Assembly: GCA_902801485.1 (NCBI GenBank)
Contig: CADCIP010000009.1
Coordinates: 19,589 to 83,588, forward strand
Reading direction: 5' to 3'
DNA length: 64,000 nucleotides
Source: an uncultured Bacteroidales bacterium
Lineage (GTDB): Bacteria > Bacteroidota > Bacteroidia > Bacteroidales > Bacteroidaceae
Part shown: piece by piece, positions 1 to 64,000 of the stretch
Position numbering within the stretch: the first letter of the stretch is position 1
Layout: each line of letters starts with the position of its first letter
Notes under the pieces: model-generated
Database searches by the model: none
What the model was told of the DNA's origin: nothing
The model's input: only the letters and a program-made list of their open reading frames with translations
Program-made: the position numbers and the translations under genes

Positions 1-290
1 CCACGTCCTTCCTCGCCCTTAAAACCGGTGTTCTGGATGGCAGTAAGACCAAGAAGCTTGCCATAAAGGGCATCTGCCAGACTAATGGCCGATGTGCGGC
101 GAAGCTCTTCAGCTGTAATAGTTGTTGCAGCCGCTGTAGTGAGGAATTCTGACTGCTCAACGCCATAGCCTAAATCTACCTTCTGCGACTCTTTGTCGCT
201 CAAAGTCACCTGAGCATTAACCGCTGTGGGAATAGCGCAGAGGACCGCGAAGGTATATATAAATCTGTTTTTTAGTTTCATAATCTTCAT
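1..290 (-). CDS. Second SusC-like TonB-dependent receptor, N-terminal fragment (runs off the window)
   Basis: This is the first ~96 codons of an outer-membrane TonB-dependent transporter; the rest lies beyond base 1. After a signal peptide ending near VNAQ, the protein goes almost at once into plug-domain sequence (VDLGYGVEQ, then ITAEELRRTSAISLADALYG and LLGLTAIQNTGF). The carboxypeptidase-regulatory-like domain of the upstream SusC (2395-5541) is absent. Short receptors of this kind are typical of the second copy in tandem susC-susD-susC-susD loci, such as Bacteroidetes xylan (Xus) systems. Two in-frame ATGs occur, at 290 (MKIMKLKN) and 281 (MKLKN). It lies 35 bp after the SusD stop on the same strand, so one operon is likely. 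The substrate cannot be read from this fragment. Confidence 0.8.
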   Translation of the reverse strand, partial: MKIMKLKNRFIYTFAVLCAIPTAVNAQVTLSDKESQKVDLGYGVEQSEFLTTAAATTITAEELRRTSAISLADALYGKLLGLTAIQNTGFKGEEGR

Positions 291-325
291 TTTTTCAATT
301 CTTCAATATTTCTATTTTAAAAGAA

Positions 326-2353
326 TTACCATCCAGGGTTCTGTGTTAGTCCGTATCCCTTCTGAATCTCGATACGGGAAACAGGGTCGAGATACCACTT
401 GTTTGTCCAGTAACCGGGATCCCACCAACGGCGGGCACCGTTTACAATCTGAGGTTTCTCGTACTCGAACTTAGGCCATGGTGTACCGGCCACCCAGGAT
501 TGATCACCTTCTGTCAGGCGATTGCCGTTAGCATCCAGACGATAAACGCGGATCTCATGAAGAGGTTTGGTGAAGAGATCCTGACGCTTGCGACGTACCA
601 TATCGTACAGACGGTCGCCACACTCGGCTCCAATCTCACAGTTACGTTCGCGGAGAATCTCATCAATCAGGTTGTCCTTATTGGTGGTCAGGTTCAGCTG
701 CGGGTTCATGGCTTCAATGCGACCCAGTCCTACGCGACTGCGAACCGTAGCCAGGTCGTTCAGTGCACCGGTGAAGTCGCCAGTTTCTGCCCTGGCTTCG
801 GCACGTATGAGATACATTTCTGCCAGACGGATGTAGGATACACCGATATACTCATCATTCATTCTGTTATCCTGGTAGTCTAACATCCATTTGAACTTCC
901 TATAATGAGAGGCACAATCATCCGATCCGGCATCTCCGTATGTATCCTTGTTATAGAACATACCTCCCTGTTCCCAAGTATCGGCATAGTTCCTGCCATT
1001 ATAGTCGAAACCGGCGGGCAATGACTGTCTGGGTACCAGAATTGTCTCATAAAGACGGGGGTCGCGATTGGCAAAGATATCTATGCCTGTAGGATTCTTA
1101 CCCGGACCATAAATGTCCATGTACGGGAAATTACGACCATCCTGCATGCCGAAGCATTCCATCAACTCGTTTGTGGGAACGGCACCACCTTGACGGTAGC
1201 AGTCCAGAGCGAAACCAGCCCATCCCCAACCCCAAGAGTTCTGACGCTGGCCATTTACCACTGCGTCACTCAGGTACTGTGTAGGATGCACGTCGAAAAT
1301 TTTCTCGTGATAATTCTCGTTGTTACGATAGCGGTAGGCACGACGGAAAGCTGTACGATAACCAGCCTCGTCCTGAGTAACAGGCTGTACCAATTGGTAG
1401 TAATTGCCATTGGCTTCGTTCTCTGTAAAGAAATCATTGCAATATTGCAAGCAGCGATTCCAAAGAGTGGGATCCTCCTTGCCGAACCAAACGTGTTCTT
1501 CGGTCTCCAGTCCGGTCGGAGTCTTAGAGTACTTTAAATAAGGTTCTTTATTATTGAACAGCGGTGAAGCGGCAAACATCCAGACCTTAGCACGTAAGGC
1601 ACGAGCAGAAGCCTTGGTAAGACGACCCGACCATTGGCCTATATCGGCATCGGGAATGTTCCAGATGTATCCAGGTTCGTCGATAGCGCACTGGATTAGC
1701 GAGTCGATGAACTGTACGGTCTCCCAAGCAGTGGAACGACCTCCTGTGAAGTTCTCGCCTACGCCGTATGCTTTCTTTACAAGGCACAGACCGCCGAAAT
1801 TACGGAACGCATCGTAGTAACGGCTAGCCATAATCGTATAAGCCTCGCCACGCAAACGACTCTTCTCGTTTTCGCTCATGTCCGGCACACGTTTAATATT
1901 CTCGATAATCTGCCAGCACTTGCGCACCGTCTCATAGATAGAGACACGACCGTCGGCATCATAACTCGGAGACTTCGTAGAATAAGAGAATTTACCAACA
2001 TAATTACCGTTGTCCGTATCCTGGGCATCCTCGGTCAGACCGCCGGGATAATAGCTCTGTTTAGGGCCACCCCAACTTACATAACAATGGTAGGAGTCGG
2101 AAAGGACATCGATAGGTGCTCCGTTCATCATGTTTCCGGAGGTATAGGTACAATAGAGCTGCCCATAGGCACTCCAAAGGAAATTGCGGGTGTATTCGGC
2201 CTTAGAGAACACCGTGTCGATATTTATGTCAACACCAGGGGCTTTCTCCAAGAAGGCATTACCAATGTTGACCTCGTCAACGCATGATGTGAAAATGCCG
2301 GTCGTCAACCCTATAGCCAGTATATAAATAAGTAACTTTTTCATATTCTTCAT
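326..2353 (-). CDS. SusD/RagB-family outer-membrane glycan-binding lipoprotein
   Basis: Surface lipoprotein that caps the SusC barrel and binds the oligosaccharide for import. The start chosen is MKNMKKLLIYILAIG at 2353 (MKK at 2344 is also possible), because it gives a proper type II signal peptide with lipobox TSC. An in-frame ATG further upstream (2386) would add a non-signal leader. At about 675 aa it is at the long end for SusD. SusD hallmarks are visible: TPR-like helices in the N-terminal half (SRLRGEAYTIMASRYYDAFR, ASARALRAKVWMFAASPLF) and the late RagB segment SYIRLAEMYLIRAEARAETG, followed by LRERNCEIGAECGDRLYDM. It follows SusC by 41 bp and precedes a second SusC, so this is a standard SusC-SusD transport pair. 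The ligand is unknown. Confidence 0.93.
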   Translation of the reverse strand: MKNMKKLLIYILAIGLTTGIFTSCVDEVNIGNAFLEKAPGVDINIDTVFSKAEYTRNFLWSAYGQLYCTYTSGNMMNGAPIDVLSDSYHCYVSWGGPKQSYYPGGLTEDAQDTDNGNYVGKFSYSTKSPSYDADGRVSIYETVRKCWQIIENIKRVPDMSENEKSRLRGEAYTIMASRYYDAFRNFGGLCLVKKAYGVGENFTGGRSTAWETVQFIDSLIQCAIDEPGYIWNIPDADIGQWSGRLTKASARALRAKVWMFAASPLFNNKEPYLKYSKTPTGLETEEHVWFGKEDPTLWNRCLQYCNDFFTENEANGNYYQLVQPVTQDEAGYRTAFRRAYRYRNNENYHEKIFDVHPTQYLSDAVVNGQRQNSWGWGWAGFALDCYRQGGAVPTNELMECFGMQDGRNFPYMDIYGPGKNPTGIDIFANRDPRLYETILVPRQSLPAGFDYNGRNYADTWEQGGMFYNKDTYGDAGSDDCASHYRKFKWMLDYQDNRMNDEYIGVSYIRLAEMYLIRAEARAETGDFTGALNDLATVRSRVGLGRIEAMNPQLNLTTNKDNLIDEILRERNCEIGAECGDRLYDMVRRKRQDLFTKPLHEIRVYRLDANGNRLTEGDQSWVAGTPWPKFEYEKPQIVNGARRWWDPGYWTNKWYLDPVSRIEIQKGYGLTQNPGW

Positions 2354-2394
2354 TTTTATAGCGGTAGCAAATCTTTCACTATTCACTTTAAACT

Positions 2395-5300
2395 TTAGAA
2401 ATTGACTTGTACACCAAAGTTAAACACACGTGTCATAGGATAACGCATTCCGAAGTCGAGTCCTGATCCGGGAGCTTCGGGGTCATTACCTTTGAAGTTC
2501 GCAAACGTCAGCAGATTCTGACCAGAAACATAGAACCTCACGTAATTGAACAATGGTACCCACTTGGGATTGTTGAAGGTATAGCCAATCTCGACATTCT
2601 TCAAACGGGCGTACTTAGAATCGATAATCCATGCCCGTGAATCACGATTGTTATGAACGCGATTTTCGAACGAGATACGCGGCAAAATAGCCCCGGGATT
2701 ATCCTCTGTCCATGAATTGTCGGCTACCCACTGTGCCAGTGCAGAAGTATTTGTAGATCCGAACTGGTCGCGGAAGTATCCGTTCAGCACGCGGCTTGTA
2801 TTTGTAGCACCTACCCAAAGCATTGAGAAATCGAGTCCCTTCCAGTTCAGGCTGGCATTGACAGACCAGGTAAACTCGGGATTTTCGGTATAGCCAAGGG
2901 GTTTCTGGTCGTTCTGATCGATTAAACCGTCGCCATTCAAGTCAACATAAACAGCATCACCATATTTTAATGCTATATTCTGGTCAGGCATATTCACGCC
3001 ATATTTCTGCAGGTAGCGGTCTTCTGTACCTTCCTGATAGAATTCAAAGAGGTCGTAGCCAAAACGCTGTCCTACAGGAAGCCCTGTACGGCTCAGATAA
3101 TCATACATGGGTGGCACCTCGAGCATATCGATCACCTTGTTTCTGGCAAAGGCAATGCTTGGACTGATGTTATATCGGAAGTCACCTACTTTATCGGCCC
3201 ACTTGAGGGTCAGTTCGAAACCATGATTCTTAACACGGCCCTCGTTGACAACACCTGCGGGAAGGCTGGTTACTGCAGGCAAAAGAGCTGCATTCGACAC
3301 CAGAATATCCTTGCGATCCTCCCAGAAGAAGTCGAGGTTCATGCCCAATCTGTCGTTAAAGAAATAAGCATCCAGACCAATATTGAACTTAGAAGCGGTC
3401 TCCCATGTAACGTTCGGGTTACCGGTTGTCATCTCCTTCACGGCCTGCAGCCAGTTGCCACTTGTACCGAAATTAGCGCCTCTTTCCTGCGGGTTAACAG
3501 TCATCGAGCCCTGGTAGAACTGCCACATACCTGGCAGATAGAGGAAACGGGCACTATTGGTATTGTCGTTACCGACCTTACCCCATGAACCACGAATTTT
3601 CAGGTAGCTGATAACGTCCTTCACGGGCTCCCAGAACTTTTCGCTGGATGGAATCCAACCGACAGAGAAAGACGGGAATGTACCATAGCGCTTACCCTCG
3701 GCAAAATTCTCGGAACCATTATAACCGATGTTGAAATCGATCATGTAGCGTGAGAGATAGTCGTAGGTAACACGGCCCACGAGTCCGACATAACCAGAGG
3801 GAATATCGGTATAGCTAGTGGGATAATACCTCTTAGACTGGTTGTAAAGGAACAATGCGCCCACATTGTGATTGCCGAACTTACGAGCATAGTTAAAGCT
3901 TGCCTCGGCATACCAGTTACGTCCTCCCCACCGGCTCTCAGAGTAAGGCAAAGGCCAAGTAATATTCTCCTTGCGGAGCACTTGCTGTCCATCCACGATT
4001 GTTGCCACGTATGTGACGCCAGTACCAAATCCGTTCTGACGGTTTTTCTGGGCCGAATATTCAGAATTATAAGAACCCTTTATCCTGAAATCCAGACCCG
4101 GTGTAAGGAAACTCATATCGAGTTTGTACTGAAGGTCGAGGTTCAATACGTTGGTGCTTGTTTTCGTATAGCCTAAGTCATAAAAGTTAGAAAGCGCGTC
4201 GCGGTCGTAAGGACCAACGATGTTGGCATCCGCAACGACATGACGGCCTTGTTCGTCGATTCCGATACCGGCATACGGGGTAGCTCCCTGCAGATAGCGG
4301 AATAAGAAACCTTCGCCGCTACCCATTTCCGTACGGTTCTGGACACGGCCTCCCAAGGTGAGCGCCAATTGGCTATACTTGGAGATGTCGATATCCAAGT
4401 TGGCACGATAGTTGAACCTGTTATAATGGAAGGTCTCGTCATTATTAGCAGAAAAAGTCTTAATAAGTGAGCTCTGGTTCATAAACCCGGCAGAGATGAA
4501 ATACCTCACCCTCTCGGAGCCACCTTTAACATTCACGTTTACCTGTTCCTGCCATGCAGCATTCTTCATCAGATAGTCAATCCAATTGGTATTGGGGAAT
4601 GTAACAGGCATGTCACCCTTGCGGAAATGTTCCATTACATCCTGGTTGAATCGAATGCCGGTGTTTGCATAGGGCGTATAATCGGGAATATTGGTGGTAC
4701 CGGGCCATTGGGTCATTGGTAAAGCATCTGTGATAGCTGCATAGTTCCACATCTTTCCGTATGTATGAGAATCAGCGAAGTCAACGAATTTAGAAACCTG
4801 CTGTACGGCAGCACTTGCAGAAACAGAAACAGAGGCTTTTCCTACCTCTCCACGTTTCGTGGTAACCAGGATTACGCCGTTAGCACCCCGTACACCGAAT
4901 ACAGCAGTTGCCGAAGCATCCTTAAGGACAGAAATTTCCTGAATTTCGTTGGGGTCGATTTGCGAGAAGGGACGTTCAACACCATCGACGAGTACCAACG
5001 GTTCGGCACTATTAAGCGTACCAATACCACGAACTCGGATAGTTGGTTCGTCGGCACCAGGCATACCAGAGGGCTGTACCACCGAGATACCCGGCAGTCT
5101 TCCCTGCAAGGCATTGGCAACATTTGCCACAGGCGCCTTTAACAGTTCCTCACCACCCACAGCAGAAACAGCACCGGTAAGGGTCAGCTTCTTCTGCTGT
5201 CCATAAGCGATTACCACCACCTCGTCCAGAACTTTCTGATCAGGTAGCAAACTAATGATTAATGGTTTCCCATCAACCTTACGTGTCTGCGTCTGGTAAC

Positions 5301-5541
5301 CCATGTAGGAGATTTCCAGAGTTGCGCCACGTTCTACCGATGGAAGGACAAAGTGTCCGTCAAGATCCGTGAGGGCACCTACGCTGCTTGAGCGAACCTT
5401 GACAGTCGCTCCGATGAGAGGTTCCCCAGTCTCGTCTTTTACAGTTCCTTCCACTGTTAAACTCTGGGCAAACACGACATTAGGTAGCAGGAATAAGATA
5501 ACCAGCATACCTAGCAAATAACTTTTCGTTGTCTTCTTCAT
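2395..5541 (-). CDS. SusC/RagA-family TonB-linked outer-membrane transporter
   Basis: A 1048-aa TonB-dependent receptor that imports SusD-bound glycans into the periplasm using proton-motive force passed through TonB. The order is: signal peptide (VVFAQ, cut near residue 26); carboxypeptidase-regulatory-like domain at about 28-105 (VEGTVKDETGEPLIGATVKV); TonB-box-like stretch DEVVVIAYG; plug at about 120-240 (LQGRLPGISVVQPSG, then IRVRGIGTLNSAEPLVLVDG and DASATAVFGVRGANGVILVTTK); then a long beta-barrel ending NFGVQVNF with a terminal aromatic residue, as usual for barrel proteins. Length and order are normal for the family. It is the first gene of the operon, with a candidate promoter at 5685-5714 and a leader of about 140 nt. 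No sigma/anti-sigma or hybrid two-component regulator is next to it in this window. Confidence 0.95.
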   Translation of the reverse strand: MKKTTKSYLLGMLVILFLLPNVVFAQSLTVEGTVKDETGEPLIGATVKVRSSSVGALTDLDGHFVLPSVERGATLEISYMGYQTQTRKVDGKPLIISLLPDQKVLDEVVVIAYGQQKKLTLTGAVSAVGGEELLKAPVANVANALQGRLPGISVVQPSGMPGADEPTIRVRGIGTLNSAEPLVLVDGVERPFSQIDPNEIQEISVLKDASATAVFGVRGANGVILVTTKRGEVGKASVSVSASAAVQQVSKFVDFADSHTYGKMWNYAAITDALPMTQWPGTTNIPDYTPYANTGIRFNQDVMEHFRKGDMPVTFPNTNWIDYLMKNAAWQEQVNVNVKGGSERVRYFISAGFMNQSSLIKTFSANNDETFHYNRFNYRANLDIDISKYSQLALTLGGRVQNRTEMGSGEGFLFRYLQGATPYAGIGIDEQGRHVVADANIVGPYDRDALSNFYDLGYTKTSTNVLNLDLQYKLDMSFLTPGLDFRIKGSYNSEYSAQKNRQNGFGTGVTYVATIVDGQQVLRKENITWPLPYSESRWGGRNWYAEASFNYARKFGNHNVGALFLYNQSKRYYPTSYTDIPSGYVGLVGRVTYDYLSRYMIDFNIGYNGSENFAEGKRYGTFPSFSVGWIPSSEKFWEPVKDVISYLKIRGSWGKVGNDNTNSARFLYLPGMWQFYQGSMTVNPQERGANFGTSGNWLQAVKEMTTGNPNVTWETASKFNIGLDAYFFNDRLGMNLDFFWEDRKDILVSNAALLPAVTSLPAGVVNEGRVKNHGFELTLKWADKVGDFRYNISPSIAFARNKVIDMLEVPPMYDYLSRTGLPVGQRFGYDLFEFYQEGTEDRYLQKYGVNMPDQNIALKYGDAVYVDLNGDGLIDQNDQKPLGYTENPEFTWSVNASLNWKGLDFSMLWVGATNTSRVLNGYFRDQFGSTNTSALAQWVADNSWTEDNPGAILPRISFENRVHNNRDSRAWIIDSKYARLKNVEIGYTFNNPKWVPLFNYVRFYVSGQNLLTFANFKGNDPEAPGSGLDFGMRYPMTRVFNFGVQVNF

Positions 5542-6016
5542 CTGATCATGTTTTAATTTAAGTATAGTTAAACAATGGGTTAATTAGTTCTGTTGAAAAT
5601 CAAAAATTGTTTAATTATGCGTATTTTAGCTCTCAAATAATATTTTTTTTAAAGTTTTTGAACAGTTCTTAGGTATTTGATATGCAAAGTTAAGTTTTTT
5701 TTTAAAACAACAAACTTTTTTTGCACTTTTTTTTCATTATAAGCATTTTATATGATACTATTATGTTCTTTGATGGGAAAAACGACTTAAGTTAAGAAAA
5801 CGTTAACTTGTCAACTTATACTTTTTGCCGTTCAGAGGGGCGTTAGGCAAAACCTAACGCGACACTGACAGGGGGACGGGAAGCCACCCATCCCCTTGTC
5901 CTACCCCATTTCGCTCGGTTTAGATAAATTTCTCACACTCAAATATACAAATTCATTTGCATATTCTTCGCTTAATCGAAATTTTGCACTATCTTTGAGA
6001 TTGGCATTTCTAAGCT
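5542..6016. other. Divergent intergenic region between susC and glyS
   Basis: No gene is supported here. The left part is AT-rich leader and promoter sequence for susC. Around 5830-5910 lies GC-richer sequence (CCTAACGCGACACTGACAG and a run of C/G triplets) with no recognisable product. From about 5968 onward there is a degenerate extra copy of the promoter-like sequence seen in the following repeat (TTAATCGAAATTTTGCACTA, then TATCTTTG at 5990-5997). A short open frame across 5896-6111 simply reads through these promoter repeats and is not a gene. Confidence 0.6.
5685..5714 (-). promoter_or_regulatory. Candidate promoter of the susC operon
   Basis: Read on the minus strand, a TAACTTTG -7 box (5685-5692) is preceded by TTTG (5711-5714) with 18 bp between, one base short of the usual Bacteroidetes spacing of 19-21. 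It would give a leader of about 140 nt before the SusC ATG. The surrounding sequence is very AT-rich. Confidence 0.5.
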
Positions 6017-6087
6017 ACTTCCGTTCGGAAAAGAAAAGAAAAATATACTTTTCTTTTGCTTTTCTCTCACTTATTCGTAACTTTGCA
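6017..6087 (+). promoter_or_regulatory. glyS promoter inside a 71-bp promoter-bearing repeat (copy A)
   Basis: The -33 element TTTG (6055-6058) and the -7 element TAACTTTG (6078-6085) are 19 bp apart, the Bacteroidetes sigma-ABfr consensus. The whole block, from ACTTCCGTTCGGAAAAG to CTTTGCA, aligns without gaps to the reverse complement of 23224-23294, upstream of the GH3 gene. It contains the small inverted repeat CCGTTCGG followed by an A-rich and then a pyrimidine-rich stretch. Confidence 0.85.
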
Positions 6088-6123
6088 GCAAAATTAACTA
6101 TATATAAATAAATAAGGTATATT

Positions 6124-7677
6124 ATGGCACAGCAAGAAGATGTTTTCAAAAAGATAGTTTCACACTGTAAGGAGTATGGTTTTGTTTTCCCCAGCAGCGA
6201 CATTTATGACGGACTGGGTGCTGTATATGATTACGGTCAGAACGGTGTGGAGCTGAAGAACAATATTAAGCAATACTGGTGGCAGAGCATGGTGCTGCTA
6301 CACGAGAATATCGTGGGTATAGATGCCGCTATCTTTATGCATCCCACCACATGGAAGGCTTCGGGTCACGTTGACGCCTTCAATGACCCCCTCATTGATA
6401 ACCGCGACTCCAAAAAGCGCTATCGTGCAGATGTCCTCATCGAGGATCAGCTGGCAAAGTATGAGGATAAAATCCAAAAAGAAATCGAGAAGGCCCAGAA
6501 GCGCTTCGGTGATGCCTTTGACGAGGCCCAGTTCCGTGCTACCAATGCACGTGTTTTGGAAAACCAGGAGAAATTCGATGCGTTGCACAAGCGCTACCAA
6601 GAGGTGATGAACGCTGAGGGTGGCATTGATCTGGAGGGCATGAAGCAGATTATCCTGGACGAGGGAATCGTCTGTCCCATCAGCGGGACACGCAACTGGA
6701 CCGATGTACGTCAGTTCAACCTGATGTTCAAGACCGAAATGGGTAGCACAGCCGATGGTGCCAGCACCATCTACCTGCGTCCCGAGACAGCTCAGGGTAT
6801 CTTTGTGAACTACCTGAATGTACAGAAAACCGGTCGTATGAAGCTGCCCTTCGGTATTGCCCAGATAGGTAAGGCTTTCCGCAACGAGATTGTTGCCCGA
6901 CAGTTTATCTTCCGTATGCGCGAATTCGAACAGATGGAGATGCAGTTCTTTATTAAGCCCGGTACTGAGCTGGACTGGTTTGCCAAATGGAAGGAGACAC
7001 GTATGAAGTGGCATCAGAATCTGGGTTTCGGTGCTGAGAACTATCGTTTTCACGACCACGACAAACTGGCTCATTACGCCAATGCCGCAACAGATATCGA
7101 ATTCCACATGCCTTTCGGCTTCAAGGAGGTAGAGGGTATCCATTCGCGTACCAACTTCGACCTGAGTCAGCATGCTAAGTACAGCGGCAAGAAGATTGAA
7201 TACTTCGACCCCGAGACCAACGAGAGCTACACCCCATACGTAATAGAAACATCTATCGGTGTGGACCGCATGTTCCTGTCTATTATGTGCCACAGCTATG
7301 AGGAGCAGCAGTTGCCCGACGGTCAGACACGTACTGTACTGCACCTGCCCGCTGCCCTGGCTCCCGTGAAGCTGGCTGTATTCCCTCTGACCAAGAAGGA
7401 CGGCATGCCTGAGAAGGCTCAGGAGATTATCAACGACCTGCGTTTCCACTTTAACTGCAAATACGAGGAGAAAGACCAGATAGGCAAGCGCTACCGCCGT
7501 ATGGATGCCATCGGCTGCCCCTACTGTGTGACTGTTGACCAACAGACACTTGAGGACAATACCGTAACACTGCGTGACCGCGATACGATGGAACAGCGTC
7601 GTGTTGCCATCAGCGAACTTCGTGGCATTATAGAAGACAAAGTGAACATCACCAGTCTGTTGAAGAAACTGCTTTAA
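6124..7677 (+). CDS. glyS: Glycine--tRNA ligase (homodimeric class II type)
   Basis: A 517-aa cytoplasmic enzyme that charges tRNA-Gly with glycine using ATP. It is the single-chain alpha2 form, not the GlyQ/GlyS tetramer. Motifs seen: N-terminal CKEYGFVFPSSDIYDGLGAVYDYGQ typical of the family; class II motif 2 region around FGIAQIGKAFRNE with FRMREFEQMEMQFF; motif 3 around YVIETSIGVDRM; and a C-terminal anticodon-binding domain starting near APVKLAVFPLTKKDG. The segment between about residues 95 and 175 (rich in K/E, KIQKEIEKAQKRFGDAF) is the family's insertion between motifs. The start ATG at 6124 follows a promoter ending at 6085, so the leader is about 30 nt. The FKBP lipoprotein follows after a 119-bp repeat-filled gap. 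Confidence 0.97.
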   Translation: MAQQEDVFKKIVSHCKEYGFVFPSSDIYDGLGAVYDYGQNGVELKNNIKQYWWQSMVLLHENIVGIDAAIFMHPTTWKASGHVDAFNDPLIDNRDSKKRYRADVLIEDQLAKYEDKIQKEIEKAQKRFGDAFDEAQFRATNARVLENQEKFDALHKRYQEVMNAEGGIDLEGMKQIILDEGIVCPISGTRNWTDVRQFNLMFKTEMGSTADGASTIYLRPETAQGIFVNYLNVQKTGRMKLPFGIAQIGKAFRNEIVARQFIFRMREFEQMEMQFFIKPGTELDWFAKWKETRMKWHQNLGFGAENYRFHDHDKLAHYANAATDIEFHMPFGFKEVEGIHSRTNFDLSQHAKYSGKKIEYFDPETNESYTPYVIETSIGVDRMFLSIMCHSYEEQQLPDGQTRTVLHLPAALAPVKLAVFPLTKKDGMPEKAQEIINDLRFHFNCKYEEKDQIGKRYRRMDAIGCPYCVTVDQQTLEDNTVTLRDRDTMEQRRVAISELRGIIEDKVNITSLLKKLL

Positions 7678-7683
7678 GTTGGG

Positions 7684-7800
7684 TTAGAGGTTAGAGGTTT
7701 AGGTGAGAGTTTAATAGTTGAGAGTCTGGAGTCAAGAGTCTGGAGTCAAGAGGGGGGGGATGTGAAGATGAAAAGTGAAGAGAAAAAAAGTGAAGAGTGA
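7684..7800 (+). repeat. Simple-repeat cluster with two 14-bp units and a G8 tract
   Basis: The gap is built of short G/A/T words. GGTTAGAGGTTAGAGGTTT is followed by GAGTCTGGAGTCAA at 7722-7735, repeated exactly at 7736-7749. Then come a run of eight G (7752-7759) and AAGTGAAGAG-type words. The same 14-bp unit is present twice, in reverse complement, at 18924-18951. No hairpin terminator is seen. Confidence 0.9.
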
Positions 7801-8477
7801 AGAGTAAAAAGTTATTTCCAGTTAATCTGGCCGTGCTAGTAGGACTGGTAGGATTTATTTTTGTTTCCTGCTCGGAGAAGAGCAACGAGTGGGATCCCTA
7901 TTACAGTTGGCAAAGCAGAAACGCCCTGTGGTTTGAGCAGGCGGCAGACTCTGCCCGTACCGCTATTGCTGCGGCTAAAGCCCAATACGGCAATGATTGG
8001 GAGGTACACTGCCAGTGGCGAATGTTTAAAAGCCTGCAACGCAGCACAGACTATCCGGGCAAGCTGACAGACAGTATCGTCTGTAAGATAGTAAGGAAGG
8101 GACAAGGGACAAAGGAGATAGATTTTACCAGTCAAGTGCTCCTTCATTACCGAGGCTGGCTGATGCCCTCTGAATACATTTCAGAGAATAACAGCGATAA
8201 AGAAACCAAGATGGTAGTTTTCAGCCAATCCTATTACGGTGAATTCGACCCTACAACGGCAACACCGATGCAAATGTATGCAGGAGGAGGCATAGAAGGC
8301 TTCCAGACAGCGCTACAGTATATGGTGGAAGGCGACAAGTGGTATGTGTATATTCCGCAGCAGCTGGCATACAAGGCTGAAATACACGATGTTATCCCTG
8401 CCTACAGTACCCTGCTATTCCTTTTAGAAGTTGTAGGCGTATATGATAAATCAAGTGATGTTCCCGATCAGAAATAA
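7797..8477 (+). CDS. FKBP-type peptidyl-prolyl cis-trans isomerase lipoprotein
   Basis: A 226-aa lipoprotein that probably assists folding of exported proteins in the periplasm. The type II signal peptide ends GFIFVSC. The C-terminal half has the FKBP fold: VLLHYRGWL, then GFQTALQYMVEGDKWYVYIP, then IPAYSTLLFLLEVVGVY. The N-terminal 60 residues after the lipobox are a helical spacer (WFEQAADSARTAIAAAKAQYG). The first usable start is GTG at 7797: an in-frame TGA lies two codons upstream, and the GTG sits inside the repeated AGTGAAGAG words, so translation may begin within repeat-derived DNA. The GH43 gene starts 15 bp downstream, so they may be co-transcribed. Some canonical FKBP active-site aromatics appear replaced, so activity is inferred. 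Confidence 0.85.
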   Translation: MKSKKLFPVNLAVLVGLVGFIFVSCSEKSNEWDPYYSWQSRNALWFEQAADSARTAIAAAKAQYGNDWEVHCQWRMFKSLQRSTDYPGKLTDSIVCKIVRKGQGTKEIDFTSQVLLHYRGWLMPSEYISENNSDKETKMVVFSQSYYGEFDPTTATPMQMYAGGGIEGFQTALQYMVEGDKWYVYIPQQLAYKAEIHDVIPAYSTLLFLLEVVGVYDKSSDVPDQK

Positions 8478-8492
8478 AGAATACCATAATAC

Positions 8493-10025
8493 ATGAAAAC
8501 AATTATCAGGAGTTTGACTCTTATTGCATTGTTCATCTTTGCAACAACAATGAAGGGACAGGAAACCTTCACGAACCCAGTTATATGGTCTGATGTACCC
8601 GACATGGATGCCGTTCGCGTAGGTAATGATTATTGGATGGTTTCGACCACCATGCATTTCTCGCCCGGAGCACCCATTATGCACTCTAAGGACCTTGTAC
8701 ACTGGGAAACAGTGAACTACATCTTCGATACGCTGAACGACAGCCCGAAGAACAACCTGGAAGGCGGTAATGTGTATGGTCGTGGCCAATGGGCTGCCTC
8801 GCTGAAATATCACAAGGGTAAGTTCTACTGTTTCTTTGGCACAGGTAGCAGGTCGTTCCTCTACAGCACGGCAGACCCACGCAAGAAGTGGGAGATTATC
8901 TGGCAAAGCGACACATACTATCACGATGCAGCCTTCTTCATTGACGATGACGACAGGCCCTTTCTCTTTTTTAACGCATCACACATTCAACTGCGCGAAT
9001 TCTATCCAGACTTCCGTCCCGGATTCAAGGAAGACGGCGTTAGCTGCGAGGTGGTACATGGGGAACCCAAGGGACTGCTGGAAGGATCGCACGTCTATAA
9101 GCATGACGGCAAATATTACCTGACCTGCATCTGGTGGCCACGTGGCGGCATCCGCACTCAAGTATGCTTCCGTGCCGACAAGATTGACGGTGACTATGCC
9201 AATAACATGAAAGTTATCCTTTCTGACGATGCAGGGATACGCGGTCGCGGTGTTGCCCAAGGATACTTTATTGACACACCCAATGGTGAATGGTGGAGCA
9301 TGATGTTCCAGGACCACGATGCTGTGGGTCGCATTCCCTACCTGATGCCTTTGCAGTGGAAAGACGGTTGGCCCATGTTGGGCGATGAGAACGGAAAGAT
9401 TGCCAAGGTACAGCGCATTCCAGGTGGCGGCAAAAAATGCAAGGAACGTATTTCGGCAAGTGATGAATTCAAAAAAGCAAAGCTTGACATCGTATGGGAA
9501 TGGAATCACAATCCCGATAACAGCCTGTGGTCACTCACAGAACGCAAGGGATTCCTCCGCCTGAAGACCGGTAAGGTTGTGAACAACATCTTTGAAGCAC
9601 GTAACACACTTACCCAAAGAACCTACGGTCCAAAATCGGAAGCCAGCATACGTATCGACATCAGCCAAATGAAGGAAGGCGATCACGCAGGTCTCTCGAC
9701 CTACTGCTCACAACCCGGAACCATAGAGGTTGTAGTGGAGAACGGTGAGCGCTATCTGTTGATGACCGACCGTACAGAAGAAAAAGCCCGCATTGCCATC
9801 AATGCAGACGTTGTTTATCTGCGTGCCAATGCAGATTTTACAACTGATGATGCTATCTTCCTCTTTTCACAGGATGGAAAAGAGTGGAAGCAGTTAGGTA
9901 ACAGCTTCCACATGGTCTTCAACCTGGAACATTTCGTAGGCAATCGCTTTGCTATCTTCAACTATGCTACCAAGCAGAGCGGAGGATGGGTGGATGTAGA
10001 TTGGTTCCACTTCTTTAAACGCTAA
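8493..10025 (+). CDS. Secreted GH43-family glycoside hydrolase with C-terminal beta-sandwich (beta-xylosidase/arabinofuranosidase-like)
   Basis: A 510-aa enzyme with a type I signal peptide (ATTMKGQ), expected to act in the periplasm or on the surface on xylan- or arabinan-derived oligosaccharides. The five-bladed propeller domain covers about 25-320. The catalytic base is in VPDMDAVRVG (Asp37), the pKa-modulating Asp in the DDDD run near 151-154, and the general acid Glu198 in LLEGSHVY. The C-terminal domain (about 340-510) resembles the GH43_C2 concanavalin-like module (GLSTYCSQPGTIEVVVENG, and GWVDVDWFHFF at the end). This pairing is usual in GH43 xylosidases. The exact substrate is not determinable here. 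It is 15 bp after the FKBP lipoprotein and 5 kb from the SusCD pair, so a functional link with that pair is possible but unproven. Confidence 0.93.
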   Translation: MKTIIRSLTLIALFIFATTMKGQETFTNPVIWSDVPDMDAVRVGNDYWMVSTTMHFSPGAPIMHSKDLVHWETVNYIFDTLNDSPKNNLEGGNVYGRGQWAASLKYHKGKFYCFFGTGSRSFLYSTADPRKKWEIIWQSDTYYHDAAFFIDDDDRPFLFFNASHIQLREFYPDFRPGFKEDGVSCEVVHGEPKGLLEGSHVYKHDGKYYLTCIWWPRGGIRTQVCFRADKIDGDYANNMKVILSDDAGIRGRGVAQGYFIDTPNGEWWSMMFQDHDAVGRIPYLMPLQWKDGWPMLGDENGKIAKVQRIPGGGKKCKERISASDEFKKAKLDIVWEWNHNPDNSLWSLTERKGFLRLKTGKVVNNIFEARNTLTQRTYGPKSEASIRIDISQMKEGDHAGLSTYCSQPGTIEVVVENGERYLLMTDRTEEKARIAINADVVYLRANADFTTDDAIFLFSQDGKEWKQLGNSFHMVFNLEHFVGNRFAIFNYATKQSGGWVDVDWFHFFKR

Positions 10026-10130
10026 CGTTACGTTAACGAAAACTTTTAGGGTTAAGGTTAGGGTTAACGTTAACGTTTAAAGAGCCAATAGCCAATAGCC
10101 TAAGTTCTTCGGTTATCGTTGACGTTAACG
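10026..10130. repeat. Convergent intergenic spacer made of GTTAACG and TTAGGG-like words
   Basis: Between two converging genes the sequence repeats CGTTAACG-type palindromes (10026-10035, 10062-10076, 10121-10137) and AGGGTTAAGGTTAGGGTTAA (10049-10068), then GCCAATA twice (10084-10098). The GTTAAC palindromes can pair with each other and could act as a bidirectional stop, but no clean stem plus T-run is present. It belongs with the other short-period repeat spacers of the window. Confidence 0.75.
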
Positions 10131-11216
10131 TTATCGTTTAATAAAGGCGTTCATTTCCTCCTCATGCGCCTCTATGCTAAGCAGGAGGTGAAGTTGGTTG
10201 TTGGCGCGGACAAAATTGTGTTCCGGATACTGGCATTTCCAATACTTATCGCCACTCAGGTAATCCCACAGGAACCGAACACACTGCATATAGGGGAAGA
10301 GCTTCACGGCATAGGGCAGGTTGTCTATCTCCACACGAGTCAGGAAACTTGAGGCACTGCTCAGGTAACCTTCTGTAAAAGCCTTGAAGATCTCTATATT
10401 GAACTGCACCTTATCCATATCAGGACAGTCCTCAGCCACCACATTGGCACCAGTACGCAGAAAATCGCCATAATCGGAGAAGATAAAGTTGGGCATCACC
10501 GTATCCAGGTCGATAACACAAAGCACATTATCGTCCTTGTCGAACATCATATTGTTGACCTTGGTATCGCAGTGGCACACTCGCTTGGGCAGGATGCCTT
10601 CACGTCCCATGCGCTCAGCCTTGCACATTTCCTCGGCGCGGACTTTTATCTGCCGCAGCATTACCTGCACTTGCGGTTCGCTGACACGTCCTACAGGATC
10701 GGCAGCTACCACCTCGCGTAACTGCTGCAGACGGAACTCCATGTTGTGAAAATCCTTAATGGTCTCGCCCAACTGAACGGGAATGTCTGCCAACATAGCC
10801 TGGAAGTTACCGAAGGCTTTTCCGGCAGCCCGACTGCTTTCGGGATTCACGGCTTGCTTGGTAATGGCATCAGGAATGAAAATCATGATACGCCAGAATT
10901 TTCCATCAACCTGGGCGTACAACTTCTTGCTGTCGTCCTTTAAGGGAATGAAGGTCAGCACCTTTCGGTCTATATCGTCCTCACCTTTTTCTTCCAGTTT
11001 TTTACGGATATGACTGGTTACGGCAGCAATATTACGCATAACCATATCCACATCAGGGAAAACAGCATCGTTTACCCGTTGGAGTACATAGTCGGGCTGG
11101 TCAGCCTCTGCTGTCTTTACCTTATAGGTATCATTAATCAGGCCTTCGCCCAAAGGCTTTATCTCACTCACGGTGCCACGAATGGCAAATTTTGCAACAA
11201 TGTCTTTTAAATCCAT
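10131..11216 (-). CDS. APH-family small-molecule kinase, NahK-like (N-acetylhexosamine 1-kinase candidate)
   Basis: A 361-aa cytoplasmic kinase of the aminoglycoside phosphotransferase fold. The catalytic loop VCHCDTKVNNMMFD (Asp base) and the metal-binding VIDLDTVMPNFIFSDYGD are clear, as is the N-terminal nucleotide loop PLGEGLINDTYKV. The overall layout and length resemble N-acetylhexosamine 1-kinase (NahK, about 359 aa), including LQRVN..VFPDVD near the start, the IDLDT-MP signature and a C-terminal YPEHNFVRANNQLHLL segment close to that of bifidobacterial NahK. The likely reaction is ATP-dependent 1-phosphorylation of GlcNAc/GalNAc or a related sugar; substrate choice is inference. An aminoglycoside-resistance role is unlikely. 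The gene follows the MG2 protein gene after a hairpin spacer and converges with the GH43 gene. Confidence 0.75.
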   Translation of the reverse strand: MDLKDIVAKFAIRGTVSEIKPLGEGLINDTYKVKTAEADQPDYVLQRVNDAVFPDVDMVMRNIAAVTSHIRKKLEEKGEDDIDRKVLTFIPLKDDSKKLYAQVDGKFWRIMIFIPDAITKQAVNPESSRAAGKAFGNFQAMLADIPVQLGETIKDFHNMEFRLQQLREVVAADPVGRVSEPQVQVMLRQIKVRAEEMCKAERMGREGILPKRVCHCDTKVNNMMFDKDDNVLCVIDLDTVMPNFIFSDYGDFLRTGANVVAEDCPDMDKVQFNIEIFKAFTEGYLSSASSFLTRVEIDNLPYAVKLFPYMQCVRFLWDYLSGDKYWKCQYPEHNFVRANNQLHLLLSIEAHEEEMNAFIKR

Positions 11217-11254
11217 GTTTTTTATGTTTTTTAAGTTAATCAGTTTAGTATTTT

Positions 11255-11291
11255 AAGAGTTTCCCGCCGATAAAATCGACGGGCACTGCAG
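11255..11291 (-). repeat. CCCGCCG-type hairpin element, copy 1 (terminator candidate for the MG2 gene)
   Basis: The plus-strand core CCCGCCGATAAAATCGACGGG (11266-11286, with one mismatched stem pair) sits just after the stop of the minus-strand MG2 gene and can fold as a 9-bp stem on the transcript with one G-U pair. It is preceded on the plus strand by TTAAGAGTTT. The same arrangement, TTAAGAGATT plus CCCGCCG..CGGCGGG, occurs at 20097-20128 after the methyltransferase gene. Confidence 0.65.
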
Positions 11292-14117
11292 CTATCTGTC
11301 TTCCGGCATGCTTTTACCCGTCAGAAGTGAACCGTCGGAAGCCATTCCCTCCGCACTGATGGCAATCTGAGTAGGTTTACAGTTATTGTAGAACTGTATC
11401 TTTGCTGAGCCTGAGGCATCAAGTTGCAGATTGGGATTCCAATAAAGTGTGCGGCGGTAGTCCTTTGTTTCAGGCAACGGTTTTCTGCTATAGTTAGGCT
11501 GATAGAAATCATCGGGTGTAGAGAAACCTGGCAGAATATAATAGCGGTCGCGTCTGACGAGACGCTTGCTTTCATCCGTATAAGTACGCAAATCGATGGA
11601 CACCTCAGGCTGGTTGCTACCTTCGAAATGTACATCACCCTCTCTACGTGGGCTGTAATCGGTATAGATATATACCTTATCTATATTAGTAAATTTGTTA
11701 AACGAATCCTGAGTCCGGGTAGAGATATTCGAAGTCCATTCAGGCACTGCCCCACCTTCCACATTTGTTTTCTCCTTTGCTTGTTGGAATGTTGATTTTT
11801 CAGTTAATCGGTTCGTATTCAAAAGGATAATCACATCGTACGGGCGGTTCATATTCATATCGCCTATATAGGTACGGGAAACATCGGCTACGAAACGCTG
11901 TTGTCCGATGTAGTAACCCGTACAAAGTCCGGCATCCGATGCCTCATTGAGTGCCGTATAGGCATCAATGACAAAAGCAGGCTTACTGGCATCAAACTTA
12001 CGCAGCATATTATGCTTGGCACCTATGGTAACCTCCTGAAGGGTACGCGACCCATCGTTCAGCCAGTCATCTGCCAAAACACTTCCTTTAGGAGCCTGCG
12101 CCAGATGTTCCTGATACCAGTCGTATGGTTTTACGAATCGCGGGTAAATGGGACATACGCGAACATAAAACTCAGGATAGTTTATATCACCATGTTTAGT
12201 CGTCCCCGGCTCGAACCATGTATGTTTATTATCTTTCCACTTCGTTGTATCAGAAGCAGCCAATTCCATAATACACCCATCAAAGAAGCGTGGACTCTGA
12301 ATGCTGAACTGTCCCTTTTTTGTTACCACCTCACCCACTACTCCGTCGGAACCTTCCTCTGTGGGTTTAACAAATTTAGCATGTACCAGCACCTCGTTCT
12401 TCAGCGGTCCCTCGTTCTTGTTGAATCGACCGAAGCCACCATGTAATGTCTCTTTCTCGTTTTTGTCATCAGGTGCAGTGATGTCTGTTTCCTTGTAAAA
12501 ACGCTCATTTTCATCCGATTTCTCCTCAACATCAGGGAGATCAGCATTAGCAGACTTTTCGGCTCCCTCGGCAAATAAGTCCTCGACGTGTTCCGAATGA
12601 TACTTGTTCACTTCACCCGTCATCAGCGGTGTCATCTCCGGCATGTGGTTCAGCACAAAAGCACCAGGAGTAGCCATTGTATGCCAGTCATACCTGCGCC
12701 AGCCCTGAATCATCAGCAAGAGGTCGAGGGCACGCCGGTGCTCGGCATCATCCTTTTCGAAGTAGTATTCAGGCTGTTCCACAAAACCACGAATCTGGCT
12801 GCACAGCAGCATTTCGGTAAGGATATTACCAGAGTCATAAATATATTCGGTATGAGCAGCATCCCTGATAGCAATACTGATATGTCCGTTGGGATTGTTG
12901 GCTTTCACCTGCAGGCTGACAGGGTCGAAAGGTTGTGTGGGTGCATCATTGAACTCGCTAAAAGTGATGTTTTGGGGTTGTATGTCGTCCTTACGTACAA
13001 AGAAAAGACGGTCGGCATAGATACGTCCCTCTGCATTGAACACTGTAACCTGGCACACACCCGTCTGGAGTTTGTCGGCTGTAAGGGTAACAGAGAGTTG
13101 ACTGCCTTTCTCCAGTTCCTGAAAGTCGAGCACCTGGCCTTGGTTCATAATCGTCATGCCCAAAGGTTCGCCGGCCGCAGTTCCAACCAGAGAAAGGTCA
13201 ACCTTTACCTCCCTGTTTTCCTGTGTCACCATAATGGCACATCCATCGGTCTCCACCTTTGGCAGATCCTGTTTACCCTGTGTGAACTTCCATGAAAACT
13301 GAGCCGTATATTTTGTTCCGGCAACAGGTATCAACTCCACACTACCACGACCTCGCTGTTCTGTTTTTGCCTCTGCCACCTTATTGCCCGAAGCGTCCAC
13401 AACAGTCAGCGTGCCCTCGATGTGCATCCCTTCGTCATCGTTCGCCTCGAATGCTACGCGATTCTTTACACCAGCCACAAGATGTCCTCCTTCAGGATAA
13501 AGTCGGACAACAGCTTTGGGCATCTCTTTATCGGCTTTAAACTGACGGCGCAAGGGACGAAGGGTCATGAAATGATCGAAAGCGCCCGGTTCCCTGGGCT
13601 TGTCGAAAACAGGGAATACCTTACTATAGAGCTTCTCGTAATCCCGGTAATAATCCTTAGCCATCTTTTTGTTGTAAAACCACTTCTCGGCAAAGTCTGT
13701 ATGCGGATGCTCAAACTCACCCCAGTTCAACTGCCATCGTGTGTAGGCTCTCAACTCGTAATAACCACCATAAAGCGTGTCGTTCAACACAAAATCGCCA
13801 TGTGCCTCACCTCTTTCCAGTTCCAACAGCTGTCGTTGAACCAGATAGCCATCCTGATTGAGCAACTCTACATACAGCACCTTGCTTACCCGGCTGGGAA
13901 TCCCGTCGCTTCTTCGCACATAAGCCTTATAAAACAAAGTATCACCCAAGAAGTAACACGTATTGTCGGTATGGATGAAAATCTGTTCCTGTGGGATACT
14001 CTTGCCAAACTTCTGTAAACGGTCGGCCCAACCGTCTAAAGTCGTCGGCATATTAGCCTGAGCCGTCAGGTTCAAGCAAACTAAGTAGCAAATGATAAAC
14101 GAAAAAATCTTGTTCAT
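11292..14117 (-). CDS. Large secreted MG2-domain (alpha-2-macroglobulin-like) protein of unknown role
   Basis: A 941-aa protein with a type I signal peptide (start MNKIFSFIICYLVC at 14117, cleavage after LTAQA). An ATG 10 codons upstream lacks signal features and was not used. The N-terminal part has MG2-like sequence common in Bacteroidetes (QIFIHTDNTCYFLGDTLFYK, then GGYYELRAYTRW). A middle beta-rich region begins VVRLYPEGGHLVAGVKNRVA. The family landmark LLLMIQGWRRYDW is near residue 490. A late segment (LQEVTIGAKHNM, AYTALNEASDAG) resembles a TonB-receptor plug fragment, and the end QFYNNCKPTQIAISAEGM looks like another beta-sandwich. These proteins are usually annotated as MG2-domain or plug-domain proteins without a demonstrated function. 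It is upstream of the NahK-like kinase on the same strand. Confidence 0.75.
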   Translation of the reverse strand: MNKIFSFIICYLVCLNLTAQANMPTTLDGWADRLQKFGKSIPQEQIFIHTDNTCYFLGDTLFYKAYVRRSDGIPSRVSKVLYVELLNQDGYLVQRQLLELERGEAHGDFVLNDTLYGGYYELRAYTRWQLNWGEFEHPHTDFAEKWFYNKKMAKDYYRDYEKLYSKVFPVFDKPREPGAFDHFMTLRPLRRQFKADKEMPKAVVRLYPEGGHLVAGVKNRVAFEANDDEGMHIEGTLTVVDASGNKVAEAKTEQRGRGSVELIPVAGTKYTAQFSWKFTQGKQDLPKVETDGCAIMVTQENREVKVDLSLVGTAAGEPLGMTIMNQGQVLDFQELEKGSQLSVTLTADKLQTGVCQVTVFNAEGRIYADRLFFVRKDDIQPQNITFSEFNDAPTQPFDPVSLQVKANNPNGHISIAIRDAAHTEYIYDSGNILTEMLLCSQIRGFVEQPEYYFEKDDAEHRRALDLLLMIQGWRRYDWHTMATPGAFVLNHMPEMTPLMTGEVNKYHSEHVEDLFAEGAEKSANADLPDVEEKSDENERFYKETDITAPDDKNEKETLHGGFGRFNKNEGPLKNEVLVHAKFVKPTEEGSDGVVGEVVTKKGQFSIQSPRFFDGCIMELAASDTTKWKDNKHTWFEPGTTKHGDINYPEFYVRVCPIYPRFVKPYDWYQEHLAQAPKGSVLADDWLNDGSRTLQEVTIGAKHNMLRKFDASKPAFVIDAYTALNEASDAGLCTGYYIGQQRFVADVSRTYIGDMNMNRPYDVIILLNTNRLTEKSTFQQAKEKTNVEGGAVPEWTSNISTRTQDSFNKFTNIDKVYIYTDYSPRREGDVHFEGSNQPEVSIDLRTYTDESKRLVRRDRYYILPGFSTPDDFYQPNYSRKPLPETKDYRRTLYWNPNLQLDASGSAKIQFYNNCKPTQIAISAEGMASDGSLLTGKSMPEDR

Positions 14118-14244
14118 AATAGGCACATAGTTGTTTAACTCACGCAAAGATAAGACTTTTTCCTCACATACCCTTGTATAAGCCAGTTTTTTCAGCTATT
14201 TTTGCAAAATGGTTATAGGTTAGAGGTTAAAGACAGTTTGAAAG

Positions 14245-17200
14245 TTGATAGTTTATAGTAAGACATTTGCAGCAGAGTTTTATACCGATATCCGCACTAT
14301 TCTATCTGAACGGATGGCGGTTAGCGAAGCATACGTGCGTTTAAACCGTGTGTTCCTGCATCTGTTGGACGAGCATACGGCACAACTGCCTATTCATCTG
14401 GTGGGACCGTTTGCCAAGACCGATTACCTGCTGAAGAAGTACAAAGTCCCCAAGCGAATCTGGCGTATGGTCAATGACCTGCGTGTTCGTCTGAACCGCT
14501 TCAAGAACAGGGAACTCCCTGCAGAAGAACAGAACCGGATGCTCGCCGATGATACACAGGCCCTTAGTCTTTTTGTACAGCATCTGTATGGAATTCCCAT
14601 TCCCGAGGGACTCGTTGCCCTCTTTCCAGCTAAAAGGCAACGACAGTCCAGACAAATCCTCCTGGCAGAATGTGTACGCATGATTGTGGACAAATGGGAC
14701 GCGGATTTTATCTGGGGACGGTTAGAAAGCGACGGCGTGGAAGAAGCATGTGTATGCTACAGCCAGGGAAATGAGAACTACCCCTTCGACTGGTCGTACC
14801 TGACTCCACTTTTGAAGCCCGGCATGCAGTTGCATCTTATTCGGCCACAAATCAATAAGGAAGGTACGCTCTACCCCGAGCTAATCATTTTGGAACCCGA
14901 TTATCTGGTAGATATATCCCAGATAGCCAAGTGTATGGACAGCTATTCAGACTCGCCCCTTGTCTATCTGCTGCACATGATAGAACCGGTTGCAGAATCG
15001 GAGGCCATCATGTTAGGAAATCTGGCAGGACAACTCCTCGATGAAACCCTTCACACAGAGAACGGAGAGCGCTCCTATGCAACCTCTGCCAGGCAATTTT
15101 TTGAGCAGAATGCCATGAGTCTCCTCTCCACCCCACCCACAGCCCAATTCCATGTTAATGCACAGAATCAACTGCAGAATATCCGAAAAGCCATCAAACA
15201 AGACCTCCCCACACAGATAGGGAGTTTCGATGCCACAAAGGTGATGGTAGAACCTTCCTTCTTCTCCCCCATGTTGGGCTTGCAGGGACGTATGGACATG
15301 TTGCAACTCGACCTCCGTGTTTTGGTGGAACAGAAATCGGGCAGCGGAGCCTTTGTGCCAGGAGATTCCGATCCCTCGACACCCAAACCGCAACGGACAC
15401 ATTACGTACAGCTACTATTGTATATGGCTTTGCTGCGTTATAACTACCGCCAGCAATATGAGCAGAATGACAGGGAACTGCATGCCTTCCTGCTCTACTC
15501 GAAATACCCGCAGTCGCTCTTGGGACTGGGCTTTGCACCCGAGCTACTCTTCCATGCCCTTCGCCTGCGCAATCAGCTGGTATGGCATCAGTTCCATCTG
15601 GCAGAAGGCGGCTTCAGCGTATTGGGAAGCCTGACACCCGAACAGTTGAACCGCAACGGAATACAAAACCGACTATGGGAAGCGTACCAACGACCCAAGA
15701 TAGAAGAACTGCTGGCACCCATTTATCAGGCTAACTCCACAGAAAAGGCCTATTACTACCGTATGCTCACCTTCATAGCCAAGGAGCATCAACTCAGTAA
15801 ATTAGGCAACCAGCAGAAAGAGAATTCCGGTTTTTCCAGCATCTGGACAGACAGTCTGGAGGAAAAACTCTCTGCCGGCAATATCTACAACCAACTACAA
15901 TTAGAAAGTCCTTCAGAAAATGATGAAGGACAAGTCAGTCAGGTTGTTCTGCGTTTCCATGACAAGATAACCAACGACATAAGTAATTTCCGCCCTGGCG
16001 ACATCGTCATTCTGTATTCCTACGAGCCCGATAGTATTCCAGATGCCTGCAATACCATGGTGTTCCGCTGCAGCATTGCTGGAATTACACCAGAGAGGAT
16101 AACATTGAACCTGCGTAAAACACAGGTGGACACCTTCGTCTTTCTACGACATAAAGACAATTACTGGGCCATAGAGCACGACTTCTTTGAATCCTCCTTC
16201 ACATCACTTTACAGAGGTATTCATGCCTTCCTTTCTGCACCCGTCGAACGACGTGACCTGCTGATGGCAGCCCGTCATCCGAAGGTTGATGAAACGCTTT
16301 CCATAAAAGGCAAGTATGGACAGTTTGACGAGCTCTCGCTACGCGTCAGACAAGCCCGTGAGCTGTTCCTGATTATCGGGCCTCCAGGTAGTGGAAAGAC
16401 CTCCTTCGGAATGCTCAATACCCTTCAGGAAGAATTGCGGCATCCCGATACCGATGTACTGATCCTTTCCTATACCAACAGAGCTGTCGATGAGATTTGC
16501 AGCAAGCTGGTCGATGCACAGACTCCTTTCCTGCGTATAGGCAACACATTGGCCTGCCAAGCGAAGTACCAGCCTTATCTTTTTGACAATCAGGTAAAGG
16601 CATGTAGCGATTTGTCACAGTTGCAGGAACTGATTGTTCAGACACACGTAATAGTAGGCACTGTAACGTCTATGAGCAGTGCACAGGCCATCTTCAAATA
16701 CAAACAGTTCTCGTTGGCCATTATAGACGAGGCATCCCAAATTCTGGAACCACATATCATCGGTTTACTCAGTGCCAAGCATAAATCGGAACCAGCCATC
16801 AAGAGATTTGTGATGATAGGTGACCACAAACAGCTTCCTGCTGTTGTGCAGCAGACCGAACAAGAGTCGGCCGTTCATGATCCCCTGCTCCATCAGATTG
16901 GACTGAACAACTGCAGGTTCTCGCTTTTTGAACGTCTCCTCAGTCTCTATGGCGATGACCCCTCCGTTACCTATATGCTTACCTGTCAGGGACGTATGCA
17001 CCAAGATATTATGGCCCTGCCTAACCGACTCTTCTATAACGGAAAGTTAGAGATAGTTCCTCTACCCCACCAGACAGCGCAACTGCCCTATGAGGGCAGC
17101 ACAGATGACGAGCTAACAAACTTGCTCCTTACCCGCAGAGTCATGTTCCTGCCCAGCAAGACGCCCAAGCAGTCACCCTCAGACAAAGTGAATCAACCCG

Positions 17201-17628
17201 AAGCCGATATCATCGCCTCGCTGGTAGAGCGTATCTACAACTTAGAGAAAGACCGTTTCTGCGCCCAAGATACCATAGGGATTATTGTTCCCTACCGCAA
17301 CCAGATAGCCACTGTTCGGAATACCATTGCCCGATTGGGCATCCCAGAAGTGATGGACATCACCATCGATACTGTAGAACGCTATCAGGGCAGTCAGCGT
17401 CGTTATATCATCTATGGATTTACCATTCAGAAACATTACCAGCTGCGGTTCCTTACCAACAACACGTTCGTGGAGGACGGAAAACTGATAGACCGCAAAT
17501 TGAACGTAGCCATGACAAGAGCCCAGGAACATCTTATTTTAATAGGTAATCCCGCCCTTTTAGAAAGTAATCCGTTGTTCGGAGAAGTGATAAAATCCCT
17601 CTCCTCGCATAATAATAGGATACCCTAA
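14245..17628 (+). CDS. Dna2/UPF1-like superfamily 1 helicase with N-terminal PD-(D/E)XK nuclease domain
   Basis: A protein of up to 1127 aa that combines a nuclease and a 5'-3'-type SF1B helicase, presumably for DNA (or RNA) end processing or repair. The nuclease core lies near residues 350-400: GRMDMLQLD, then VLVEQKSGSG, then VQLLLYMALLRYNY, matching the Asp, Glu-x-Lys and Q-x-x-x-Y motifs of the Cas4/RecB group. The helicase core begins at Walker A GPPGSGKTSF (about 712), with DEAS Walker B (about 827), GDHKQLPAVV, the TCQGRMHQDIM motif, ERYQGSQRR and the C-terminal MTRAQEHLILIGN. Start: TTG at 14245 directly follows an in-frame TGA; the first ATG is at 14314 (23 codons in). The 5' end lies in repeat-type DNA, so the true N-terminus is uncertain. 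No neighbouring genes suggest a defence cassette. Confidence 0.88.
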   Translation: MIVYSKTFAAEFYTDIRTILSERMAVSEAYVRLNRVFLHLLDEHTAQLPIHLVGPFAKTDYLLKKYKVPKRIWRMVNDLRVRLNRFKNRELPAEEQNRMLADDTQALSLFVQHLYGIPIPEGLVALFPAKRQRQSRQILLAECVRMIVDKWDADFIWGRLESDGVEEACVCYSQGNENYPFDWSYLTPLLKPGMQLHLIRPQINKEGTLYPELIILEPDYLVDISQIAKCMDSYSDSPLVYLLHMIEPVAESEAIMLGNLAGQLLDETLHTENGERSYATSARQFFEQNAMSLLSTPPTAQFHVNAQNQLQNIRKAIKQDLPTQIGSFDATKVMVEPSFFSPMLGLQGRMDMLQLDLRVLVEQKSGSGAFVPGDSDPSTPKPQRTHYVQLLLYMALLRYNYRQQYEQNDRELHAFLLYSKYPQSLLGLGFAPELLFHALRLRNQLVWHQFHLAEGGFSVLGSLTPEQLNRNGIQNRLWEAYQRPKIEELLAPIYQANSTEKAYYYRMLTFIAKEHQLSKLGNQQKENSGFSSIWTDSLEEKLSAGNIYNQLQLESPSENDEGQVSQVVLRFHDKITNDISNFRPGDIVILYSYEPDSIPDACNTMVFRCSIAGITPERITLNLRKTQVDTFVFLRHKDNYWAIEHDFFESSFTSLYRGIHAFLSAPVERRDLLMAARHPKVDETLSIKGKYGQFDELSLRVRQARELFLIIGPPGSGKTSFGMLNTLQEELRHPDTDVLILSYTNRAVDEICSKLVDAQTPFLRIGNTLACQAKYQPYLFDNQVKACSDLSQLQELIVQTHVIVGTVTSMSSAQAIFKYKQFSLAIIDEASQILEPHIIGLLSAKHKSEPAIKRFVMIGDHKQLPAVVQQTEQESAVHDPLLHQIGLNNCRFSLFERLLSLYGDDPSVTYMLTCQGRMHQDIMALPNRLFYNGKLEIVPLPHQTAQLPYEGSTDDELTNLLLTRRVMFLPSKTPKQSPSDKVNQPEADIIASLVERIYNLEKDRFCAQDTIGIIVPYRNQIATVRNTIARLGIPEVMDITIDTVERYQGSQRRYIIYGFTIQKHYQLRFLTNNTFVEDGKLIDRKLNVAMTRAQEHLILIGNPALLESNPLFGEVIKSLSSHNNRIP

Positions 17629-17650
17629 CATTAAACATTCAACTATAATC

Positions 17651-17681
17651 TTTATACTTTCATTTATTATTTGTACCTTTG
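17651..17681 (+). promoter_or_regulatory. Candidate promoter of the NagZ-like GH3 gene
   Basis: A TACCTTTG -7 box at 17674-17681 is preceded by TTTA (17651-17654) with 19 bp spacing, one base from the TTTG consensus. The start codon is 30 bp downstream. It lies in the 83-bp gap after the helicase gene. Confidence 0.6.
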
Positions 17682-17711
17682 CACTATGATTTTTACAAAA
17701 ACTAATAAACG

Positions 17712-18878
17712 ATGAAACGAAACACTTTATGGATGCTGGCCGTCATCCTTTTTACCGGCTTTGTGATGACTTCCTGTTCGAACAACGACGACCCTGTCGT
17801 TCCGACAGACGATGTAGAGGAACAACTGAAGAAGATGACCCTCCGTGAAAAAGTGGGGCAACTGTTTTATGTACGATTAGAGTCACTCGACCCCTCTATT
17901 GAATGGACTACCTACGATGATCTAGCACAATTGAAGATATTGGAGGTGACCGAGAATATGAAAAAGATAAACAAACAATACCCCGTTGGTGGTATTATTC
18001 TATATGCATGGAACATCCAGGACGAAACACAACTGGCCCAAATTATTTCCCAAGTTCGGGCACTGAACGGAAATCCCCTGCTCTGTATTGACGAGGAAGG
18101 AGGTCGTGTATCACGTATTGCCAATAATCCGAATTTCAACGTAAAGAAATACGAGTCAATGGAGTCCATCGGCAATACGGGTGACCCACAGAACGCCTAC
18201 GAGTGCGGTAACACTATCGGCACCTATCTGAAACGCTACGGTTTCGATATTGACTTTGCGCCAGTGGCTGATGTAAACACCAACCCCGAAAACGTGATTA
18301 TCGGACCACGTGCTTTCAGCAGTGACCCAGCCGTGGCTGCTCCTATGGTTACAAGCTATCTGCAAGGTCTGAAGGATGCAGGCATAACAGGTTGTATCAA
18401 GCACTTTCCCGGTCATGGTGACACAAAGGCAGATACACATTTCGGTTACGCACAGACATTGAAAACATGGGATGAGATGGAAAAATGTGAAATGGTAACA
18501 TTCAAGGCAGGCATCGAATGGGGTTGCCAACTCATTATGACTGCACATATCGGTGCGCCAAAGGTTACAGGATCTGATATCCCAAGTACCATGTCGCCCA
18601 TCATCTTACAAGACAAGCTACGCGGAGAACTGGGTTACCAAAACATCATCATCACAGACGGTATGGAAATGGGAGCCATTACCCAGCAATACACAAGTGC
18701 CGAAGCAGCCGTAGGTAGCATACAGGCTGGCGTAGATATCGTACTTGGCCCCCGTTACTTTACTGAAGCTTTCGATGCCGTCATGGCAGCTGTAAAGAAC
18801 GGAACCATCAGCGAGGACCGCATCAATCAGAGCGTCCGCCGCATTCTGAAACTGAAGAAGAAGGGGGGAAGTTTATAG
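17712..18878 (+). CDS. GH3 beta-N-acetylhexosaminidase lipoprotein (NagZ-like)
   Basis: A 388-aa lipoprotein (signal peptide ending MTSC, followed by an acidic linker SNNDDPVVPTDD) carrying a single-domain GH3 barrel. The NagZ-type loop KHFPGHGDTKADTH provides the Asp-His acid/base dyad, and the nucleophile is expected in ITDGMEMGAI. The N-terminal LKKMTLREKVGQLF and DEEGGRVSRI motifs match the family. It should remove terminal beta-linked N-acetylhexosamine (GlcNAc) from glycans or peptidoglycan fragments at the outer membrane or in the periplasm; classical NagZ is cytosolic, so this secreted version is more likely nutritional. It has its own promoter. Convergent with the dehydrogenase gene across a repeat spacer. 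Confidence 0.9.
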   Translation: MKRNTLWMLAVILFTGFVMTSCSNNDDPVVPTDDVEEQLKKMTLREKVGQLFYVRLESLDPSIEWTTYDDLAQLKILEVTENMKKINKQYPVGGIILYAWNIQDETQLAQIISQVRALNGNPLLCIDEEGGRVSRIANNPNFNVKKYESMESIGNTGDPQNAYECGNTIGTYLKRYGFDIDFAPVADVNTNPENVIIGPRAFSSDPAVAAPMVTSYLQGLKDAGITGCIKHFPGHGDTKADTHFGYAQTLKTWDEMEKCEMVTFKAGIEWGCQLIMTAHIGAPKVTGSDIPSTMSPIILQDKLRGELGYQNIIITDGMEMGAITQQYTSAEAAVGSIQAGVDIVLGPRYFTEAFDAVMAAVKNGTISEDRINQSVRRILKLKKKGGSL

Positions 18879-19076
18879 TTGTGAGGTTTGGGTTTACAGT
18901 TTACCGTTTACAATGACCTGCGTTTGACTCCAGACTCTTGACTCCAGACTCTTGACAATTAAACTGACTCTCAACTATAAACTCCCCCTCTTGACTCTCG
19001 ACCCTTGACTCTCGACCCTTGACTCTTGACCCTTGACAATAAATGGTAAATGAGTAAATGGTAAATGAGAGACCGT
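18879..19076. repeat. Convergent spacer of 7- and 14-bp repeats (GACTCTT/GACCCTT family)
   Basis: The spacer holds two exact copies of TTGACTCCAGACTC (18924-18937 and 18938-18951), then heptamers GACTCTC, GACCCTT and GACTCTT in alternating order to about 19040, then AAATGGTAAATGAG twice. The 14-bp unit is the reverse complement of the units at 7722-7749. No coding potential and no standard terminator are seen. Confidence 0.92.
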
Positions 19077-20036
19077 TTAAGAAACCACATTCTGTGGAGT
19101 CCCATTTAGAAACGCTTTCACATTGGCTACGGCAATGTTCATAAGACGTTCCCTGGCTGCTTTGGTTGCCCATGCAATATGGGGGGTGATGAAGCAGTTT
19201 TGTGCTCCGATGAGGGGACTGCCCTTGCGTGGCGGTTCCTCCTCCAGCACATCAACGCCTGCAGCCATGATACGTCCTTCATTTAAAGCTTGAGCCAAAG
19301 CGGTCTCGTCAACCAAGGGACCACGGCCTGTATTAATCAGAATAGCTGTTGGTTTCATCAGGCTCAGACGTTCGGCATTCACAAGGTAGTGGGTTTCGCC
19401 GGTCAATGGACAGTGCAGGCTTAGCACATCTGCCTGGCGGAACAACTGCTCGTAACTCTCAGCTTTTTCTATCCCCATCTCTTTTAATACTTCAGGGCTC
19501 TTACTGCTATAGGCCAGCACATGCATACCGAAACTCTGTGCAATGCGTGCAGTAGCCGAACCCGTATTTCCCAGGCCGACAATGCCAAAGGTTTTGCCAT
19601 CCAACTCTATCTGTGGTGTGAGTGAGAAAGTGAAGTCTTTACATGTCTGCCACTCCCCTGTCTTAACGGCATCACTGTGCAGGGCCACACGATTGGTGAT
19701 GTTCAGCAAATGAGCCATCACCATCTGAGCAACTGACATGGTACTGTAGGCAGGAATATTCGTTACCACAATGCCATGCCTTCTGGCTGCAGGGATATCA
19801 ACTACGTTATAGCCCGTTGCCAGAACGCCAATATAACGGAGCTCGGGCATCTGGTCCATCAACTCTCCGGTGATAAGCACCTTGTTGGTCAGTATAACCT
19901 GAGCTCCCCGGGCTCGTTCCAATACATCCTGTGGAGCAGTGCGGTCATAAACTGTCAGTTCGCCCAACTGCTTCAGGCCGTCCCATGACAAATCGCCCGG
20001 GTTGGCTGCATACCCGTCTAATTCTACTATTTTCAT
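19077..20036 (-). CDS. NAD-dependent D-2-hydroxyacid dehydrogenase (glycerate dehydrogenase-like)
   Basis: A 319-aa cytoplasmic oxidoreductase that interconverts D-2-hydroxyacids and 2-oxoacids with NAD(H). The Rossmann fingerprint is GIVGLGNTGSATARIA. The catalytic Arg is in NTGRGPLVDE, the Glu in VDVLEEEPP and the His in ITPHIAWAT. The sequence style (DGYAANPGDLSWDGL at the N-terminus) matches annotated glycerate/hydroxypyruvate dehydrogenases in Bacteroidales, but the substrate is inferred. It appears to be a single-gene unit: the region upstream (20040-20143) is a repeat spacer and the downstream side converges with the NagZ-like gene. Confidence 0.88.
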   Translation of the reverse strand: MKIVELDGYAANPGDLSWDGLKQLGELTVYDRTAPQDVLERARGAQVILTNKVLITGELMDQMPELRYIGVLATGYNVVDIPAARRHGIVVTNIPAYSTMSVAQMVMAHLLNITNRVALHSDAVKTGEWQTCKDFTFSLTPQIELDGKTFGIVGLGNTGSATARIAQSFGMHVLAYSSKSPEVLKEMGIEKAESYEQLFRQADVLSLHCPLTGETHYLVNAERLSLMKPTAILINTGRGPLVDETALAQALNEGRIMAAGVDVLEEEPPRKGSPLIGAQNCFITPHIAWATKAARERLMNIAVANVKAFLNGTPQNVVS

Positions 20037-20091
20037 TATATACGTTTATGAGTTGTTTAGGTTTGCAGGTTAATGGCTTATGGGCTTAGTA

Positions 20092-20130
20092 GGTTAAGAG
20101 GTTAAGAGATTCCCGCCGACAAAAACGGCG
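20092..20130 (-). repeat. CCCGCCG-type hairpin element, copy 2 (terminator candidate for the methyltransferase gene)
   Basis: CCCGCCG (20112-20118) and CGGCGGG (20125-20131) form a perfect 7-bp stem around a short A-rich loop, 13 bp past the stop of the minus-strand methyltransferase gene. On the plus strand it is preceded by GGTTAAGAGGTTAAGAGATT. It is nearly the same as the element at 11255-11291, including the TTAAGAG flank. Confidence 0.7.
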
Positions 20131-20143
20131 GGCTCTGTTATTA

Positions 20144-20965
20144 TTATTCACTTCCCACTTTTTTCAGCTCCCAGAACGCGATGCTCGCTGCTGCTGCCAC
20201 ATTCAGCGAGTCAACATTGTTAAACATGGGGATGCGAACCACATAGTCAGCGGCATCAATGGTGGCTTGCGGCAAGCCCTCGCCCTCTGTTCCCATGATG
20301 ATGGCCAAGCGGTCCGTTGACTTCAACTTAGGATCATCGATATCTATATTGTCGTCCCTAAGTGCCATCGCCGCTGTCTTGAAACCCAAGTCATTCAATT
20401 GCTGCAAGCCTTCTACTCCTGTTGGGATCCACGTCCAGGGAACCAAGAAGACGCTTCCCATGGAAACCCTGACAGAACGACGGTTCAATGGGTCGCAGGC
20501 ATCTTCGGTCATTAGCACAGCATCCATGCCCAGCGCAGCCGCTGCACGGAAAATCGCTCCTATGTTGGTTGTATCACACACACTATGCACCACCACAACC
20601 CTACGGGCATCCTTCAGGACTTCTGCAAGCGAACGTGGAGCCGGCCGGTGCATGGCACAGAGCACACCACGCGTCAGCGTGTAGCCAGTCAGGCTGGCGA
20701 GCAGATCGCGCGATCCGGTATAAACAGGAGTATCCTCAGAAACGGTTCCCAGAATCTCCTTGGCATCGCCCTCGATATGTTTCTCTTCGCACAAAAACGA
20801 CTGCGGCACATATCCCGCCTCCAGCGCCACCTTTATCACCTTTGGACTTTCGGCGATGAATATACCCTTTTCCGGCTCCAGTCTGTTACGCAACTGTGCC
20901 TCTGTCAGCGTAGCGTATGGCGCCAGCTCAGGTGCAGTTATGTCAGTTACATTTATTCTGTTCAA
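20144..20965 (-). CDS. SpoU/TrmH-family RNA 2'-O-ribose methyltransferase
   Basis: A 273-aa SAM-dependent RNA methyltransferase of the SPOUT (trefoil knot) fold. The N-terminal substrate-binding domain (LRNRLEPEKGIFIAESPKVI) is followed by the SpoU motifs: motif 1 with TTNIGAIFRAAAALGMDAVL and the conserved Asn/Arg, motif 2 in AIIMGTEGEGLP, and motif 3 in VRIPMFNNVDSLNVAAAASI. The target may be 23S rRNA or tRNA and cannot be assigned from sequence. Its ATG overlaps the GH3 stop by 4 bp (20962-20965), so the two are translationally coupled despite having unrelated roles. Confidence 0.92.
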   Translation of the reverse strand: MNRINVTDITAPELAPYATLTEAQLRNRLEPEKGIFIAESPKVIKVALEAGYVPQSFLCEEKHIEGDAKEILGTVSEDTPVYTGSRDLLASLTGYTLTRGVLCAMHRPAPRSLAEVLKDARRVVVVHSVCDTTNIGAIFRAAAALGMDAVLMTEDACDPLNRRSVRVSMGSVFLVPWTWIPTGVEGLQQLNDLGFKTAAMALRDDNIDIDDPKLKSTDRLAIIMGTEGEGLPQATIDAADYVVRIPMFNNVDSLNVAAAASIAFWELKKVGSE

Positions 20966-23202
20966 TTCTCAACTAAGGTGAATTTCAGCTTACAGGTCAG
21001 ATTATCCGAGGCATCACCAGCCTGAGCGATAAACTCGCCCGGCTCTGCCTTCCAGTCGTTGGTCTCTTCATCCCAGAACGAAAGGGCACGCTTGTCGGTC
21101 TTCAGGGTTATGGTTCTCGTTTCACCGGGCTTCAGGGAAACCTTTTGGAATGCTTTCAGTTCCTTCACAGGACGATCCACACTGCATTTTACATCGCTGA
21201 TGTAAAGCTGTACCACATCAGTTCCCGCTCTGTTTCCCGTATTGGTAACATCTACCATGAAAGTCATAATACCGGCAGCAGTAAACGTATTTGCTGCTCT
21301 GAGGTTGCTCACCTTGAAGGTGGTATAGCTCAAGCCATGACCAAATGCAAAAGCAGGTTTCAACTTCTGCTTGTCAGTCCAACGGTATCCTACATATATG
21401 CCTTCCTTGTACTCCTCGTCGATAATCTTTTTCTCACCGTTACGCCATACGCCTGGGAACGCCTCCTCACCAAAAGAGTGGGCTCCCACCTGTTTGAGGC
21501 TCTCGTACCATGTAAATGGTAATTTACCGCCAGGATTCGTATCGCCCACCAACACGGCAGCCAATGCCTTACCTGCTTCGCTACCTAAGAACCATCCCTG
21601 CACAATAGCAGGCACCTGTTTCTTCCAAGGCATGCTGACGGCATTACCACTGATGTTTACATAAACGGTATTTTTGTTGGCAGCTGCCAGAGCTGTAATC
21701 AGATTGTCCTGTCCGTATGGCAAATCCATGGTCTTACGGTCGTGACCCTCGCAATCCTGATAGTCGCTCTTATTCAGACCACCGAATATAATCACGTAAT
21801 CGGCCTTCTTTGCCTTCTCCACTGCCTCAGCGATAAGCAACTCGGGTGAACGGTCGTCCTTCAGGTTCTGACCTGTTGTCACACCATTGTAGTTGCCGGT
21901 TACATCACCCACATAGCCACGTGCAAATTCAATCTGGCAGTTGCTACCCTTCAGACGTTCCTGCAAGCCCTGTAAGGGACTGATCTCGTGCTGTACTTTT
22001 AACGAGCTGGAACCGCCGCCTACGGTCATCATCTTGATGGCATTCTCTCCCACTACCAGAATCTTCTTGCCGACCGGGTCAATGGGTAGCACATTTCCTT
22101 CATTCTGCAGGAGTACGATGCCATCGGTAGCCACTAAACGAGCTGTAACATAATGTTCTTCATTACAGAGGAAACCATAAGGTTTCTGACGGTTCATCGT
22201 CGTACGGAAGAACGTACGGAGTACACGGCGAACCTTCTCGTCCAGTTCCTTCTCGGTATATTTACCTTCCAGAATAGCCTTCTGGTAAGGCTTAGAGAGG
22301 TAATACATATCATAAGCATTCGTGGCACCCATGGTCAAGCCGTCCGTCCAGGTACCAAACTCCATGTCCAACCCGTTCCTGACAGCCTGGTCCAAGTCGT
22401 GCGCACCGCCCCAGTCACTCACTACGACACCGTCGAAACCCCATTCCTGTTTCAGAATCATGTTCAGCGTGATGCTGTTATGGCAGTTATGCTCATCCTT
22501 ATACAGATTATATGCTCCCATGATACCCCAGGCCTTTCCTTCCTTGATAGCCGCCTCGAAGCCAGGCAGGTAAATCTCACGCAGGGCACGGTCGGAAATC
22601 TTCACATTCACCTGATGACGGTATTCTTCATCATTGTTCAGGCAGTAGTGCTTTACACAACTGGCTACACCCACACTCTGCAAACCCTGAACATAAGGTA
22701 CTACCATCTGTGAGGTAAGATAAGGATCCTCGCCCATATACTCAAAGTTACGTCCGCCTAATGGCGTACGGTATATATTGATGCCGGGTCCCAGAATCAT
22801 GCTCTTGCCGCGATAGAGTGCCTCCTCGCCCAAAGCATGACCGTACATATAAGAGAAAGTAGGATGCCAGGTAGCTGCCAGACAGGTCAGCGCCGGGAAA
22901 GCCACGCAGGAGTCGTTCGTCTGACCGGCCTGTTCCCACTCGTCCCACAGCACATCCGGACGTACGCCATGAGGACCGTCGTCCGTCCAGAAATCGGGAA
23001 ATCCCAAGCGTTTTACACCAGCGCTGGAGAATTTGCTCTGCGCATGAATCACACCGATCTTCTCGGCCAATGTCATGCGTTTCAGCGCATCTTCTACGCG
23101 TTCCTCAATGTCTTTACTCTCGTCTAAATAGATAGGTTTTGAAACTTGCGCATAGGATGTTGCACCTATGACCATTAGGCATAAAAAAAGAATTTTTTTC
23201 AT
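20962..23202 (-). CDS. Secreted GH3 beta-glucosidase/beta-xylosidase-like enzyme
   Basis: A GH3 enzyme of about 746 aa with signal peptide MKKILFLCLMVIGATSYAQ. The start was set at ATG 23202; in-frame ATGs upstream at 23214 and 23400 read through the promoter repeat and were rejected (23214 is just possible). Domains: (beta/alpha)8 barrel with FWTDDGPHGVRPD, GRNFEYMGEDP, CVKHYCLNNDE and the nucleophile in VVSDWGGAHD; an alpha/beta sandwich domain from about residue 340 (GIVLLQNEGNVLPI..KILVVGENA); and a C-terminal fibronectin III-like domain (FMVDVTNTGNRAGTDVVQLY). It should release terminal beta-glucose or beta-xylose from oligosaccharides in the periplasm. Promoter boxes sit at 23226-23256 inside the 71-bp repeat. 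Coupled to the methyltransferase gene downstream. Confidence 0.93.
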   Translation of the reverse strand: MKKILFLCLMVIGATSYAQVSKPIYLDESKDIEERVEDALKRMTLAEKIGVIHAQSKFSSAGVKRLGFPDFWTDDGPHGVRPDVLWDEWEQAGQTNDSCVAFPALTCLAATWHPTFSYMYGHALGEEALYRGKSMILGPGINIYRTPLGGRNFEYMGEDPYLTSQMVVPYVQGLQSVGVASCVKHYCLNNDEEYRHQVNVKISDRALREIYLPGFEAAIKEGKAWGIMGAYNLYKDEHNCHNSITLNMILKQEWGFDGVVVSDWGGAHDLDQAVRNGLDMEFGTWTDGLTMGATNAYDMYYLSKPYQKAILEGKYTEKELDEKVRRVLRTFFRTTMNRQKPYGFLCNEEHYVTARLVATDGIVLLQNEGNVLPIDPVGKKILVVGENAIKMMTVGGGSSSLKVQHEISPLQGLQERLKGSNCQIEFARGYVGDVTGNYNGVTTGQNLKDDRSPELLIAEAVEKAKKADYVIIFGGLNKSDYQDCEGHDRKTMDLPYGQDNLITALAAANKNTVYVNISGNAVSMPWKKQVPAIVQGWFLGSEAGKALAAVLVGDTNPGGKLPFTWYESLKQVGAHSFGEEAFPGVWRNGEKKIIDEEYKEGIYVGYRWTDKQKLKPAFAFGHGLSYTTFKVSNLRAANTFTAAGIMTFMVDVTNTGNRAGTDVVQLYISDVKCSVDRPVKELKAFQKVSLKPGETRTITLKTDKRALSFWDEETNDWKAEPGEFIAQAGDASDNLTCKLKFTLVEN

Positions 23203-23223
23203 TTGGTTATACATATTTTTGAG

Positions 23224-23294
23224 TGCAAAGTTACGATTAAGTGAGTGAAAAGCAAAAGGAAAACGAATTTTTCTTATCTTTTCCGAACGGAAGT
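23224..23294 (-). promoter_or_regulatory. GH3 promoter inside the 71-bp promoter-bearing repeat (copy B)
   Basis: On the minus strand TTTG (23253-23256) and TAACTTTG (23226-23233) are 19 bp apart. The 71-bp block aligns without gaps to 6017-6087 upstream of glyS, including CCGTTCGG and the CTCACTTA.TCGTAACTTTGCA end. A further TTAATCGTAATTTTGG stretch beyond it (23310-23325) mirrors the extra degenerate copy upstream of the glyS repeat. Confidence 0.87.
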
Positions 23295-23328
23295 GATTTT
23301 GGCCCCAGCCAAAATTACGATTAAATGC

Positions 23329-23383
23329 CTCCGATGTTCCTCCCATGTTTCTCCGATGCTCCTCCCATGCTCCTCCCATGTAC
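23329..23383. repeat. 11-bp tandem repeat, five units
   Basis: Five contiguous 11-bp units of the form CTCC(G/C)ATG(T/C)T(C/T) run from 23329 to 23383; the last ends TAC. They lie between the GH3 promoter repeat and the parC promoter. An open frame through them on the minus strand gives only repetitive sequence and is not a gene. Confidence 0.9.
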
Positions 23384-23434
23384 CTTCCGGTTATAAACAT
23401 GACCTAAGCCTGAGCTACTTTTTTCCCTTCCCGA

Positions 23435-23466
23435 TTTGGCAGTATCAAGATTTTTTACTACATTTG
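23435..23466 (+). promoter_or_regulatory. parC promoter
   Basis: TTTG at 23435-23438 and TACATTTG at 23459-23466 with 20 bp between them fit the Bacteroidetes consensus. The start codon lies 22 bp further on. It would drive parC and the three overlapping genes after it. Confidence 0.75.
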
Positions 23467-23488
23467 TCGGCAAAATAAAAATTTTCTG

Positions 23489-26185
23489 ATGATAGAGAAC
23501 GAAAATATGATGGATGGGATTACCCATCACCTTAACAAGATGTACCAAAGCTGGTTCCTGGATTACGCCTCGTATGTAATTCTGGAACGAGCCGTTCCCC
23601 ATATCGGTGACGGTTTTAAACCCGTACAGCGACGCATCATGCACTCCATGAAGCGCATGGATGACGGTCGTTACAACAAGGTGGCCAATATTGTTGGTCA
23701 CACGATGCAGTTTCACCCACACGGCGATGCCAGCATCAAGGATGCGTTGGTGCAGTTGGGCCAGAAAGACCTGCTGATTGACTGTCAGGGAAACTGGGGT
23801 AACATCATCACAGGCGATGATGCTGCAGCAGGCCGTTATATCGAGGCACGTCTGAGTAAGTTTGCCTTGGATGTGGTATTCAATCCCAAGACTACCGAGT
23901 GGAAACTCTCTTACGACGGGCGCAACAAGGAGCCTATAGCCCTGCCCGTTAAATTTCCTTTGCTGTTGGCACAGGGAGCCGAGGGTATTGCCGTAGGCCT
24001 GAACTGTAAGATTCTGCCTCATAACCTGAACGAGATATGCGATGCAGCCATCCAGTATCTGCATGGCGAGGAGTTTCATCTCTACCCCGACTTCCCCACA
24101 GGCGGCAGTATAGATGTCTCGCGTTACAACGACGGACAGCGAGGCGGCGTTGTACGTGTCCGTGCCAAGATCGAGAAGCGCGACAACAAGACGCTGGCCA
24201 TCACAGAGATTCCTTACGGCAAGACCACAGGAACGGCCAGTAAGCCCAGTACCTTTATAGAGAGCATTCTGAAGGCCAATGAGAAGGGCAAGATTAAGAT
24301 AAGAAATGTAGAAGACCTGACAGCCGACAAGGCAGAAATCCTTATCCATCTGACTCCCGGAGCCAGCAGCGACAAGACCATAGATGCCCTGTATGCCTGT
24401 ACCGACTGTGAGATCAGCATCTCGCCCAACTGCTGTGTCATCGACGAGAAGAAGCCTTGTTTCCTTTCTGTCAGCGATGTGCTGTGCAGGAACGTAGATA
24501 CTACACTGAATCTGCTGAAGCAGGAACGCCTGATCCGCAGGGGCGAACTGATGGAGGCCCTTCATTTTGCCACTTTGGAACAGATCTTTATTGAAGAGCG
24601 CATCTATAAAGACAAGCAATTTGAGAATGCCAAGACGATGGATGCTGCTTGCGAATGGATTGACGAGCGTCTGACTCCCTGGTACCCCAAGATGGTGCGC
24701 GAGGTGACAAAGGACGATATCCTGCGTCTGATGGACATCAAGATGGCCCGCATCCTGAAGTTCAACAAGGATAAGGCCGAGGAGAACATCGCCCGCATCA
24801 AGGACGAGGTGAAGCAGATAGACAAGGAACTGGCCAATATGGTAGAGGTAACCTGCGACTGGTTCCGATTCATACAAGAGAAATACGGCAAGGACCATCC
24901 GCGTCTGACGGAGATCCGCAACTTCGACAATATCAGTGCTGCCAAGGTGGTAGAGGCCAACGAGAAGCTGTACATCAACCGCGAGGAAGGCTTCATAGGA
25001 ACATCACTCAAAAAAGACGAGTTCGTATGCAACTGCTCGGACATTGACGATGTGATTGTCTTCTACAAAGACGGAACATACAAGGTGGTACGTATTGCGG
25101 AGAAACTCTTTGTGGGCGAAACAGAACGCAGCAAGGCCGAGAAGAAGAAGGCAGAGGTTATACATCTGGCCATCTTCCGTAAGAGCGACTCCCGAACTAT
25201 CTATAATGTAGTATATCGTGATGGCAAGAACGGCATCTGCTACATCAAGCGCTTTAATGTGACCAGCGTGACACGTGACCGCGAGTACGACCTGACACAA
25301 GGCAAGCCAGGCAGCAAGGTTCTGTACTTCACAGCCAACCCGAACGGCGAGGCCGAGGTAATAAAGGTCATCCTGAAACCCAACCCCAAACTGAAGCGCG
25401 TATTCTTTGACAAGGACTTCTCGGAACTGGCCATTAAGGGTCGGCAGAGTATGGGTAACATGCTGACTAAACTGGATGTGGCTCGCATTACACTGAAGAG
25501 TCACGGCATGAGTACACTGGGAGGACGCAAGGTGTGGTACGACCCGGATGTGAAACGCCTGAATTACGACGAGCAGGGTGATTACTTAGGCGAGTTCAAC
25601 AGCGGAGACCAGATTCTGGTAATACTGAAGAACGGTGATTTCTACCTGACGAACTTCGATCTGAACAACCACTTCGAGGATAACCTTCTGCGTATCGAGA
25701 AGTACAATGCCGACAAGATCTGGACAGTTGCCCTCTTTGATAAGGACCAGAGCGGTTTCCTCTATGTAAAGCGTTTCGGTATGGAGGCTACAACACGTCA
25801 TCAGAACTTCCTGGGCGAAAATCCAGACAATCAGATGCTCATCCTTACAGACGTCGCCTTCCCTCGTCTGCTGGTCACAATGGGCGGCAACGACAGTTTC
25901 CGCGAGCCCATCGAGGTGGATGCCGAAGAGTTTATTTCTGTCAAGAGCTTCAAGGCACGCGGTAAACGTGTGACAACCAATAATGTGGCCAAGGTGGAGG
26001 AACTGGAGCCTACAAGGACCCCCTCCTCAACCCTCCCCCATGAAGGGGAGGGAGAGCCCGAGGAGAATGAATCTGAAGACCCGCAGCTTCCTGAAGAGCA
26101 GGATTCTGAGGATATCTTCGAGGGTAAGAGTCAGCAGGATGTGGCAGACGAGATGAACGGGCAATTACATTTATTTGATGATTAA
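23489..26185 (+). CDS. parC: DNA topoisomerase IV subunit A
   Basis: An 898-aa type IIA topoisomerase subunit that cleaves and rejoins DNA to decatenate chromosomes together with ParE, which is not in this window. Seen: the winged-helix/breakage region FKPVQRRIMHSMKRMDDGRYNK; HPHGDASIKDALVQLGQ; the active-site tyrosine in AAGRYIEARLSKFA (about residue 118); then the tower, coiled-coil (KDKAEENIARIKDEVKQIDKEL) and a C-terminal beta-pinwheel. At the position equivalent to E. coli ParC Ser80 there is Ala (HGDAS). The last 60 residues are a very acidic tail that includes TPSSTLPHEGEGE, encoded by a palindromic element, before ending GQLHLFDD. It is first in a four-gene unit; the next ATG overlaps its stop. 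Confidence 0.95.
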   Translation: MIENENMMDGITHHLNKMYQSWFLDYASYVILERAVPHIGDGFKPVQRRIMHSMKRMDDGRYNKVANIVGHTMQFHPHGDASIKDALVQLGQKDLLIDCQGNWGNIITGDDAAAGRYIEARLSKFALDVVFNPKTTEWKLSYDGRNKEPIALPVKFPLLLAQGAEGIAVGLNCKILPHNLNEICDAAIQYLHGEEFHLYPDFPTGGSIDVSRYNDGQRGGVVRVRAKIEKRDNKTLAITEIPYGKTTGTASKPSTFIESILKANEKGKIKIRNVEDLTADKAEILIHLTPGASSDKTIDALYACTDCEISISPNCCVIDEKKPCFLSVSDVLCRNVDTTLNLLKQERLIRRGELMEALHFATLEQIFIEERIYKDKQFENAKTMDAACEWIDERLTPWYPKMVREVTKDDILRLMDIKMARILKFNKDKAEENIARIKDEVKQIDKELANMVEVTCDWFRFIQEKYGKDHPRLTEIRNFDNISAAKVVEANEKLYINREEGFIGTSLKKDEFVCNCSDIDDVIVFYKDGTYKVVRIAEKLFVGETERSKAEKKKAEVIHLAIFRKSDSRTIYNVVYRDGKNGICYIKRFNVTSVTRDREYDLTQGKPGSKVLYFTANPNGEAEVIKVILKPNPKLKRVFFDKDFSELAIKGRQSMGNMLTKLDVARITLKSHGMSTLGGRKVWYDPDVKRLNYDEQGDYLGEFNSGDQILVILKNGDFYLTNFDLNNHFEDNLLRIEKYNADKIWTVALFDKDQSGFLYVKRFGMEATTRHQNFLGENPDNQMLILTDVAFPRLLVTMGGNDSFREPIEVDAEEFISVKSFKARGKRVTTNNVAKVEELEPTRTPSSTLPHEGEGEPEENESEDPQLPEEQDSEDIFEGKSQQDVADEMNGQLHLFDD
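26016..26056 (+). repeat. Palindromic element in frame inside the parC tail
   Basis: CCCTCCCC (26031-26038) and GGGGAGGG (26045-26052) form an 8-bp perfect inverted repeat, preceded by CCCCCTCCTCAA. This resembles the C/G-rich palindromes normally found between genes, but here it is read in frame as part of the acidic ParC C-terminal tail. A similar palindrome is in the M28 gene at 38356-38390. Confidence 0.7.
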
Positions 26186-27029
26186 AAGGATTATTCTTCT
26201 CTCTAACCTGTGTCTCTTTGCTTTGATGGCTGTGGCCCAGGACTATTCCACTCTGATAAACGGGAAGGAAAAGAAGAGTGAAACCATCTCTGTGCTCAGG
26301 CCTCTGCAAGTTTCAACGCTTTTCGGTGTCGGATTCAGTAATCAGCTGGATACCTATCTCTCGCCAATGGAGTATTCGGGTTTCCAACTCAGTTTCCTTG
26401 CATCGAGGGAGCGTATGACACGTTGGGCAGACGGCAACATCTCTTTCCAGAGTCTGCTGCAAGGTGTCTTTTCTCATACAAAGAATCCAGCCCATACAGC
26501 AACGGCATGGGGTGGAAGGCTGGCTTACGATGCCGGTTGGCATTATCATTGGCAATTGTCCGACAGACTTTCTTTGAAGGCTGGAGGCTTGGTGGGTGCC
26601 GATTTAGGCTTCCTCTATATTGCCCGCAACTCCAACAACCCCGCTCAGGGACGATTCGGAGTGGATATATCAGCATCAGCAGGCGGCAAATACAGGTTCA
26701 AGATTAAGAAGTTGCCCGTACAAATAAACTATCAGGCCGATCTGCCGGTTATAGGTTGTATGTTCAGCCCTCAGTTCGGGCAAAGCTATTACGACATTTC
26801 ACAAGGGAGCCGCGACCATAACGTCTGTTTCTCCCATCCGGGCAATGCGCTTTGTTTCAGGCAATTGCTGACTTTTGACCTGGAGTTCAAGCGAGCATCC
26901 CTTCGATTCGGCTACATGGGAGATATACGCCAGAGTCATGTCAACAGCATCCGTATGCACGATATCAACCATTCTTTTATGATTGGTTACGTAAGGTACT
27001 TAAAGGTTTTAAAGCGTAATGAAAGATAA
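26178..27029 (+). CDS. Predicted secreted or outer-membrane beta-rich protein (DUF3316-like), unknown function
   Basis: A 283-aa protein with a signal peptide (LCLFALMAVAQ). The rest is beta-rich with alternating aromatic residues (GWHYHWQLSDRLSLKAGGLVGADLGFLYIA; RASLRFGYMGDIR), suggesting a small outer-membrane barrel. It resembles proteins annotated DUF3316 in Bacteroidales; that assignment is from memory of the family and is moderate. No enzymatic motif is visible. ATG at 26178 overlaps the parC stop by 8 bp, and its own 3' end overlaps the S41 gene by 11 bp, so the genes are translationally linked. Confidence 0.7.
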   Translation: MIKRIILLSNLCLFALMAVAQDYSTLINGKEKKSETISVLRPLQVSTLFGVGFSNQLDTYLSPMEYSGFQLSFLASRERMTRWADGNISFQSLLQGVFSHTKNPAHTATAWGGRLAYDAGWHYHWQLSDRLSLKAGGLVGADLGFLYIARNSNNPAQGRFGVDISASAGGKYRFKIKKLPVQINYQADLPVIGCMFSPQFGQSYYDISQGSRDHNVCFSHPGNALCFRQLLTFDLEFKRASLRFGYMGDIRQSHVNSIRMHDINHSFMIGYVRYLKVLKRNER

Positions 27030-28032
27030 ACTGATACTGCTTCTTGTCCTTGTGCTGGGTTTATGCTCCTGTCAGAAAGGAGAGACGGAATATGATGATT
27101 CGCCTCAGGCTAATCTGAATGCCCTGTGGACTATCATAGACCAACAGTACTGCTTTCTGGATTATAAAGAGAAGGAGTTGGGCATCTCCTGGGCAGACAT
27201 TTATATCAAATACAGCGCCCGCCTGAATCCCAAGATGTCGCGCACACAGCTCTTCGAGGTGCTGTGCCAGATGTTGGGCGAACTGAAGGACGGGCATGTG
27301 AACATTTCCACCAGTTTGGATTTGGGAAGAAACTGGTCTTGGAAGGATGACTATCCGCAGAATCTGGACGAATGCCTTCGCAATGAGTATCTGCAGACCG
27401 ATTACAACTTAGCCTCTGGCCTGAAGTACCGTATTCTGCCCGACAATATAGCCTACGTAGTATATGAGAGTTTCCAGGATGCCATAGGCGAAGGCAATCT
27501 GGATGACATGTTCCTTTCCTTGCGGATGTGCAACGGAATGATTCTGGATATCAGAAACAACGGCGGAGGAAACCTGGATAATGTAGAAAAGTTGGCCAGT
27601 CATTTTACCAACGAAAAGGTGCTGGTAGGCTATCGCTCACACAAGACCGGAACGGGGCATAATGATTTCTCGCCCCTGGAGGCCGAATATATCTCGCCCA
27701 GTAAAGGAGTACGCTGGCAGAAACCCTGCATAGTCCTGACAAACCGATCGTGCTATAGTGCAACCAATACTTTTGTACGAGACATGAAGGAAATGCCCCA
27801 AGTTATCATTATGGGCGACTATACAGGCGGCGGATCGGGACTCCCATTTAGCAGCGAACTGCCCATTGGGTGGAGCGTCCGTTTCAGCGCCAGTCCAAGC
27901 TTTGATGCCCAAAAGCAGCAGATAGAGTTCGGCATAGCTCCGGACATACCCTGCTCGTTAGATACAGAGAAAGCAAAACAAGGAATTGACTCCATGATTG
28001 AGGAGGCGAGGAAAAAAATTAACCATATATGA
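27019..28032 (+). CDS. S41-family (C-terminal-processing-like) peptidase lipoprotein
   Basis: A 337-aa lipoprotein (lipobox GLCSC) with an S41/tail-specific protease-like fold and no PDZ domain. Seen: N-terminal helical region with LLGELKDGHVNIS (the conserved LKDGH motif); GMILDIRNNGGGNLDNVEKLASHF; and the presumed nucleophile Ser in LTNRSCYSATNTFV. In classical Ctp proteases a Lys follows in a KTFGKG-like segment; here the matching place reads GDYTGGGSGLP and lacks the Lys, so catalysis may use another residue or the protein may be a short Bacteroidetes S41 subtype. It would act in the periplasm or at the outer membrane. Overlaps both neighbours (11 and 4 bp). Confidence 0.85.
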   Translation: MKDKLILLLVLVLGLCSCQKGETEYDDSPQANLNALWTIIDQQYCFLDYKEKELGISWADIYIKYSARLNPKMSRTQLFEVLCQMLGELKDGHVNISTSLDLGRNWSWKDDYPQNLDECLRNEYLQTDYNLASGLKYRILPDNIAYVVYESFQDAIGEGNLDDMFLSLRMCNGMILDIRNNGGGNLDNVEKLASHFTNEKVLVGYRSHKTGTGHNDFSPLEAEYISPSKGVRWQKPCIVLTNRSCYSATNTFVRDMKEMPQVIIMGDYTGGGSGLPFSSELPIGWSVRFSASPSFDAQKQQIEFGIAPDIPCSLDTEKAKQGIDSMIEEARKKINHI

Positions 28033-29825
28033 GAAGTTTAAGAAAAGAAGAGATTGTAACCCTTACCAATCAGGGTTGTACGGCTGAAGATTGGTCGAAT
28101 ATACAAGTAGCTGACCTATTCAGTCCCCAGTATATAAATAATGTTGAGTTTTACGGCAACGTAACCCTAGGTTACTTTCAGAAAGATGTAGAGGTAGCTC
28201 CCGGATTCACCAAGCATTCGGGTATCCGTTATGCCACATTGCGTAATGTAGTCATCGGTAACGATTGCCTTATAGAGCATGTGGGAATCATCAACACTAC
28301 AACAGATGCCACATTTGGTCAAGGACAGGTCATAGCTGTGCTGAATGAAGTAGGCGATGGCAATGTGATGATTTTCGATGGCCTAAACGCACAACTGGCC
28401 AGCCTGATGGTAAAATATGAGCAGGACAAAGAGTTTACACAAGTCATTCGCTCCATCATACAAAAAAGGATAGATCTTTCCACTCAACCTATTACCATCA
28501 TAGGAAACGATGTACGCATCACACATACCACAGCTATCGTAAACTGTCATATCAGTGACGGCTGTCAAATAGACGGAGCCCTAAGACTTCAGGACTGCAC
28601 CCTCAAGAGTATGCCTGATGCAGTAGTCAAGATAGGTGTTGGCGTTATCTGCGAACATTCTGTAATCTATAACGGGTCATCTGTGCAGAACAATGCAAAG
28701 TTAGAAAACTGCTTTGTTGGCGAAGCCTGTACTATTACTGACGGATTCACGGCTGAAAGCAGTCTGTTCTTTGCCAATTGCTACATGAGTAACGGAGAAG
28801 CTTGTGCAGCCTTCTGCGGTCCCTTCTCTGCCAGCCACCACAAGAGTTCATTGCTTATCGGCGGAATGTTCAGTTTCTATAATGCAGGATCAGCCACCAA
28901 CTTTTCTAATCATGCCTACAAGATGGGGCCCATGCACTGGGGCATTTTAGACCGTGGAACCAAGACGGCAAGCGGCAGTTATATCCTAATGCCAGCTCAT
29001 ATAGGCACCTTTAGTGTCTGCTTCGGTAAGCTGATGCATCACCCTGATACCACTAAGCTCCCTTTCTCGTACCTGATAGCATACGGAGACGAGATGTACC
29101 TGGTTCCCGGGCGTAATCTGACGACGGTAGGATTATACAGAGATATCCGCAAGTGGCCAAAGCGCGACAAACGTCCTGACGAAGCACGTAATTCTATTGT
29201 CAACTTTGACTGGCTCTCACCCTTCTCAGTAGGCGGGATTATGGTGGCTAAGCGGACACTGGAGGGATTGCGCGAGATTTCAGGCGATGTAGCCACATAT
29301 AACTTCCATGATTACGTTATCAAGAACTCTTCCTTGAAGAAAGGAATCAAGTACTACGACATCGCCCTACGCATCTACATGGGTGCCGTTATGAAACGTC
29401 ATATTCTGGAAGTGCCCCGTTCCAGTGTAGGAACCGGGAAATGGAGCGACCTGAGTGGTTTGCTGATTCCTGTCAGCGAAGAGCAGCGCATCAAAGAGGC
29501 TATAAAAAACGGTGAGTTGGATACCATAGATGACATCCGAAATGAATTTGTAAAGGCCAACAAAAACTACTCCGAATACCGTTGGGCCTGGAGTTACCGC
29601 CTTATTCGTGAATACTACGGCATAGAAGGTGAGATAACGTCCGAGATAGCAGAACGTGTGATGGAAGACTATATCACCGCACGTCGTGCCTGGATTGCCG
29701 AGATACGCAAAGATGCCGTCAAGGAATTCGAACTGGGCGACATAGATGAGAGCGTCCTGAACGAATTCCTTGAGATATTAGACAAAGAGGTGGAGTACGA
29801 GCGTCTTATGAAGTACGAGATGTAG
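28029..29825 (+). CDS. DUF4954-family protein with left-handed beta-helix region
   Basis: A 598-aa cytoplasmic protein (no signal peptide). The N-terminal ~350 residues carry hexapeptide-like repeats ([LIV]-G-x-x-x-x) such as TLRNVVIGNDCLIEHVGII, VRITHTTAIVNCHISDGCQID and NNAKLENCFVGEACTITDG, which form a left-handed beta-helix as in sugar nucleotidyl- and acyltransferases. The C-terminal third is helical (EEQRIKEAIKNGELDTIDDIRNEF). It matches the family called DUF4954 in Bacteroidetes, for which no reaction is established; a nucleotide-sugar-related role is only a guess. Its ATG overlaps the S41 stop (ATGA), and it is the last gene of the parC unit, ending 8 bp from the convergent M16-like gene. 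Confidence 0.8.
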   Translation: MRSLRKEEIVTLTNQGCTAEDWSNIQVADLFSPQYINNVEFYGNVTLGYFQKDVEVAPGFTKHSGIRYATLRNVVIGNDCLIEHVGIINTTTDATFGQGQVIAVLNEVGDGNVMIFDGLNAQLASLMVKYEQDKEFTQVIRSIIQKRIDLSTQPITIIGNDVRITHTTAIVNCHISDGCQIDGALRLQDCTLKSMPDAVVKIGVGVICEHSVIYNGSSVQNNAKLENCFVGEACTITDGFTAESSLFFANCYMSNGEACAAFCGPFSASHHKSSLLIGGMFSFYNAGSATNFSNHAYKMGPMHWGILDRGTKTASGSYILMPAHIGTFSVCFGKLMHHPDTTKLPFSYLIAYGDEMYLVPGRNLTTVGLYRDIRKWPKRDKRPDEARNSIVNFDWLSPFSVGGIMVAKRTLEGLREISGDVATYNFHDYVIKNSSLKKGIKYYDIALRIYMGAVMKRHILEVPRSSVGTGKWSDLSGLLIPVSEEQRIKEAIKNGELDTIDDIRNEFVKANKNYSEYRWAWSYRLIREYYGIEGEITSEIAERVMEDYITARRAWIAEIRKDAVKEFELGDIDESVLNEFLEILDKEVEYERLMKYEM

Positions 29826-29833
29826 GGTTAGCC

Positions 29834-30550
29834 TTAATGTTTACTGAGACTGTTGCCGCTGTTGCCATCGTAGTTGGGCACCTCGTATTTTCCGTTGGTA
29901 TGGAGTGTCGCGATATACTTGTTCAGCAACGGCATCAGTTCAGACTCTGTTACATTGCCGGTGATGACGAATGTAAAGTCACCCACATTACTGAAGCGCT
30001 GTGCAACCAGCTGCATTACCAAATCGTAGTTGACAGCATACAAGTCTTCAGGACTCAAACCATGAGAGACATTCTTATCCTTCTTGTCGATTGCGGCACA
30101 CATACTGTCGCGCCATGTATTAAAAGCATTTAAGTCGCTACGTAATGAGGAAAAATATAGGTTGTTCATCCTGAACATAGTCTCCAAACCATTTGCAGAG
30201 GAATGAGAGGTAATATATTCTTCGTAACGTCCTACATGTGGTATAACGCTGACTCCATTTTCTTTCATAGCCTTCTGCAACTCCTGTTGGTTATACCCAG
30301 CCACTCCACTTAAAGCCAGACATTCGTTAACGACTTTCAGGTTGACAGGCGTAACATCTGGATATAGAGATGTACCACCATTACTGAGGGCATACATAGT
30401 AACACTGTCGGTACAGTTATTTGTTTGGTTGAAAAGAACGTTAACACCATTTGAAAGGGTGTAGTGCTTAACGTTATTCTCATTCACGGCGGCCATTGTG
30501 GTTAAAACTGAGGTTAACATCACTGCCAAGCAAATCATAATCTTTTTCAT
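29834..30550 (-). CDS. Half-size secreted M16-like protein lacking the zinc-binding motif
   Basis: A 238-aa protein with signal peptide (LTTMAAVN) followed directly by sequence like the C-terminal half of M16B peptidases: HYTLSNGVNVLFNQT, TMYALSNGGTSLYP, NLKVVNECLALSGVAGYNQQELQKAM, then DFTFVITGNVTESELMPLLNKYI. No HxxEH or similar zinc site is present, so it cannot be an active metallopeptidase alone. About 30 residues normally found before the final helix-strand unit also seem to be missing (around ISPEDLYAVNYDL). It has an intact signal peptide, start and stop, so it looks maintained rather than decayed; a binding partner or chaperone role is possible. A motif upstream (30580-30613) resembles one in front of the ECF sigma operon. 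Confidence 0.7.
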   Translation of the reverse strand: MKKIMICLAVMLTSVLTTMAAVNENNVKHYTLSNGVNVLFNQTNNCTDSVTMYALSNGGTSLYPDVTPVNLKVVNECLALSGVAGYNQQELQKAMKENGVSVIPHVGRYEEYITSHSSANGLETMFRMNNLYFSSLRSDLNAFNTWRDSMCAAIDKKDKNVSHGLSPEDLYAVNYDLVMQLVAQRFSNVGDFTFVITGNVTESELMPLLNKYIATLHTNGKYEVPNYDGNSGNSLSKH

Positions 30551-30579
30551 TGTGTAAAATGTTTAATTGTTTAACTTCT

Positions 30580-30613
30580 TTCTACACGTATGTCGCAAGA
30601 AGCTACAAAAAAC
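30580..30613 (-). promoter_or_regulatory. Putative ECF-type promoter of the half-size M16 gene
   Basis: Minus-strand sequence with TTTTTTGTAGCTT and, about 14 bp on, TACGTGTAGAAA. The matching positions 37297-37330 in front of the DUF6249/sigma operon have TTTTGT and TATGTGTAGAAA with 15 bp between. No TAnnTTTG box is found here. Shared use of an ECF sigma is inference from two sites only. Confidence 0.35.
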
Positions 30614-30639
30614 TACACAATTTCTGAATTTTTTTTTGC

Positions 30640-33375
<2,736 letters not shown>

Positions 33376-33412
33376 GATGTTTTTTCGGTGTATCAAAAGC
33401 GGCACGGTAATT

Positions 33413-34093
33413 CTATCTTACCGTAGCAGTGACATAGCTTTTACCAGCCGAGAATTTCTGATCCTTGTCGTAATGAGGTCCATATTTTCCTTCCGGCATA
33501 TCACTGAGGACAAACACGGTACATTTCCTACCGGCAACAACCTTATCAGTTGCTGCCGTATTGATAGCTGAAGCAGCGAGGTCAGCCAAAGCACCTATCC
33601 ATCCTCCACCACCTGTATTGATGCTGGTATCAACAGTAATCAAGCCTTCGCGATGATAGAGGGTCTGCCCGGTTTTTGTAGAACGCAGGATATACTCGAC
33701 ACCAGCTTTCAACGAGCTGCCTATCTGACTTCTCTGCCATGACTTAATGATTGTAAACATAGCTGCATCGGCACCCAGTACATTACGGAACTGCGAGAGG
33801 TCTGCCTCTAAGAAACGTTCTGCATCATAAGCGCTTTCTGTCTGGAACATTTCCATTGTCATCATAGGAGAATAAACATAATAGCCTTTTTCGCAAAGAG
33901 GAGCATATAATGTAGTATAAAAAAAGTCTTTTGCCTCCACATGATTGGTTTGGTTAATGGGCGGCATGATGGCAATGGCAAGCGGCCTTTCTTGATACAT
34001 AAGCGGATACTGAGATTCACGTGTAACAAGAGTTTGCTGGGCACACGATGACATCAGCAGTGCTACGAGGCCAAGGATAATATACTTCTTCAT
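33413..34093 (-). CDS. DUF799 (GNA1162-like) lipoprotein
   Basis: A 226-aa lipoprotein (lipobox LMSSC) of the DUF799 family: PLAIAIMPPINQTNHVEAKDFFYTTLYAPL, then a helix/strand domain (FLEADLSQFRNVLGADAAMFTIIKSW) and a Gly-rich segment NTGGGGWIGALADLAASAI. Family members are encoded with CsgG and DUF4810 lipoproteins in Neisseria, Haemophilus and Bacteroidetes and are thought to form a periplasmic or outer-membrane complex with them; the function is not established. It overlaps the DUF4810 gene by 4 bp (ATGA). Last gene of the four-gene cassette, 37 bp before GH2. Confidence 0.85.
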   Translation of the reverse strand: MKKYIILGLVALLMSSCAQQTLVTRESQYPLMYQERPLAIAIMPPINQTNHVEAKDFFYTTLYAPLCEKGYYVYSPMMTMEMFQTESAYDAERFLEADLSQFRNVLGADAAMFTIIKSWQRSQIGSSLKAGVEYILRSTKTGQTLYHREGLITVDTSINTGGGGWIGALADLAASAINTAATDKVVAGRKCTVFVLSDMPEGKYGPHYDKDQKFSAGKSYVTATVR

Positions 34094-34434
34094 TTTTCCA
34101 ACTGATTAATGATTCGTGAAATGAATTTCTCAGACTCGGGATAAGCTTGAATCTCAGCTCGCAACAAGGTAAGTCCTTCTTGCTTACGGCCTGCCTTGCA
34201 AAGCAGATAACCGTATTCGGCATTAACTCCAGGGGGAACCGTTTTGCGTAAACCATTCTGCTTGGCAATAACCTTCTGGTACTGTACCATAGCCTTCTCG
34301 AGGGTCTCATCGGTAGCACGTTTCGTATGGACATAAGTAGCGTTTTCCGAATCGTACCAACTGTACAGAGATTGCTGTGTCTGACATGAGACAAGAGCAA
34401 TTACGCCAAAGACAGCAAAGATAATCTTTTTCAT
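34090..34434 (-). CDS. DUF4810 lipoprotein
   Basis: A 114-aa lipoprotein (lipobox ALVSC) with the DUF4810 signature SLYSWYDSENATYVHTKRAT and a short TPR-like helical pair (VNAEYGYLLCKAGRKQEGL, TLLRAEIQAYPESEKFI). Partner of CsgG and DUF799 proteins. Overlaps both neighbours by 4 bp (ATGA), so translation is coupled. Confidence 0.87.
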   Translation of the reverse strand: MKKIIFAVFGVIALVSCQTQQSLYSWYDSENATYVHTKRATDETLEKAMVQYQKVIAKQNGLRKTVPPGVNAEYGYLLCKAGRKQEGLTLLRAEIQAYPESEKFISRIINQLEK

Positions 34435-34778
34435 GGCAAATTAATGATTTTTGTTTCCTGACTTGACAGAAAGAGTTGTTTCTGATAAATTGTTTTCCCT
34501 TCAAAGGTTACTGTGATATTTCTGCGACCCGTGGCTACTCCATACTGTGTGCCTTTACGGTTGGCAGTCTTGGGTTTGACAACTTTGGCATCAAACCGAG
34601 TGCCGTCTATATCCACGTGAACGGGATATTTACCATTTCCGTATGTATCTTTGGGACCTACAAATACCAGGTATGCCATATCTTCTTTCCCGCTCTGCTG
34701 GGCAACAGGATAGTTAGCCTTACAAGCTGTCAGAAGGCCGGCAAGTACAATAAACAGATAAAAGATTCTTGTTTTCAT
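34431..34778 (-). CDS. Small hypothetical lipoprotein inserted in the CsgG-DUF4810-DUF799 cassette
   Basis: A 115-aa lipoprotein (signal peptide MKTRIFYLFIVLAGLLTAC). The mature part is beta-rich (AYLVFVGPKDTYGNGKYPVHVDIDGTRF, RRNITVTFEGKTIY), suggesting a single beta-sandwich domain of PEGA-like character (VDIDG followed by a GRRNITV turn). I do not recognise the family with confidence. It lies 12 bp after CsgG and overlaps DUF4810 by 4 bp, so it is part of the cassette; the usual three-gene set elsewhere lacks it, as far as I recall. Confidence 0.7.
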   Translation of the reverse strand: MKTRIFYLFIVLAGLLTACKANYPVAQQSGKEDMAYLVFVGPKDTYGNGKYPVHVDIDGTRFDAKVVKPKTANRKGTQYGVATGRRNITVTFEGKTIYQKQLFLSSQETKIINLP

Positions 34779-34790
34779 GATATATAGTAT

Positions 34791-35726
34791 TTATTTGATT
34801 TCTTCAATGTAATAGTCTGTCAGGTGGTTGGCATCCACATTGCCTCCTGTTGATGTAAAGGTAACAAAAGAGTATTCCGTCTCGGGCGTATCTCCCCCTG
34901 TTGCCGATACGGTAACAGAACCTATCTGTTTGCCAGGCAGCTCTATCATAACGCCTGTCTGCGGATTCTTAACCTTCTTTCCCTTTGTCTTAACAGCAAA
35001 AGTATCTCCTACCTTGATGCCCTGGCTTGCCCCACCTGCTACGAGTTGCGCATCGTTGTCGTAAGAAAGGAAATAGGTCCGCCAAGGCTTGTCGGTACAC
35101 TTGTTGATGATGTTTTCGACAAGTTGTCCTATAGCCTCCGAGATTGCCTTGTCGCTGAGCGTAGCATCGTAATCTGCTCTACCACCTACACCCATCGTTG
35201 TCTTTGTAGTAAGTTCAGCCATACCTTTCCCCTCATCGGAATAGATGATGAGTCCAGTGGCAACTTCAACAAGGCGAACGGAAACAGCAGCTTCCACCAC
35301 TTGCGACTTGGTACTTGTGAAAGCCCCCGACTTACCAACATTCTTTCGGCCAAACTCCGTGATGGAGCCGATAATCATGTAATCAGCACCGATGGTTGAG
35401 AGGCCATTCTCGCTCTTCTTGGCCTCCTCGAGGAGTGCTGCAAGGTCACTACGCTCCAAAAGTAAGAATTTGCCTGAAGCAGCAAGTTTGGCAGAAAGGA
35501 TGTCAAGAGCTTGCTTTCCCATAGGATCGTTCTCCTTGTCGTAGAAGATACCTTTGGCATATTGGGTTTCGTTACTAAAGCGTCCAATGGCCACTTTACG
35601 TTTAATAACTCGCGCATTTGGGTCAGCAAGGTTCTGCTGAACGGGTTCTGCTATTTCCACTTTTCGCTGAGCCTGTGAATAGGCGGCAAGCATGAAAAGC
35701 GACATAAAGAAAAGAATTTTTTTCAT
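34791..35726 (-). CDS. CsgG-family outer-membrane assembly protein
   Basis: A 311-aa protein with the CsgG core: VIKRKVAIGRFSNETQYAKG, LAASGKFLLLERSDLAALLEE, IGADYMIIGSITEFGRK, then VSVRLVEVATGLIIYSDEGKG. In the best-known CsgG the protein is a lipidated nonameric channel. Here the signal peptide (MKKILFFMSLFMLAAYSQAQ, start at ATG 35726; an ATG 5 codons earlier is less likely) has no lipobox cysteine, so it is not lipidated. The C-terminal ~80 residues (ASQGIKVGDTFAVKTKGKKV) form an extra beta-rich module. It is first in the operon with three lipoproteins that may anchor it. No curli subunit genes are present. Confidence 0.85.
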   Translation of the reverse strand: MKKILFFMSLFMLAAYSQAQRKVEIAEPVQQNLADPNARVIKRKVAIGRFSNETQYAKGIFYDKENDPMGKQALDILSAKLAASGKFLLLERSDLAALLEEAKKSENGLSTIGADYMIIGSITEFGRKNVGKSGAFTSTKSQVVEAAVSVRLVEVATGLIIYSDEGKGMAELTTKTTMGVGGRADYDATLSDKAISEAIGQLVENIINKCTDKPWRTYFLSYDNDAQLVAGGASQGIKVGDTFAVKTKGKKVKNPQTGVMIELPGKQIGSVTVSATGGDTPETEYSFVTFTSTGGNVDANHLTDYYIEEIK

Positions 35727-35871
35727 ATCTGTTTTATTCAATTATATTTTTTCTATTTCCATGGCAAAAGACATAATACTATATATGTACGCCACAAAAA
35801 TAGAAAAAATTTATTTCCCCACCATCAAATTGGGATAAAAAAACAGAAATAATGCTACTTTATAGCGAAAA

Positions 35872-36276
35872 TCAGGTCATGTTGGTCCGCATCCTTAGGA
35901 TGTCCAGTACATTATCGTAGATACTGATAACTCCAAGCGTTACGAACAAGGACATGGCAGTGGTAACAATGATGCGTGAGTTCTCGGCGAACCAGAGTAA
36001 GAAGCTGGTCTGAACTTTGAAGGTGAAAAGGGGAACATCGGCCGGCGTAGTGAGTAGGAAGCCTATGGCAGTTGCTCCACTGATGACACCTACCACAAAA
36101 GTTACGGCAATAGCCATCTTATAACGGCGGAGCGTTACCTCCTGATACTGCTTTATGTACTCTACAGCATCCAGACGCTTGGTAAGGCGTTCCATGAATT
36201 GAGCCTTATCATCAAATTTAGGTTTTTGTGCGAGGAATAATTCCTCAAGTTCTTTATCCTTTTCCATCATACTCAT
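35872..36276 (-). CDS. Small two-helix membrane protein next to ECF sigma (possible anti-sigma or partner)
   Basis: A 134-aa protein: about 55 N-terminal cytoplasmic residues with charged helices (DKAQFMERLTKRLDAVEYIKQYQ), then two membrane helices (MAIAVTFVVGVISGATAIGF and RIIVTTAMSLFVTLGVISIY) and a short tail. It follows the sigma gene by 28 bp on the same strand. Similar small membrane proteins are commonly co-encoded with this type of Bacteroidetes ECF sigma, which suggests sigma control; no zinc-binding anti-sigma motif is visible. The start may also be 2 or 3 codons later (MMEK/MEK). Confidence 0.75.
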   Translation of the reverse strand: MSMMEKDKELEELFLAQKPKFDDKAQFMERLTKRLDAVEYIKQYQEVTLRRYKMAIAVTFVVGVISGATAIGFLLTTPADVPLFTFKVQTSFLLWFAENSRIIVTTAMSLFVTLGVISIYDNVLDILRMRTNMT

Positions 36277-36304
36277 TATAGAGTTTAAAGCCAGTTTATT
36301 GCCC

Positions 36305-36781
36305 TTATCTTGTCAATTTCTCTTTAAGTTTGTCTCTTCCACGCGAGAGTTGCTTCTTAACGGCATCTTCCGAGGTTTCCGTTATCTGAGCTATCTCCTT
36401 GATGTTATAGCCAGTCAGGTAAAACAATGTAATGGCCGAGCGTTCTTTTGGGGGCAGGGTGCCAAGGGCCAGGTAAAGGTCCTCGTAAGTCTCCTCTCTG
36501 TCCCCCCCCTGTGGGAGTATTTTAATGCTCTCGTCATCAATACTTTCTGTACAATGCAGGCAGGCACGGTGATTCAGAAAGGTGTTGTGGGCAATCTTGA
36601 AGAGCCAAGAGCGGAACTTACCCTTGTCCTGATAGCCGTCCGTGGAGAGATAGGCCTTGACCAAAGTGTCCTGCGCCAGGTCGTCTGCTTCATCCTTGTT
36701 CCCGCAGCAGAGGGCGAACAGGAAACTTCTCAGTGCCTCTTGCTCGCGCTCTACGTAGGTTATGAATACTTCGCGTGTCAC
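36305..36781 (-). CDS. ECF RNA polymerase sigma factor (sigma-70 family)
   Basis: A 158-aa ECF sigma. Region 2: REQEALRSFLFALCCGNKDEADDLAQDTLVKAYLS, then KFRSWLFKIAHNTFLN. Region 4: ALGTLPPKERSAITLFYLTGYNIKEIAQITETSEDAVKKQLSRGR, a helix-turn-helix. The linker between them is SIDDESIKILPQGGDREETYED and is encoded by a run of eight G (36502-36509 on the minus strand). It sits between DUF6249 (25 bp upstream) and a small membrane protein (28 bp downstream). Likely a membrane-signal-controlled regulator; its targets are unknown, but a shared promoter-like motif links it with its own operon and the half-size M16 gene. Confidence 0.9.
   Translation of the reverse strand: MTREVFITYVEREQEALRSFLFALCCGNKDEADDLAQDTLVKAYLSTDGYQDKGKFRSWLFKIAHNTFLNHRACLHCTESIDDESIKILPQGGDREETYEDLYLALGTLPPKERSAITLFYLTGYNIKEIAQITETSEDAVKKQLSRGRDKLKEKLTR
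36502..36509 (-). repeat. G8 homopolymer inside the ECF sigma coding sequence
   Basis: Eight consecutive C on the plus strand (G8 in the coding strand) encode the Q-G-G-D linker between regions 2 and 4. Slippage by one base would frameshift and remove region 4. Confidence 0.95.
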
Positions 36782-36806
36782 TTCTCTAGACTTTAGACCC
36801 TAGGCC

Positions 36807-37250
36807 TTAGTTCTTCAACTGCAATTCTTCGGCTTCCATCTCCTTGACCAGCATCTTTTTGCCTACATTATAGTTAATCAGGAAAGCAATGCCGACAGCA
36901 AGAAGAACGAAGCCTCCTATATATAGTAGATGAAGGTTATCTACCTCCATTCCTCCCATAAAATCCACCCAGATAGCTGCAGCTAAAAGAGCTACGCCCA
37001 GGAATGTGGTGATACATGCACCTAAAAGCTTTTCGAGCAGTTTCTCCTTCAACAGCTTTTTCTTGGGAGAGATTTTCTTGATCAGTTCCTCAATGTCCAT
37101 TTCGGGGTTCTTTTCGATAGCAGCCAATACAATTTCCGTCTGTTTGTTGGTCTCGTTCATTTTCTGACGAACACCCATTAAAATTCCTACGATGGGAAGA
37201 ATACATCCACATGCTACGGGAACGATGATTTGAACTAAATTATGATCCAT
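36807..37250 (-). CDS. DUF6249-like membrane protein
   Basis: A 147-aa membrane protein: N-terminal helix (IIVPVACGCILPIVGILMGV), an intracellular charged helical segment (NPEMDIEELIKKISPKKKLLKEKLL), then two more helices (CITTFLGVALLAAAIWVDFM and LLYIGGFVLLAVGIAFLI) and a Lys/Glu-rich tail. This matches proteins called DUF6249 that accompany ECF sigma genes in Bacteroidales. Role unknown; probably senses or holds the sigma at the membrane, an inference from context. First gene of the sigma operon; a candidate ECF promoter is at 37297-37330. Confidence 0.75.
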   Translation of the reverse strand: MDHNLVQIIVPVACGCILPIVGILMGVRQKMNETNKQTEIVLAAIEKNPEMDIEELIKKISPKKKLLKEKLLEKLLGACITTFLGVALLAAAIWVDFMGGMEVDNLHLLYIGGFVLLAVGIAFLINYNVGKKMLVKEMEAEELQLKN

Positions 37251-37296
37251 CTTCTTTTATCTTTATGAGTTAAACATTTTGTAATTTCCGAACCGG

Positions 37297-37330
37297 TTTC
37301 TACACATATAACAAGTCGGAAAGACAAAAG
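37297..37330 (-). promoter_or_regulatory. Putative autoregulated promoter of the DUF6249-sigma operon
   Basis: Minus strand: CTTTTGTCTTTCCGACTTG, then TATATGTGTAGAAA about 15 bp after TTTTGT. It shares TTTCTACAC (plus-strand view) and the ACAAAA block with the region upstream of the half-size M16 gene (30580-30613). No TAnnTTTG box is near. Confidence 0.4.
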
Positions 37331-37353
37331 GTGACGTCGGGAATAAAAAAATC

Positions 37354-38643
37354 TCAATATTTCTCTATGAAATCTGTCACCAAACGGAAAACTGGTTCGT
37401 AGCTGTCGAACTTTACGGTCTTGTAAGTGTCAAAGATGGTGTGATAGTATTGAAAAGCATCGCCTTTCTCGTTCTCCAGGAATATACAAGGTACGTGACG
37501 GAAAGCGAATGGGTAATGGTCGCTATTGGCGGCCAAATCGCCACGATGGAGAGAGGTGAAGTGCTTCTTTTCGGTGTTTATCTGATTAAACAGCTGATAG
37601 CCACGCATACCTTCGTCGCTTACCTCGCAATACTGTACAGGATTGTTGTCGCCAATCATATCTATATTAAATAAGTACTTTATTTGCGTAAGAGGTACTA
37701 TGGGGTTGTTGGCGAAAAACTCCGAACCGCGCAGGTTGGCATCCTCGCCCGAGAAGGAAAGGAAATACATATCATACTGAGGTTTATGTTTGGCGTAGTA
37801 GGCTGCCAGAGTAACGATGCAGGCGGTACCCGAAGCGTTATCGTTGGCACCGGCATAAAAGACTTTCTTGCCTAAGTTCCCCAGATGATCGTAGTGTGCA
37901 GTAAAGACATAGCAGCTATCGTGTCGTTGTCCCTCAACTTTGGCAATGACATTGAAGCACTCGTAATCCTTCAGGAACTTACTGTCGACATCCAGTTTTA
38001 CACGCTGAACATCCTTGACAGCCTCGGGTGTCACCCAGATGATGGGCTTGTCAACTACGCGATGACCATAAGCCTTAAAGAACTTAATGGGTGCGGGCCA
38101 TGTGTAGATGAGTCCGGCATTGTTGCACTCGCCTGCTTTTTGAAGCCGCTGGAAATCCTTGCTGTGACGATAGGTGAACCAGAACTCACAAGCCACCAGG
38201 CAGTTGGCATACTCAGGTTTGGCAAGGTCGGCAAACATACGGTCGGCATCGTAGTTGAGCGTATCTACGTGGTAAACGGGAAACTCACCATGTACACCGG
38301 GAGAATACTCTCGCATGGAAAAATCCACTCCGGGAGTGAGTGTTTTCCAAGTTGTTCCCTCTTTCCCGGGAGAGGGATTGCGGGTGAGGCCTTCCATCTC
38401 CATTTTTCCGCTGAACGTGTTGATGTCCAAGTTAAAAGGTTGTAATATGACTTCATCTACTCCTGCTTTTTGGTATTCTTTTTGCAAGAATTTGCCTGCC
38501 TTGTTGGCACCACCCTTGGCATAGCCTCGTCCCTGATACCTCGTGCTACTCAATTCCTTAATTACTCTCTTGTAATGCGCCAAATCCTGTGCGCTCACCG
38601 GCATGAATCCCAAAGCCAGCAAAAAAATCAGTATTTTTTTCAT
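37354..38643 (-). CDS. Secreted M28-family zinc aminopeptidase
   Basis: A 429-aa peptidase with signal peptide (MKKILIFLLALGFMPVSAQ). All five M28 metal ligands are visible: His and Asp in TAHYDHLG, Asp in YAGANDNASGTA, Glu in SFSGEDANLRGSEFF (with the catalytic Glu-Asp pair), Asp in FNIDMIGDN, and the late His in YYHTIFDTYKTV. The segment at about residues 84-100 (EGLTRNPSPGKEGTTWKTL) is encoded by a palindromic C/G-rich element (38356-38390) and looks like an insertion into a protease-associated region. It probably trims peptides in the periplasm or outside. Spacing of 103 bp to the DUF6249 gene suggests a separate promoter for the latter. Confidence 0.92.
   Translation of the reverse strand: MKKILIFLLALGFMPVSAQDLAHYKRVIKELSSTRYQGRGYAKGGANKAGKFLQKEYQKAGVDEVILQPFNLDINTFSGKMEMEGLTRNPSPGKEGTTWKTLTPGVDFSMREYSPGVHGEFPVYHVDTLNYDADRMFADLAKPEYANCLVACEFWFTYRHSKDFQRLQKAGECNNAGLIYTWPAPIKFFKAYGHRVVDKPIIWVTPEAVKDVQRVKLDVDSKFLKDYECFNVIAKVEGQRHDSCYVFTAHYDHLGNLGKKVFYAGANDNASGTACIVTLAAYYAKHKPQYDMYFLSFSGEDANLRGSEFFANNPIVPLTQIKYLFNIDMIGDNNPVQYCEVSDEGMRGYQLFNQINTEKKHFTSLHRGDLAANSDHYPFAFRHVPCIFLENEKGDAFQYYHTIFDTYKTVKFDSYEPVFRLVTDFIEKY
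38356..38390 (-). repeat. Palindromic element in frame inside the M28 gene
   Basis: TCCCTCT (38356-38362) and AGAGGGA (38371-38377) frame CCCGGG, followed by ATTGCGGGTGAGGCC. On the coding strand it reads CCTCACCCGCAATCCCTCTC and on, the kind of C-rich palindrome often seen between genes; here it encodes GLTRNPSPGKEGT without a stop. Confidence 0.65.
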
Positions 38644-38708
38644 AAATCTTCTCTAAAACCCACCACTAAAAGGGAGGCTAATATTTAAGGTTATACAAAT
38701 AATTTTTT

Positions 38709-39608
38709 TTATTTTTCACTATTCACTTCCTTTGGTTCCACATGCACAGCAATGTGTGTGTCCTCGCCATAATGGCTGCGTAGCAAGTCCTCCACCTCTG
38801 AAGCTTTATCATGCGCCTCACGAAGCGGCATATTGCCATCCATAAGGATGTGCAACTCGATGGCATAGTGGTTGCCTATCCTGCGTGTACGCAGGTCGTG
38901 CGGCTCAGCCACACCCTGGACAGAAGCCGTCAACTGAAGAATCTCGTTCTCCACTTCATCGGGCAGGGAGTGTTCCATCAAATCGCCAATGCCGTCGCGT
39001 AACAAAAAAACGGCAACCTTTATGATAAACAGACCCACTATGACGGATGCTATAGGGTCGAGCACCGTCCACTTTTGTCCCAAGAATATGGCGCCGCCAA
39101 TACCAATGGCCGTACCGACGGATGAAAGAGCATCGCTCCTGTGATGCCATGCATTGGCTTCTATCGCCTGCGAGTGAAGCTTTCGGGCCTCGACCATAGA
39201 ATAACGGAACGTGCTCTCTTTGAGGACAATTGACAACACTGCCGCCCACAAAGCTAACAATCCGGGGGCCTGCAACTGCGCCCCTCCGACCCAAGCAACA
39301 ACCTTTGTGGCACCTCCATAAACAATGCCAATGGCCACCAACAACAAGGCAATGCCAATGATAGTCATGGCCAGCGTCTCGTATTTGCCATGGCCGTAAT
39401 CGTGCGACTTATCCTGAGGCTTTCCACTGATATGAACAAAGAAAATGACAATGACGTCCGTCACAAAATCGCTGAGCGAATGGATGGCATCAGCCACCAT
39501 TGCAGCACTGTGGCCCATGATTCCGGCAACAAACTTGGAAACCAGCAGAACCACGTTTACTACGCCTCCAACCAGCGTAACTTTGTATATTTGACGGCTC
39601 CTTTCCAT
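38709..39608 (-). CDS. Cation diffusion facilitator (CDF) metal exporter
   Basis: An inner-membrane divalent-metal/proton antiporter of about 299 aa. Start taken at ATG 39608 (MERSRQIYKVTLVGGVVN); an ATG 18 codons upstream adds a non-conserved leader and overlaps the divergent promoter region. Six membrane helices; the metal site residues are in ADAIHSLSDFVTD (helix 2, H-x-x-x-D) and WHHRSDALSS (helix 5, H-x-x-x-D). The C-terminal cytoplasmic ferredoxin-like domain includes HDLRTRRIGNHYAIELHILMD. The histidine at the first site suggests zinc-type selectivity, but this is inference. Divergent from the phosphatase operon. Confidence 0.92.
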   Translation of the reverse strand: MERSRQIYKVTLVGGVVNVVLLVSKFVAGIMGHSAAMVADAIHSLSDFVTDVIVIFFVHISGKPQDKSHDYGHGKYETLAMTIIGIALLLVAIGIVYGGATKVVAWVGGAQLQAPGLLALWAAVLSIVLKESTFRYSMVEARKLHSQAIEANAWHHRSDALSSVGTAIGIGGAIFLGQKWTVLDPIASVIVGLFIIKVAVFLLRDGIGDLMEHSLPDEVENEILQLTASVQGVAEPHDLRTRRIGNHYAIELHILMDGNMPLREAHDKASEVEDLLRSHYGEDTHIAVHVEPKEVNSEK

Positions 39609-39680
39609 AGGAAAATGCGATTTTGCCAACAAAATTACCACTTTATTCTCAGAATCGGCCAAAAAATGCAGAAAAAGTGC

Positions 39681-39688
39681 TAAATTTG
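39681..39688 (+). promoter_or_regulatory. -7 box of the phosphatase-typA operon promoter
   Basis: TAAATTTG at 39681-39688 fits TAnnTTTG, 49 bp before the phosphatase ATG. No clear TTTG is found 19-21 bp upstream, so the -33 element is weak or degenerate. Confidence 0.5.
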
Positions 39689-39737
39689 TGCCGCAAATAG
39701 AATTTTTATCAAAAATAAAATAAAAAACGATACTATT

Positions 39738-41147
39738 ATGAAACAGCGAATCCTCGGCTGCCTGTTGGCAGTTCTTATGAGTCTTAGCGCTATGGCAGAA
39801 GTGAAGTACGTATTCTACTTCATTGGCGATGGCATGGGTGTGAACCAGATTAACGTTACAGAAACCTATCAGGCTGCCTTGAAGGGCAAGATAGGTTTTG
39901 AACCCCTCTTGATGTCGAGTCTCCCCGTTGTGGGTATGGTGAATACCTATTCTGCAACGAATGGTGTCACCGACTCAGCTGCCGGTGGCACAGCCTTAGC
40001 TACCGGAAAGAAGACCAAGAACGGCGCCATTGGCGTATTGAAGGATTTGCAGACTCCCTGCTATAGCATTGCTCAGTGGGCTAAGAACTCTGGCAAGGCC
40101 GTAGGTGTGGCTACCTCGGTAGCTGTTACCCATGCAACCCCCGCCTCCTTCTTTGGTCATCAGCCCGACCGTAACATGTACTATGAATTGGGTAAAGACT
40201 TGTGCAAGAGCGGATTCGACTTCTTTGGTGGTTCCGATTTCCATCGCCCCTATACCAAGGAGGGTGAGCCCTCGCTGCACGAGCAGGCTAAGGCTGCCGG
40301 CTACACCATTGTTAAGGGTTATAAGGAGTATATGAAGAAGGGTCGTCAGGCAGAGAAACTCTGTCTCTTTCAGAGCGATAAGGCAAACGAGAAGCTGGCC
40401 AGCGACCAGATTCCTTATGCACTGGACCGGACAAAGGATGACCTGACACTAGAGGAGATTGTACGCGCCGGTATCAACTTCCTGAGCTCAAAGAACACCG
40501 ACGGTTTCTTCTTCGAAGTAGAAGGCGGTATGATTGACTGGGCTTGCCACAGCAACGATATCGGTAACTGTATCAATGAGGTTATTGACTTTGATAAGGC
40601 CATTAAGGTGGCTTATGAGTTCTATGAGCAGCACCCCGATGAGACTATCATCGTAATCAGTGCCGACCACGAGACTGGCGGTCTGGTAATGGGTGTTGGA
40701 CCTTATGAGATTCATACCGACCTATTGAAGTACCAGCGTAAGAGCATCAATGAGTTGAAGTGGATGCTGAGAGAGCAGTACAAGAAGGCTCCCAAGAAGT
40801 TTACATGGGAAGCAGTAGATAAGGTGCTGAAGGAAGAGATGGGCTTTGGCGCAGGTATCGACCTGAACGACAAGCAGAAAGAACGTATTCAGAACCGTTG
40901 GAAGGAAATAGAGAAAGCTATAAAGGAAGATAAGAAAGTGAACGACCGCATTGGTGACCTGTGCGAAACTACTAAGCACATCCTAAGCGAGGTGGCTATG
41001 ATCAGTTGGGCCAGCGGCGGACATTCAAACGGCTATGTACCCATCTATGCTATCGGTCCTGGCACAGAGATTTTCCAGGGACGTATCGATAACATAGAGA
41101 TCGCTCCGGGTATGGCCAAAATTGCCGGCTATAAGGTAGAACAATAA
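39738..41147 (+). CDS. Alkaline phosphatase
   Basis: A 469-aa periplasmic metalloenzyme that releases phosphate from phosphomonoesters. Signal peptide ends SLSAMAE. The nucleophile Ser80 is in GVTDSAAGGTALATGKK; metal ligands are in IGDGMGVNQ, in VEGGMIDWACHSND and in SADHETGG; the late His is in WASGGHSNG. It lacks the extra insertions of E. coli PhoA and is closer to the short Bacteroidetes type. It is first in a tightly packed plus-strand unit, with typA 6 bp downstream. Confidence 0.93.
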   Translation: MKQRILGCLLAVLMSLSAMAEVKYVFYFIGDGMGVNQINVTETYQAALKGKIGFEPLLMSSLPVVGMVNTYSATNGVTDSAAGGTALATGKKTKNGAIGVLKDLQTPCYSIAQWAKNSGKAVGVATSVAVTHATPASFFGHQPDRNMYYELGKDLCKSGFDFFGGSDFHRPYTKEGEPSLHEQAKAAGYTIVKGYKEYMKKGRQAEKLCLFQSDKANEKLASDQIPYALDRTKDDLTLEEIVRAGINFLSSKNTDGFFFEVEGGMIDWACHSNDIGNCINEVIDFDKAIKVAYEFYEQHPDETIIVISADHETGGLVMGVGPYEIHTDLLKYQRKSINELKWMLREQYKKAPKKFTWEAVDKVLKEEMGFGAGIDLNDKQKERIQNRWKEIEKAIKEDKKVNDRIGDLCETTKHILSEVAMISWASGGHSNGYVPIYAIGPGTEIFQGRIDNIEIAPGMAKIAGYKVEQ

Positions 41148-41153
41148 ACATAT

Positions 41154-42953
41154 ATGCAGAGTATTAGAAACATAGCAATCATTGCCCACGTAGATCACGG
41201 AAAGACTACGTTGGTAGATAAGATGTTGCTGGCCGGTAACCTTTTCCGCGAGAACCAGCAGACAGGTGAATTGATGTTGGATAACAACGAGTTGGAGCGT
41301 GAGCGCGGAATCACCATCCTCTCTAAGAACGTTAGTATTAATTACAAGAACACCAAGATAAACATCATTGACACTCCGGGCCATAGCGATTTTGGCGGTG
41401 AAGTAGAGCGTGTACTGAATATGGCCGACGGATGCCTCTTGTTGGTAGATGCCTTTGAGGGTCCTATGCCTCAGACGCGTTTCGTGCTGCAGAAGGCATT
41501 GCAGATCGGTCTAAAGCCCGTTGTGGTCATCAACAAGGTGGACAAACCCAATTGCCGGCCCGAAGAGGTTTACGAGATGGTATTCGACCTGATGTGTGAC
41601 TTGGATGCAACGGAAGACCAGTTAGACTTCCCTGTTATCTACGGTTCAGCCAAGAACGGATGGATGAGTGAAGACTGGAACAAGCCGACAGATAACATTA
41701 CCTATCTGCTGGACAGTATACTGGAATTCATCCCTGCACCCGAAGTGCTGGAGGGTACGCCCCAAATGCTCATCACCAGTCTGGATTACAGCAATTACAC
41801 AGGTCGTATTGCTGTAGGACGAGTACACCGTGGCACTTTGAAGGAGGGAATGAATATTACCATTGTTCATCGCGACGGCAGTAAAGAAAAGACAAAAATC
41901 AAGGAACTGCATACTTTCACGGGTATGGGTCGCCAGAAAATCGCAGAAGTATCAAGTGGCGATATCTGTGCCATTGTCGGCTTGGAGAATTTTGAAATTG
42001 GAGATACCATCTGCGATTTCGAAAACCCAGAACCGCTGCCACCCATCAGCATTGATGAGCCCACCATGAGTATGCTCTTTACCATTAACGACTCTCCGTT
42101 CTTTGGCAAAGAAGGTAAATATTGCACCAGCCGTCATATCGGCGAGCGTCTGGCCAAAGAGCTGGAGAAGAACCTGGCACTCCGGGTGGAAACGCCAGAG
42201 GGATATACCGACCGTTGGATAGTTTCGGGCCGTGGTGTGCTGCACCTGAGTGTATTGATTGAAACCATGCGTCGCGAAGGCTATGAACTGCAAGTAGGGC
42301 AGCCTCAGGTAATTTATAAGGAGATTGAAGGCATAAAGTGCGAACCCATAGAGGAGATGACCATCAATGTACCTGAGGAATTTGCCAGCAAGATGATAGA
42401 TATGGTTACCCGCCGTAAGGGTGAGATGACCAGTATGGAGAGTCAGGGTGAACGTGTGAACATTGAGTTTAATATTCCCAGCCGTGGCATCATCGGTCTG
42501 CGTACCAATATGCTGACAGCCAGTCAGGGCGAAGCTATTATTGCACACCGCTTCAAGGAGTATCAGCCATATAAAGGCGAAATAACCCGACGTGTGAACG
42601 GATCACTTATTGCCTTGGAGAGTGGAAACGCATATGCATACGCTATAGACCATCTTCAGGACAGAGGGCGCTTCTTTATTGAGCCTCAAGATCAAGTATA
42701 TGCTGGCCAGGTGGTTGGAGAGCATGTTCACGACAACGATATTGTGATAAACGTATGCAAAGCTAAGCAACTGACCAATGTACGAGCCAGTGGAACGGAT
42801 GAGAAAGCACATATTATACCTGCCACCATCTTTTCATTGGAAGAGGCACTGGAATACATCAAGGAAGATGAGTATGTAGAGGTAACCCCCAAGAGCATGC
42901 GTATGCGCAAGGTGATTCTGGATCATCTGGAGAGGAAAAGAGCGAATAAATAG
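41154..42953 (+). CDS. typA: Translational GTPase TypA/BipA
   Basis: A 599-aa ribosome-associated GTPase of the EF-G-like group, involved in 50S assembly and stress growth. G1 is [14 protein letters not shown], the switch region is [12 protein letters not shown]3 is [17 protein letters not shown]4 is NKVDKPN. A domain II barrel follows ([19 protein letters not shown]), then two EF-G-like domains and the BipA-specific C-terminus ([18 protein letters not shown]). Length is normal. Six bp after the phosphatase stop; nhaD-like gene 15 bp downstream. Confidence 0.97.
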
Positions 42954-42968
42954 TTGAGAGTTTAGAGT

Positions 42969-44267
42969 ATGGAGCATATTATACCAACATGGTTGCTGAT
43001 ACCTTTTGTCTGTCAGCTTCTTTGTATTGCAGTCTTCCCACTTACCAAGTTTGAACATTGGTGGGAAAATAATACGCATAAACTGTCTGTTTCCTTTTTA
43101 CTTGGGCTACCAGTTGCATATTGGCTATGTACACATGGTATGACACATGAGTTGGAGCATCAGATGGTGTATGACTACGTGCCCTTTATCCTGCTGCTAA
43201 TGGCATTGTTCGTGACCACAGGCGGCATCTGCATCAAGGGCGACCTCAGGGCTACCCCGCTGATGAACTGCGCCATCCTGAGCACAGGTTTCCTGCTGGC
43301 TTCCTTTATGGGAACAACAGGTGCAGCTATGCTGCTTATCCGCTTACTGCTACAGACAAACAGTCAGCGCAAGTACACCACTCATACGGTACTGTTCTTC
43401 ATAGCTATGGTGGCTAACTGCGGAGGTATCCTTACCCCGTTAGGCGACCCCCCATTGTTCCTGCTCTTCCAAAAGGGCACACCCTTTGACTGGTTCCTGG
43501 GCTTAGCTCCCGAATGGCTGACGACAGGACTCTTGATGCTGCTGGTTTACTTTGTGATGGACAGTATCTTCTACAAGCGAGAGGCTCACGAGAGACTGAA
43601 AGCCGACGAGGCAGAACAGGAGGAAATTACCGTTACCGGACTTATCAATCTGATATGGCTGGCAGGTGTGATACTAAGCACCATGTTCATCAACAGTACC
43701 TACATCCCCGCTATGGGTGAGCCTGATGCACCCTTCTATCTGAAGCTACTCAGGGAATGGGCTTTCATACTGATTATCATTCTATCAGTTCTTACGACAA
43801 AGAAGGAAGTACGTACCGACAATAACTTTGCCTGGGCACCCATCCTGGAGGTAGCTTGTGTATTCTGTGGCATTTTTGCGACCATGATTCCGGCATTGAT
43901 GTACCTTCGGCAACATCCGTTGCCCATTACAGAACCCTGGCAGTTTGTTTATTGCACAGGAGCACTGTCGGCTTTCCTGGATAATGCACCCACCGCAATG
44001 GTGTTCCACGCTACCGCCACAACGCTGTCTGATCCCACAGCAACCAATCTGGTGGCAGGTGTGTCAGAGCCCTTGCTACGTGCCATATCCATGGGCGCTG
44101 TATTCTTCGGTTCTATGACATACATAGGCAACGGCCCTAACTTCATGGTGAAGAGCATTGCAGAGCAGAACGGATTCCGTATGCCTAGCTTCTTTGTCTA
44201 TATGCTGAAGTTCTCGCTCATCATCTGCCTGCCCATCTTCATCATTGTTCAACTGTTATTCCTGTAA
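42969..44267 (+). CDS. Na+/H+ antiporter of the NhaD/CitMHS (IT superfamily) type
   Basis: A 432-aa polytopic inner-membrane protein with about 11-12 helices. Family landmarks: GGILTPLGDPPLFLLF in the first half and the repeated counterpart TYIGNGPNFMVKSIAE in the second, plus SAFLDNAPTAMVF, a typical NhaD-type helix break. Likely exports Na+ in exchange for protons; the ion cannot be proved from sequence, and members are variously annotated as sodium:proton antiporters or citrate-type transporters. The ATG follows TAGTTGAGAGTTTAGAGT, repeat-type words also used as spacers elsewhere. metF starts 7 bp downstream. Confidence 0.85.
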   Translation: MEHIIPTWLLIPFVCQLLCIAVFPLTKFEHWWENNTHKLSVSFLLGLPVAYWLCTHGMTHELEHQMVYDYVPFILLLMALFVTTGGICIKGDLRATPLMNCAILSTGFLLASFMGTTGAAMLLIRLLLQTNSQRKYTTHTVLFFIAMVANCGGILTPLGDPPLFLLFQKGTPFDWFLGLAPEWLTTGLLMLLVYFVMDSIFYKREAHERLKADEAEQEEITVTGLINLIWLAGVILSTMFINSTYIPAMGEPDAPFYLKLLREWAFILIIILSVLTTKKEVRTDNNFAWAPILEVACVFCGIFATMIPALMYLRQHPLPITEPWQFVYCTGALSAFLDNAPTAMVFHATATTLSDPTATNLVAGVSEPLLRAISMGAVFFGSMTYIGNGPNFMVKSIAEQNGFRMPSFFVYMLKFSLIICLPIFIIVQLLFL

Positions 44268-44274
44268 TCATTAC

Positions 44275-45228
44275 ATGAACGTAATAGACATTATCAATAA
44301 AAAGCAGGGAACAGCCTTTTCTTTCGAGGTGCTTCCGCCACTGAAGGGAACAGGGACACAGAATCTTTTCAGGACGATAGAGCAACTGCTGGAGTTTGAC
44401 CCACGGTATGTGAACATCACTACGCACCGTAGCGAATATGTGTACCATGAGATGGGCAACGGTCTGATGCAACGTCAGCGTATCCGTCGAAGACCAGGCA
44501 CCATTGCCATCGCTGCATCCATTCAACAGAAATATGGCCTGCATGTTGTGCCTCATATTGTATGCAGTGGCAACAACAGGGAAGATCTGGAATATATGCT
44601 GTTGGACTTACAGTTTCTGGGTGTGAATGATTTGCTGGTACTTCGTGGCGACAAAGCCAAGGAAGATGCCAGTTTCCAACCTACAGGAGACGGGCCAGCC
44701 CACGCCACCGAACTGATAGAACAAATAAACAAGTTCAATGCAGGACAGTTCTGGGACGGTTCTACCATAAAAGTACCTGGGGTGCCATTCCAGTACGGAG
44801 TAGCCTGTTATCCAGAGAAGCATGAAGAAGCCGCGAACTTAGAAACAGATCTTCAAGTGTTGAAACTGAAAGCCGATATGGGAGCCCAGTATGCGGTAAC
44901 CCAGCTTTTCTATGACAACGAAAAATATTTCCGTTTCGTAGAGATGGCACGCGAAGCAGATATCAACATACCTATCATTCCGGGTTTAAAACCCCTGGCT
45001 AAAATGAGCCAGCTTTCCGTTATTCCCAAAACATTCCATTGCGACCTGCCTTCCGAACTTTATACCGAGGCTGTTAAATGCAAGACAGACGAAGAGGTAA
45101 AGCATGTGGGCATAGAATGGTGTGTTAAGCAATGTAAGGAATTGATGCAGAAAGGTGCCCCCAGTCTGCACTTCTATACGGTGAGTGCAGTGGACAGCAT
45201 TGCCCAGATTGCTAAACAAATATATTAG
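44275..45228 (+). CDS. metF: Methylenetetrahydrofolate reductase
   Basis: A 317-aa flavoenzyme that reduces 5,10-methylene-THF to 5-methyl-THF for methionine synthesis. Start taken at ATG 44275 (MNVIDIINKKQGTAFSFEVLPP), because an upstream in-frame ATG overlaps the antiporter's end. Motifs: FSFEVLPPLKG with the catalytic Glu, RYVNITTHRSEY, LLVLRGDK with the FAD-binding region, and AQYAVTQLFYDNEKYF. No regulatory C-terminal domain (as usual for bacteria). Sits 6 bp before holB. Confidence 0.95.
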   Translation: MNVIDIINKKQGTAFSFEVLPPLKGTGTQNLFRTIEQLLEFDPRYVNITTHRSEYVYHEMGNGLMQRQRIRRRPGTIAIAASIQQKYGLHVVPHIVCSGNNREDLEYMLLDLQFLGVNDLLVLRGDKAKEDASFQPTGDGPAHATELIEQINKFNAGQFWDGSTIKVPGVPFQYGVACYPEKHEEAANLETDLQVLKLKADMGAQYAVTQLFYDNEKYFRFVEMAREADINIPIIPGLKPLAKMSQLSVIPKTFHCDLPSELYTEAVKCKTDEEVKHVGIEWCVKQCKELMQKGAPSLHFYTVSAVDSIAQIAKQIY

Positions 45229-45234
45229 AGAGAT

Positions 45235-46365
45235 ATGGCATTCGGATTTCAGCAGGTAATAGCACAGCAAGACGTAAAGGCACATCTCCTACAAATGGCA
45301 GGAGAGAACCAGTTGCCGCATGCCATGATGTTCTGTGGACCTCAAGGGTCAGGCAAGTTGCCTCTTGCGCTGGCCTTTGCCCGATATCTGCTATGTACAG
45401 AGCCAACAGACAGCGATGCTTGCGGTGAATGTACAGGATGCCATATGCTAGACAAATGGGCTCATCCCGACCTCCATTTCTCTTTCCCTGTATTCAAGGG
45501 AAAATCATCAGACCATCCTGTGTCAGACGATTTCTTAGAGGCTTGGCGTAATCAGTTGCTGACGAATCCGTATTTTGATACAGAGATGTGGTTGAATGAT
45601 ATCAAGGCAGAGAATCAGCAGATAACATTCTATGTACAGGAGAGCGATGCATTGCAAAGGAAACTGGCATTAAAATCCAGTCAGGGAGGCCGTAAGGTGG
45701 TTTTGATGTGGTTGCCCGAGAAAATGAGTCAGGAGGTAGCCAACAAACTACTTAAACTAATAGAGGAACCACCTTTACATACCTACTTCCTGCTTGTAAG
45801 TGAGGACCCGGAAATGGTGCTTGGCACCATACAAAGCAGAGTCCAGCGCATAACCGTGCCATCGCTTACTGAAGATGAAATTACCGATGCGCTGATAACT
45901 TTGCATGCAGTGCCCCAGGATTTGGCTCAAAATATTGCCCACATATCACGTGGTAATTTCACAGAAGCCCTGAAACGTCTGGAAGCAGGAAACGAGCAGC
46001 AACTGTTCTTTGATCTTTTTGTACAACTGATGAGAAGCAGTTATATGAGGAGCCTAAAGGACCTGCAGGCTTGGACGCAAAGTGTGAAAGAGTTGGGACG
46101 TGAACGTCAGAAGCGTATGCTGGATTATTTCCAGCGACTGTTACGCGAGAATTTCATGTACAATTTCCACAACAAGGAAATGAGCTATATGACAAAGGAA
46201 GAAGAACAGTTCGGTCAGAAATTTGCTCCCTTCATAAACGAGACTAATGTAATAGGAATAATGGACGAACTCAGTGATGCACAACGCGACATTGAGCAGA
46301 ATGTAAATGCGCAAATGGTATTCTTTGATTTCGCCCTTAAAATGATAATACTGTTAAAGAAATAA
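45235..46365 (+). CDS. holB: DNA polymerase III delta' subunit
   Basis: A 376-aa clamp-loader subunit. N-terminal AAA+ domain with FGFQQVIAQQDVKAHL, altered Walker A CGPQGSGKLPLA (Leu in place of Thr/Ser, expected for a non-hydrolysing delta'), and the zinc module CGECTGCHML; sensor region VANKLLKLIEEPPLHTYFLLVSED followed by SRVQRI. The C-terminal collar domain extends to the end. Its TAA overlaps the ricT ATG by 1 bp. Confidence 0.92.
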   Translation: MAFGFQQVIAQQDVKAHLLQMAGENQLPHAMMFCGPQGSGKLPLALAFARYLLCTEPTDSDACGECTGCHMLDKWAHPDLHFSFPVFKGKSSDHPVSDDFLEAWRNQLLTNPYFDTEMWLNDIKAENQQITFYVQESDALQRKLALKSSQGGRKVVLMWLPEKMSQEVANKLLKLIEEPPLHTYFLLVSEDPEMVLGTIQSRVQRITVPSLTEDEITDALITLHAVPQDLAQNIAHISRGNFTEALKRLEAGNEQQLFFDLFVQLMRSSYMRSLKDLQAWTQSVKELGRERQKRMLDYFQRLLRENFMYNFHNKEMSYMTKEEEQFGQKFAPFINETNVIGIMDELSDAQRDIEQNVNAQMVFFDFALKMIILLKK

Positions 46366-47522
46366 TGGAGTACAACTATAAATGCGGATGCAGGGGACGT
46401 GGTCTCTGCGCCAAAGGCAGTAATACAGGTCACTATGGTCAGTTGAATACTTTCAACTATCTGGCAGACATTCCCGACAACCAAGAGGTAACAGATTTGG
46501 TGGAGGTCCAATTCAAAAATACGCGAAAGGGGTACTTCCATAACATCAATAACCTGCCATTACAAAATGGCGACCTTGTTGCTGTAGAAGCAACAGCCGG
46601 ACATGATATCGGAACGGTAACCCTAACGGGAAAACTGGTAGCTCTACAGATTAAGAAAGCTAATCTGAGGAGCAACGAGGAGATAAAACGGATCTATCGT
46701 ATTGCACGCCCAAATGATTTGGAACGTTATGAGGCTGCCAAGGCTCGTGAGCACGAAACCATGATTAAAAGCCGTCAGATAGCAAAAGACTTGGGATTGG
46801 AGATGAAAATTGGTGATGTAGAATACCAAGGTGACGGGAATAAAGCCATCTTCTATTACATTGCCGATGGCAGAGTAGATTTCCGCCAACTCATCAAAGT
46901 GCTGGCAGAAGAATTCCGTGTGCGCATCGAGATGAAGCAAATTGGAGCCCGTCAAGAGGCTGGACGCATCGGCGGTTTCGGGCCGTGTGGACGCGAACTC
47001 TGTTGTGCTACCTGGATGAAGAACTTTATAAGTGTAGGAACCGGTTCAGCCCGTTTTCAGTATCTGAGCCTGAACCCCCAGAAATTAGCCGGTCAGTGTG
47101 CCAAACTAAAATGCTGCATGAATTATGAGGTTGACCAATACATCGAGGCAGGGCAGAAACTGCCCCAGCGTGACGTGATACTAATCAGTGAAGAAGGAGA
47201 ACACTACTTCTTTAAGGCTGATGTGTTGAGCGGTATGGTAACCTATTCTACCGACAAACGTTTAGCTGCCAATTTGGTAACAATCTCTGCGGAGCGAGCC
47301 CTTGAAGTCTTTGCCATGAACCAGAAGGGCGAGAAACCCGCCACACTTGAGTTGGGCGGACGGAAAGAACCCGAGCGCCCGGTTGACCTTGCCACTCAAG
47401 ATGATTTGAACCGCTTCGACAAGAAGAAAAAGAAGAAAAAGAAGAAAAAAACACATCATCGTACCGATGGTGAAGACAATATGCAACCTAACGCTATCGG
47501 GAAAGAACCTCAGGATGCTTAG
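46365..47522 (+). CDS. PSP1/RicT (YaaT)-family protein with polylysine tail
   Basis: A 385-aa cytoplasmic protein. N-terminal CGCRGRGLCAKG and the internal GGFGPCGRELCCATW and CAKLKCCMNYE carry conserved cysteines that in the RicT family take part in iron-sulfur cluster binding; VEVQFKNTRKGYFHN is the PSP1 domain start. In Bacillus RicT/YaaT forms a complex affecting RNA processing; the role in Bacteroidetes is not established. The C-terminal tail has a stretch of ten Lys encoded by alternating AAG and AAA codons, then an acidic end. It overlaps holB by 1 bp and gldH by 8 bp. Confidence 0.87.
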   Translation: MEYNYKCGCRGRGLCAKGSNTGHYGQLNTFNYLADIPDNQEVTDLVEVQFKNTRKGYFHNINNLPLQNGDLVAVEATAGHDIGTVTLTGKLVALQIKKANLRSNEEIKRIYRIARPNDLERYEAAKAREHETMIKSRQIAKDLGLEMKIGDVEYQGDGNKAIFYYIADGRVDFRQLIKVLAEEFRVRIEMKQIGARQEAGRIGGFGPCGRELCCATWMKNFISVGTGSARFQYLSLNPQKLAGQCAKLKCCMNYEVDQYIEAGQKLPQRDVILISEEGEHYFFKADVLSGMVTYSTDKRLAANLVTISAERALEVFAMNQKGEKPATLELGGRKEPERPVDLATQDDLNRFDKKKKKKKKKKTHHRTDGEDNMQPNAIGKEPQDA

Positions 47523-47970
47523 GCAAATCTGTCTTCTCTTGTTTTCTGTATGGCTGCTGACATGTTGCGACAGCAGCACTATAATGCATTCCTACCAACC
47601 ACTTAAGGAAAAATGTTGGGACAGGTCAGATACACTGACCTTCACCCTTCCGACTCTGGACAACAATGACAGGTGTCATGTACTGATAGGACTCCGAGTT
47701 ACAGACAATTTCCCCTATGAGATGTTAATACTGGAAATAGAGCAGAACTACCGGAAGCCTTTTAGACACAGAGTAGATACCGTCAGGTATATGTTAACCG
47801 ATAAGAGAGGAGAATTTACGGAAAAAGGTATCAACTATTTCCAGTACGAGACGCAGGGAGTACCGTTGTCCTTGGAGAAAGGGCAAACCGGCAATTTAAG
47901 AATCCGGCACTTAATGCACAGAGAGACAATACCTGGTATTATGGATGTAGGCATTCACGTCATTCGTTAG
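47515..47970 (+). CDS. gldH: GldH-like gliding-motility lipoprotein
   Basis: A 151-aa lipoprotein (start ATG 47515, lipobox LLTCC). GldH features: LKEKCWDRSDTLTFTLPTLDN, YEMLILEIEQNY, and the end IPGIMDVGIHVIR. In gliding bacteria GldH is needed for motility and belongs with the type IX secretion/gliding group, but gldH is kept in many non-gliding Bacteroidales, so motility is not implied. Overlaps ricT by 8 bp; its stop overlaps the rodA stop on the other strand. Confidence 0.87.
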   Translation: MLRQICLLLFSVWLLTCCDSSTIMHSYQPLKEKCWDRSDTLTFTLPTLDNNDRCHVLIGLRVTDNFPYEMLILEIEQNYRKPFRHRVDTVRYMLTDKRGEFTEKGINYFQYETQGVPLSLEKGQTGNLRIRHLMHRETIPGIMDVGIHVIR

Positions 47971-49454
47971 CGTTTCATTCTATTACGCCCAGCGTCAATT
48001 CTCAAGAACACAAAGAGAAGGATGGTGAAGCCCCAAAGCGAAGAACCGCCATAGCTGAAGAACGGTAGAGGAATACCAATCACAGGTGTCAGACCCAATA
48101 CCATTCCCACATTAATAAAGACGTGGAAAAGAAAGACACTCATGACACAATAGCCATATACCCTACCAAAGGTGTAGGGTTGTCGCTCTGCCAGATGAAT
48201 AAGCCTGAGTATTAATGTCAGGAAAAGAACCAGTACAGCCGCACACCCGACAAAACCTTCTTCTTCGCCTACGGTACAGAAGATAAAATCGGTATCCTGT
48301 TCAGGCACATATTTTAGCTTTGTCTGTGTACCGTTCAGGAAACCTTTTCCTTGCAAGCCGCCCGAACCGATGGCAATCTTAGCTTGAATAACGTTATAAC
48401 CAGCACCCCGAGGATCATCTTCAAGCCCCAAAAGAACACGGATACGGGTTTGTTGGTGTGCCTTCATGACATTATTCAATACAAAATTAGCCGAATAGAA
48501 GAAAGCGAGACTACCCAAAGCAAACATAGCAATGTAGAAGTAACGTATTATGTTATCCCGCACAAATCGGTACATCAAGTACAGAATAGAAGCAGCACAG
48601 ACACCTTGGAAGACCCAAATAACATTACACGGCATGATATAACGTGCAAACAGAAAAGCCAGAATCATGACAAGGGTTCCCCACCCCAGGATATACCATC
48701 CTACCGCCTTTTTCCTCGTATATACCCATACCATTCCAACTGTAAAGAACTGGACAAGTATGAGCACAAGTGTCTGTCCTAATGACATCTGTGGGATGCC
48801 CATCAATGCTTCTTCAGAAAAACGCACACCTACTACAAAATATATCACCGCAGCAATACCCGAGAAAAGGATGCAACCAGGCATTCCTTCACGGTAGAGC
48901 ATCAGGAAGAAAGCACTATAAACAAGGGCACTTCCCGTCTCGCGCTGCAAGATTATAAGTACCATAGGTGTGACTATAAGGGCAACGCTTATAACAAAAT
49001 CCTTCCACTTGCTCACATCGAACTCATAGGTGCTCATCACTTTGGCCACACACAATGCTGTTCCAAACTTGGCAAATTCAGCAGGCTGGATACTAAAACT
49101 CCCGATTTTAATCCAAGACATAGAGCCTTTTATATCATGCGCCAGGAAAGGAGTAACCGCCAATAGCACCAAGAATCCTAAATATATAATGTATGACAGC
49201 GATTCTATCAGCCGGTCATCGGTCATTAGTATCAGTGTTCCCAAAATCAGTGATGTTCCTATCCAGACAATCTGCATGCCGCTTCTTGTGGAGAAATCAA
49301 CGATACTACCTCCCTGATCCAGGTCATAGCTTGCTCCGCATACACTCATCCATCCCATTGCCAGCAGCATCAGGTAAATAAGTATGGTGAACCAGTCGAT
49401 GGAGCCTAACAAACTCGGTTCCTGGTTTCTTCTATTCAGATTCCGTCGCGTCAT
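47967..49454 (-). CDS. rodA: Rod-shape SEDS glycosyltransferase RodA
   Basis: A SEDS-family peptidoglycan polymerase of about 495 aa, acting in the inner membrane with PBP2 in cell elongation. Start at ATG 49454 (MTRRNLNRRN); the ATG 13 codons upstream is inside mrdA without support. Hallmarks: GSMSWIKIGSFSIQPAEFAKFG, the catalytic Asp region FIFCTVGEEEGFVG, and the end GLTPVIGIPLPFFSYGGSSLWGF. About ten or more membrane helices. The gene overlaps the mrdA end by 23 bp. Last gene of the elongasome cluster; its stop (TTA on the plus strand at 47967-47969) is interleaved with the gldH stop. Confidence 0.94.
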   Translation of the reverse strand: MTRRNLNRRNQEPSLLGSIDWFTILIYLMLLAMGWMSVCGASYDLDQGGSIVDFSTRSGMQIVWIGTSLILGTLILMTDDRLIESLSYIIYLGFLVLLAVTPFLAHDIKGSMSWIKIGSFSIQPAEFAKFGTALCVAKVMSTYEFDVSKWKDFVISVALIVTPMVLIILQRETGSALVYSAFFLMLYREGMPGCILFSGIAAVIYFVVGVRFSEEALMGIPQMSLGQTLVLILVQFFTVGMVWVYTRKKAVGWYILGWGTLVMILAFLFARYIMPCNVIWVFQGVCAASILYLMYRFVRDNIIRYFYIAMFALGSLAFFYSANFVLNNVMKAHQQTRIRVLLGLEDDPRGAGYNVIQAKIAIGSGGLQGKGFLNGTQTKLKYVPEQDTDFIFCTVGEEEGFVGCAAVLVLFLTLILRLIHLAERQPYTFGRVYGYCVMSVFLFHVFINVGMVLGLTPVIGIPLPFFSYGGSSLWGFTILLFVFLRIDAGRNRMKR

Positions 49455-51300
49455 AGGTTGTGGGAGTAAAAAGATATTTATGTTCAAAGACACTTGCTTT
49501 CTGCAAACTGCTTTCCGAAAGATGTCCGTTGATATACTGTTCCATCATTAACGCTCCAATAGGGACGCCGTAAGTGGCACCCCAAGTTCCATTCTCTACG
49601 TAAACACAAATCGCAATCTGGGGATTCTCGCGTGGAGCAAATCCCATGAATACGCTATGGTCCTGCCCATGAGGGTTCTGCGCCGTTCCGGTTTTACCGC
49701 ATATCTCATACATACTGGTGTTAGCGGTATGACAGGTTCCTCCCAGAACAGCCTGGCGCATACCCTGCACCACATACTCATAGTTCTGGCGATCCACCTT
49801 CGTATAATGCTTGCGTGTATAAGTCGTATCAAGCGGTTGTCCCTGTACTTCTTTCACCACATGTGGAATAATGTAATAACCCCTGTTGGCAATGGTGGCA
49901 CCTAAATTGGCAATCTGCAAAGGGGTAAGGTTTACTTCACCCTGACCGATAGAGATACTGATAACGGTCAGTCCGCTCCAGTCACCACGATAAGCCTTAT
50001 CGTAGTAAGGAGCATTGGGAATCATGCCTCGTTTCTCGCCGGGCAGGTCAATTCCCAACGTATAGCCGAATCCCATGGATACCATATAATCTTTCCATTT
50101 GGTCATGGCATCCTGTACGGTTGGATATTTTTTCCGATTACCGAACATATGGTACAGTCCCCAACAGAAATAACCGTTACATGATGTGGCAATAGCAGGA
50201 ATCAACGGCAAGGGAGACCCATGCCCATGACAACCAACGGTAAGTCCTCTGAAATGGAAACCGTGACTGCACGAGTAAGCTGTCCCGGGAGTTATTATAC
50301 CCTCCTGCAGGAAGGTAAGTGCCTGACTGGTTTTGAAAGTGGAACCTGGTGGATATTGTCCCATGATGGCACGGTTAAGTAGAGGCTTATGCGGGTCCTG
50401 GCTTAAGAGTCTATGGCTTTTTCCTCGCTGACGGCCCACCATCATCTTGGGATCGAAGGACGGACTTGACACCATGCAAAGGACCTCGCCCGTGGAAGGT
50501 TCTATGGCAACAATACTACCCAACTTGCCCTTCATCAGTCTTTCTCCCAAAGCCTGCAACTTGAAATCAATACTTAATTTCAGGTTGCGTCCGGGAATAG
50601 GCGCAAGGTCGAACTTACCATTCTGGTAATGTCCTTTGATACGACCGCGAGCATCCCTAAGCAGAATCTCCATTCCTTTCTCACCTCGCAAATCCTTCTC
50701 ATAACTACGTTCTACTCCCAGTTTACCAATGTAGTCGCCACTTTGGTAGTAGTTGTCGTTTTCGATATCCTGGGGATTCACCTCGCCCACATCTCCCAAA
50801 ATATGGGCAGCGTATGGATGACGGTATTGGCGGATGCTACGTTTCTGGATGTAAAACCCGGGGAAACGGAAGAGCTTCTCCTGAAAACGGCTGAACTCCT
50901 CGGTAGAGAGCTGGCTCATGAAGAGCTGCTGTGTGAATCTGCTATATCCGGGATTACGCCTGTGGTCCTTAATCTCTTCCATTCGCCGTTCATACCATTC
51001 TCTGCTGATGTGCAGGCTCTGGCACAAATCAATTGTATCAACACCTTCCTGCTCGTTCATTATCACCATCACATCATAAGCCGGCTGGTTGTACACCAAC
51101 AGCTCTCCGTTCCGATCGGTAATAACACCGCGTGCAGGGTACTGAATACGACGCAGGAAGGCATTGCTGTCGGCATTCTTCTTGAAATCATCGCTTAACA
51201 GCTGTAGTGTAAAAAGACGAATCAGATAAATCAGAATGATGAGGAATGCCACACCACCCAATATGTATTTCCTTTTTTCTAAGTCGTAATTGGCAGACAT
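49432..51300 (-). CDS. mrdA: Penicillin-binding protein 2 (elongation transpeptidase)
   Basis: A 622-aa inner-membrane transpeptidase that crosslinks peptidoglycan during rod elongation with RodA. N-terminal membrane helix (ILGGVAFLIILIYLIRLF), PBP dimerisation domain, then the transpeptidase domain with Ser320 in QYPPGSTFKTSQ (S-x-x-K), ATSCNGYF (S-x-N) and CGKTGTAQNPHG (K-T-G). The presence of the PBP2-type LPGEKRG motif supports MrdA. It follows mreD by 14 bp. Confidence 0.95.
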   Translation of the reverse strand: MSANYDLEKRKYILGGVAFLIILIYLIRLFTLQLLSDDFKKNADSNAFLRRIQYPARGVITDRNGELLVYNQPAYDVMVIMNEQEGVDTIDLCQSLHISREWYERRMEEIKDHRRNPGYSRFTQQLFMSQLSTEEFSRFQEKLFRFPGFYIQKRSIRQYRHPYAAHILGDVGEVNPQDIENDNYYQSGDYIGKLGVERSYEKDLRGEKGMEILLRDARGRIKGHYQNGKFDLAPIPGRNLKLSIDFKLQALGERLMKGKLGSIVAIEPSTGEVLCMVSSPSFDPKMMVGRQRGKSHRLLSQDPHKPLLNRAIMGQYPPGSTFKTSQALTFLQEGIITPGTAYSCSHGFHFRGLTVGCHGHGSPLPLIPAIATSCNGYFCWGLYHMFGNRKKYPTVQDAMTKWKDYMVSMGFGYTLGIDLPGEKRGMIPNAPYYDKAYRGDWSGLTVISISIGQGEVNLTPLQIANLGATIANRGYYIIPHVVKEVQGQPLDTTYTRKHYTKVDRQNYEYVVQGMRQAVLGGTCHTANTSMYEICGKTGTAQNPHGQDHSVFMGFAPRENPQIAICVYVENGTWGATYGVPIGALMMEQYINGHLSESSLQKASVFEHKYLFTPTTYDATESE

Positions 51301-51314
51301 ATTGAGAGGGTCCG

Positions 51315-51818
51315 TTATTTCGTTTTACGGAAAGATTCAAGAAGAAGGGCCAGCAGGACACTGCTAAACCAACTTGCCACCATAAGTAAGGCGGCATCTG
51401 TTATGTGGTATAGCGAGAAACATTCCAGGCAAAAGTAAACCAAATGGTGCACAAAGAAAATAATCATCATGTACCTCACATAGTTCCATTTTCCCATGGT
51501 CTGCATAGAAGGAATTAAATCATCGGCAGCATCTCTGGGTGCCATCACATTCAACAAAGGCGGTTGAAGAAGGGCAGCGAAAGTCATAGCACCACTTGCT
51601 ACTCCGGGTGTATTGGTAAAGATATCTGCCAGCAGCCCGGTAAAGAAGCCCCAAAGCAGAACACCGGCTTTTAAACTTCCCATGGGCATATAAAGCAATA
51701 TAGCCGCAAGAATAAGTGGGGTGCCATAACCAAACAGTTGCAAGTGGTTGAGTATCAACACCTGAAATGCCACTAAAAGCAGCATGAGAATAAACCTTTT
51801 CAGTTGTGTAACTATCAT
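51315..51818 (-). CDS. mreD: Rod-shape membrane protein MreD
   Basis: A 167-aa protein with about five membrane helices (RFILMLLLVAFQVLILNHL, LILAAILLYMP, LLWGFFTGLLADIFT, YVRYMMIIFFVHHLVYF). The NTPGVASGAMTFAA region after the third helix is typical of the Bacteroidetes protein. Short and divergent, as MreD usually is, but the location between mreC and mrdA makes it secure. Overlaps mreC by 4 bp (ATGA). Confidence 0.9.
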   Translation of the reverse strand: MIVTQLKRFILMLLLVAFQVLILNHLQLFGYGTPLILAAILLYMPMGSLKAGVLLWGFFTGLLADIFTNTPGVASGAMTFAALLQPPLLNVMAPRDAADDLIPSMQTMGKWNYVRYMMIIFFVHHLVYFCLECFSLYHITDAALLMVASWFSSVLLALLLESFRKTK

Positions 51819-52648
51819 TCCCTTCTAAGCGAATCTAATTCTTCTTTCATGTAATGCTTCAGCACACATACATGCCGGACATGAGCGATGTCGGTTCCCA
51901 TCTGTATTTCCAGCGAATATGCCAGTCCGTCTTCGCTATTGTGTACTTGCGCAACTCTTCCCAGGAAGATACCCGGTGGGAAGAGACTGCTGAAACCACT
52001 CGTTTCCACAATATCACCTATACGCGGTTTTGCATGACGTGGTACATCATCCATTGAAACCTGCAAAGGATTCCCCCCATTCCATTTCATGTAGCCAAAA
52101 TACTCTGTTCCCCTAAGCCTGCAACTGATACTGCTTTTGCTGTTCAGGACAGACAATACAAGGGCATAGTGGGGCGTAACTTTACTGACAATTCCGACAA
52201 CACCCGTTCCACTTACTACCCCCATCTCAGGTTCCACACCATCATTACTTCCCACATTGATGGTAATCAAATTGTCACGTTGTCTGACACTATTGGAAAT
52301 GACTTGTGCAGGAATCATCTCAATATCCTTCAGCAAATCCGACTGGTACTGTTGCGTGATGGACGTATCCTTCTTCAGTTCGGCCAGTTCATGACGCAGA
52401 ACATTCAGGTTATTCTGGAGTAACGTATTCTGACGCACAAGGTAGGCATTCTCTTTGCCCAAATTAATATATTGCAATCCCTTGGCTTCCCATTCCAGAA
52501 CTGCTCCTGCTACTGAATTGGCCTGCGTAAACCACACGCTACCCTGATAGTGGTTGAATCTGAAAAGCATGAATCCACTGAGTACTTCCAAAAGCAGGAA
52601 GAGGACCCAGTGGACATTTTGTGTTATTCTATCAAGTAGTTCTCTCAA
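51815..52648 (-). CDS. mreC: Rod-shape scaffold protein MreC
   Basis: A 277-aa bitopic protein: N-terminal membrane helix (VHWVLFLLLEVLSGFMLF), a coiled coil (NAYLVRQNTLLQNNLNVLRHELAELKKD), then the periplasmic double beta-barrel with DGVEPEMGVVSGTGVVGIVSKV and GDIVETSGFSSLFPPGIFLGRV. It links MreB to the outer elongation machinery. One bp after the mreB stop and overlapping mreD by 4 bp. Confidence 0.94.
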   Translation of the reverse strand: MRELLDRITQNVHWVLFLLLEVLSGFMLFRFNHYQGSVWFTQANSVAGAVLEWEAKGLQYINLGKENAYLVRQNTLLQNNLNVLRHELAELKKDTSITQQYQSDLLKDIEMIPAQVISNSVRQRDNLITINVGSNDGVEPEMGVVSGTGVVGIVSKVTPHYALVLSVLNSKSSISCRLRGTEYFGYMKWNGGNPLQVSMDDVPRHAKPRIGDIVETSGFSSLFPPGIFLGRVAQVHNSEDGLAYSLEIQMGTDIAHVRHVCVLKHYMKEELDSLRRE

Positions 52649-52649
52649 T

Positions 52650-53669
52650 TTACATCAAGAAGGGGAATTCACGAATATTCTTCAGTGCCACACCAGTACC
52701 CTTGGCTACACAATGCAAGGGATCCTCTGCAACGTGGAAGGGGATGTTTATCTTGTCGGTCAGACGCTTTGCCAAACCACGTAGCAAAGCACCTCCACCT
52801 GCCAGATAAATACCGTTCTTAACGATATCGGCATACAATTCAGGCGGTGTCTCCTCCAGTGCGTTCAGGATAGCTGCTTCTATCTTGGCGATTGTCTTTT
52901 CCAGACAATGGGCAATTTCCTGATAACATACGGGAACCTCCATGGGTAGAGCAGTGATACGGTTGGGCCCGTGCACTACATAATCCTCAGGGGCATCATC
53001 ACCCAAATCGGCAAGAGCTGCACCAACATGGATTTTGATTCTCTCGGCCATGCGCTCACTCACCTTAACGTTATGCTGGCGACCCATATACTCCTGAATG
53101 TCAGCGGTCAGCACATCACCCGCAATACGTAAGCTCTTGTCGGCAACAATACCGCCAAGGCTGATGACAGCAATCTCGGTACTTCCACCACCTATGTCCA
53201 CAATCATATTTCCTTCGGGAGCCAGTACGTCAAGTCCTATTCCAATAGCAGCTGCCATCGGTTCATAAATCAGATATACCTCCCTACCACCGGCATGTTC
53301 AGCACTGTCCCTTACTGCACGTAATTCAACCTCAGTACTACCACTGGGTACGCCAATAACCATTCTCATGCTGGGCGAGAAAAGACGGTTCCCGGAATGA
53401 ACCATTTTTATCAGGCCGCGCATCATCTGCTCGCAGGCATTAAAGTTTGCTATCACGCCATCACGCAAAGGACGAATGGTTTGTATTTCCGGATTTGTTT
53501 TCTCATACATCATCTTAGCTCTGTCACCTACAGCAATCATACGCTCGCTGCGACGGTCCAAAGCTACAACACTGGGCTCATCCACCACAATTTTGCCATC
53601 ACTGATAATGATGGTGTTTGCGGTACCTAAGTCCATTGCAAGTTCTTTATTAAGCGAAAACCACTTCAT
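52650..53669 (-). CDS. mreB: Rod-shape actin homologue MreB
   Basis: A 339-aa ATP-binding actin-fold filament protein that guides cell-wall synthesis along the long axis. Phosphate loop 1 is AMDLGTANTIII; phosphate 2 is MIVDIGGGSTEIAVISLGG; the adenosine motif is in NGIYLAGGGALLRGL. Ends in FPFLM. It starts a gapless mreBCD-mrdA-rodA run; the purH fragment lies 85 bp upstream on the same strand. Confidence 0.97.
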   Translation of the reverse strand: MKWFSLNKELAMDLGTANTIIISDGKIVVDEPSVVALDRRSERMIAVGDRAKMMYEKTNPEIQTIRPLRDGVIANFNACEQMMRGLIKMVHSGNRLFSPSMRMVIGVPSGSTEVELRAVRDSAEHAGGREVYLIYEPMAAAIGIGLDVLAPEGNMIVDIGGGSTEIAVISLGGIVADKSLRIAGDVLTADIQEYMGRQHNVKVSERMAERIKIHVGAALADLGDDAPEDYVVHGPNRITALPMEVPVCYQEIAHCLEKTIAKIEAAILNALEETPPELYADIVKNGIYLAGGGALLRGLAKRLTDKINIPFHVAEDPLHCVAKGTGVALKNIREFPFLM

Positions 53670-53728
53670 TTATTTGAATTGAAAATTGAAAGTTTACGGT
53701 TTACCGTTGTTATTTCTCCCTTTTCCTT

Positions 53729-53748
53729 TCCCGCTTCCAAGAGCGGGA
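53729..53748 (-). repeat. GC-rich hairpin between purH and mreB
   Basis: TCCCGCT (53729-53735) and AGCGGGA (53742-53748) make a perfect 7-bp stem with a 6-nt loop, in the 85-bp gap downstream of purH. The minus-strand flank is purine-rich rather than T-rich, so it is a poor terminator and may act as an RNA-processing or attenuation point. It resembles the C-rich palindromes in the parC and M28 genes. Confidence 0.6.
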
Positions 53749-53754
53749 GGCGGG

Positions 53755-54348
53755 TTATTTTTCAAACCAACTGTGTATGGCAGTATCGTAATGACTGCTT
53801 ACGCCAAAGGCACGGGTAGCAAACCACTTGCGGTCTTCTATCTCGCTCTGAGCACCCTGCTTCTGCAACAAGTCCAGCAAAGGTTTGTACTCAGCCTTAG
53901 AGGGAACAATGATAACATCGCGGAAGTTCTTTGCTGCAGCACGGATAAGGCTGATTCCACCTATATCTATCTTCTCGATGATGTCTGCAGGACAGGCACC
54001 GCTTGCCACCGTGTCCTCGAAGGGGTATAGGTCAACGATTACCAAGTCGATAGCAGGAATCTCATACTGCTTCATCTGTTGCCGGTCACTCTCCAGCTCC
54101 CTGCGTCCCAGTATGCCGCCGAATACTTTGGGATGAAGGGTTTTTACTCTACCACCCAAGATGCTGGGGTATGTGGTAACATCCTCCACCTTCTGACAGG
54201 GAATACCCAAACTCTCGATAAAGGTCTGAGTACCACCGGTGCTCAACAGTTCAACACCTTGCGCATTCAGGGTGCGCAGAATCTCCTCTAATCCGTCTTT
54301 GTGAAAAACAGACACCAGAGCTCGCTGGATTTTTCTTGTTTCTGCCAT
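53755..54348 (-). CDS. Stand-alone IMP cyclohydrolase domain (PurH N-terminal part)
   Basis: A 197-aa protein (start ATG 54348, MAETRKIQRALVSVFHKDG). This is the MGS-like IMP cyclohydrolase domain of PurH, which closes FAICAR to IMP in the last step of purine synthesis: LLSTGGTQTFIESLGI, TTYPSILGGRVKTLHPKVFGGIL, and DIGGISLIRAAAKNFRDV. The AICAR formyltransferase domain (about 300 residues) that follows in bifunctional PurH is absent; the protein ends AIHSWFEK. Either the formyltransferase is encoded elsewhere or the pathway uses another enzyme. There is no sign of a nearby frameshifted remainder. Upstream of mreB, where full-length purH is often found in Bacteroidales. Confidence 0.87.
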   Translation of the reverse strand: MAETRKIQRALVSVFHKDGLEEILRTLNAQGVELLSTGGTQTFIESLGIPCQKVEDVTTYPSILGGRVKTLHPKVFGGILGRRELESDRQQMKQYEIPAIDLVIVDLYPFEDTVASGACPADIIEKIDIGGISLIRAAAKNFRDVIIVPSKAEYKPLLDLLQKQGAQSEIEDRKWFATRAFGVSSHYDTAIHSWFEK

Positions 54349-54390
54349 ATATAATGTAAATTTGTGCGTACGCGCTACTTTATGGGGCTG

Positions 54391-54398
54391 CAAAATTA
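54391..54398 (-). promoter_or_regulatory. -7 box of the purH-mreB cluster promoter
   Basis: Minus-strand TAATTTTG (54391-54398) fits TAnnTTTG, 42 bp before the purH start. The -33 position has no clear TTTG. It faces away from the GH43 promoter. Confidence 0.45.
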
Positions 54399-54460
54399 CA
54401 TATTTTCTATTAAAGAGCCACATTTTTCTTCCAAATTTTAATAAAAAACAGAAAATTATG

Positions 54461-54468
54461 TATCTTTG
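54461..54468 (+). promoter_or_regulatory. -7 box of the second GH43 gene
   Basis: TATCTTTG at 54461-54468 fits TAnnTTTG and lies 33 bp before the GH43 ATG. The -33 element is degenerate (AT-rich, TTTTA around 54436-54440). Confidence 0.5.
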
Positions 54469-54501
54469 CCCTCTGTAATGAAATAAACCATAGAAACAAC
54501 G

Positions 54502-55485
54502 ATGACCCTACAATATTATCGCCGACTCATTCTTTTACCTGTTTTCCTGATGTCGCTTTTGGCCGGTGCACAGCAAGTAAAGAATCCTGTCTGGATGCGT
54601 AATTGGCCCGACCCGACTGTTTGGAAGGCAGAGAATGGACGATACTACTGTATAGCAACCAATCCGCGCAGATGCCTTGTTAGCGAGGATTTGTTCAACT
54701 GGCAATTATCAGATATCTCACCTATTGATGAAACTTCCTGGAAAACCATCTCAGATATTTCACGTAATTTTTGGGCACCCGATGTTGCAACGGTTGATGG
54801 CAAGCATCTCATGTACCTCACCTTGTATAATAGTGCTGAGGACAGTAACATTGGCGTCTTTCAAGAGGTTGCACCCTGTCAGTTCCAATTCAATGGTATC
54901 ATCACCAAAGGAAAAGAGACAGGTATCGAAGATACTATAGACCCAGAGGTTGTTACAGACCCTAAAACAGGAAAGGTATGGCTGTTCTTCGGATCTGTAG
55001 GGGGTATTCACCGCATCGAATTGAACAAAGACGGGCTTTCCATAAAAGAAGGAGCCCAGTATGAACATGTAGCAGGTTTGACAGTTCATCAGTGTCCCGA
55101 CCGCTCAAAGGTTTTTGAAGGCTCCTACCTTCACTGGCACAAAGGGTACTGGTACCTGTTTGTTAGTTCAGGGTTCTTTGGAAATCACACCTATCAGCTG
55201 CAGGTCGGACGCAGCAAAAAACTAACAGGTAAATTCGTAAACCGCGAGGGAAAACCTATGACGGAAGGATATGCCACACCTGTGCTGCATAGTGACGAAG
55301 GTGATAATTTCTTTGGCCCTGGTCATTGTGGCGAGATCTTTACGGCAGCAGATGGAAACGAATACATCTTTTATCATTGTCATGTTCGCGAGAGCCAGCG
55401 CCCGGAACAACGCCCCATGTTTATGTCACGCATCCAGTGGGGCAAGGACGGATGGCCTTTTGTTGAAGGAGGGAAACCGATTTAG
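54502..55485 (+). CDS. Secreted GH43-family glycoside hydrolase (arabinanase/xylosidase group), single domain
   Basis: A 327-aa single-propeller enzyme with signal peptide (LMSLLAGAQQ). Catalytic base in RNWPDPTVWKAENG, pKa Asp in GIEDTIDPEVVTD, acid Glu in KVFEGSYLHWHKGY; the calcium/metal-site type His is in FFGPGHCGEIF. Lacks the C-terminal sandwich present in the GH43 at 8493-10025. The compact form suits endo- or exo-arabinanase-type activity, but the substrate is unresolved. It is a single transcription unit in front of a repeat spacer. Confidence 0.9.
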   Translation: MTLQYYRRLILLPVFLMSLLAGAQQVKNPVWMRNWPDPTVWKAENGRYYCIATNPRRCLVSEDLFNWQLSDISPIDETSWKTISDISRNFWAPDVATVDGKHLMYLTLYNSAEDSNIGVFQEVAPCQFQFNGIITKGKETGIEDTIDPEVVTDPKTGKVWLFFGSVGGIHRIELNKDGLSIKEGAQYEHVAGLTVHQCPDRSKVFEGSYLHWHKGYWYLFVSSGFFGNHTYQLQVGRSKKLTGKFVNREGKPMTEGYATPVLHSDEGDNFFGPGHCGEIFTAADGNEYIFYHCHVRESQRPEQRPMFMSRIQWGKDGWPFVEGGKPI

Positions 55486-55604
55486 AGTTGAGAGTTGAGA
55501 GATAGTTTAAGGGGGTTAAAGAGTTTAAGAGGTTAAAGAGTTTAAGAGTTTAAGAGGTTTAAGAGTTTAAGAGGTTTAAGAGTTTAAGAGGTTTAAGAGG
55601 TTCG
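55486..55604 (+). repeat. Spacer of GAGAGTT, AAGAGTTT and AAGAGGTTT repeats
   Basis: Starts GAGTTGAGAGTTGAGAGA and then gives about ten tandem units of AAGAGTTT/AAGAGGTTT/AAAGAG type to 55604. It separates the GH43 gene from the ECF sigma gene and no promoter box is visible within it. Confidence 0.92.
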
Positions 55605-55640
55605 CTAACCGCTAAATATGAATTATGAACTGAAAAACTG

Positions 55641-56210
55641 ATGGCAGTTGACGAGAAATCGATAATTCACGGCCTTGTTGAAGGAGCAGAGGATGCATAC
55701 AGGTATGTGTTCAATACATACTATGGACCTATGTGTATTCTGGCTGAGAGCATTCTTTCCGACGAGTTCCTGGCACAGGCTGCGGTTTCCGATGTCATCA
55801 GCCATCTCTACGAGGTTCGAAGCGAGGTTGTTATTCATTCCAACCTCAGAAGCTACCTGATGATGAGCACACGCAATCATTGTCTTAATTTGCTTAATTC
55901 CAAGACGGTGCGTTCCGTGCAGACATTCAGCACATTGGGCGAGCAGGATGTACGCAACGTACTTGCTGGTACAGATACAGTTACCCCTCAGGGAAAGTTA
56001 CTCGACAACGAACTGGAAGATTTGATGCATGACTGCATAGAGAATCTCCCTGAACCAGTTAAGACAACTTTCATCAAGAGCCGTTTCCAGGATATGACCT
56101 ACCGCCAGATAGGTGCCGAGGACGGTGTTAGTGCCAATACCGTAAAAGTTCGCATTCAGCAAGCATTAAAGTTGATTGAGAAGCGATTCTCTAAATATCT
56201 GGCTTTTTAA
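55641..56210 (+). CDS. ECF RNA polymerase sigma factor (Bacteroidetes FecI-like type)
   Basis: A 189-aa ECF sigma of the Bacteroidetes FecI-like group. Region 2: EDAYRYVFNTYYGPMCILAESILSDEFLAQAAVSDVISHLYE and YLMMSTRNHCLNLLN. Region 4: LEDLMHDCIENLPEPVKTTFIKSRFQDMTYRQIGAEDGVSANTVKVRIQQALKLI. Such sigmas are held by a FecR-type anti-sigma and freed when a surface receptor signals. The FecR-like gene follows directly (76 bp). No SusC/SusD receptor is adjacent, unlike the usual triad. Confidence 0.92.
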   Translation: MAVDEKSIIHGLVEGAEDAYRYVFNTYYGPMCILAESILSDEFLAQAAVSDVISHLYEVRSEVVIHSNLRSYLMMSTRNHCLNLLNSKTVRSVQTFSTLGEQDVRNVLAGTDTVTPQGKLLDNELEDLMHDCIENLPEPVKTTFIKSRFQDMTYRQIGAEDGVSANTVKVRIQQALKLIEKRFSKYLAF

Positions 56211-56286
56211 CATTTTTTATAATGCTCCATTAACACAACAAGGTAAAGATTTTGTCATACTTATGAGGATAAGTAAAAATAAACGA

Positions 56287-58134
56287 ATGAAAGAAAACCA
56301 GGATATTACACTAAATATCATTGATTACCTTACTGGAGAAATCTCTCAGGCGGATGCAGATGCTCTTGCCCAATGGGTTATGGCCTCTGAAGAGAATGCC
56401 CGGCAATTTGTCCGCATGAAAGAAGCATGGATGGGGTCATCAATAATAGAACATGCTTACGATGGCGAGGCAGCATTTCTGCGTTTCAAGAGACGTGTGC
56501 TGAAACGTTCTATCGTTCCTAATGCTACTTGGATGCAACGCCACCGCTCAGGTGTCCGTCAGGCCATGCTGTGGGCAGCAGCCATTCTGTTCCCGATTTT
56601 GCTGACCTGTACCACCATTATGTATTATAATCTCAGCAGCCTGTCAGAGGGAGAAATGGTAGCATCTACAGTTGCCGGAGAAACCACTACCCTACAATTA
56701 CCGGATGGAACTCAGGTAATGCTAAAGGAAAACTCCGTACTCACGTATGTCGCCAGTGATTTTGCCCGTGGAAACCGTTCGATAAAATTCCAGGGCTCTG
56801 CTTATTTCACGGTTACATCAGATGCCAGCCATCCCTTCCAGATTACCACAGAGAAGGAGCAGGTTCGTGTTTTAGGAACTGAATTCTTCCTGATTAGCGA
56901 AAAAGGCAGCCAGAAAGATATCCTTTCCCTGGATAAGGGAGTAGTAGAGTTTACAGATCACAAGACAGGTAAAGTAGTTCACATGGAGACTGGAGACGAA
57001 CTTGTTTACAATACTGTTACCGGCAACACATATTGCAGACCGCGTTCCGGCGATGAAGTTAAACTGGCACAGGAGACATATAAGAACAATTCCGTTTCCC
57101 ATTCTGTCTATGCCGAGCTGGAACAGCTTGTAAGCGACCGTGCAGGCAGTCACACTATCCAGTTAAATGTAAGCAAGGGTCTTAAGGCAGGTCTTTATCA
57201 GGTAGAGATAGACCCGGAATGTGCTATAGCTCGCTTTACTCCAGCACCGGATACTGCCAGATTCTCAAGCGGTGACGGAAGCAAAGAACACCCCTATGCC
57301 ATAAGCAATGTCCGTCAGATGTGTAATATGAAGTCAGTTCTTACACCTTACAAAATGACATATTTCTGTCTTACCAGTGATATCGACCTTCAAGGTATAG
57401 AATGGGTTCCGCTAAACGACAGAGCAGACGAATATTCCCTTTGGATAACACTGAATGGTAACGGACATGTTATCCGTAACCTCACCACTTCACGTACAAG
57501 TTATTATGGAAGTTTCTTCGGCGTGCTATGCGGTGAGTGCAAGAATGTGGGCTTCGAGAACGTAAACATTAACTGTTCCGGTTATGGGGCAGGTGCTGTT
57601 GCCGGTTATCTGGGTCACTCTGCATACCCTGGTGTATCTGTCTTGGAAAACTGTTATGCAACAGGTAAAATCAGCGGTCAGTGCTATGTAGGTGGTCTTA
57701 TCGGTAATATTGGCAGCAAGTCAGTCCTAAGAAATTGCTATTCGGCAGTAGATGTGAACAGTTCCAACAGTTATGCCGGCGGACTGGTTGGCAAGGTTCG
57801 TGCCCCCTATGTTATGGAGGGTTGCTACAGTTCAGGTAGCGTTGTCGGTCAATTTGCAGGCGGATTGGTTGGTGGCGGTCAGCAGAAGAGCACCCCTCAC
57901 TCGCGAATCCATGATGTCATGGCCATCAATCCCTACGTTTCAGGATCCCGTCAGTCATACGCCGTAATGCCCATTATCGATGGCGACACCATAAGTCACA
58001 TGTCACATTCATCCAACCTTTATCTTAACGGCAAACGTACAGGCGACGGTTTATCAGACAAGGAAGTAAGAGAGCGTTTGAACAACTTACGCAACGTCTG
58101 GTACGGTTCCAAAGTAGGCAGAATAGCGGAATAA
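56287..58134 (+). CDS. FecR-type anti-sigma factor fused to GLUG repeats
   Basis: A 615-aa single-pass membrane protein. Start MKENQDITLNIIDYLTGEIS at 56287 fits FecR N-termini; earlier in-frame starts (56263, 56176) lack support. Order: anti-sigma N-terminal helical domain (1-70), membrane helix (AMLWAAAILFPILLTCTTIM, 93-112), FecR periplasmic domain (about 125-245: STVAGETTTLQLPDGTQVML, FQGSAYFTVTSD, LGTEFFLIS). Normal FecR-like proteins of this group end with a small STN/DUF4974 domain near residue 320-350. Here, from about 330, there is a beta-helix-type region with GLUG motifs: ENCYATGKISGQCYVGGLIG, RNCYSAVDVNSS..YAGGLVG, EGCYSSGSVVGQFAGGLVGG. GLUG repeats are usual in surface or adhesin proteins. 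The fusion suggests direct sensing by the anti-sigma itself. The function is inferred. Confidence 0.85.
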   Translation: MKENQDITLNIIDYLTGEISQADADALAQWVMASEENARQFVRMKEAWMGSSIIEHAYDGEAAFLRFKRRVLKRSIVPNATWMQRHRSGVRQAMLWAAAILFPILLTCTTIMYYNLSSLSEGEMVASTVAGETTTLQLPDGTQVMLKENSVLTYVASDFARGNRSIKFQGSAYFTVTSDASHPFQITTEKEQVRVLGTEFFLISEKGSQKDILSLDKGVVEFTDHKTGKVVHMETGDELVYNTVTGNTYCRPRSGDEVKLAQETYKNNSVSHSVYAELEQLVSDRAGSHTIQLNVSKGLKAGLYQVEIDPECAIARFTPAPDTARFSSGDGSKEHPYAISNVRQMCNMKSVLTPYKMTYFCLTSDIDLQGIEWVPLNDRADEYSLWITLNGNGHVIRNLTTSRTSYYGSFFGVLCGECKNVGFENVNINCSGYGAGAVAGYLGHSAYPGVSVLENCYATGKISGQCYVGGLIGNIGSKSVLRNCYSAVDVNSSNSYAGGLVGKVRAPYVMEGCYSSGSVVGQFAGGLVGGGQQKSTPHSRIHDVMAINPYVSGSRQSYAVMPIIDGDTISHMSHSSNLYLNGKRTGDGLSDKEVRERLNNLRNVWYGSKVGRIAE

Positions 58135-58167
58135 TTTCCATTACTTCTCTTTTTTTCTGCCCAAAAG

Positions 58168-58199
58168 TTTGGCAGATAGCAGAAAAAGCAATACCTTTG
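58168..58199 (+). promoter_or_regulatory. tRNA-Met promoter
   Basis: TTTG (58168-58171) and TACCTTTG (58192-58199) are 20 bp apart, 18 bp before the tRNA 5' end. Good match to the Bacteroidetes consensus. Confidence 0.8.
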
Positions 58200-58217
58200 C
58201 AACCGCAAACACAAAAT

Positions 58218-58291
58218 GGCGGGATAGCTCAGCTGGTTAGAGCGTCGGATTCATAATCCGGAGGTCGTGGGATCGTGACCCACTCCCGCTA
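58218..58291 (+). tRNA. tRNA-Met (CAT), elongator type
   Basis: 74 nt without encoded CCA. Acceptor GGCGGGA/TCCCGCT pairs with a G-U at the first pair; D arm GCTC/GAGC; anticodon stem TCGGA/TCCGG with loop TTCATAA (anticodon CAT); T stem GTGGG/CCCAC. The T loop reads ATCGTGA rather than the usual TTCGAAT or TTCAANY pattern, so positions 54 and 58 appear as A and T, the reverse of the normal T54-A58 pair. G1-U72 and lack of three G-C pairs in the anticodon stem argue against an initiator. A terminator hairpin follows. Confidence 0.9.
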
Positions 58292-58294
58292 CAG

Positions 58295-58331
58295 AAAAGG
58301 GATTTACGAGTTAATCGCAAATCCCTTTTTT
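58295..58331 (+). terminator. Rho-independent terminator after tRNA-Met
   Basis: AAAAGGGATTT (58295-58305) and AAATCCCTTTTT (58319-58330) pair as an 11-bp stem ending in a T run. It also serves the convergent C10 protease gene (stop at 58354) on the other strand. Confidence 0.85.
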
Positions 58332-58353
58332 GGTACATATAACAGGTTAATAT

Positions 58354-60786
58354 CTATTCAAGCCTGATCTTCTTTCCATTCTTAATCACAATTCCCTTAT
58401 AACCACCAGTCACACGCTGACCGCTTAGGTTGTACGGAGCGCCATCACCTTGACCCTTGAACCTTGAACCCTGAACCTCCTTTATGCCTGTGGGTTCCGG
58501 AACGGTAAGGGAGAAATTGGCAAAGACGAAGTAGTCACCGTCATCTGTACTGTTGAAATCGTAGCTGATATACAGGTCAATGTCGTAATCACCTGCCTCC
58601 AACTCTCTTGGCAGTCTGATAGATGCTGTTTCTGTCATGTTTGCTGCAAGTTGGAACGGTACTTTTAACAAGGAGTCTGCACAGAACTCTAATGGGTCGA
58701 ATCCGCCTTCGCCGTCCGGGATATAAATTTTTGCTCTCAGCTCAGCATCATAATCTAATGGAGTGTTATTTCTTGTAATGGCGTCAAGATAATAGGCAGG
58801 TTGGTTGTTCTCATCAAGCCGTTTGTCGTAACTTAGTTCCTGGCAGTAGAATTCCAGATCCTCTATGGTAATGTTCTTGTGAGCAATATATCCGTAAATA
58901 TCTTTTATGTCTGCCAGCGGTGTGCCAGAGAAATCGCCGCCGCCTTTAGAGAGAAGAACAACATAGTTACCAGCCCATGGAATAGAGAAATTGAAGCGGA
59001 TATCTGAAGTACCCTTCCCTTCAATGATGAGACCTAGCCTTTCGTATTCGACCAGAAACACCAGCTGTTCGTCTTCCACATAATATATGTCACAGTCTAA
59101 ATCTCCGGTGTAGTCATCGTCGCTGCTGTTGATAATGGTTGCAGAACCATTCAGTCGGAGGTTGTACTGAAATAATCCCTCAATCTTAAAGGACTCATCC
59201 TGGCATGCCAGTTGTGGCATTGGGTGATAAAGAGTGTCCTTTGGCATTCCGTCGTCACCGATGACGAATTCTACGCAGCAATTAGTGCCGAAGATCGGTT
59301 GCCAGGCAGCGTTTGTTCCTGCCTCTCTGTTTACGAAAACCATCTTGTGACTGCCCGGGGTCAGACTCTCAGTTACATTTTCAGGTATATTTATCACCGC
59401 AATTCCAGTACCCTCTACCTGATGCATAGCATAATCATATCCGTCTGCCTCCACGTTCTGCATTCCATAGAGTTGGCGCAAGTCAGGCATACCGTCTTCA
59501 TTGAGTTCGGCCATAGCAACTTCAAAGACACCAGGTTTGTAGGATGTGTTGAGAGCTTCGAACAGGTAAGGCATATCCTCAAAGTTTGTGGTCCAATAGT
59601 AGTGAATAAGGTAACGGCCATAGTCGCTTGGCGGATTCTCTGCCGGTTTCAGACCGATGAGGGCATCCTGCCATCTGGTAAAGGGGTCATAAGAAAAGTC
59701 ATGCCTCCCAGACTGTTTCGTGCTAGGATTAAGCAGGCTTAACTTATAGTAGCCGTTGTTTTCTCCTGCCCATCCCCAGTTTACGTGATAGTATCCGCTG
59801 CCGTCCTGAACTGCATAGCCGTCCAAGATGAATTGATGCCCGGCAAAATCAGAGAATCCTGTATAGACTATGGGACGGCCTTCTTTAAGTTCGTTATAGA
59901 GCAGGTTGTCCCAGTCGCTCACCGTATAATTAACCGAACTTGCATAATACAGATTCTGGTCATACCCAAACTGGTTGACAAGTATGTCTCTATCATAAGC
60001 CATAGCGCCAGAGCCTTTTGGTGTATATTCCGTCTGTATCATCTGTCCGCAGTAGCGCATGAGCAAAGCAACTGCATCCTGCTGTTCCTTGGTAGTGGGT
60101 TGTGTGTAGTCATCCACCATATTGGCCCAGTCGAATGATGTTGGAGGGAGTGCATCGACGGAAAGTCCGTCTATGGTCTCGTATGCAGGCAATTCTCCGA
60201 CAATGGATTCCTGTGGCCATCGGTAATAGTACATCACCTGAGCCATTGCTGTTGCCATGCAGCCAGCGGGACACAGTTTCCCGTCAACTTCCGGACAGAA
60301 GGCATTATACGGTTTTTGCGGATCGTATTTATTGCTGCCCTGCGACCATAGGGATTTTATGAAGTATGGTATGTCGGCATGAGTGGCTACTGCTGTCGCC
60401 TTCGCACCGCTTCGGCTCAGTTCGGTAATCTGACTTGCCGTCTGTTCCAGCCACCACTTCATGTTATCGGGAACCGACCCGGCATCGAAGCTTCCCCTGT
60501 CGGTATAACCCAGCACAAGATTATCACCCACGCAGTCGTCGCCGCTCACAATGACGAAGCCCTGCCCGGCAGTGGCATTAAACACGTAATAAGGAGTCTT
60601 CTCTGCTACAGCACGCCTACTGGTAGCACGGCCATTTGGCGTGATGGCATCATCCTTCACTACAGCACCTTTGCTCTGCAAAAATGTCGCTGCTATCTGT
60701 CGGGCAGAACTATAAGAAACAGGGTCTGCCATACAATCTGCTGCAATGCAGAGAACTGTCACAAACATTAAAAGAACCTTTTTCAT
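58354..60786 (-). CDS. Secreted C10-family (streptopain-like) cysteine protease with C-terminal tail
   Basis: An 810-aa preproenzyme. Signal peptide (MKKVLLMFVTVLCIAADCMA); propeptide of the Spi type (SARQIAATFLQSKG, then TPYYVFNATAGQGFVIVSGDD) to about 130; the mature peptidase has the catalytic Cys176 in CPAGCMATAMAQVMYYY and His317 in FAGHQFILDGY, with the VNWGWAGENNGYY loop. From about 390 there are several beta-sandwich segments of unknown binding role. The C-terminus APYNLSGQRVTGGYKGIVIK resembles the conserved tail of many Prevotella secreted proteins, possibly a secretion/anchoring signal. A 7-bp repeat (58448-58477) encodes the linker VQGSRFKGQGD just before that tail. Its promoter block is identical over 30 bp to that of the PBP1 lipoprotein upstream. 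Confidence 0.9.
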   Translation of the reverse strand: MKKVLLMFVTVLCIAADCMADPVSYSSARQIAATFLQSKGAVVKDDAITPNGRATSRRAVAEKTPYYVFNATAGQGFVIVSGDDCVGDNLVLGYTDRGSFDAGSVPDNMKWWLEQTASQITELSRSGAKATAVATHADIPYFIKSLWSQGSNKYDPQKPYNAFCPEVDGKLCPAGCMATAMAQVMYYYRWPQESIVGELPAYETIDGLSVDALPPTSFDWANMVDDYTQPTTKEQQDAVALLMRYCGQMIQTEYTPKGSGAMAYDRDILVNQFGYDQNLYYASSVNYTVSDWDNLLYNELKEGRPIVYTGFSDFAGHQFILDGYAVQDGSGYYHVNWGWAGENNGYYKLSLLNPSTKQSGRHDFSYDPFTRWQDALIGLKPAENPPSDYGRYLIHYYWTTNFEDMPYLFEALNTSYKPGVFEVAMAELNEDGMPDLRQLYGMQNVEADGYDYAMHQVEGTGIAVINIPENVTESLTPGSHKMVFVNREAGTNAAWQPIFGTNCCVEFVIGDDGMPKDTLYHPMPQLACQDESFKIEGLFQYNLRLNGSATIINSSDDDYTGDLDCDIYYVEDEQLVFLVEYERLGLIIEGKGTSDIRFNFSIPWAGNYVVLLSKGGGDFSGTPLADIKDIYGYIAHKNITIEDLEFYCQELSYDKRLDENNQPAYYLDAITRNNTPLDYDAELRAKIYIPDGEGGFDPLEFCADSLLKVPFQLAANMTETASIRLPRELEAGDYDIDLYISYDFNSTDDGDYFVFANFSLTVPEPTGIKEVQGSRFKGQGDGAPYNLSGQRVTGGYKGIVIKNGKKIRLE
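58448..58477 (-). repeat. CCTTGAA-type heptamer repeat inside the C10 protease gene
   Basis: Plus-strand units CCTTGAC, CCTTGAA, CCTTGAA and CCCTGAA (58448-58475) lie in the coding sequence right before the C-terminal tail. One unit more or less would frameshift and lose the tail. Confidence 0.92.
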
Positions 60787-60870
60787 TTTTCCAAAAAACA
60801 GACTAATTACTTCTGCTACATAGTTTGTTTAACAAATAGTTATAACTAAGAATTTGAAGAGTATTTTCCG

Positions 60871-60913
60871 CAAAGTTAGAAAGAAATTCCGAAATTACAA
60901 GCAATTAGTGCAA
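60871..60913 (-). promoter_or_regulatory. C10 protease promoter with shared 30-bp block
   Basis: Minus strand: TAACTTTG (60871-60878) preceded by TTG (60898-60900) at 19 bp. Positions 60884-60913 are identical to 63574-63603 upstream of the PBP1 lipoprotein, including a TTGCACTAATTGC near-palindrome just upstream of the -33 element. Leader to the ATG is about 85 nt. Confidence 0.75.
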
Positions 60914-61100
60914 TTTTTTTTGTTCCCGACTATTCTCCGTCATGGGAATAAAGATTATGTTGACCTAGGAAGAAGGTTGACGAAATAGCCGCTGTTGCTT
61001 TGTCGCAACAGCGGCTTCTCAGAAGGTACCGTTGTGGGTGTCGTGATCTGGCTACAGGATATTTACACCCGCCATCGGATAATATCTGTTATTCTTCGGA
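60914..61100. other. Intergenic region between the PBP1 lipoprotein and C10 protease genes
   Basis: Apart from the hairpin at 60985-61017, this stretch contains a T-rich run (60914-60920), TCATGGGAATAAAG and GC-mixed sequence without coding signs. Together with the C10 leader the gap between the two genes is 314 bp. Confidence 0.6.
60985..61017 (-). terminator. Hairpin terminator candidate of the PBP1 lipoprotein gene
   Basis: Minus-strand AAGCCGCTGTTGCG, a short loop, then GCAACAGCGGCTAT form a strong stem (about 12 bp), about 85 bp after the stop of the lipoprotein gene. The T tract after it is short (ATTTCGTC). Confidence 0.6.
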
Positions 61101-63374
61101 TTACGGACGTGGTCCGGGACGCTGGTTCTTCCTCTGATAGAAACTCAGGAATGGAAGAACGGCATCGTCCGTCAGATTGTCCTTGGTAATATAGATAGGA
61201 GCAATCAGTTCGTCTGTGGTAGAGTTATTGATTACTGCCTCTACAGCTTTCTTGCCCATCTCGAATGTATTCTGAGCAAAAATACCCTTTATAACATTGC
61301 CGCCTGTCAACAGATCCTGAAGGAACGTCTCATATACGTCGATCGTATAGACAGCCTTGTTGCTCTCCTTGAACAAATCGAAAGCCGGTTCCAGTGCACT
61401 GCCATTAAAGAATACGAAGCTGTCGAATTCGTTAAAGGCTGTCTCTACATCGCTCCTTGCATCATCTCTTGTGGTGACGAAGATTTGTGAATCTGATTTC
61501 TGCTCCTTGAATGCCAGGGCACGCTCTACACCCGGGGTGTTCAATATAGCAAAGGCAGCCGCCTTAGGTTCTGTTACCTTCTCGGCCAAAAGCTGACCGG
61601 CGGCAACGGCATCCGTACCGATGAAAGGACAGCTTGCAAGCGGGCTGTCAGCATCTACGCGGGCATCGATGATGATAACGGGGATGTTGAGTTGCTTGGC
61701 CAGGGCAGCCACTTCAGCATCGGCAGTTTCTCCGTTCAAACCCTTACATGGGGCATAGATAATACCCTTCAGGTCGTTGTTCGGGCGATTAGCCAATTTC
61801 CTTACTGCTGCTATCTGCTCCTGATATGTATATTCGGTGGTAGTGCAGAAGTAATCGCCCATCATGTCATTATCGCGGCAAGCCTCGCGGAAGGCATCCT
61901 CGATTTGCTGGAAGTACTCGATCTGGCCTTCCTTTACAATCATGGCAATGCTTCCGTTGTGTGGACGCACATTACGGACATTACTGATTGTAGATTCAAT
62001 GAACTGCAGGAGTTGGCGTACCACAATGATAGCTTGCTGCATGGGTTCGATAGCGTGGTCAACAATATTGATACCATAGGCTATACTCTCCTGATCAATC
62101 AGCTCTGTGATAGGCACATAGCTCTCCTCGTCGGCAAACTTGAGAGCAGGAACACTATGGAAGTCAACTCCAATCTTTACAGTCTGCAGTTGCATGGGAA
62201 TGGTCTGGTTCAGGTCTTTGCAGCTCATAGAACCGGAAATGAGGCCGTTCAGCTGCTTAACATAGCCTTCGATAGTCTGCTGGTCGGCATAGTTGCGACG
62301 GGCAGAAATCATCTCATTGCGAATCAGCATTGCCTTCTGGCAGTCGCTTATCTTCATATTGGTTGTCAGGTCGTCCAACAGGGTCAGCGAACCCTCGTCC
62401 AGACTGCTGCCAGACATTAAAGCAGCGAATATATCAAAGAGACTGCCGCCAGTGGCAATCTGAGACACATCGATGAAATTGGTATAATCGGTGAAAACTG
62501 TCTTTGCATCCAGCATCTTCTTGCCATTATGAGAGAAACTGAAAATCATACCACCCTTCTTGACAGAAGGATCCGTGCCGATAGCAAAGTGGGTAGTTGT
62601 GGCATCACCCGGCAAGCCCTGCTGTTCAACCGCAGGCAAAGAAGAATTCAGCGTACCGGAGACATTATAGGCATCGGTCTTACGATCGAAGTATTCTGAT
62701 GTTCCGAGCAGTTTCACATCGTTCTTGAAAGTACCGGAAAAGAGTGTAACCCATGAACCGGAGGTATTGCATGAAATGGCAAACGTAAAGTCTGTCGGCA
62801 CGATAGCGACACAGGCTAATGAAGGATCATTCAGACTTGGAATCAGCTGTTTGAAGTTACTGCCACCAGACTTCAGGACAAGTTTCAATATGCCTTTCTC
62901 CACCTGTTGGGTTTCGGGGCTCCATCCGTTCACAATCATCTCGAAATCTTCTGCCTTTTCAACATCGAAGCCAGAGTTATCATCCTTCATCGTAAAACGA
63001 TAGTTGAATTCTGTCAGGTCGATGGTAACCTGATTCTCGTAGCCCATGTTTGCAAGCTCACTACCCGGTTCAACCGGTTTCATAGACTCACGTGCTTTCT
63101 GACGGAAAAGTGGAAGCACCTGAGCTTCGAACTCCGGATTATTAAGCACATACTTGTTGAACATCAGGTTGATGGTGCTGGCAAATTTCATGGATTCGAA
63201 ATTCATATTCTCAGCCATTTCCTTCAAGTTGGCCTTAGTGTGGGTCAGGAACTCCTGACGCTTCTTTCCTCCCTGCTCATGCTCAGCAGGGTTGTCATCT
63301 TTACTACAAGATGTAAACACGCTTGTACCGCAAACAAATGCGATAGCAAATAACAATAGTTTTGTAATCTTCAT
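61101..63374 (-). CDS. Lipoprotein with large unknown N-terminal region and C-terminal PBP1 sugar-binding domain
   Basis: A 757-aa lipoprotein (lipobox FTSC, then SKDDNPAEHEQGGKKR linker). The first ~450 residues are not recognised: helical start (ANLKEMAENMNFESMKFAST), then beta-rich sequence with NYRFTMKDDNSGFDVEKAEDF and a helical block QKAMLIRNEMISARRNYADQQ. From about 470 a periplasmic-binding-protein type 1 fold begins: SIAMIVKEGQIEYFQQIEDAFREACR, LKGIIYAPCKGLNG, LNIPVIIIDARVDADSPLASCPFIGTDAVAAGQLLAEK and VIKGIFAQNTFEMGKKAVEAV, the pattern of RbsB/LacI-type ligand binders. Ends QRKNQRPGPRP. Likely a surface or periplasmic sensor or binding protein for sugars, by inference. Shares a promoter block with the C10 protease. 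Confidence 0.8.
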   Translation of the reverse strand: MKITKLLLFAIAFVCGTSVFTSCSKDDNPAEHEQGGKKRQEFLTHTKANLKEMAENMNFESMKFASTINLMFNKYVLNNPEFEAQVLPLFRQKARESMKPVEPGSELANMGYENQVTIDLTEFNYRFTMKDDNSGFDVEKAEDFEMIVNGWSPETQQVEKGILKLVLKSGGSNFKQLIPSLNDPSLACVAIVPTDFTFAISCNTSGSWVTLFSGTFKNDVKLLGTSEYFDRKTDAYNVSGTLNSSLPAVEQQGLPGDATTTHFAIGTDPSVKKGGMIFSFSHNGKKMLDAKTVFTDYTNFIDVSQIATGGSLFDIFAALMSGSSLDEGSLTLLDDLTTNMKISDCQKAMLIRNEMISARRNYADQQTIEGYVKQLNGLISGSMSCKDLNQTIPMQLQTVKIGVDFHSVPALKFADEESYVPITELIDQESIAYGINIVDHAIEPMQQAIIVVRQLLQFIESTISNVRNVRPHNGSIAMIVKEGQIEYFQQIEDAFREACRDNDMMGDYFCTTTEYTYQEQIAAVRKLANRPNNDLKGIIYAPCKGLNGETADAEVAALAKQLNIPVIIIDARVDADSPLASCPFIGTDAVAAGQLLAEKVTEPKAAAFAILNTPGVERALAFKEQKSDSQIFVTTRDDARSDVETAFNEFDSFVFFNGSALEPAFDLFKESNKAVYTIDVYETFLQDLLTGGNVIKGIFAQNTFEMGKKAVEAVINNSTTDELIAPIYITKDNLTDDAVLPFLSFYQRKNQRPGPRP

Positions 63375-63438
63375 AATGTTTTTTTAAAATGATTAAACTT
63401 TAGCGAACTCTCAATAGTATTCTTCGTAGGTGAAGGTA

Positions 63439-63507
63439 TTAGTCCCGGATGTCATCCTGCACTACTATGCACAGCAGAGCGAAAAGATATAGTGCTTCCT
63501 GTTTCAT
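63439..63507 (-). CDS. Possible 22-aa leader peptide
   Basis: ATG at 63507 opens a short frame MKQEALYLFALLCIVVQDDI ending in TAA at 63439, inside the 186-nt leader between the promoter at 63561-63590 and the lipoprotein ATG. It is hydrophobic with a positive residue early. It may be a chance open frame; no ribosome-binding evidence exists. Confidence 0.2.
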   Translation of the reverse strand: MKQEALYLFALLCIVVQDDIRD

Positions 63508-63560
63508 ACAGTAAGTGTTTTTTATGGATACCGTTATAAATTATATTCTTTAATATTTTG

Positions 63561-63603
63561 CAAAGGTAAAAAAAAATTCCGAAATTACAAGCAATTAGTG
63601 CAA
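63561..63603 (-). promoter_or_regulatory. PBP1 lipoprotein promoter with shared 30-bp block
   Basis: Minus strand: TACCTTTG (63561-63568) preceded by TTG (63588-63590) at 19 bp. Positions 63574-63603 are identical to the C10 promoter block 60884-60913. The leader to the lipoprotein ATG is about 185 nt. Confidence 0.75.
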
Positions 63604-64000
63604 AAATTTAAAAAAATGGTGCAGCCAGTATGACAGGAATAAATGCAACCTGCCAACTGCATTTCCAAGTTAACTGGGTCAAACCCTTTATAGTTGTCTT
63701 AATTATCACCGAACATTATCGGGGGCAACAGGTATATAGTTCCCAATTTTTATAATCACGAGCGAGAGTATTTCCAAGACGAAGTTTCAAAGATACAAAA
63801 AATCATTGAACTTTGAGCATTCAGCCTTGAACATTTTTCTGAACTATTGAAAAAAAGTGCCAGCCGCGCACAGTCAACCTTATTAGGGAAAGCGTCAACT
63901 ATTTCAGTTCGGAGAGTAAACATATTCAGTATAGGAAAAGACAATGACACACCATAATATATCATTGTATCATTATATCATTAGGGTTTGTAACATCGAA
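63604..64000. other. Terminal non-coding stretch
   Basis: AT-rich sequence with no supported gene. A minus-strand TATCTTTG (63788-63795) could be a further promoter box but has no -33 partner. Near the end, ATATCATTGTATCATTATATCATTAGGG is a short imperfect direct repeat (TATCATT three times). A small open frame on the minus strand (63756-63965) has no signal peptide, no motif and poor composition. Confidence 0.5.

Follow-up and report, generated by a model that had tools for sequence, protein, structure and literature searches.

Organization of the locus

The locus under study lies within a window of 64,000 nucleotides (the whole stretch of DNA that was analysed) and consists of an ECF sigma factor gene, a FecR-type anti-sigma gene with a fused GLUG region and, directly upstream, a GH43 glycoside hydrolase gene. 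The features, all on the forward strand, are as follows.

54461-54468, + strand: TATCTTTG, candidate TAnnTTTG housekeeping-type Bacteroidota promoter element, 33 bases before the GH43 start
54502-55485, + strand: GH43 glycoside hydrolase, arabinan endo-1,5-alpha-arabinosidase-like (Pfam PF04616)
55641-56210, + strand: ECF sigma factor, 189 aa (197 aa in eight orthologues)
56252-56258, + strand: TTGTCAT in the sigma/anti-sigma gap, conserved in 9/9 loci
56287-58134, + strand: FecR-type anti-sigma fused to a GLUG solenoid, 615 aa (623 aa from an alternative start at 56263)

Translation of the window places the sigma factor and the FecR-GLUG protein in two separate open frames, and the contig ends 5.9 kb downstream of the anti-sigma gene. 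The sigma factor, which is 85-91% identical in eight other MAGs, scores 69 bits against TIGR02937 (NCBIfam cut-off 42.9) and carries region 4 (PF08281, E 1.4e-11, Pfam), with no Pfam match to region 2; the Bacteroidota ECF sigma subfamily model TIGR02985 aligns over residues 19-181 with 114.3 bits, which is under its cut-off of 126.4. The GH43 protein matches PF04616 (E 1.3e-40, Pfam) and PDB 1gyd (E 7.4e-24), and its top NCBIfam model is AbnA (E 2e-26; 93 bits, cut-off 480). By eye, its N-terminus resembles a signal peptide. The source organism is a rumen-type bacterium.

Domain architecture of the FecR-GLUG protein

The anti-sigma protein divides into five segments.

56287-56556, + strand: residues 1-90, helical, DUF4880-like anti-sigma region, probably cytoplasmic by analogy with the family
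56563-56625, + strand: residues 93-113, single transmembrane helix (hydropathy and model)
56665-57021, + strand: residues 127-245, FecR domain (PF04773 at 127-208; 4m0n alignment)
57022-57258, + strand: residues 246-324, linker at the DUF4974 site of conventional FecRs
57259-58134, + strand: residues 325-615, GLUG beta-solenoid (PF07581; 3n6z by sequence and Foldseek)

The first-pass annotation had described an intact FecR N-terminal part, membrane helix and FecR domain, followed by about 285 GLUG residues in place of the usual short C-terminal domain, and a domain search over residues 1-615 bears this out, with FecR and GLUG above cut-off and DUF4974 absent. PF04773 is matched at residues 127-208 with 55.5 bits (E 7.9e-15, cut-off 24) and PF07581 with 36.6 bits (E 4.4e-9, cut-off 20.5), and both domains are found in 10/10 aligned members of the family. 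DUF4880 is reached at a sub-threshold E of 0.0028; the structure model, built on an alignment of only nine close sequences, predicts helices there at residues 7-16, 21-33, 35-49 and 60-74. Hydropathy peaks at 2.03 in windows 93-94, and the model helix spans 87-117, so that the protein has the N-terminal segment and one membrane helix of a FecR anti-sigma factor, with a predicted topology.

The GLUG region is alignable to other GLUG proteins over residues 325-607. Its residues 328-503 match PDB 3n6z by sequence (E 9.7e-32), and a Foldseek search with the model returned the same entry (E 4.6e-15). Model pLDDT is 72-93 per ten-residue block over residues 331-530 and mostly below 50 in the linker.

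Particular attention was given to the linker, at the site where a standard DUF4974 domain would lie. A hidden DUF4974 there was looked for and not found: PF16344 (DUF4974/FecR_C) is matched in 0/10 fused members, and hhalign, run with a leave-one-out control, gave 0.0-0.4% for the linker as against more than 97% in 34/34 controls. The loss of this domain, as first proposed, is therefore upheld. As far as residue 283 the protein aligns weakly with the beginning of the stretch of 4m0n that resembles DUF4974, and the linker may contain a short vestige of the first DUF4974 helix.

Conservation and distribution

The FecR-GLUG protein is encoded at the same place in eight other species of the genus (70-81% identical), and a ninth carries a diverged copy at a different locus; an ECF sigma gene lies beside the fused FecR in the window, in the eight orthologous loci and at the diverged copy. 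When loci were picked by the sigma factor alone, 8/8 carried the fused frame. Across the eight other species the frame has a low dN/dS, the ratio of medians being 0.062 for the GLUG part and 0.054 for the FecR part (residues 120-245), and the GLUG part is thus under purifying selection. Conservation in eight species, low dN/dS and the 8/8 sigma-selected loci together argue that the fused frame is neither a chance nor a frameshift product.

FecR was found in 15/139 genomes of the genus, fused to GLUG in ten and of conventional length in five. Flanks were fetched for three of these five, and in 3/3 the FecR has PF16344 and a SusC/TonB-dependent receptor lies close by, whereas no SusC was noticed next to the fused FecRs. 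Outside the genus, no FecR frame longer than 450 aa was seen among the matches listed from profile searches with the FecR part (393 order genomes, 399 family genomes) and with the whole protein (samples of equal size). Candidates were scored per genome up to six for the FecR-part profile and up to three for the whole-protein profile, and the matches listed for the FecR part are a portion of the total, so that fusions elsewhere may have been missed. In the family and order as sampled, the fused FecR is thus seen in one genus only (10/139 genomes).

Gene neighbourhood and candidate promoter elements

A GH43 gene lies directly upstream of sigma on the same strand in 9/9 orthologous loci, the window included (profile scan in the window, shared sequence in the other eight), and in four of the nine its stop codon shares one base with the start codon of sigma. 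Genes downstream differ among the loci, leaving GH43 as the sole neighbour kept next to the sigma/anti-sigma pair on the same strand, although the nine loci are close relatives and the link may therefore be an inherited neighbourhood. The diverged copy (genome G097) sits between a GH31 gene and aldose-epimerase, GH43 and GH2 genes.

As the first-pass annotation had stated, no SusC/SusD receptor is adjacent: by eye, none of the eight orthologous loci has a SusC-like frame of at least 650 aa in the roughly 6 kb preceding sigma or the roughly 4 kb following the anti-sigma gene, and the SusC/SusD pair that was recognised in the window (326-5541) is some 50 kb distant. On the genome scale, PF07660 (STN) was matched in 1/11 genomes (G021) and missed in 4/4 genomes with a conventional-length FecR, so that the negative result for the window's own genome, which is 85% complete, says little. 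The match in G021 is a 1131-aa frame, and the sole FecR of that genome is the fused one; a receptor could therefore still take part.

Upstream of GH43, TAnnTTTG stands at the same place in 9/9 aligned loci (by eye). We take this motif to be the housekeeping-type promoter consensus of Bacteroidota, and TATCTTTG is accordingly read as a probable promoter element, with GH43 possibly the first gene of the transcription unit. Between sigma and the FecR start the gap, described as promoter-like in the first-pass annotation, measures 76 bases in the window, as against 52-53 in the eight orthologues, in which the sigma frame is 30 bases longer. The TTGTCAT within it, always at locus position 6613 and 18 bases past the sigma stop in the orthologues, could be regulatory or translational. 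A promoter scan of 54300-58400 with an E. coli-type consensus gave seven sites, compared with 7.0 in shuffles, one of them within the gap (56252-56280, 9 of 12 positions).

A TTTCACTTTTTT block preceding TA..TTTG at GH43-GLUG genes was seen by eye in 5/8 genomes with the fusion and 0/12 without. A pattern search, permitting a shorter spacer than some aligned promoters have, found it in 3/10 genomes with the fusion and 6/8 without, and not in the window's genome; it was dropped as unspecific as a sigma cis-element, which leaves no promoter signature common to the sigma locus and glycoside hydrolase genes.

Relatives of the GLUG module

By phmmer score, the proteins closest to the FecR-GLUG module are GH43-GLUG proteins (201-224 bits, compared with 122-174 for other fetched GLUG proteins), and 21/21 rows in this upper group are GH43 fusions from the same genus. 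Their modules are 36-41% identical to the FecR-GLUG module and about equal in length; by full-length score, then, the module resembles best that of GH43 enzymes of its own genus. In the tree, FecR-GLUG modules form one group (96/85), and with a midpoint root their sisterhood with GH43-GLUG modules is not established.

The GLUG papers found, in the passages available, give neither sugar binding nor a ligand, and one describes a motif of unknown function for which adhesion is suggested. Neither a FecR-GLUG anti-sigma fusion, nor a fused FecR/ECF anti-sigma with a carbohydrate-binding part, nor a FecR-LamG protein in Planctomycetes was found in the open-licence PubMed Central literature.

Proposed function and alternative explanations

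The reading we favour, with a probability of roughly 45%, is that a FecR anti-sigma factor whose DUF4974 has been replaced by a GLUG solenoid acts as its own sensor for a plant glycan. Basal amounts of sigma and fused anti-sigma would be made together with the upstream GH43 enzyme, an order of genes that is observed and a co-transcription that is presumed, and the cytoplasmic segment, as in the family, would keep sigma at the membrane. Binding of a plant cell-wall oligosaccharide by the periplasmic solenoid would then alter the FecR-solenoid unit, such that proteases, including one of the RseP-type site-2 family encoded in the genome, could free sigma to turn on glycoside hydrolase genes. For the ligand, arabinan fragments are our best guess, suggested by the arabinanase-like GH43.

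Direct sensing gains support from the GH43 gene before sigma in 9/9 loci, the diverged copy among glycoside hydrolase genes and the GH43-GLUG proteins as best full-length relatives. The original suggestion of ligand sensing without a receptor partner accordingly stands in part: the domain layout, the missing DUF4974 and the receptor-free neighbourhood are confirmed, with conventional FecRs of the genus as contrast, while sensing itself is proposed by inference and the absence of a receptor holds for the neighbourhood rather than genome-wide, given the STN-bearing frame in G021. The broader proposal, that this is receptor-free, one-protein glycan sensing, with a module common to arabinanase-like GH43 enzymes moved onto a FecR anti-sigma factor to give an independent Bacteroidota counterpart of clostridial RsgI, is advanced tentatively and at somewhat less than even odds.

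Alternatively, the solenoid could be a protein-docking platform for some other envelope or secreted protein that carries the signal, such as a receptor whose gene lies elsewhere or a GH43-GLUG enzyme on its way through the envelope. Below 3n6z and FecR structures, the Foldseek matches of the model are IgA1 proteases, by which GLUG could bind protein; moreover, GLUG modules recur on many other proteins encoded in these genomes, standard FecR proteins take their signal from a protein partner as far as the consulted part of the source goes (PMC9249621), and G021 has an STN-bearing frame and no FecR but the fused one. Set against this are the undetectability of DUF4974, the known docking domain, and the retention of GH43 alone beside the module while downstream genes vary, and we consider such docking unlikely, though it deserves serious weight.

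Still less probable is a sensor of envelope state, in which misfolding or crowding of the solenoid, or secretion failure, would lead to proteolysis as in RseA-type systems. Its appeal lies in mreB and mreC, which are found near all nine orthologous loci (scan in the window, by eye in the others); they are, however, on the opposite strand and past a purH-like gene, no MreB-like frame was recognised by eye on the 14-kb contig of the diverged copy, and the GH43 neighbour and the glycoside hydrolase genes around that copy point to sugars instead.

GLUG might also have been acquired passively or serve as a mere spacer, in which case the protein would be what is left, under poor regulation, of a system once driven by a receptor. 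This would fit the restriction of the fusion to one genus among the genomes sampled, but a constraint near that of the FecR domain and retention in all loci found by sigma make this very improbable. Finally, two genes joined by an assembly or frameshift error, a refuting case named by the first-pass annotation, are excluded by the orthologues: in eight other MAGs the corresponding position likewise holds one uninterrupted frame.

Comparison with known systems

Surface signalling in Bacteroidota is usually described as receptor-driven, with a TonB-dependent receptor informing FecR. The fused protein shares with FecR/FecI-type systems (ECF sigma, FecR and a SusC with N-terminal signalling domain) the adjacent ECF sigma, N-terminal segment, single membrane helix and FecR domain, and differs in having no detectable DUF4974, a GLUG solenoid instead and no receptor gene seen nearby. 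Should self-sensing through the solenoid be correct, a FecR without its docking domain would show that an anti-sigma factor can itself become a sensor, in parallel to clostridial RsgI, would provide a handle on the ligands of GLUG solenoids, and would offer a sensor, open to experimental test, through which rumen bacteria control the breakdown of plant fibre.

Hybrid two-component systems serve as plant-oligosaccharide sensors in Bacteroides. In the portion of the source consulted, they perceive these compounds outside the cytoplasm and control glycoside hydrolases (PMC10766802), as proposed here; they differ by a kinase/response-regulator domain, for which the fused protein has no Pfam match. 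The same portion describes actinobacterial ECF52/ECF53, which likewise build a carbohydrate-binding part into an ECF sigma/anti-sigma system, their fused anti-sigma part carrying glycosyl hydrolase or carbohydrate-binding domains that are predicted rather than validated; there, sigma and anti-sigma form one protein, and FecR and GLUG are not mentioned (PMC10766802).

RsgI of Clostridium thermocellum is similar in that its C-terminus is an extracytoplasmic module of a type that enzymes carry as well, and in its glycoside hydrolase setting; according to the part of the source available, RsgI C-terminal modules bind polysaccharide and one is enzyme-like (PMC4711584). RsgI differs by its SigI partner and its own N-terminus, in place of which the present system has an ECF sigma, a FecR domain and a would-be periplasmic, putative sensor; no RsgI or SigI family stood among the Pfam and NCBIfam matches listed (for sigma, 25 of 58 families).

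Among GLUG proteins, the solved structure 3n6z (BACOVA_03286, a putative IgA1 protease by title only) differs from the fused protein in having no FecR match. The GH43-GLUG proteins of the genus, alike in module length and sequence, are not regulators and bear a catalytic GH43 domain and, by eye, a C-terminal sorting-signal-like tail.

Architecture and conservation of the pair

The pair comprises two frames on the same strand. The genome assembly that holds it measures 3.6 Mb and is 85% complete, and the window and its contig end at the same point.

Features of the sigma/anti-sigma pair
55641-56210, + strand: ECF sigma factor, 189 aa, open frame
56287-58134, + strand: FecR-GLUG protein (the fused anti-sigma factor), 615 aa, single frame

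The first-pass annotation had described a FecR domain joined to GLUG repeats in a single frame after an ECF sigma factor, and Pfam bears this out: within the one 615-aa frame, FecR covers residues 127-208, GLUG motifs occupy the C-terminal part, DUF4880 scores only below its cut-off, and DUF4974 (PF16344) is not matched. The protein has a single membrane helix, at residues 93-113 or so. The sigma factor passes the TIGR02937 cut-off, falls short of the one for TIGR02985, a Bacteroidota subfamily (114.3 vs 126.4), and is matched by Pfam in region 4, with no match to region 2. Its stop falls 8 residues before that of the orthologues (189 vs 197 aa, n = 8), apparently through a one-base difference near the stop (56180-56215); compared with the window's sigma, that of the orthologues occupies 30 bases of the gap before the anti-sigma gene.

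Full-length FecR-GLUG proteins were found in 9 of the 139 genus genomes searched, the window's own included, with 70-81% identity between its protein and the eight others, and a tenth genome, G097, carries a diverged member of 563 aa (34% identity in the FecR part, 39% in GLUG). A sigma search of GTDB r220 contigs returned eight named MAGs, which are the same eight genomes with no extra ones; the pair is present in each, and rumen or reticulum appears in the title of four. Across the nine orthologues, the FecR domain has a median dN over median dS of 0.054, GLUG one of 0.062, the linker 0.129 and sigma 0.046, of which only the lowness counts, because dS is saturated in many pairs (undefined in 14 of 36 for the whole protein). 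An assembly or frameshift error, raised at first pass as a possible source of the fusion, is ruled out by the retention of the pair in eight other MAGs and by the low dN/dS; FecR-GLUG is a real, conserved protein and no artefact. Outside the genus, the fusion was not among the matches listed for FecR-part and whole-protein profiles (399 family and 393 order genomes, few candidates scored per genome), and FecR-GLUG is apparently a lineage-restricted variant of FecR signalling with an RsgI-like layout.

Loss of DUF4974 and the question of a receptor

PF16344 is matched in none of the ten FecR-GLUG members. A DUF4974-tail profile was also built from 40 fetched loci with a FecR match, using 35 C-terminal FecR tails of 60-140 residues (one from this genus) and leaving out five for length, namely four genus FecRs of conventional length and one fused protein. 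In the control, 34 tails (one near-duplicate removed) each reached >97% probability against the remaining tails; the linker of the window's protein (residues 246-324) reached 0.2-0.4% in four cuts, and a nine-row linker alignment 0.0. Hence no standard DUF4974 was found in residues 245-340, where its presence had been considered beforehand, and the docking domain is not detectable in the fused protein at this level of comparison. Because the linker aligns weakly with 4m0n where the DUF4974-like part of that structure begins, a vestige may persist as far as residue 283.

FecR proteins occur in 15 of the 139 genus genomes, one per genome, ten being GLUG-fused (frames of 568-685 aa) and five of conventional length (396-407 aa). 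All three conventional-length FecRs fetched with flanks (loci L075, L076 and L077) carry PF16344, and near each lies a TonB-dependent receptor, 1113-1175 aa long and with a Plug domain, that has about 110-120 residues ahead of its CarbopepD domain; Pfam gave this extension no STN name, and in L076 a sub-threshold PF16344 match falls there. For the two remaining conventional-length FecRs (L048 and L051), the start of a similar frame was seen by eye directly beside FecR. The window's SusC/SusD pair lies at 326-5541 on the opposite strand, and its SusC lacks the extension seen in those receptors, with CarbopepD starting at residue 30. An STN search of 11 genomes, which missed 4 of 4 genomes with a conventional-length FecR, gave a sole match in genome G021 (G021:C10:71-295, within a 1131-aa frame at a contig start), where the only FecR found is GLUG-fused; this frame counts against a receptor contrast between fused and conventional systems, although the receptor may have a FecR of its own beyond the contig end. 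The earlier statement that no SusC/SusD receptor is adjacent stands, the window pair being 50 kb from the anti-sigma gene, but the claim that the system works without a receptor partner is weakened by G021.

Kinship of the GLUG module and genomic setting

By phmmer score, and FecR-GLUG proteins aside, the modules closest to the window's GLUG module (201-224 bits) are those of GH43-GLUG enzymes of the same genus, followed by seven modules carried on other large proteins (122-174 bits), some of which reach up to 46% identity, but over about 215 residues only. A GH43 domain shares the frame in 21/21 fetched genus loci matching residues 325-607, FecR loci excepted. In a maximum-likelihood tree of 38 modules, the ten FecR-GLUG modules group together (96/85, and in 95% of bootstrap trees), and so do, separately, the 21 GH43-GLUG modules (100/100) and the seven others (100/99); the tree is rooted at its midpoint for display, which does not give the sister group of FecR-GLUG. 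The fusion probably arose once, but this is not proven, because G097 sits on a long branch (1.58) that may be falsely joined.

Glycoside hydrolases also mark the surroundings of the pair. In 9/9 orthologous loci a GH43-like gene in the same direction immediately precedes sigma (domain scan: window copy only); its stop and the sigma start overlap in four loci, with a gap of 2 bases in one and of 79-155 in four. The window copy is nearest to endo-1,5-alpha-arabinanases (1gyd, E 7.4e-24; NCBIfam AbnA, E 2e-26, far below the curated cut-off). Ahead of it, on the opposite strand, are a purH-like gene, mreB and mreC; frames downstream of FecR-GLUG vary among loci by eye, L039 and L040 being alike. 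In G097 a GH31-PA14 gene lies on one side of the pair and aldose epimerase, GH43 and GH2 genes on the other, with a second GH43 farther upstream. FecR-GLUG is known in two distinct settings, each of which includes glycoside hydrolases; the nine orthologous loci count as one because they are close kin.

Proposed mode of action

Once a receptor has signalled, FecR-type anti-sigma factors are cleaved by Prc and RseP (PMC9249621), and in C. thermocellum the RsgI factors have polysaccharide-binding modules at the C-terminus, the RsgI6 module being enzyme-like (PMC4711584). The fused protein differs from the former in having no docking domain and no receptor gene seen nearby, and resembles the latter in bearing a C-terminal module on the anti-sigma factor. 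By this analogy, the fused FecR may be its own sensor, with the GLUG solenoid in place of DUF4974 (probability about 0.45).

AlphaFold2 (nine close sequences) gave a mean pLDDT of 59, with the solenoid at residues 331-530 reaching 72-93 per block of ten and the FecR domain and linker poorly predicted. Foldseek with this model returned 3n6z (E 4.6e-15), the FecR structures 4m0h and 4m0n, and then IgA1 proteases (7uvk, E 3.6e-5; 7uvl, E 3.0e-4), with PupR and pectate lyase above 0.001. The modelled fold does not discriminate between sugar and protein ligands; that the solenoid is instead a docking platform for a partner protein, which carries the signal, seems rather unlikely. Of the two papers found on GLUG, one gives its function as unknown with adhesion possible (PMC9723798), and the other only names a GLUG protein in a list of wall-anchored proteins that includes many carbohydrases (PMC3617157); neither gives a ligand.

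If the anti-sigma factor is its own sensor, the GLUG module, placed in the periplasm by the predicted topology, would bind a plant glycan, and binding would set sigma free, putatively through proteolysis, to act on its presumed regulon; the genome does encode a member of the site-2 protease family. Receptor-free, one-protein glycan sensing by a Bacteroidota FecR anti-sigma factor, with a GLUG module like that of GH43 enzymes as sensor, is put forward a little more tentatively. Sugar sensing by such systems is no new idea as such, because carbohydrate-binding parts are predicted in actinobacterial ECF52/53, according to a review (PMC10766802).

Other features of the locus

Between GH43 and sigma, the window holds a tandem array of about 11 GTTTAAGAG-like units (55505-55602), for which there is no space in the four orthologues where GH43 and sigma overlap. 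A repeat resembling the GTTTAAGAG array also precedes the GH43-GLUG gene of the window's genome (L114 1251-4295, on G000:C43), which encodes an AbnA-like protein of 1014 aa (E 2.2e-41) with a Glug match just under the Pfam cut-off; 0.8 kb away, on the opposite strand, is a 690-aa protein with Plug over the cut-off and CarboxypepD sub-threshold. The purH-like gene (53755-54387) has an MGS domain and matches the AICARFT/IMPCHase model over its first 58 positions only; such frames measure 197-222 aa in all nine loci, and therefore the stand-alone cyclohydrolase part seems fixed here. Further downstream, 61101-63374 encodes a 757-aa protein with a lipoprotein-like start (by eye), a long N-terminal half that finds no match in Pfam, and a C-terminal periplasmic-binding-protein domain (Peripla_BP_4) at residues 476-715. 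The gene at 58354-60786, for a C10 family peptidase that carries a Spi inhibitor propeptide domain, reads toward the FecR-GLUG gene, and a tRNA-Met (58218-58292) lies between the two.
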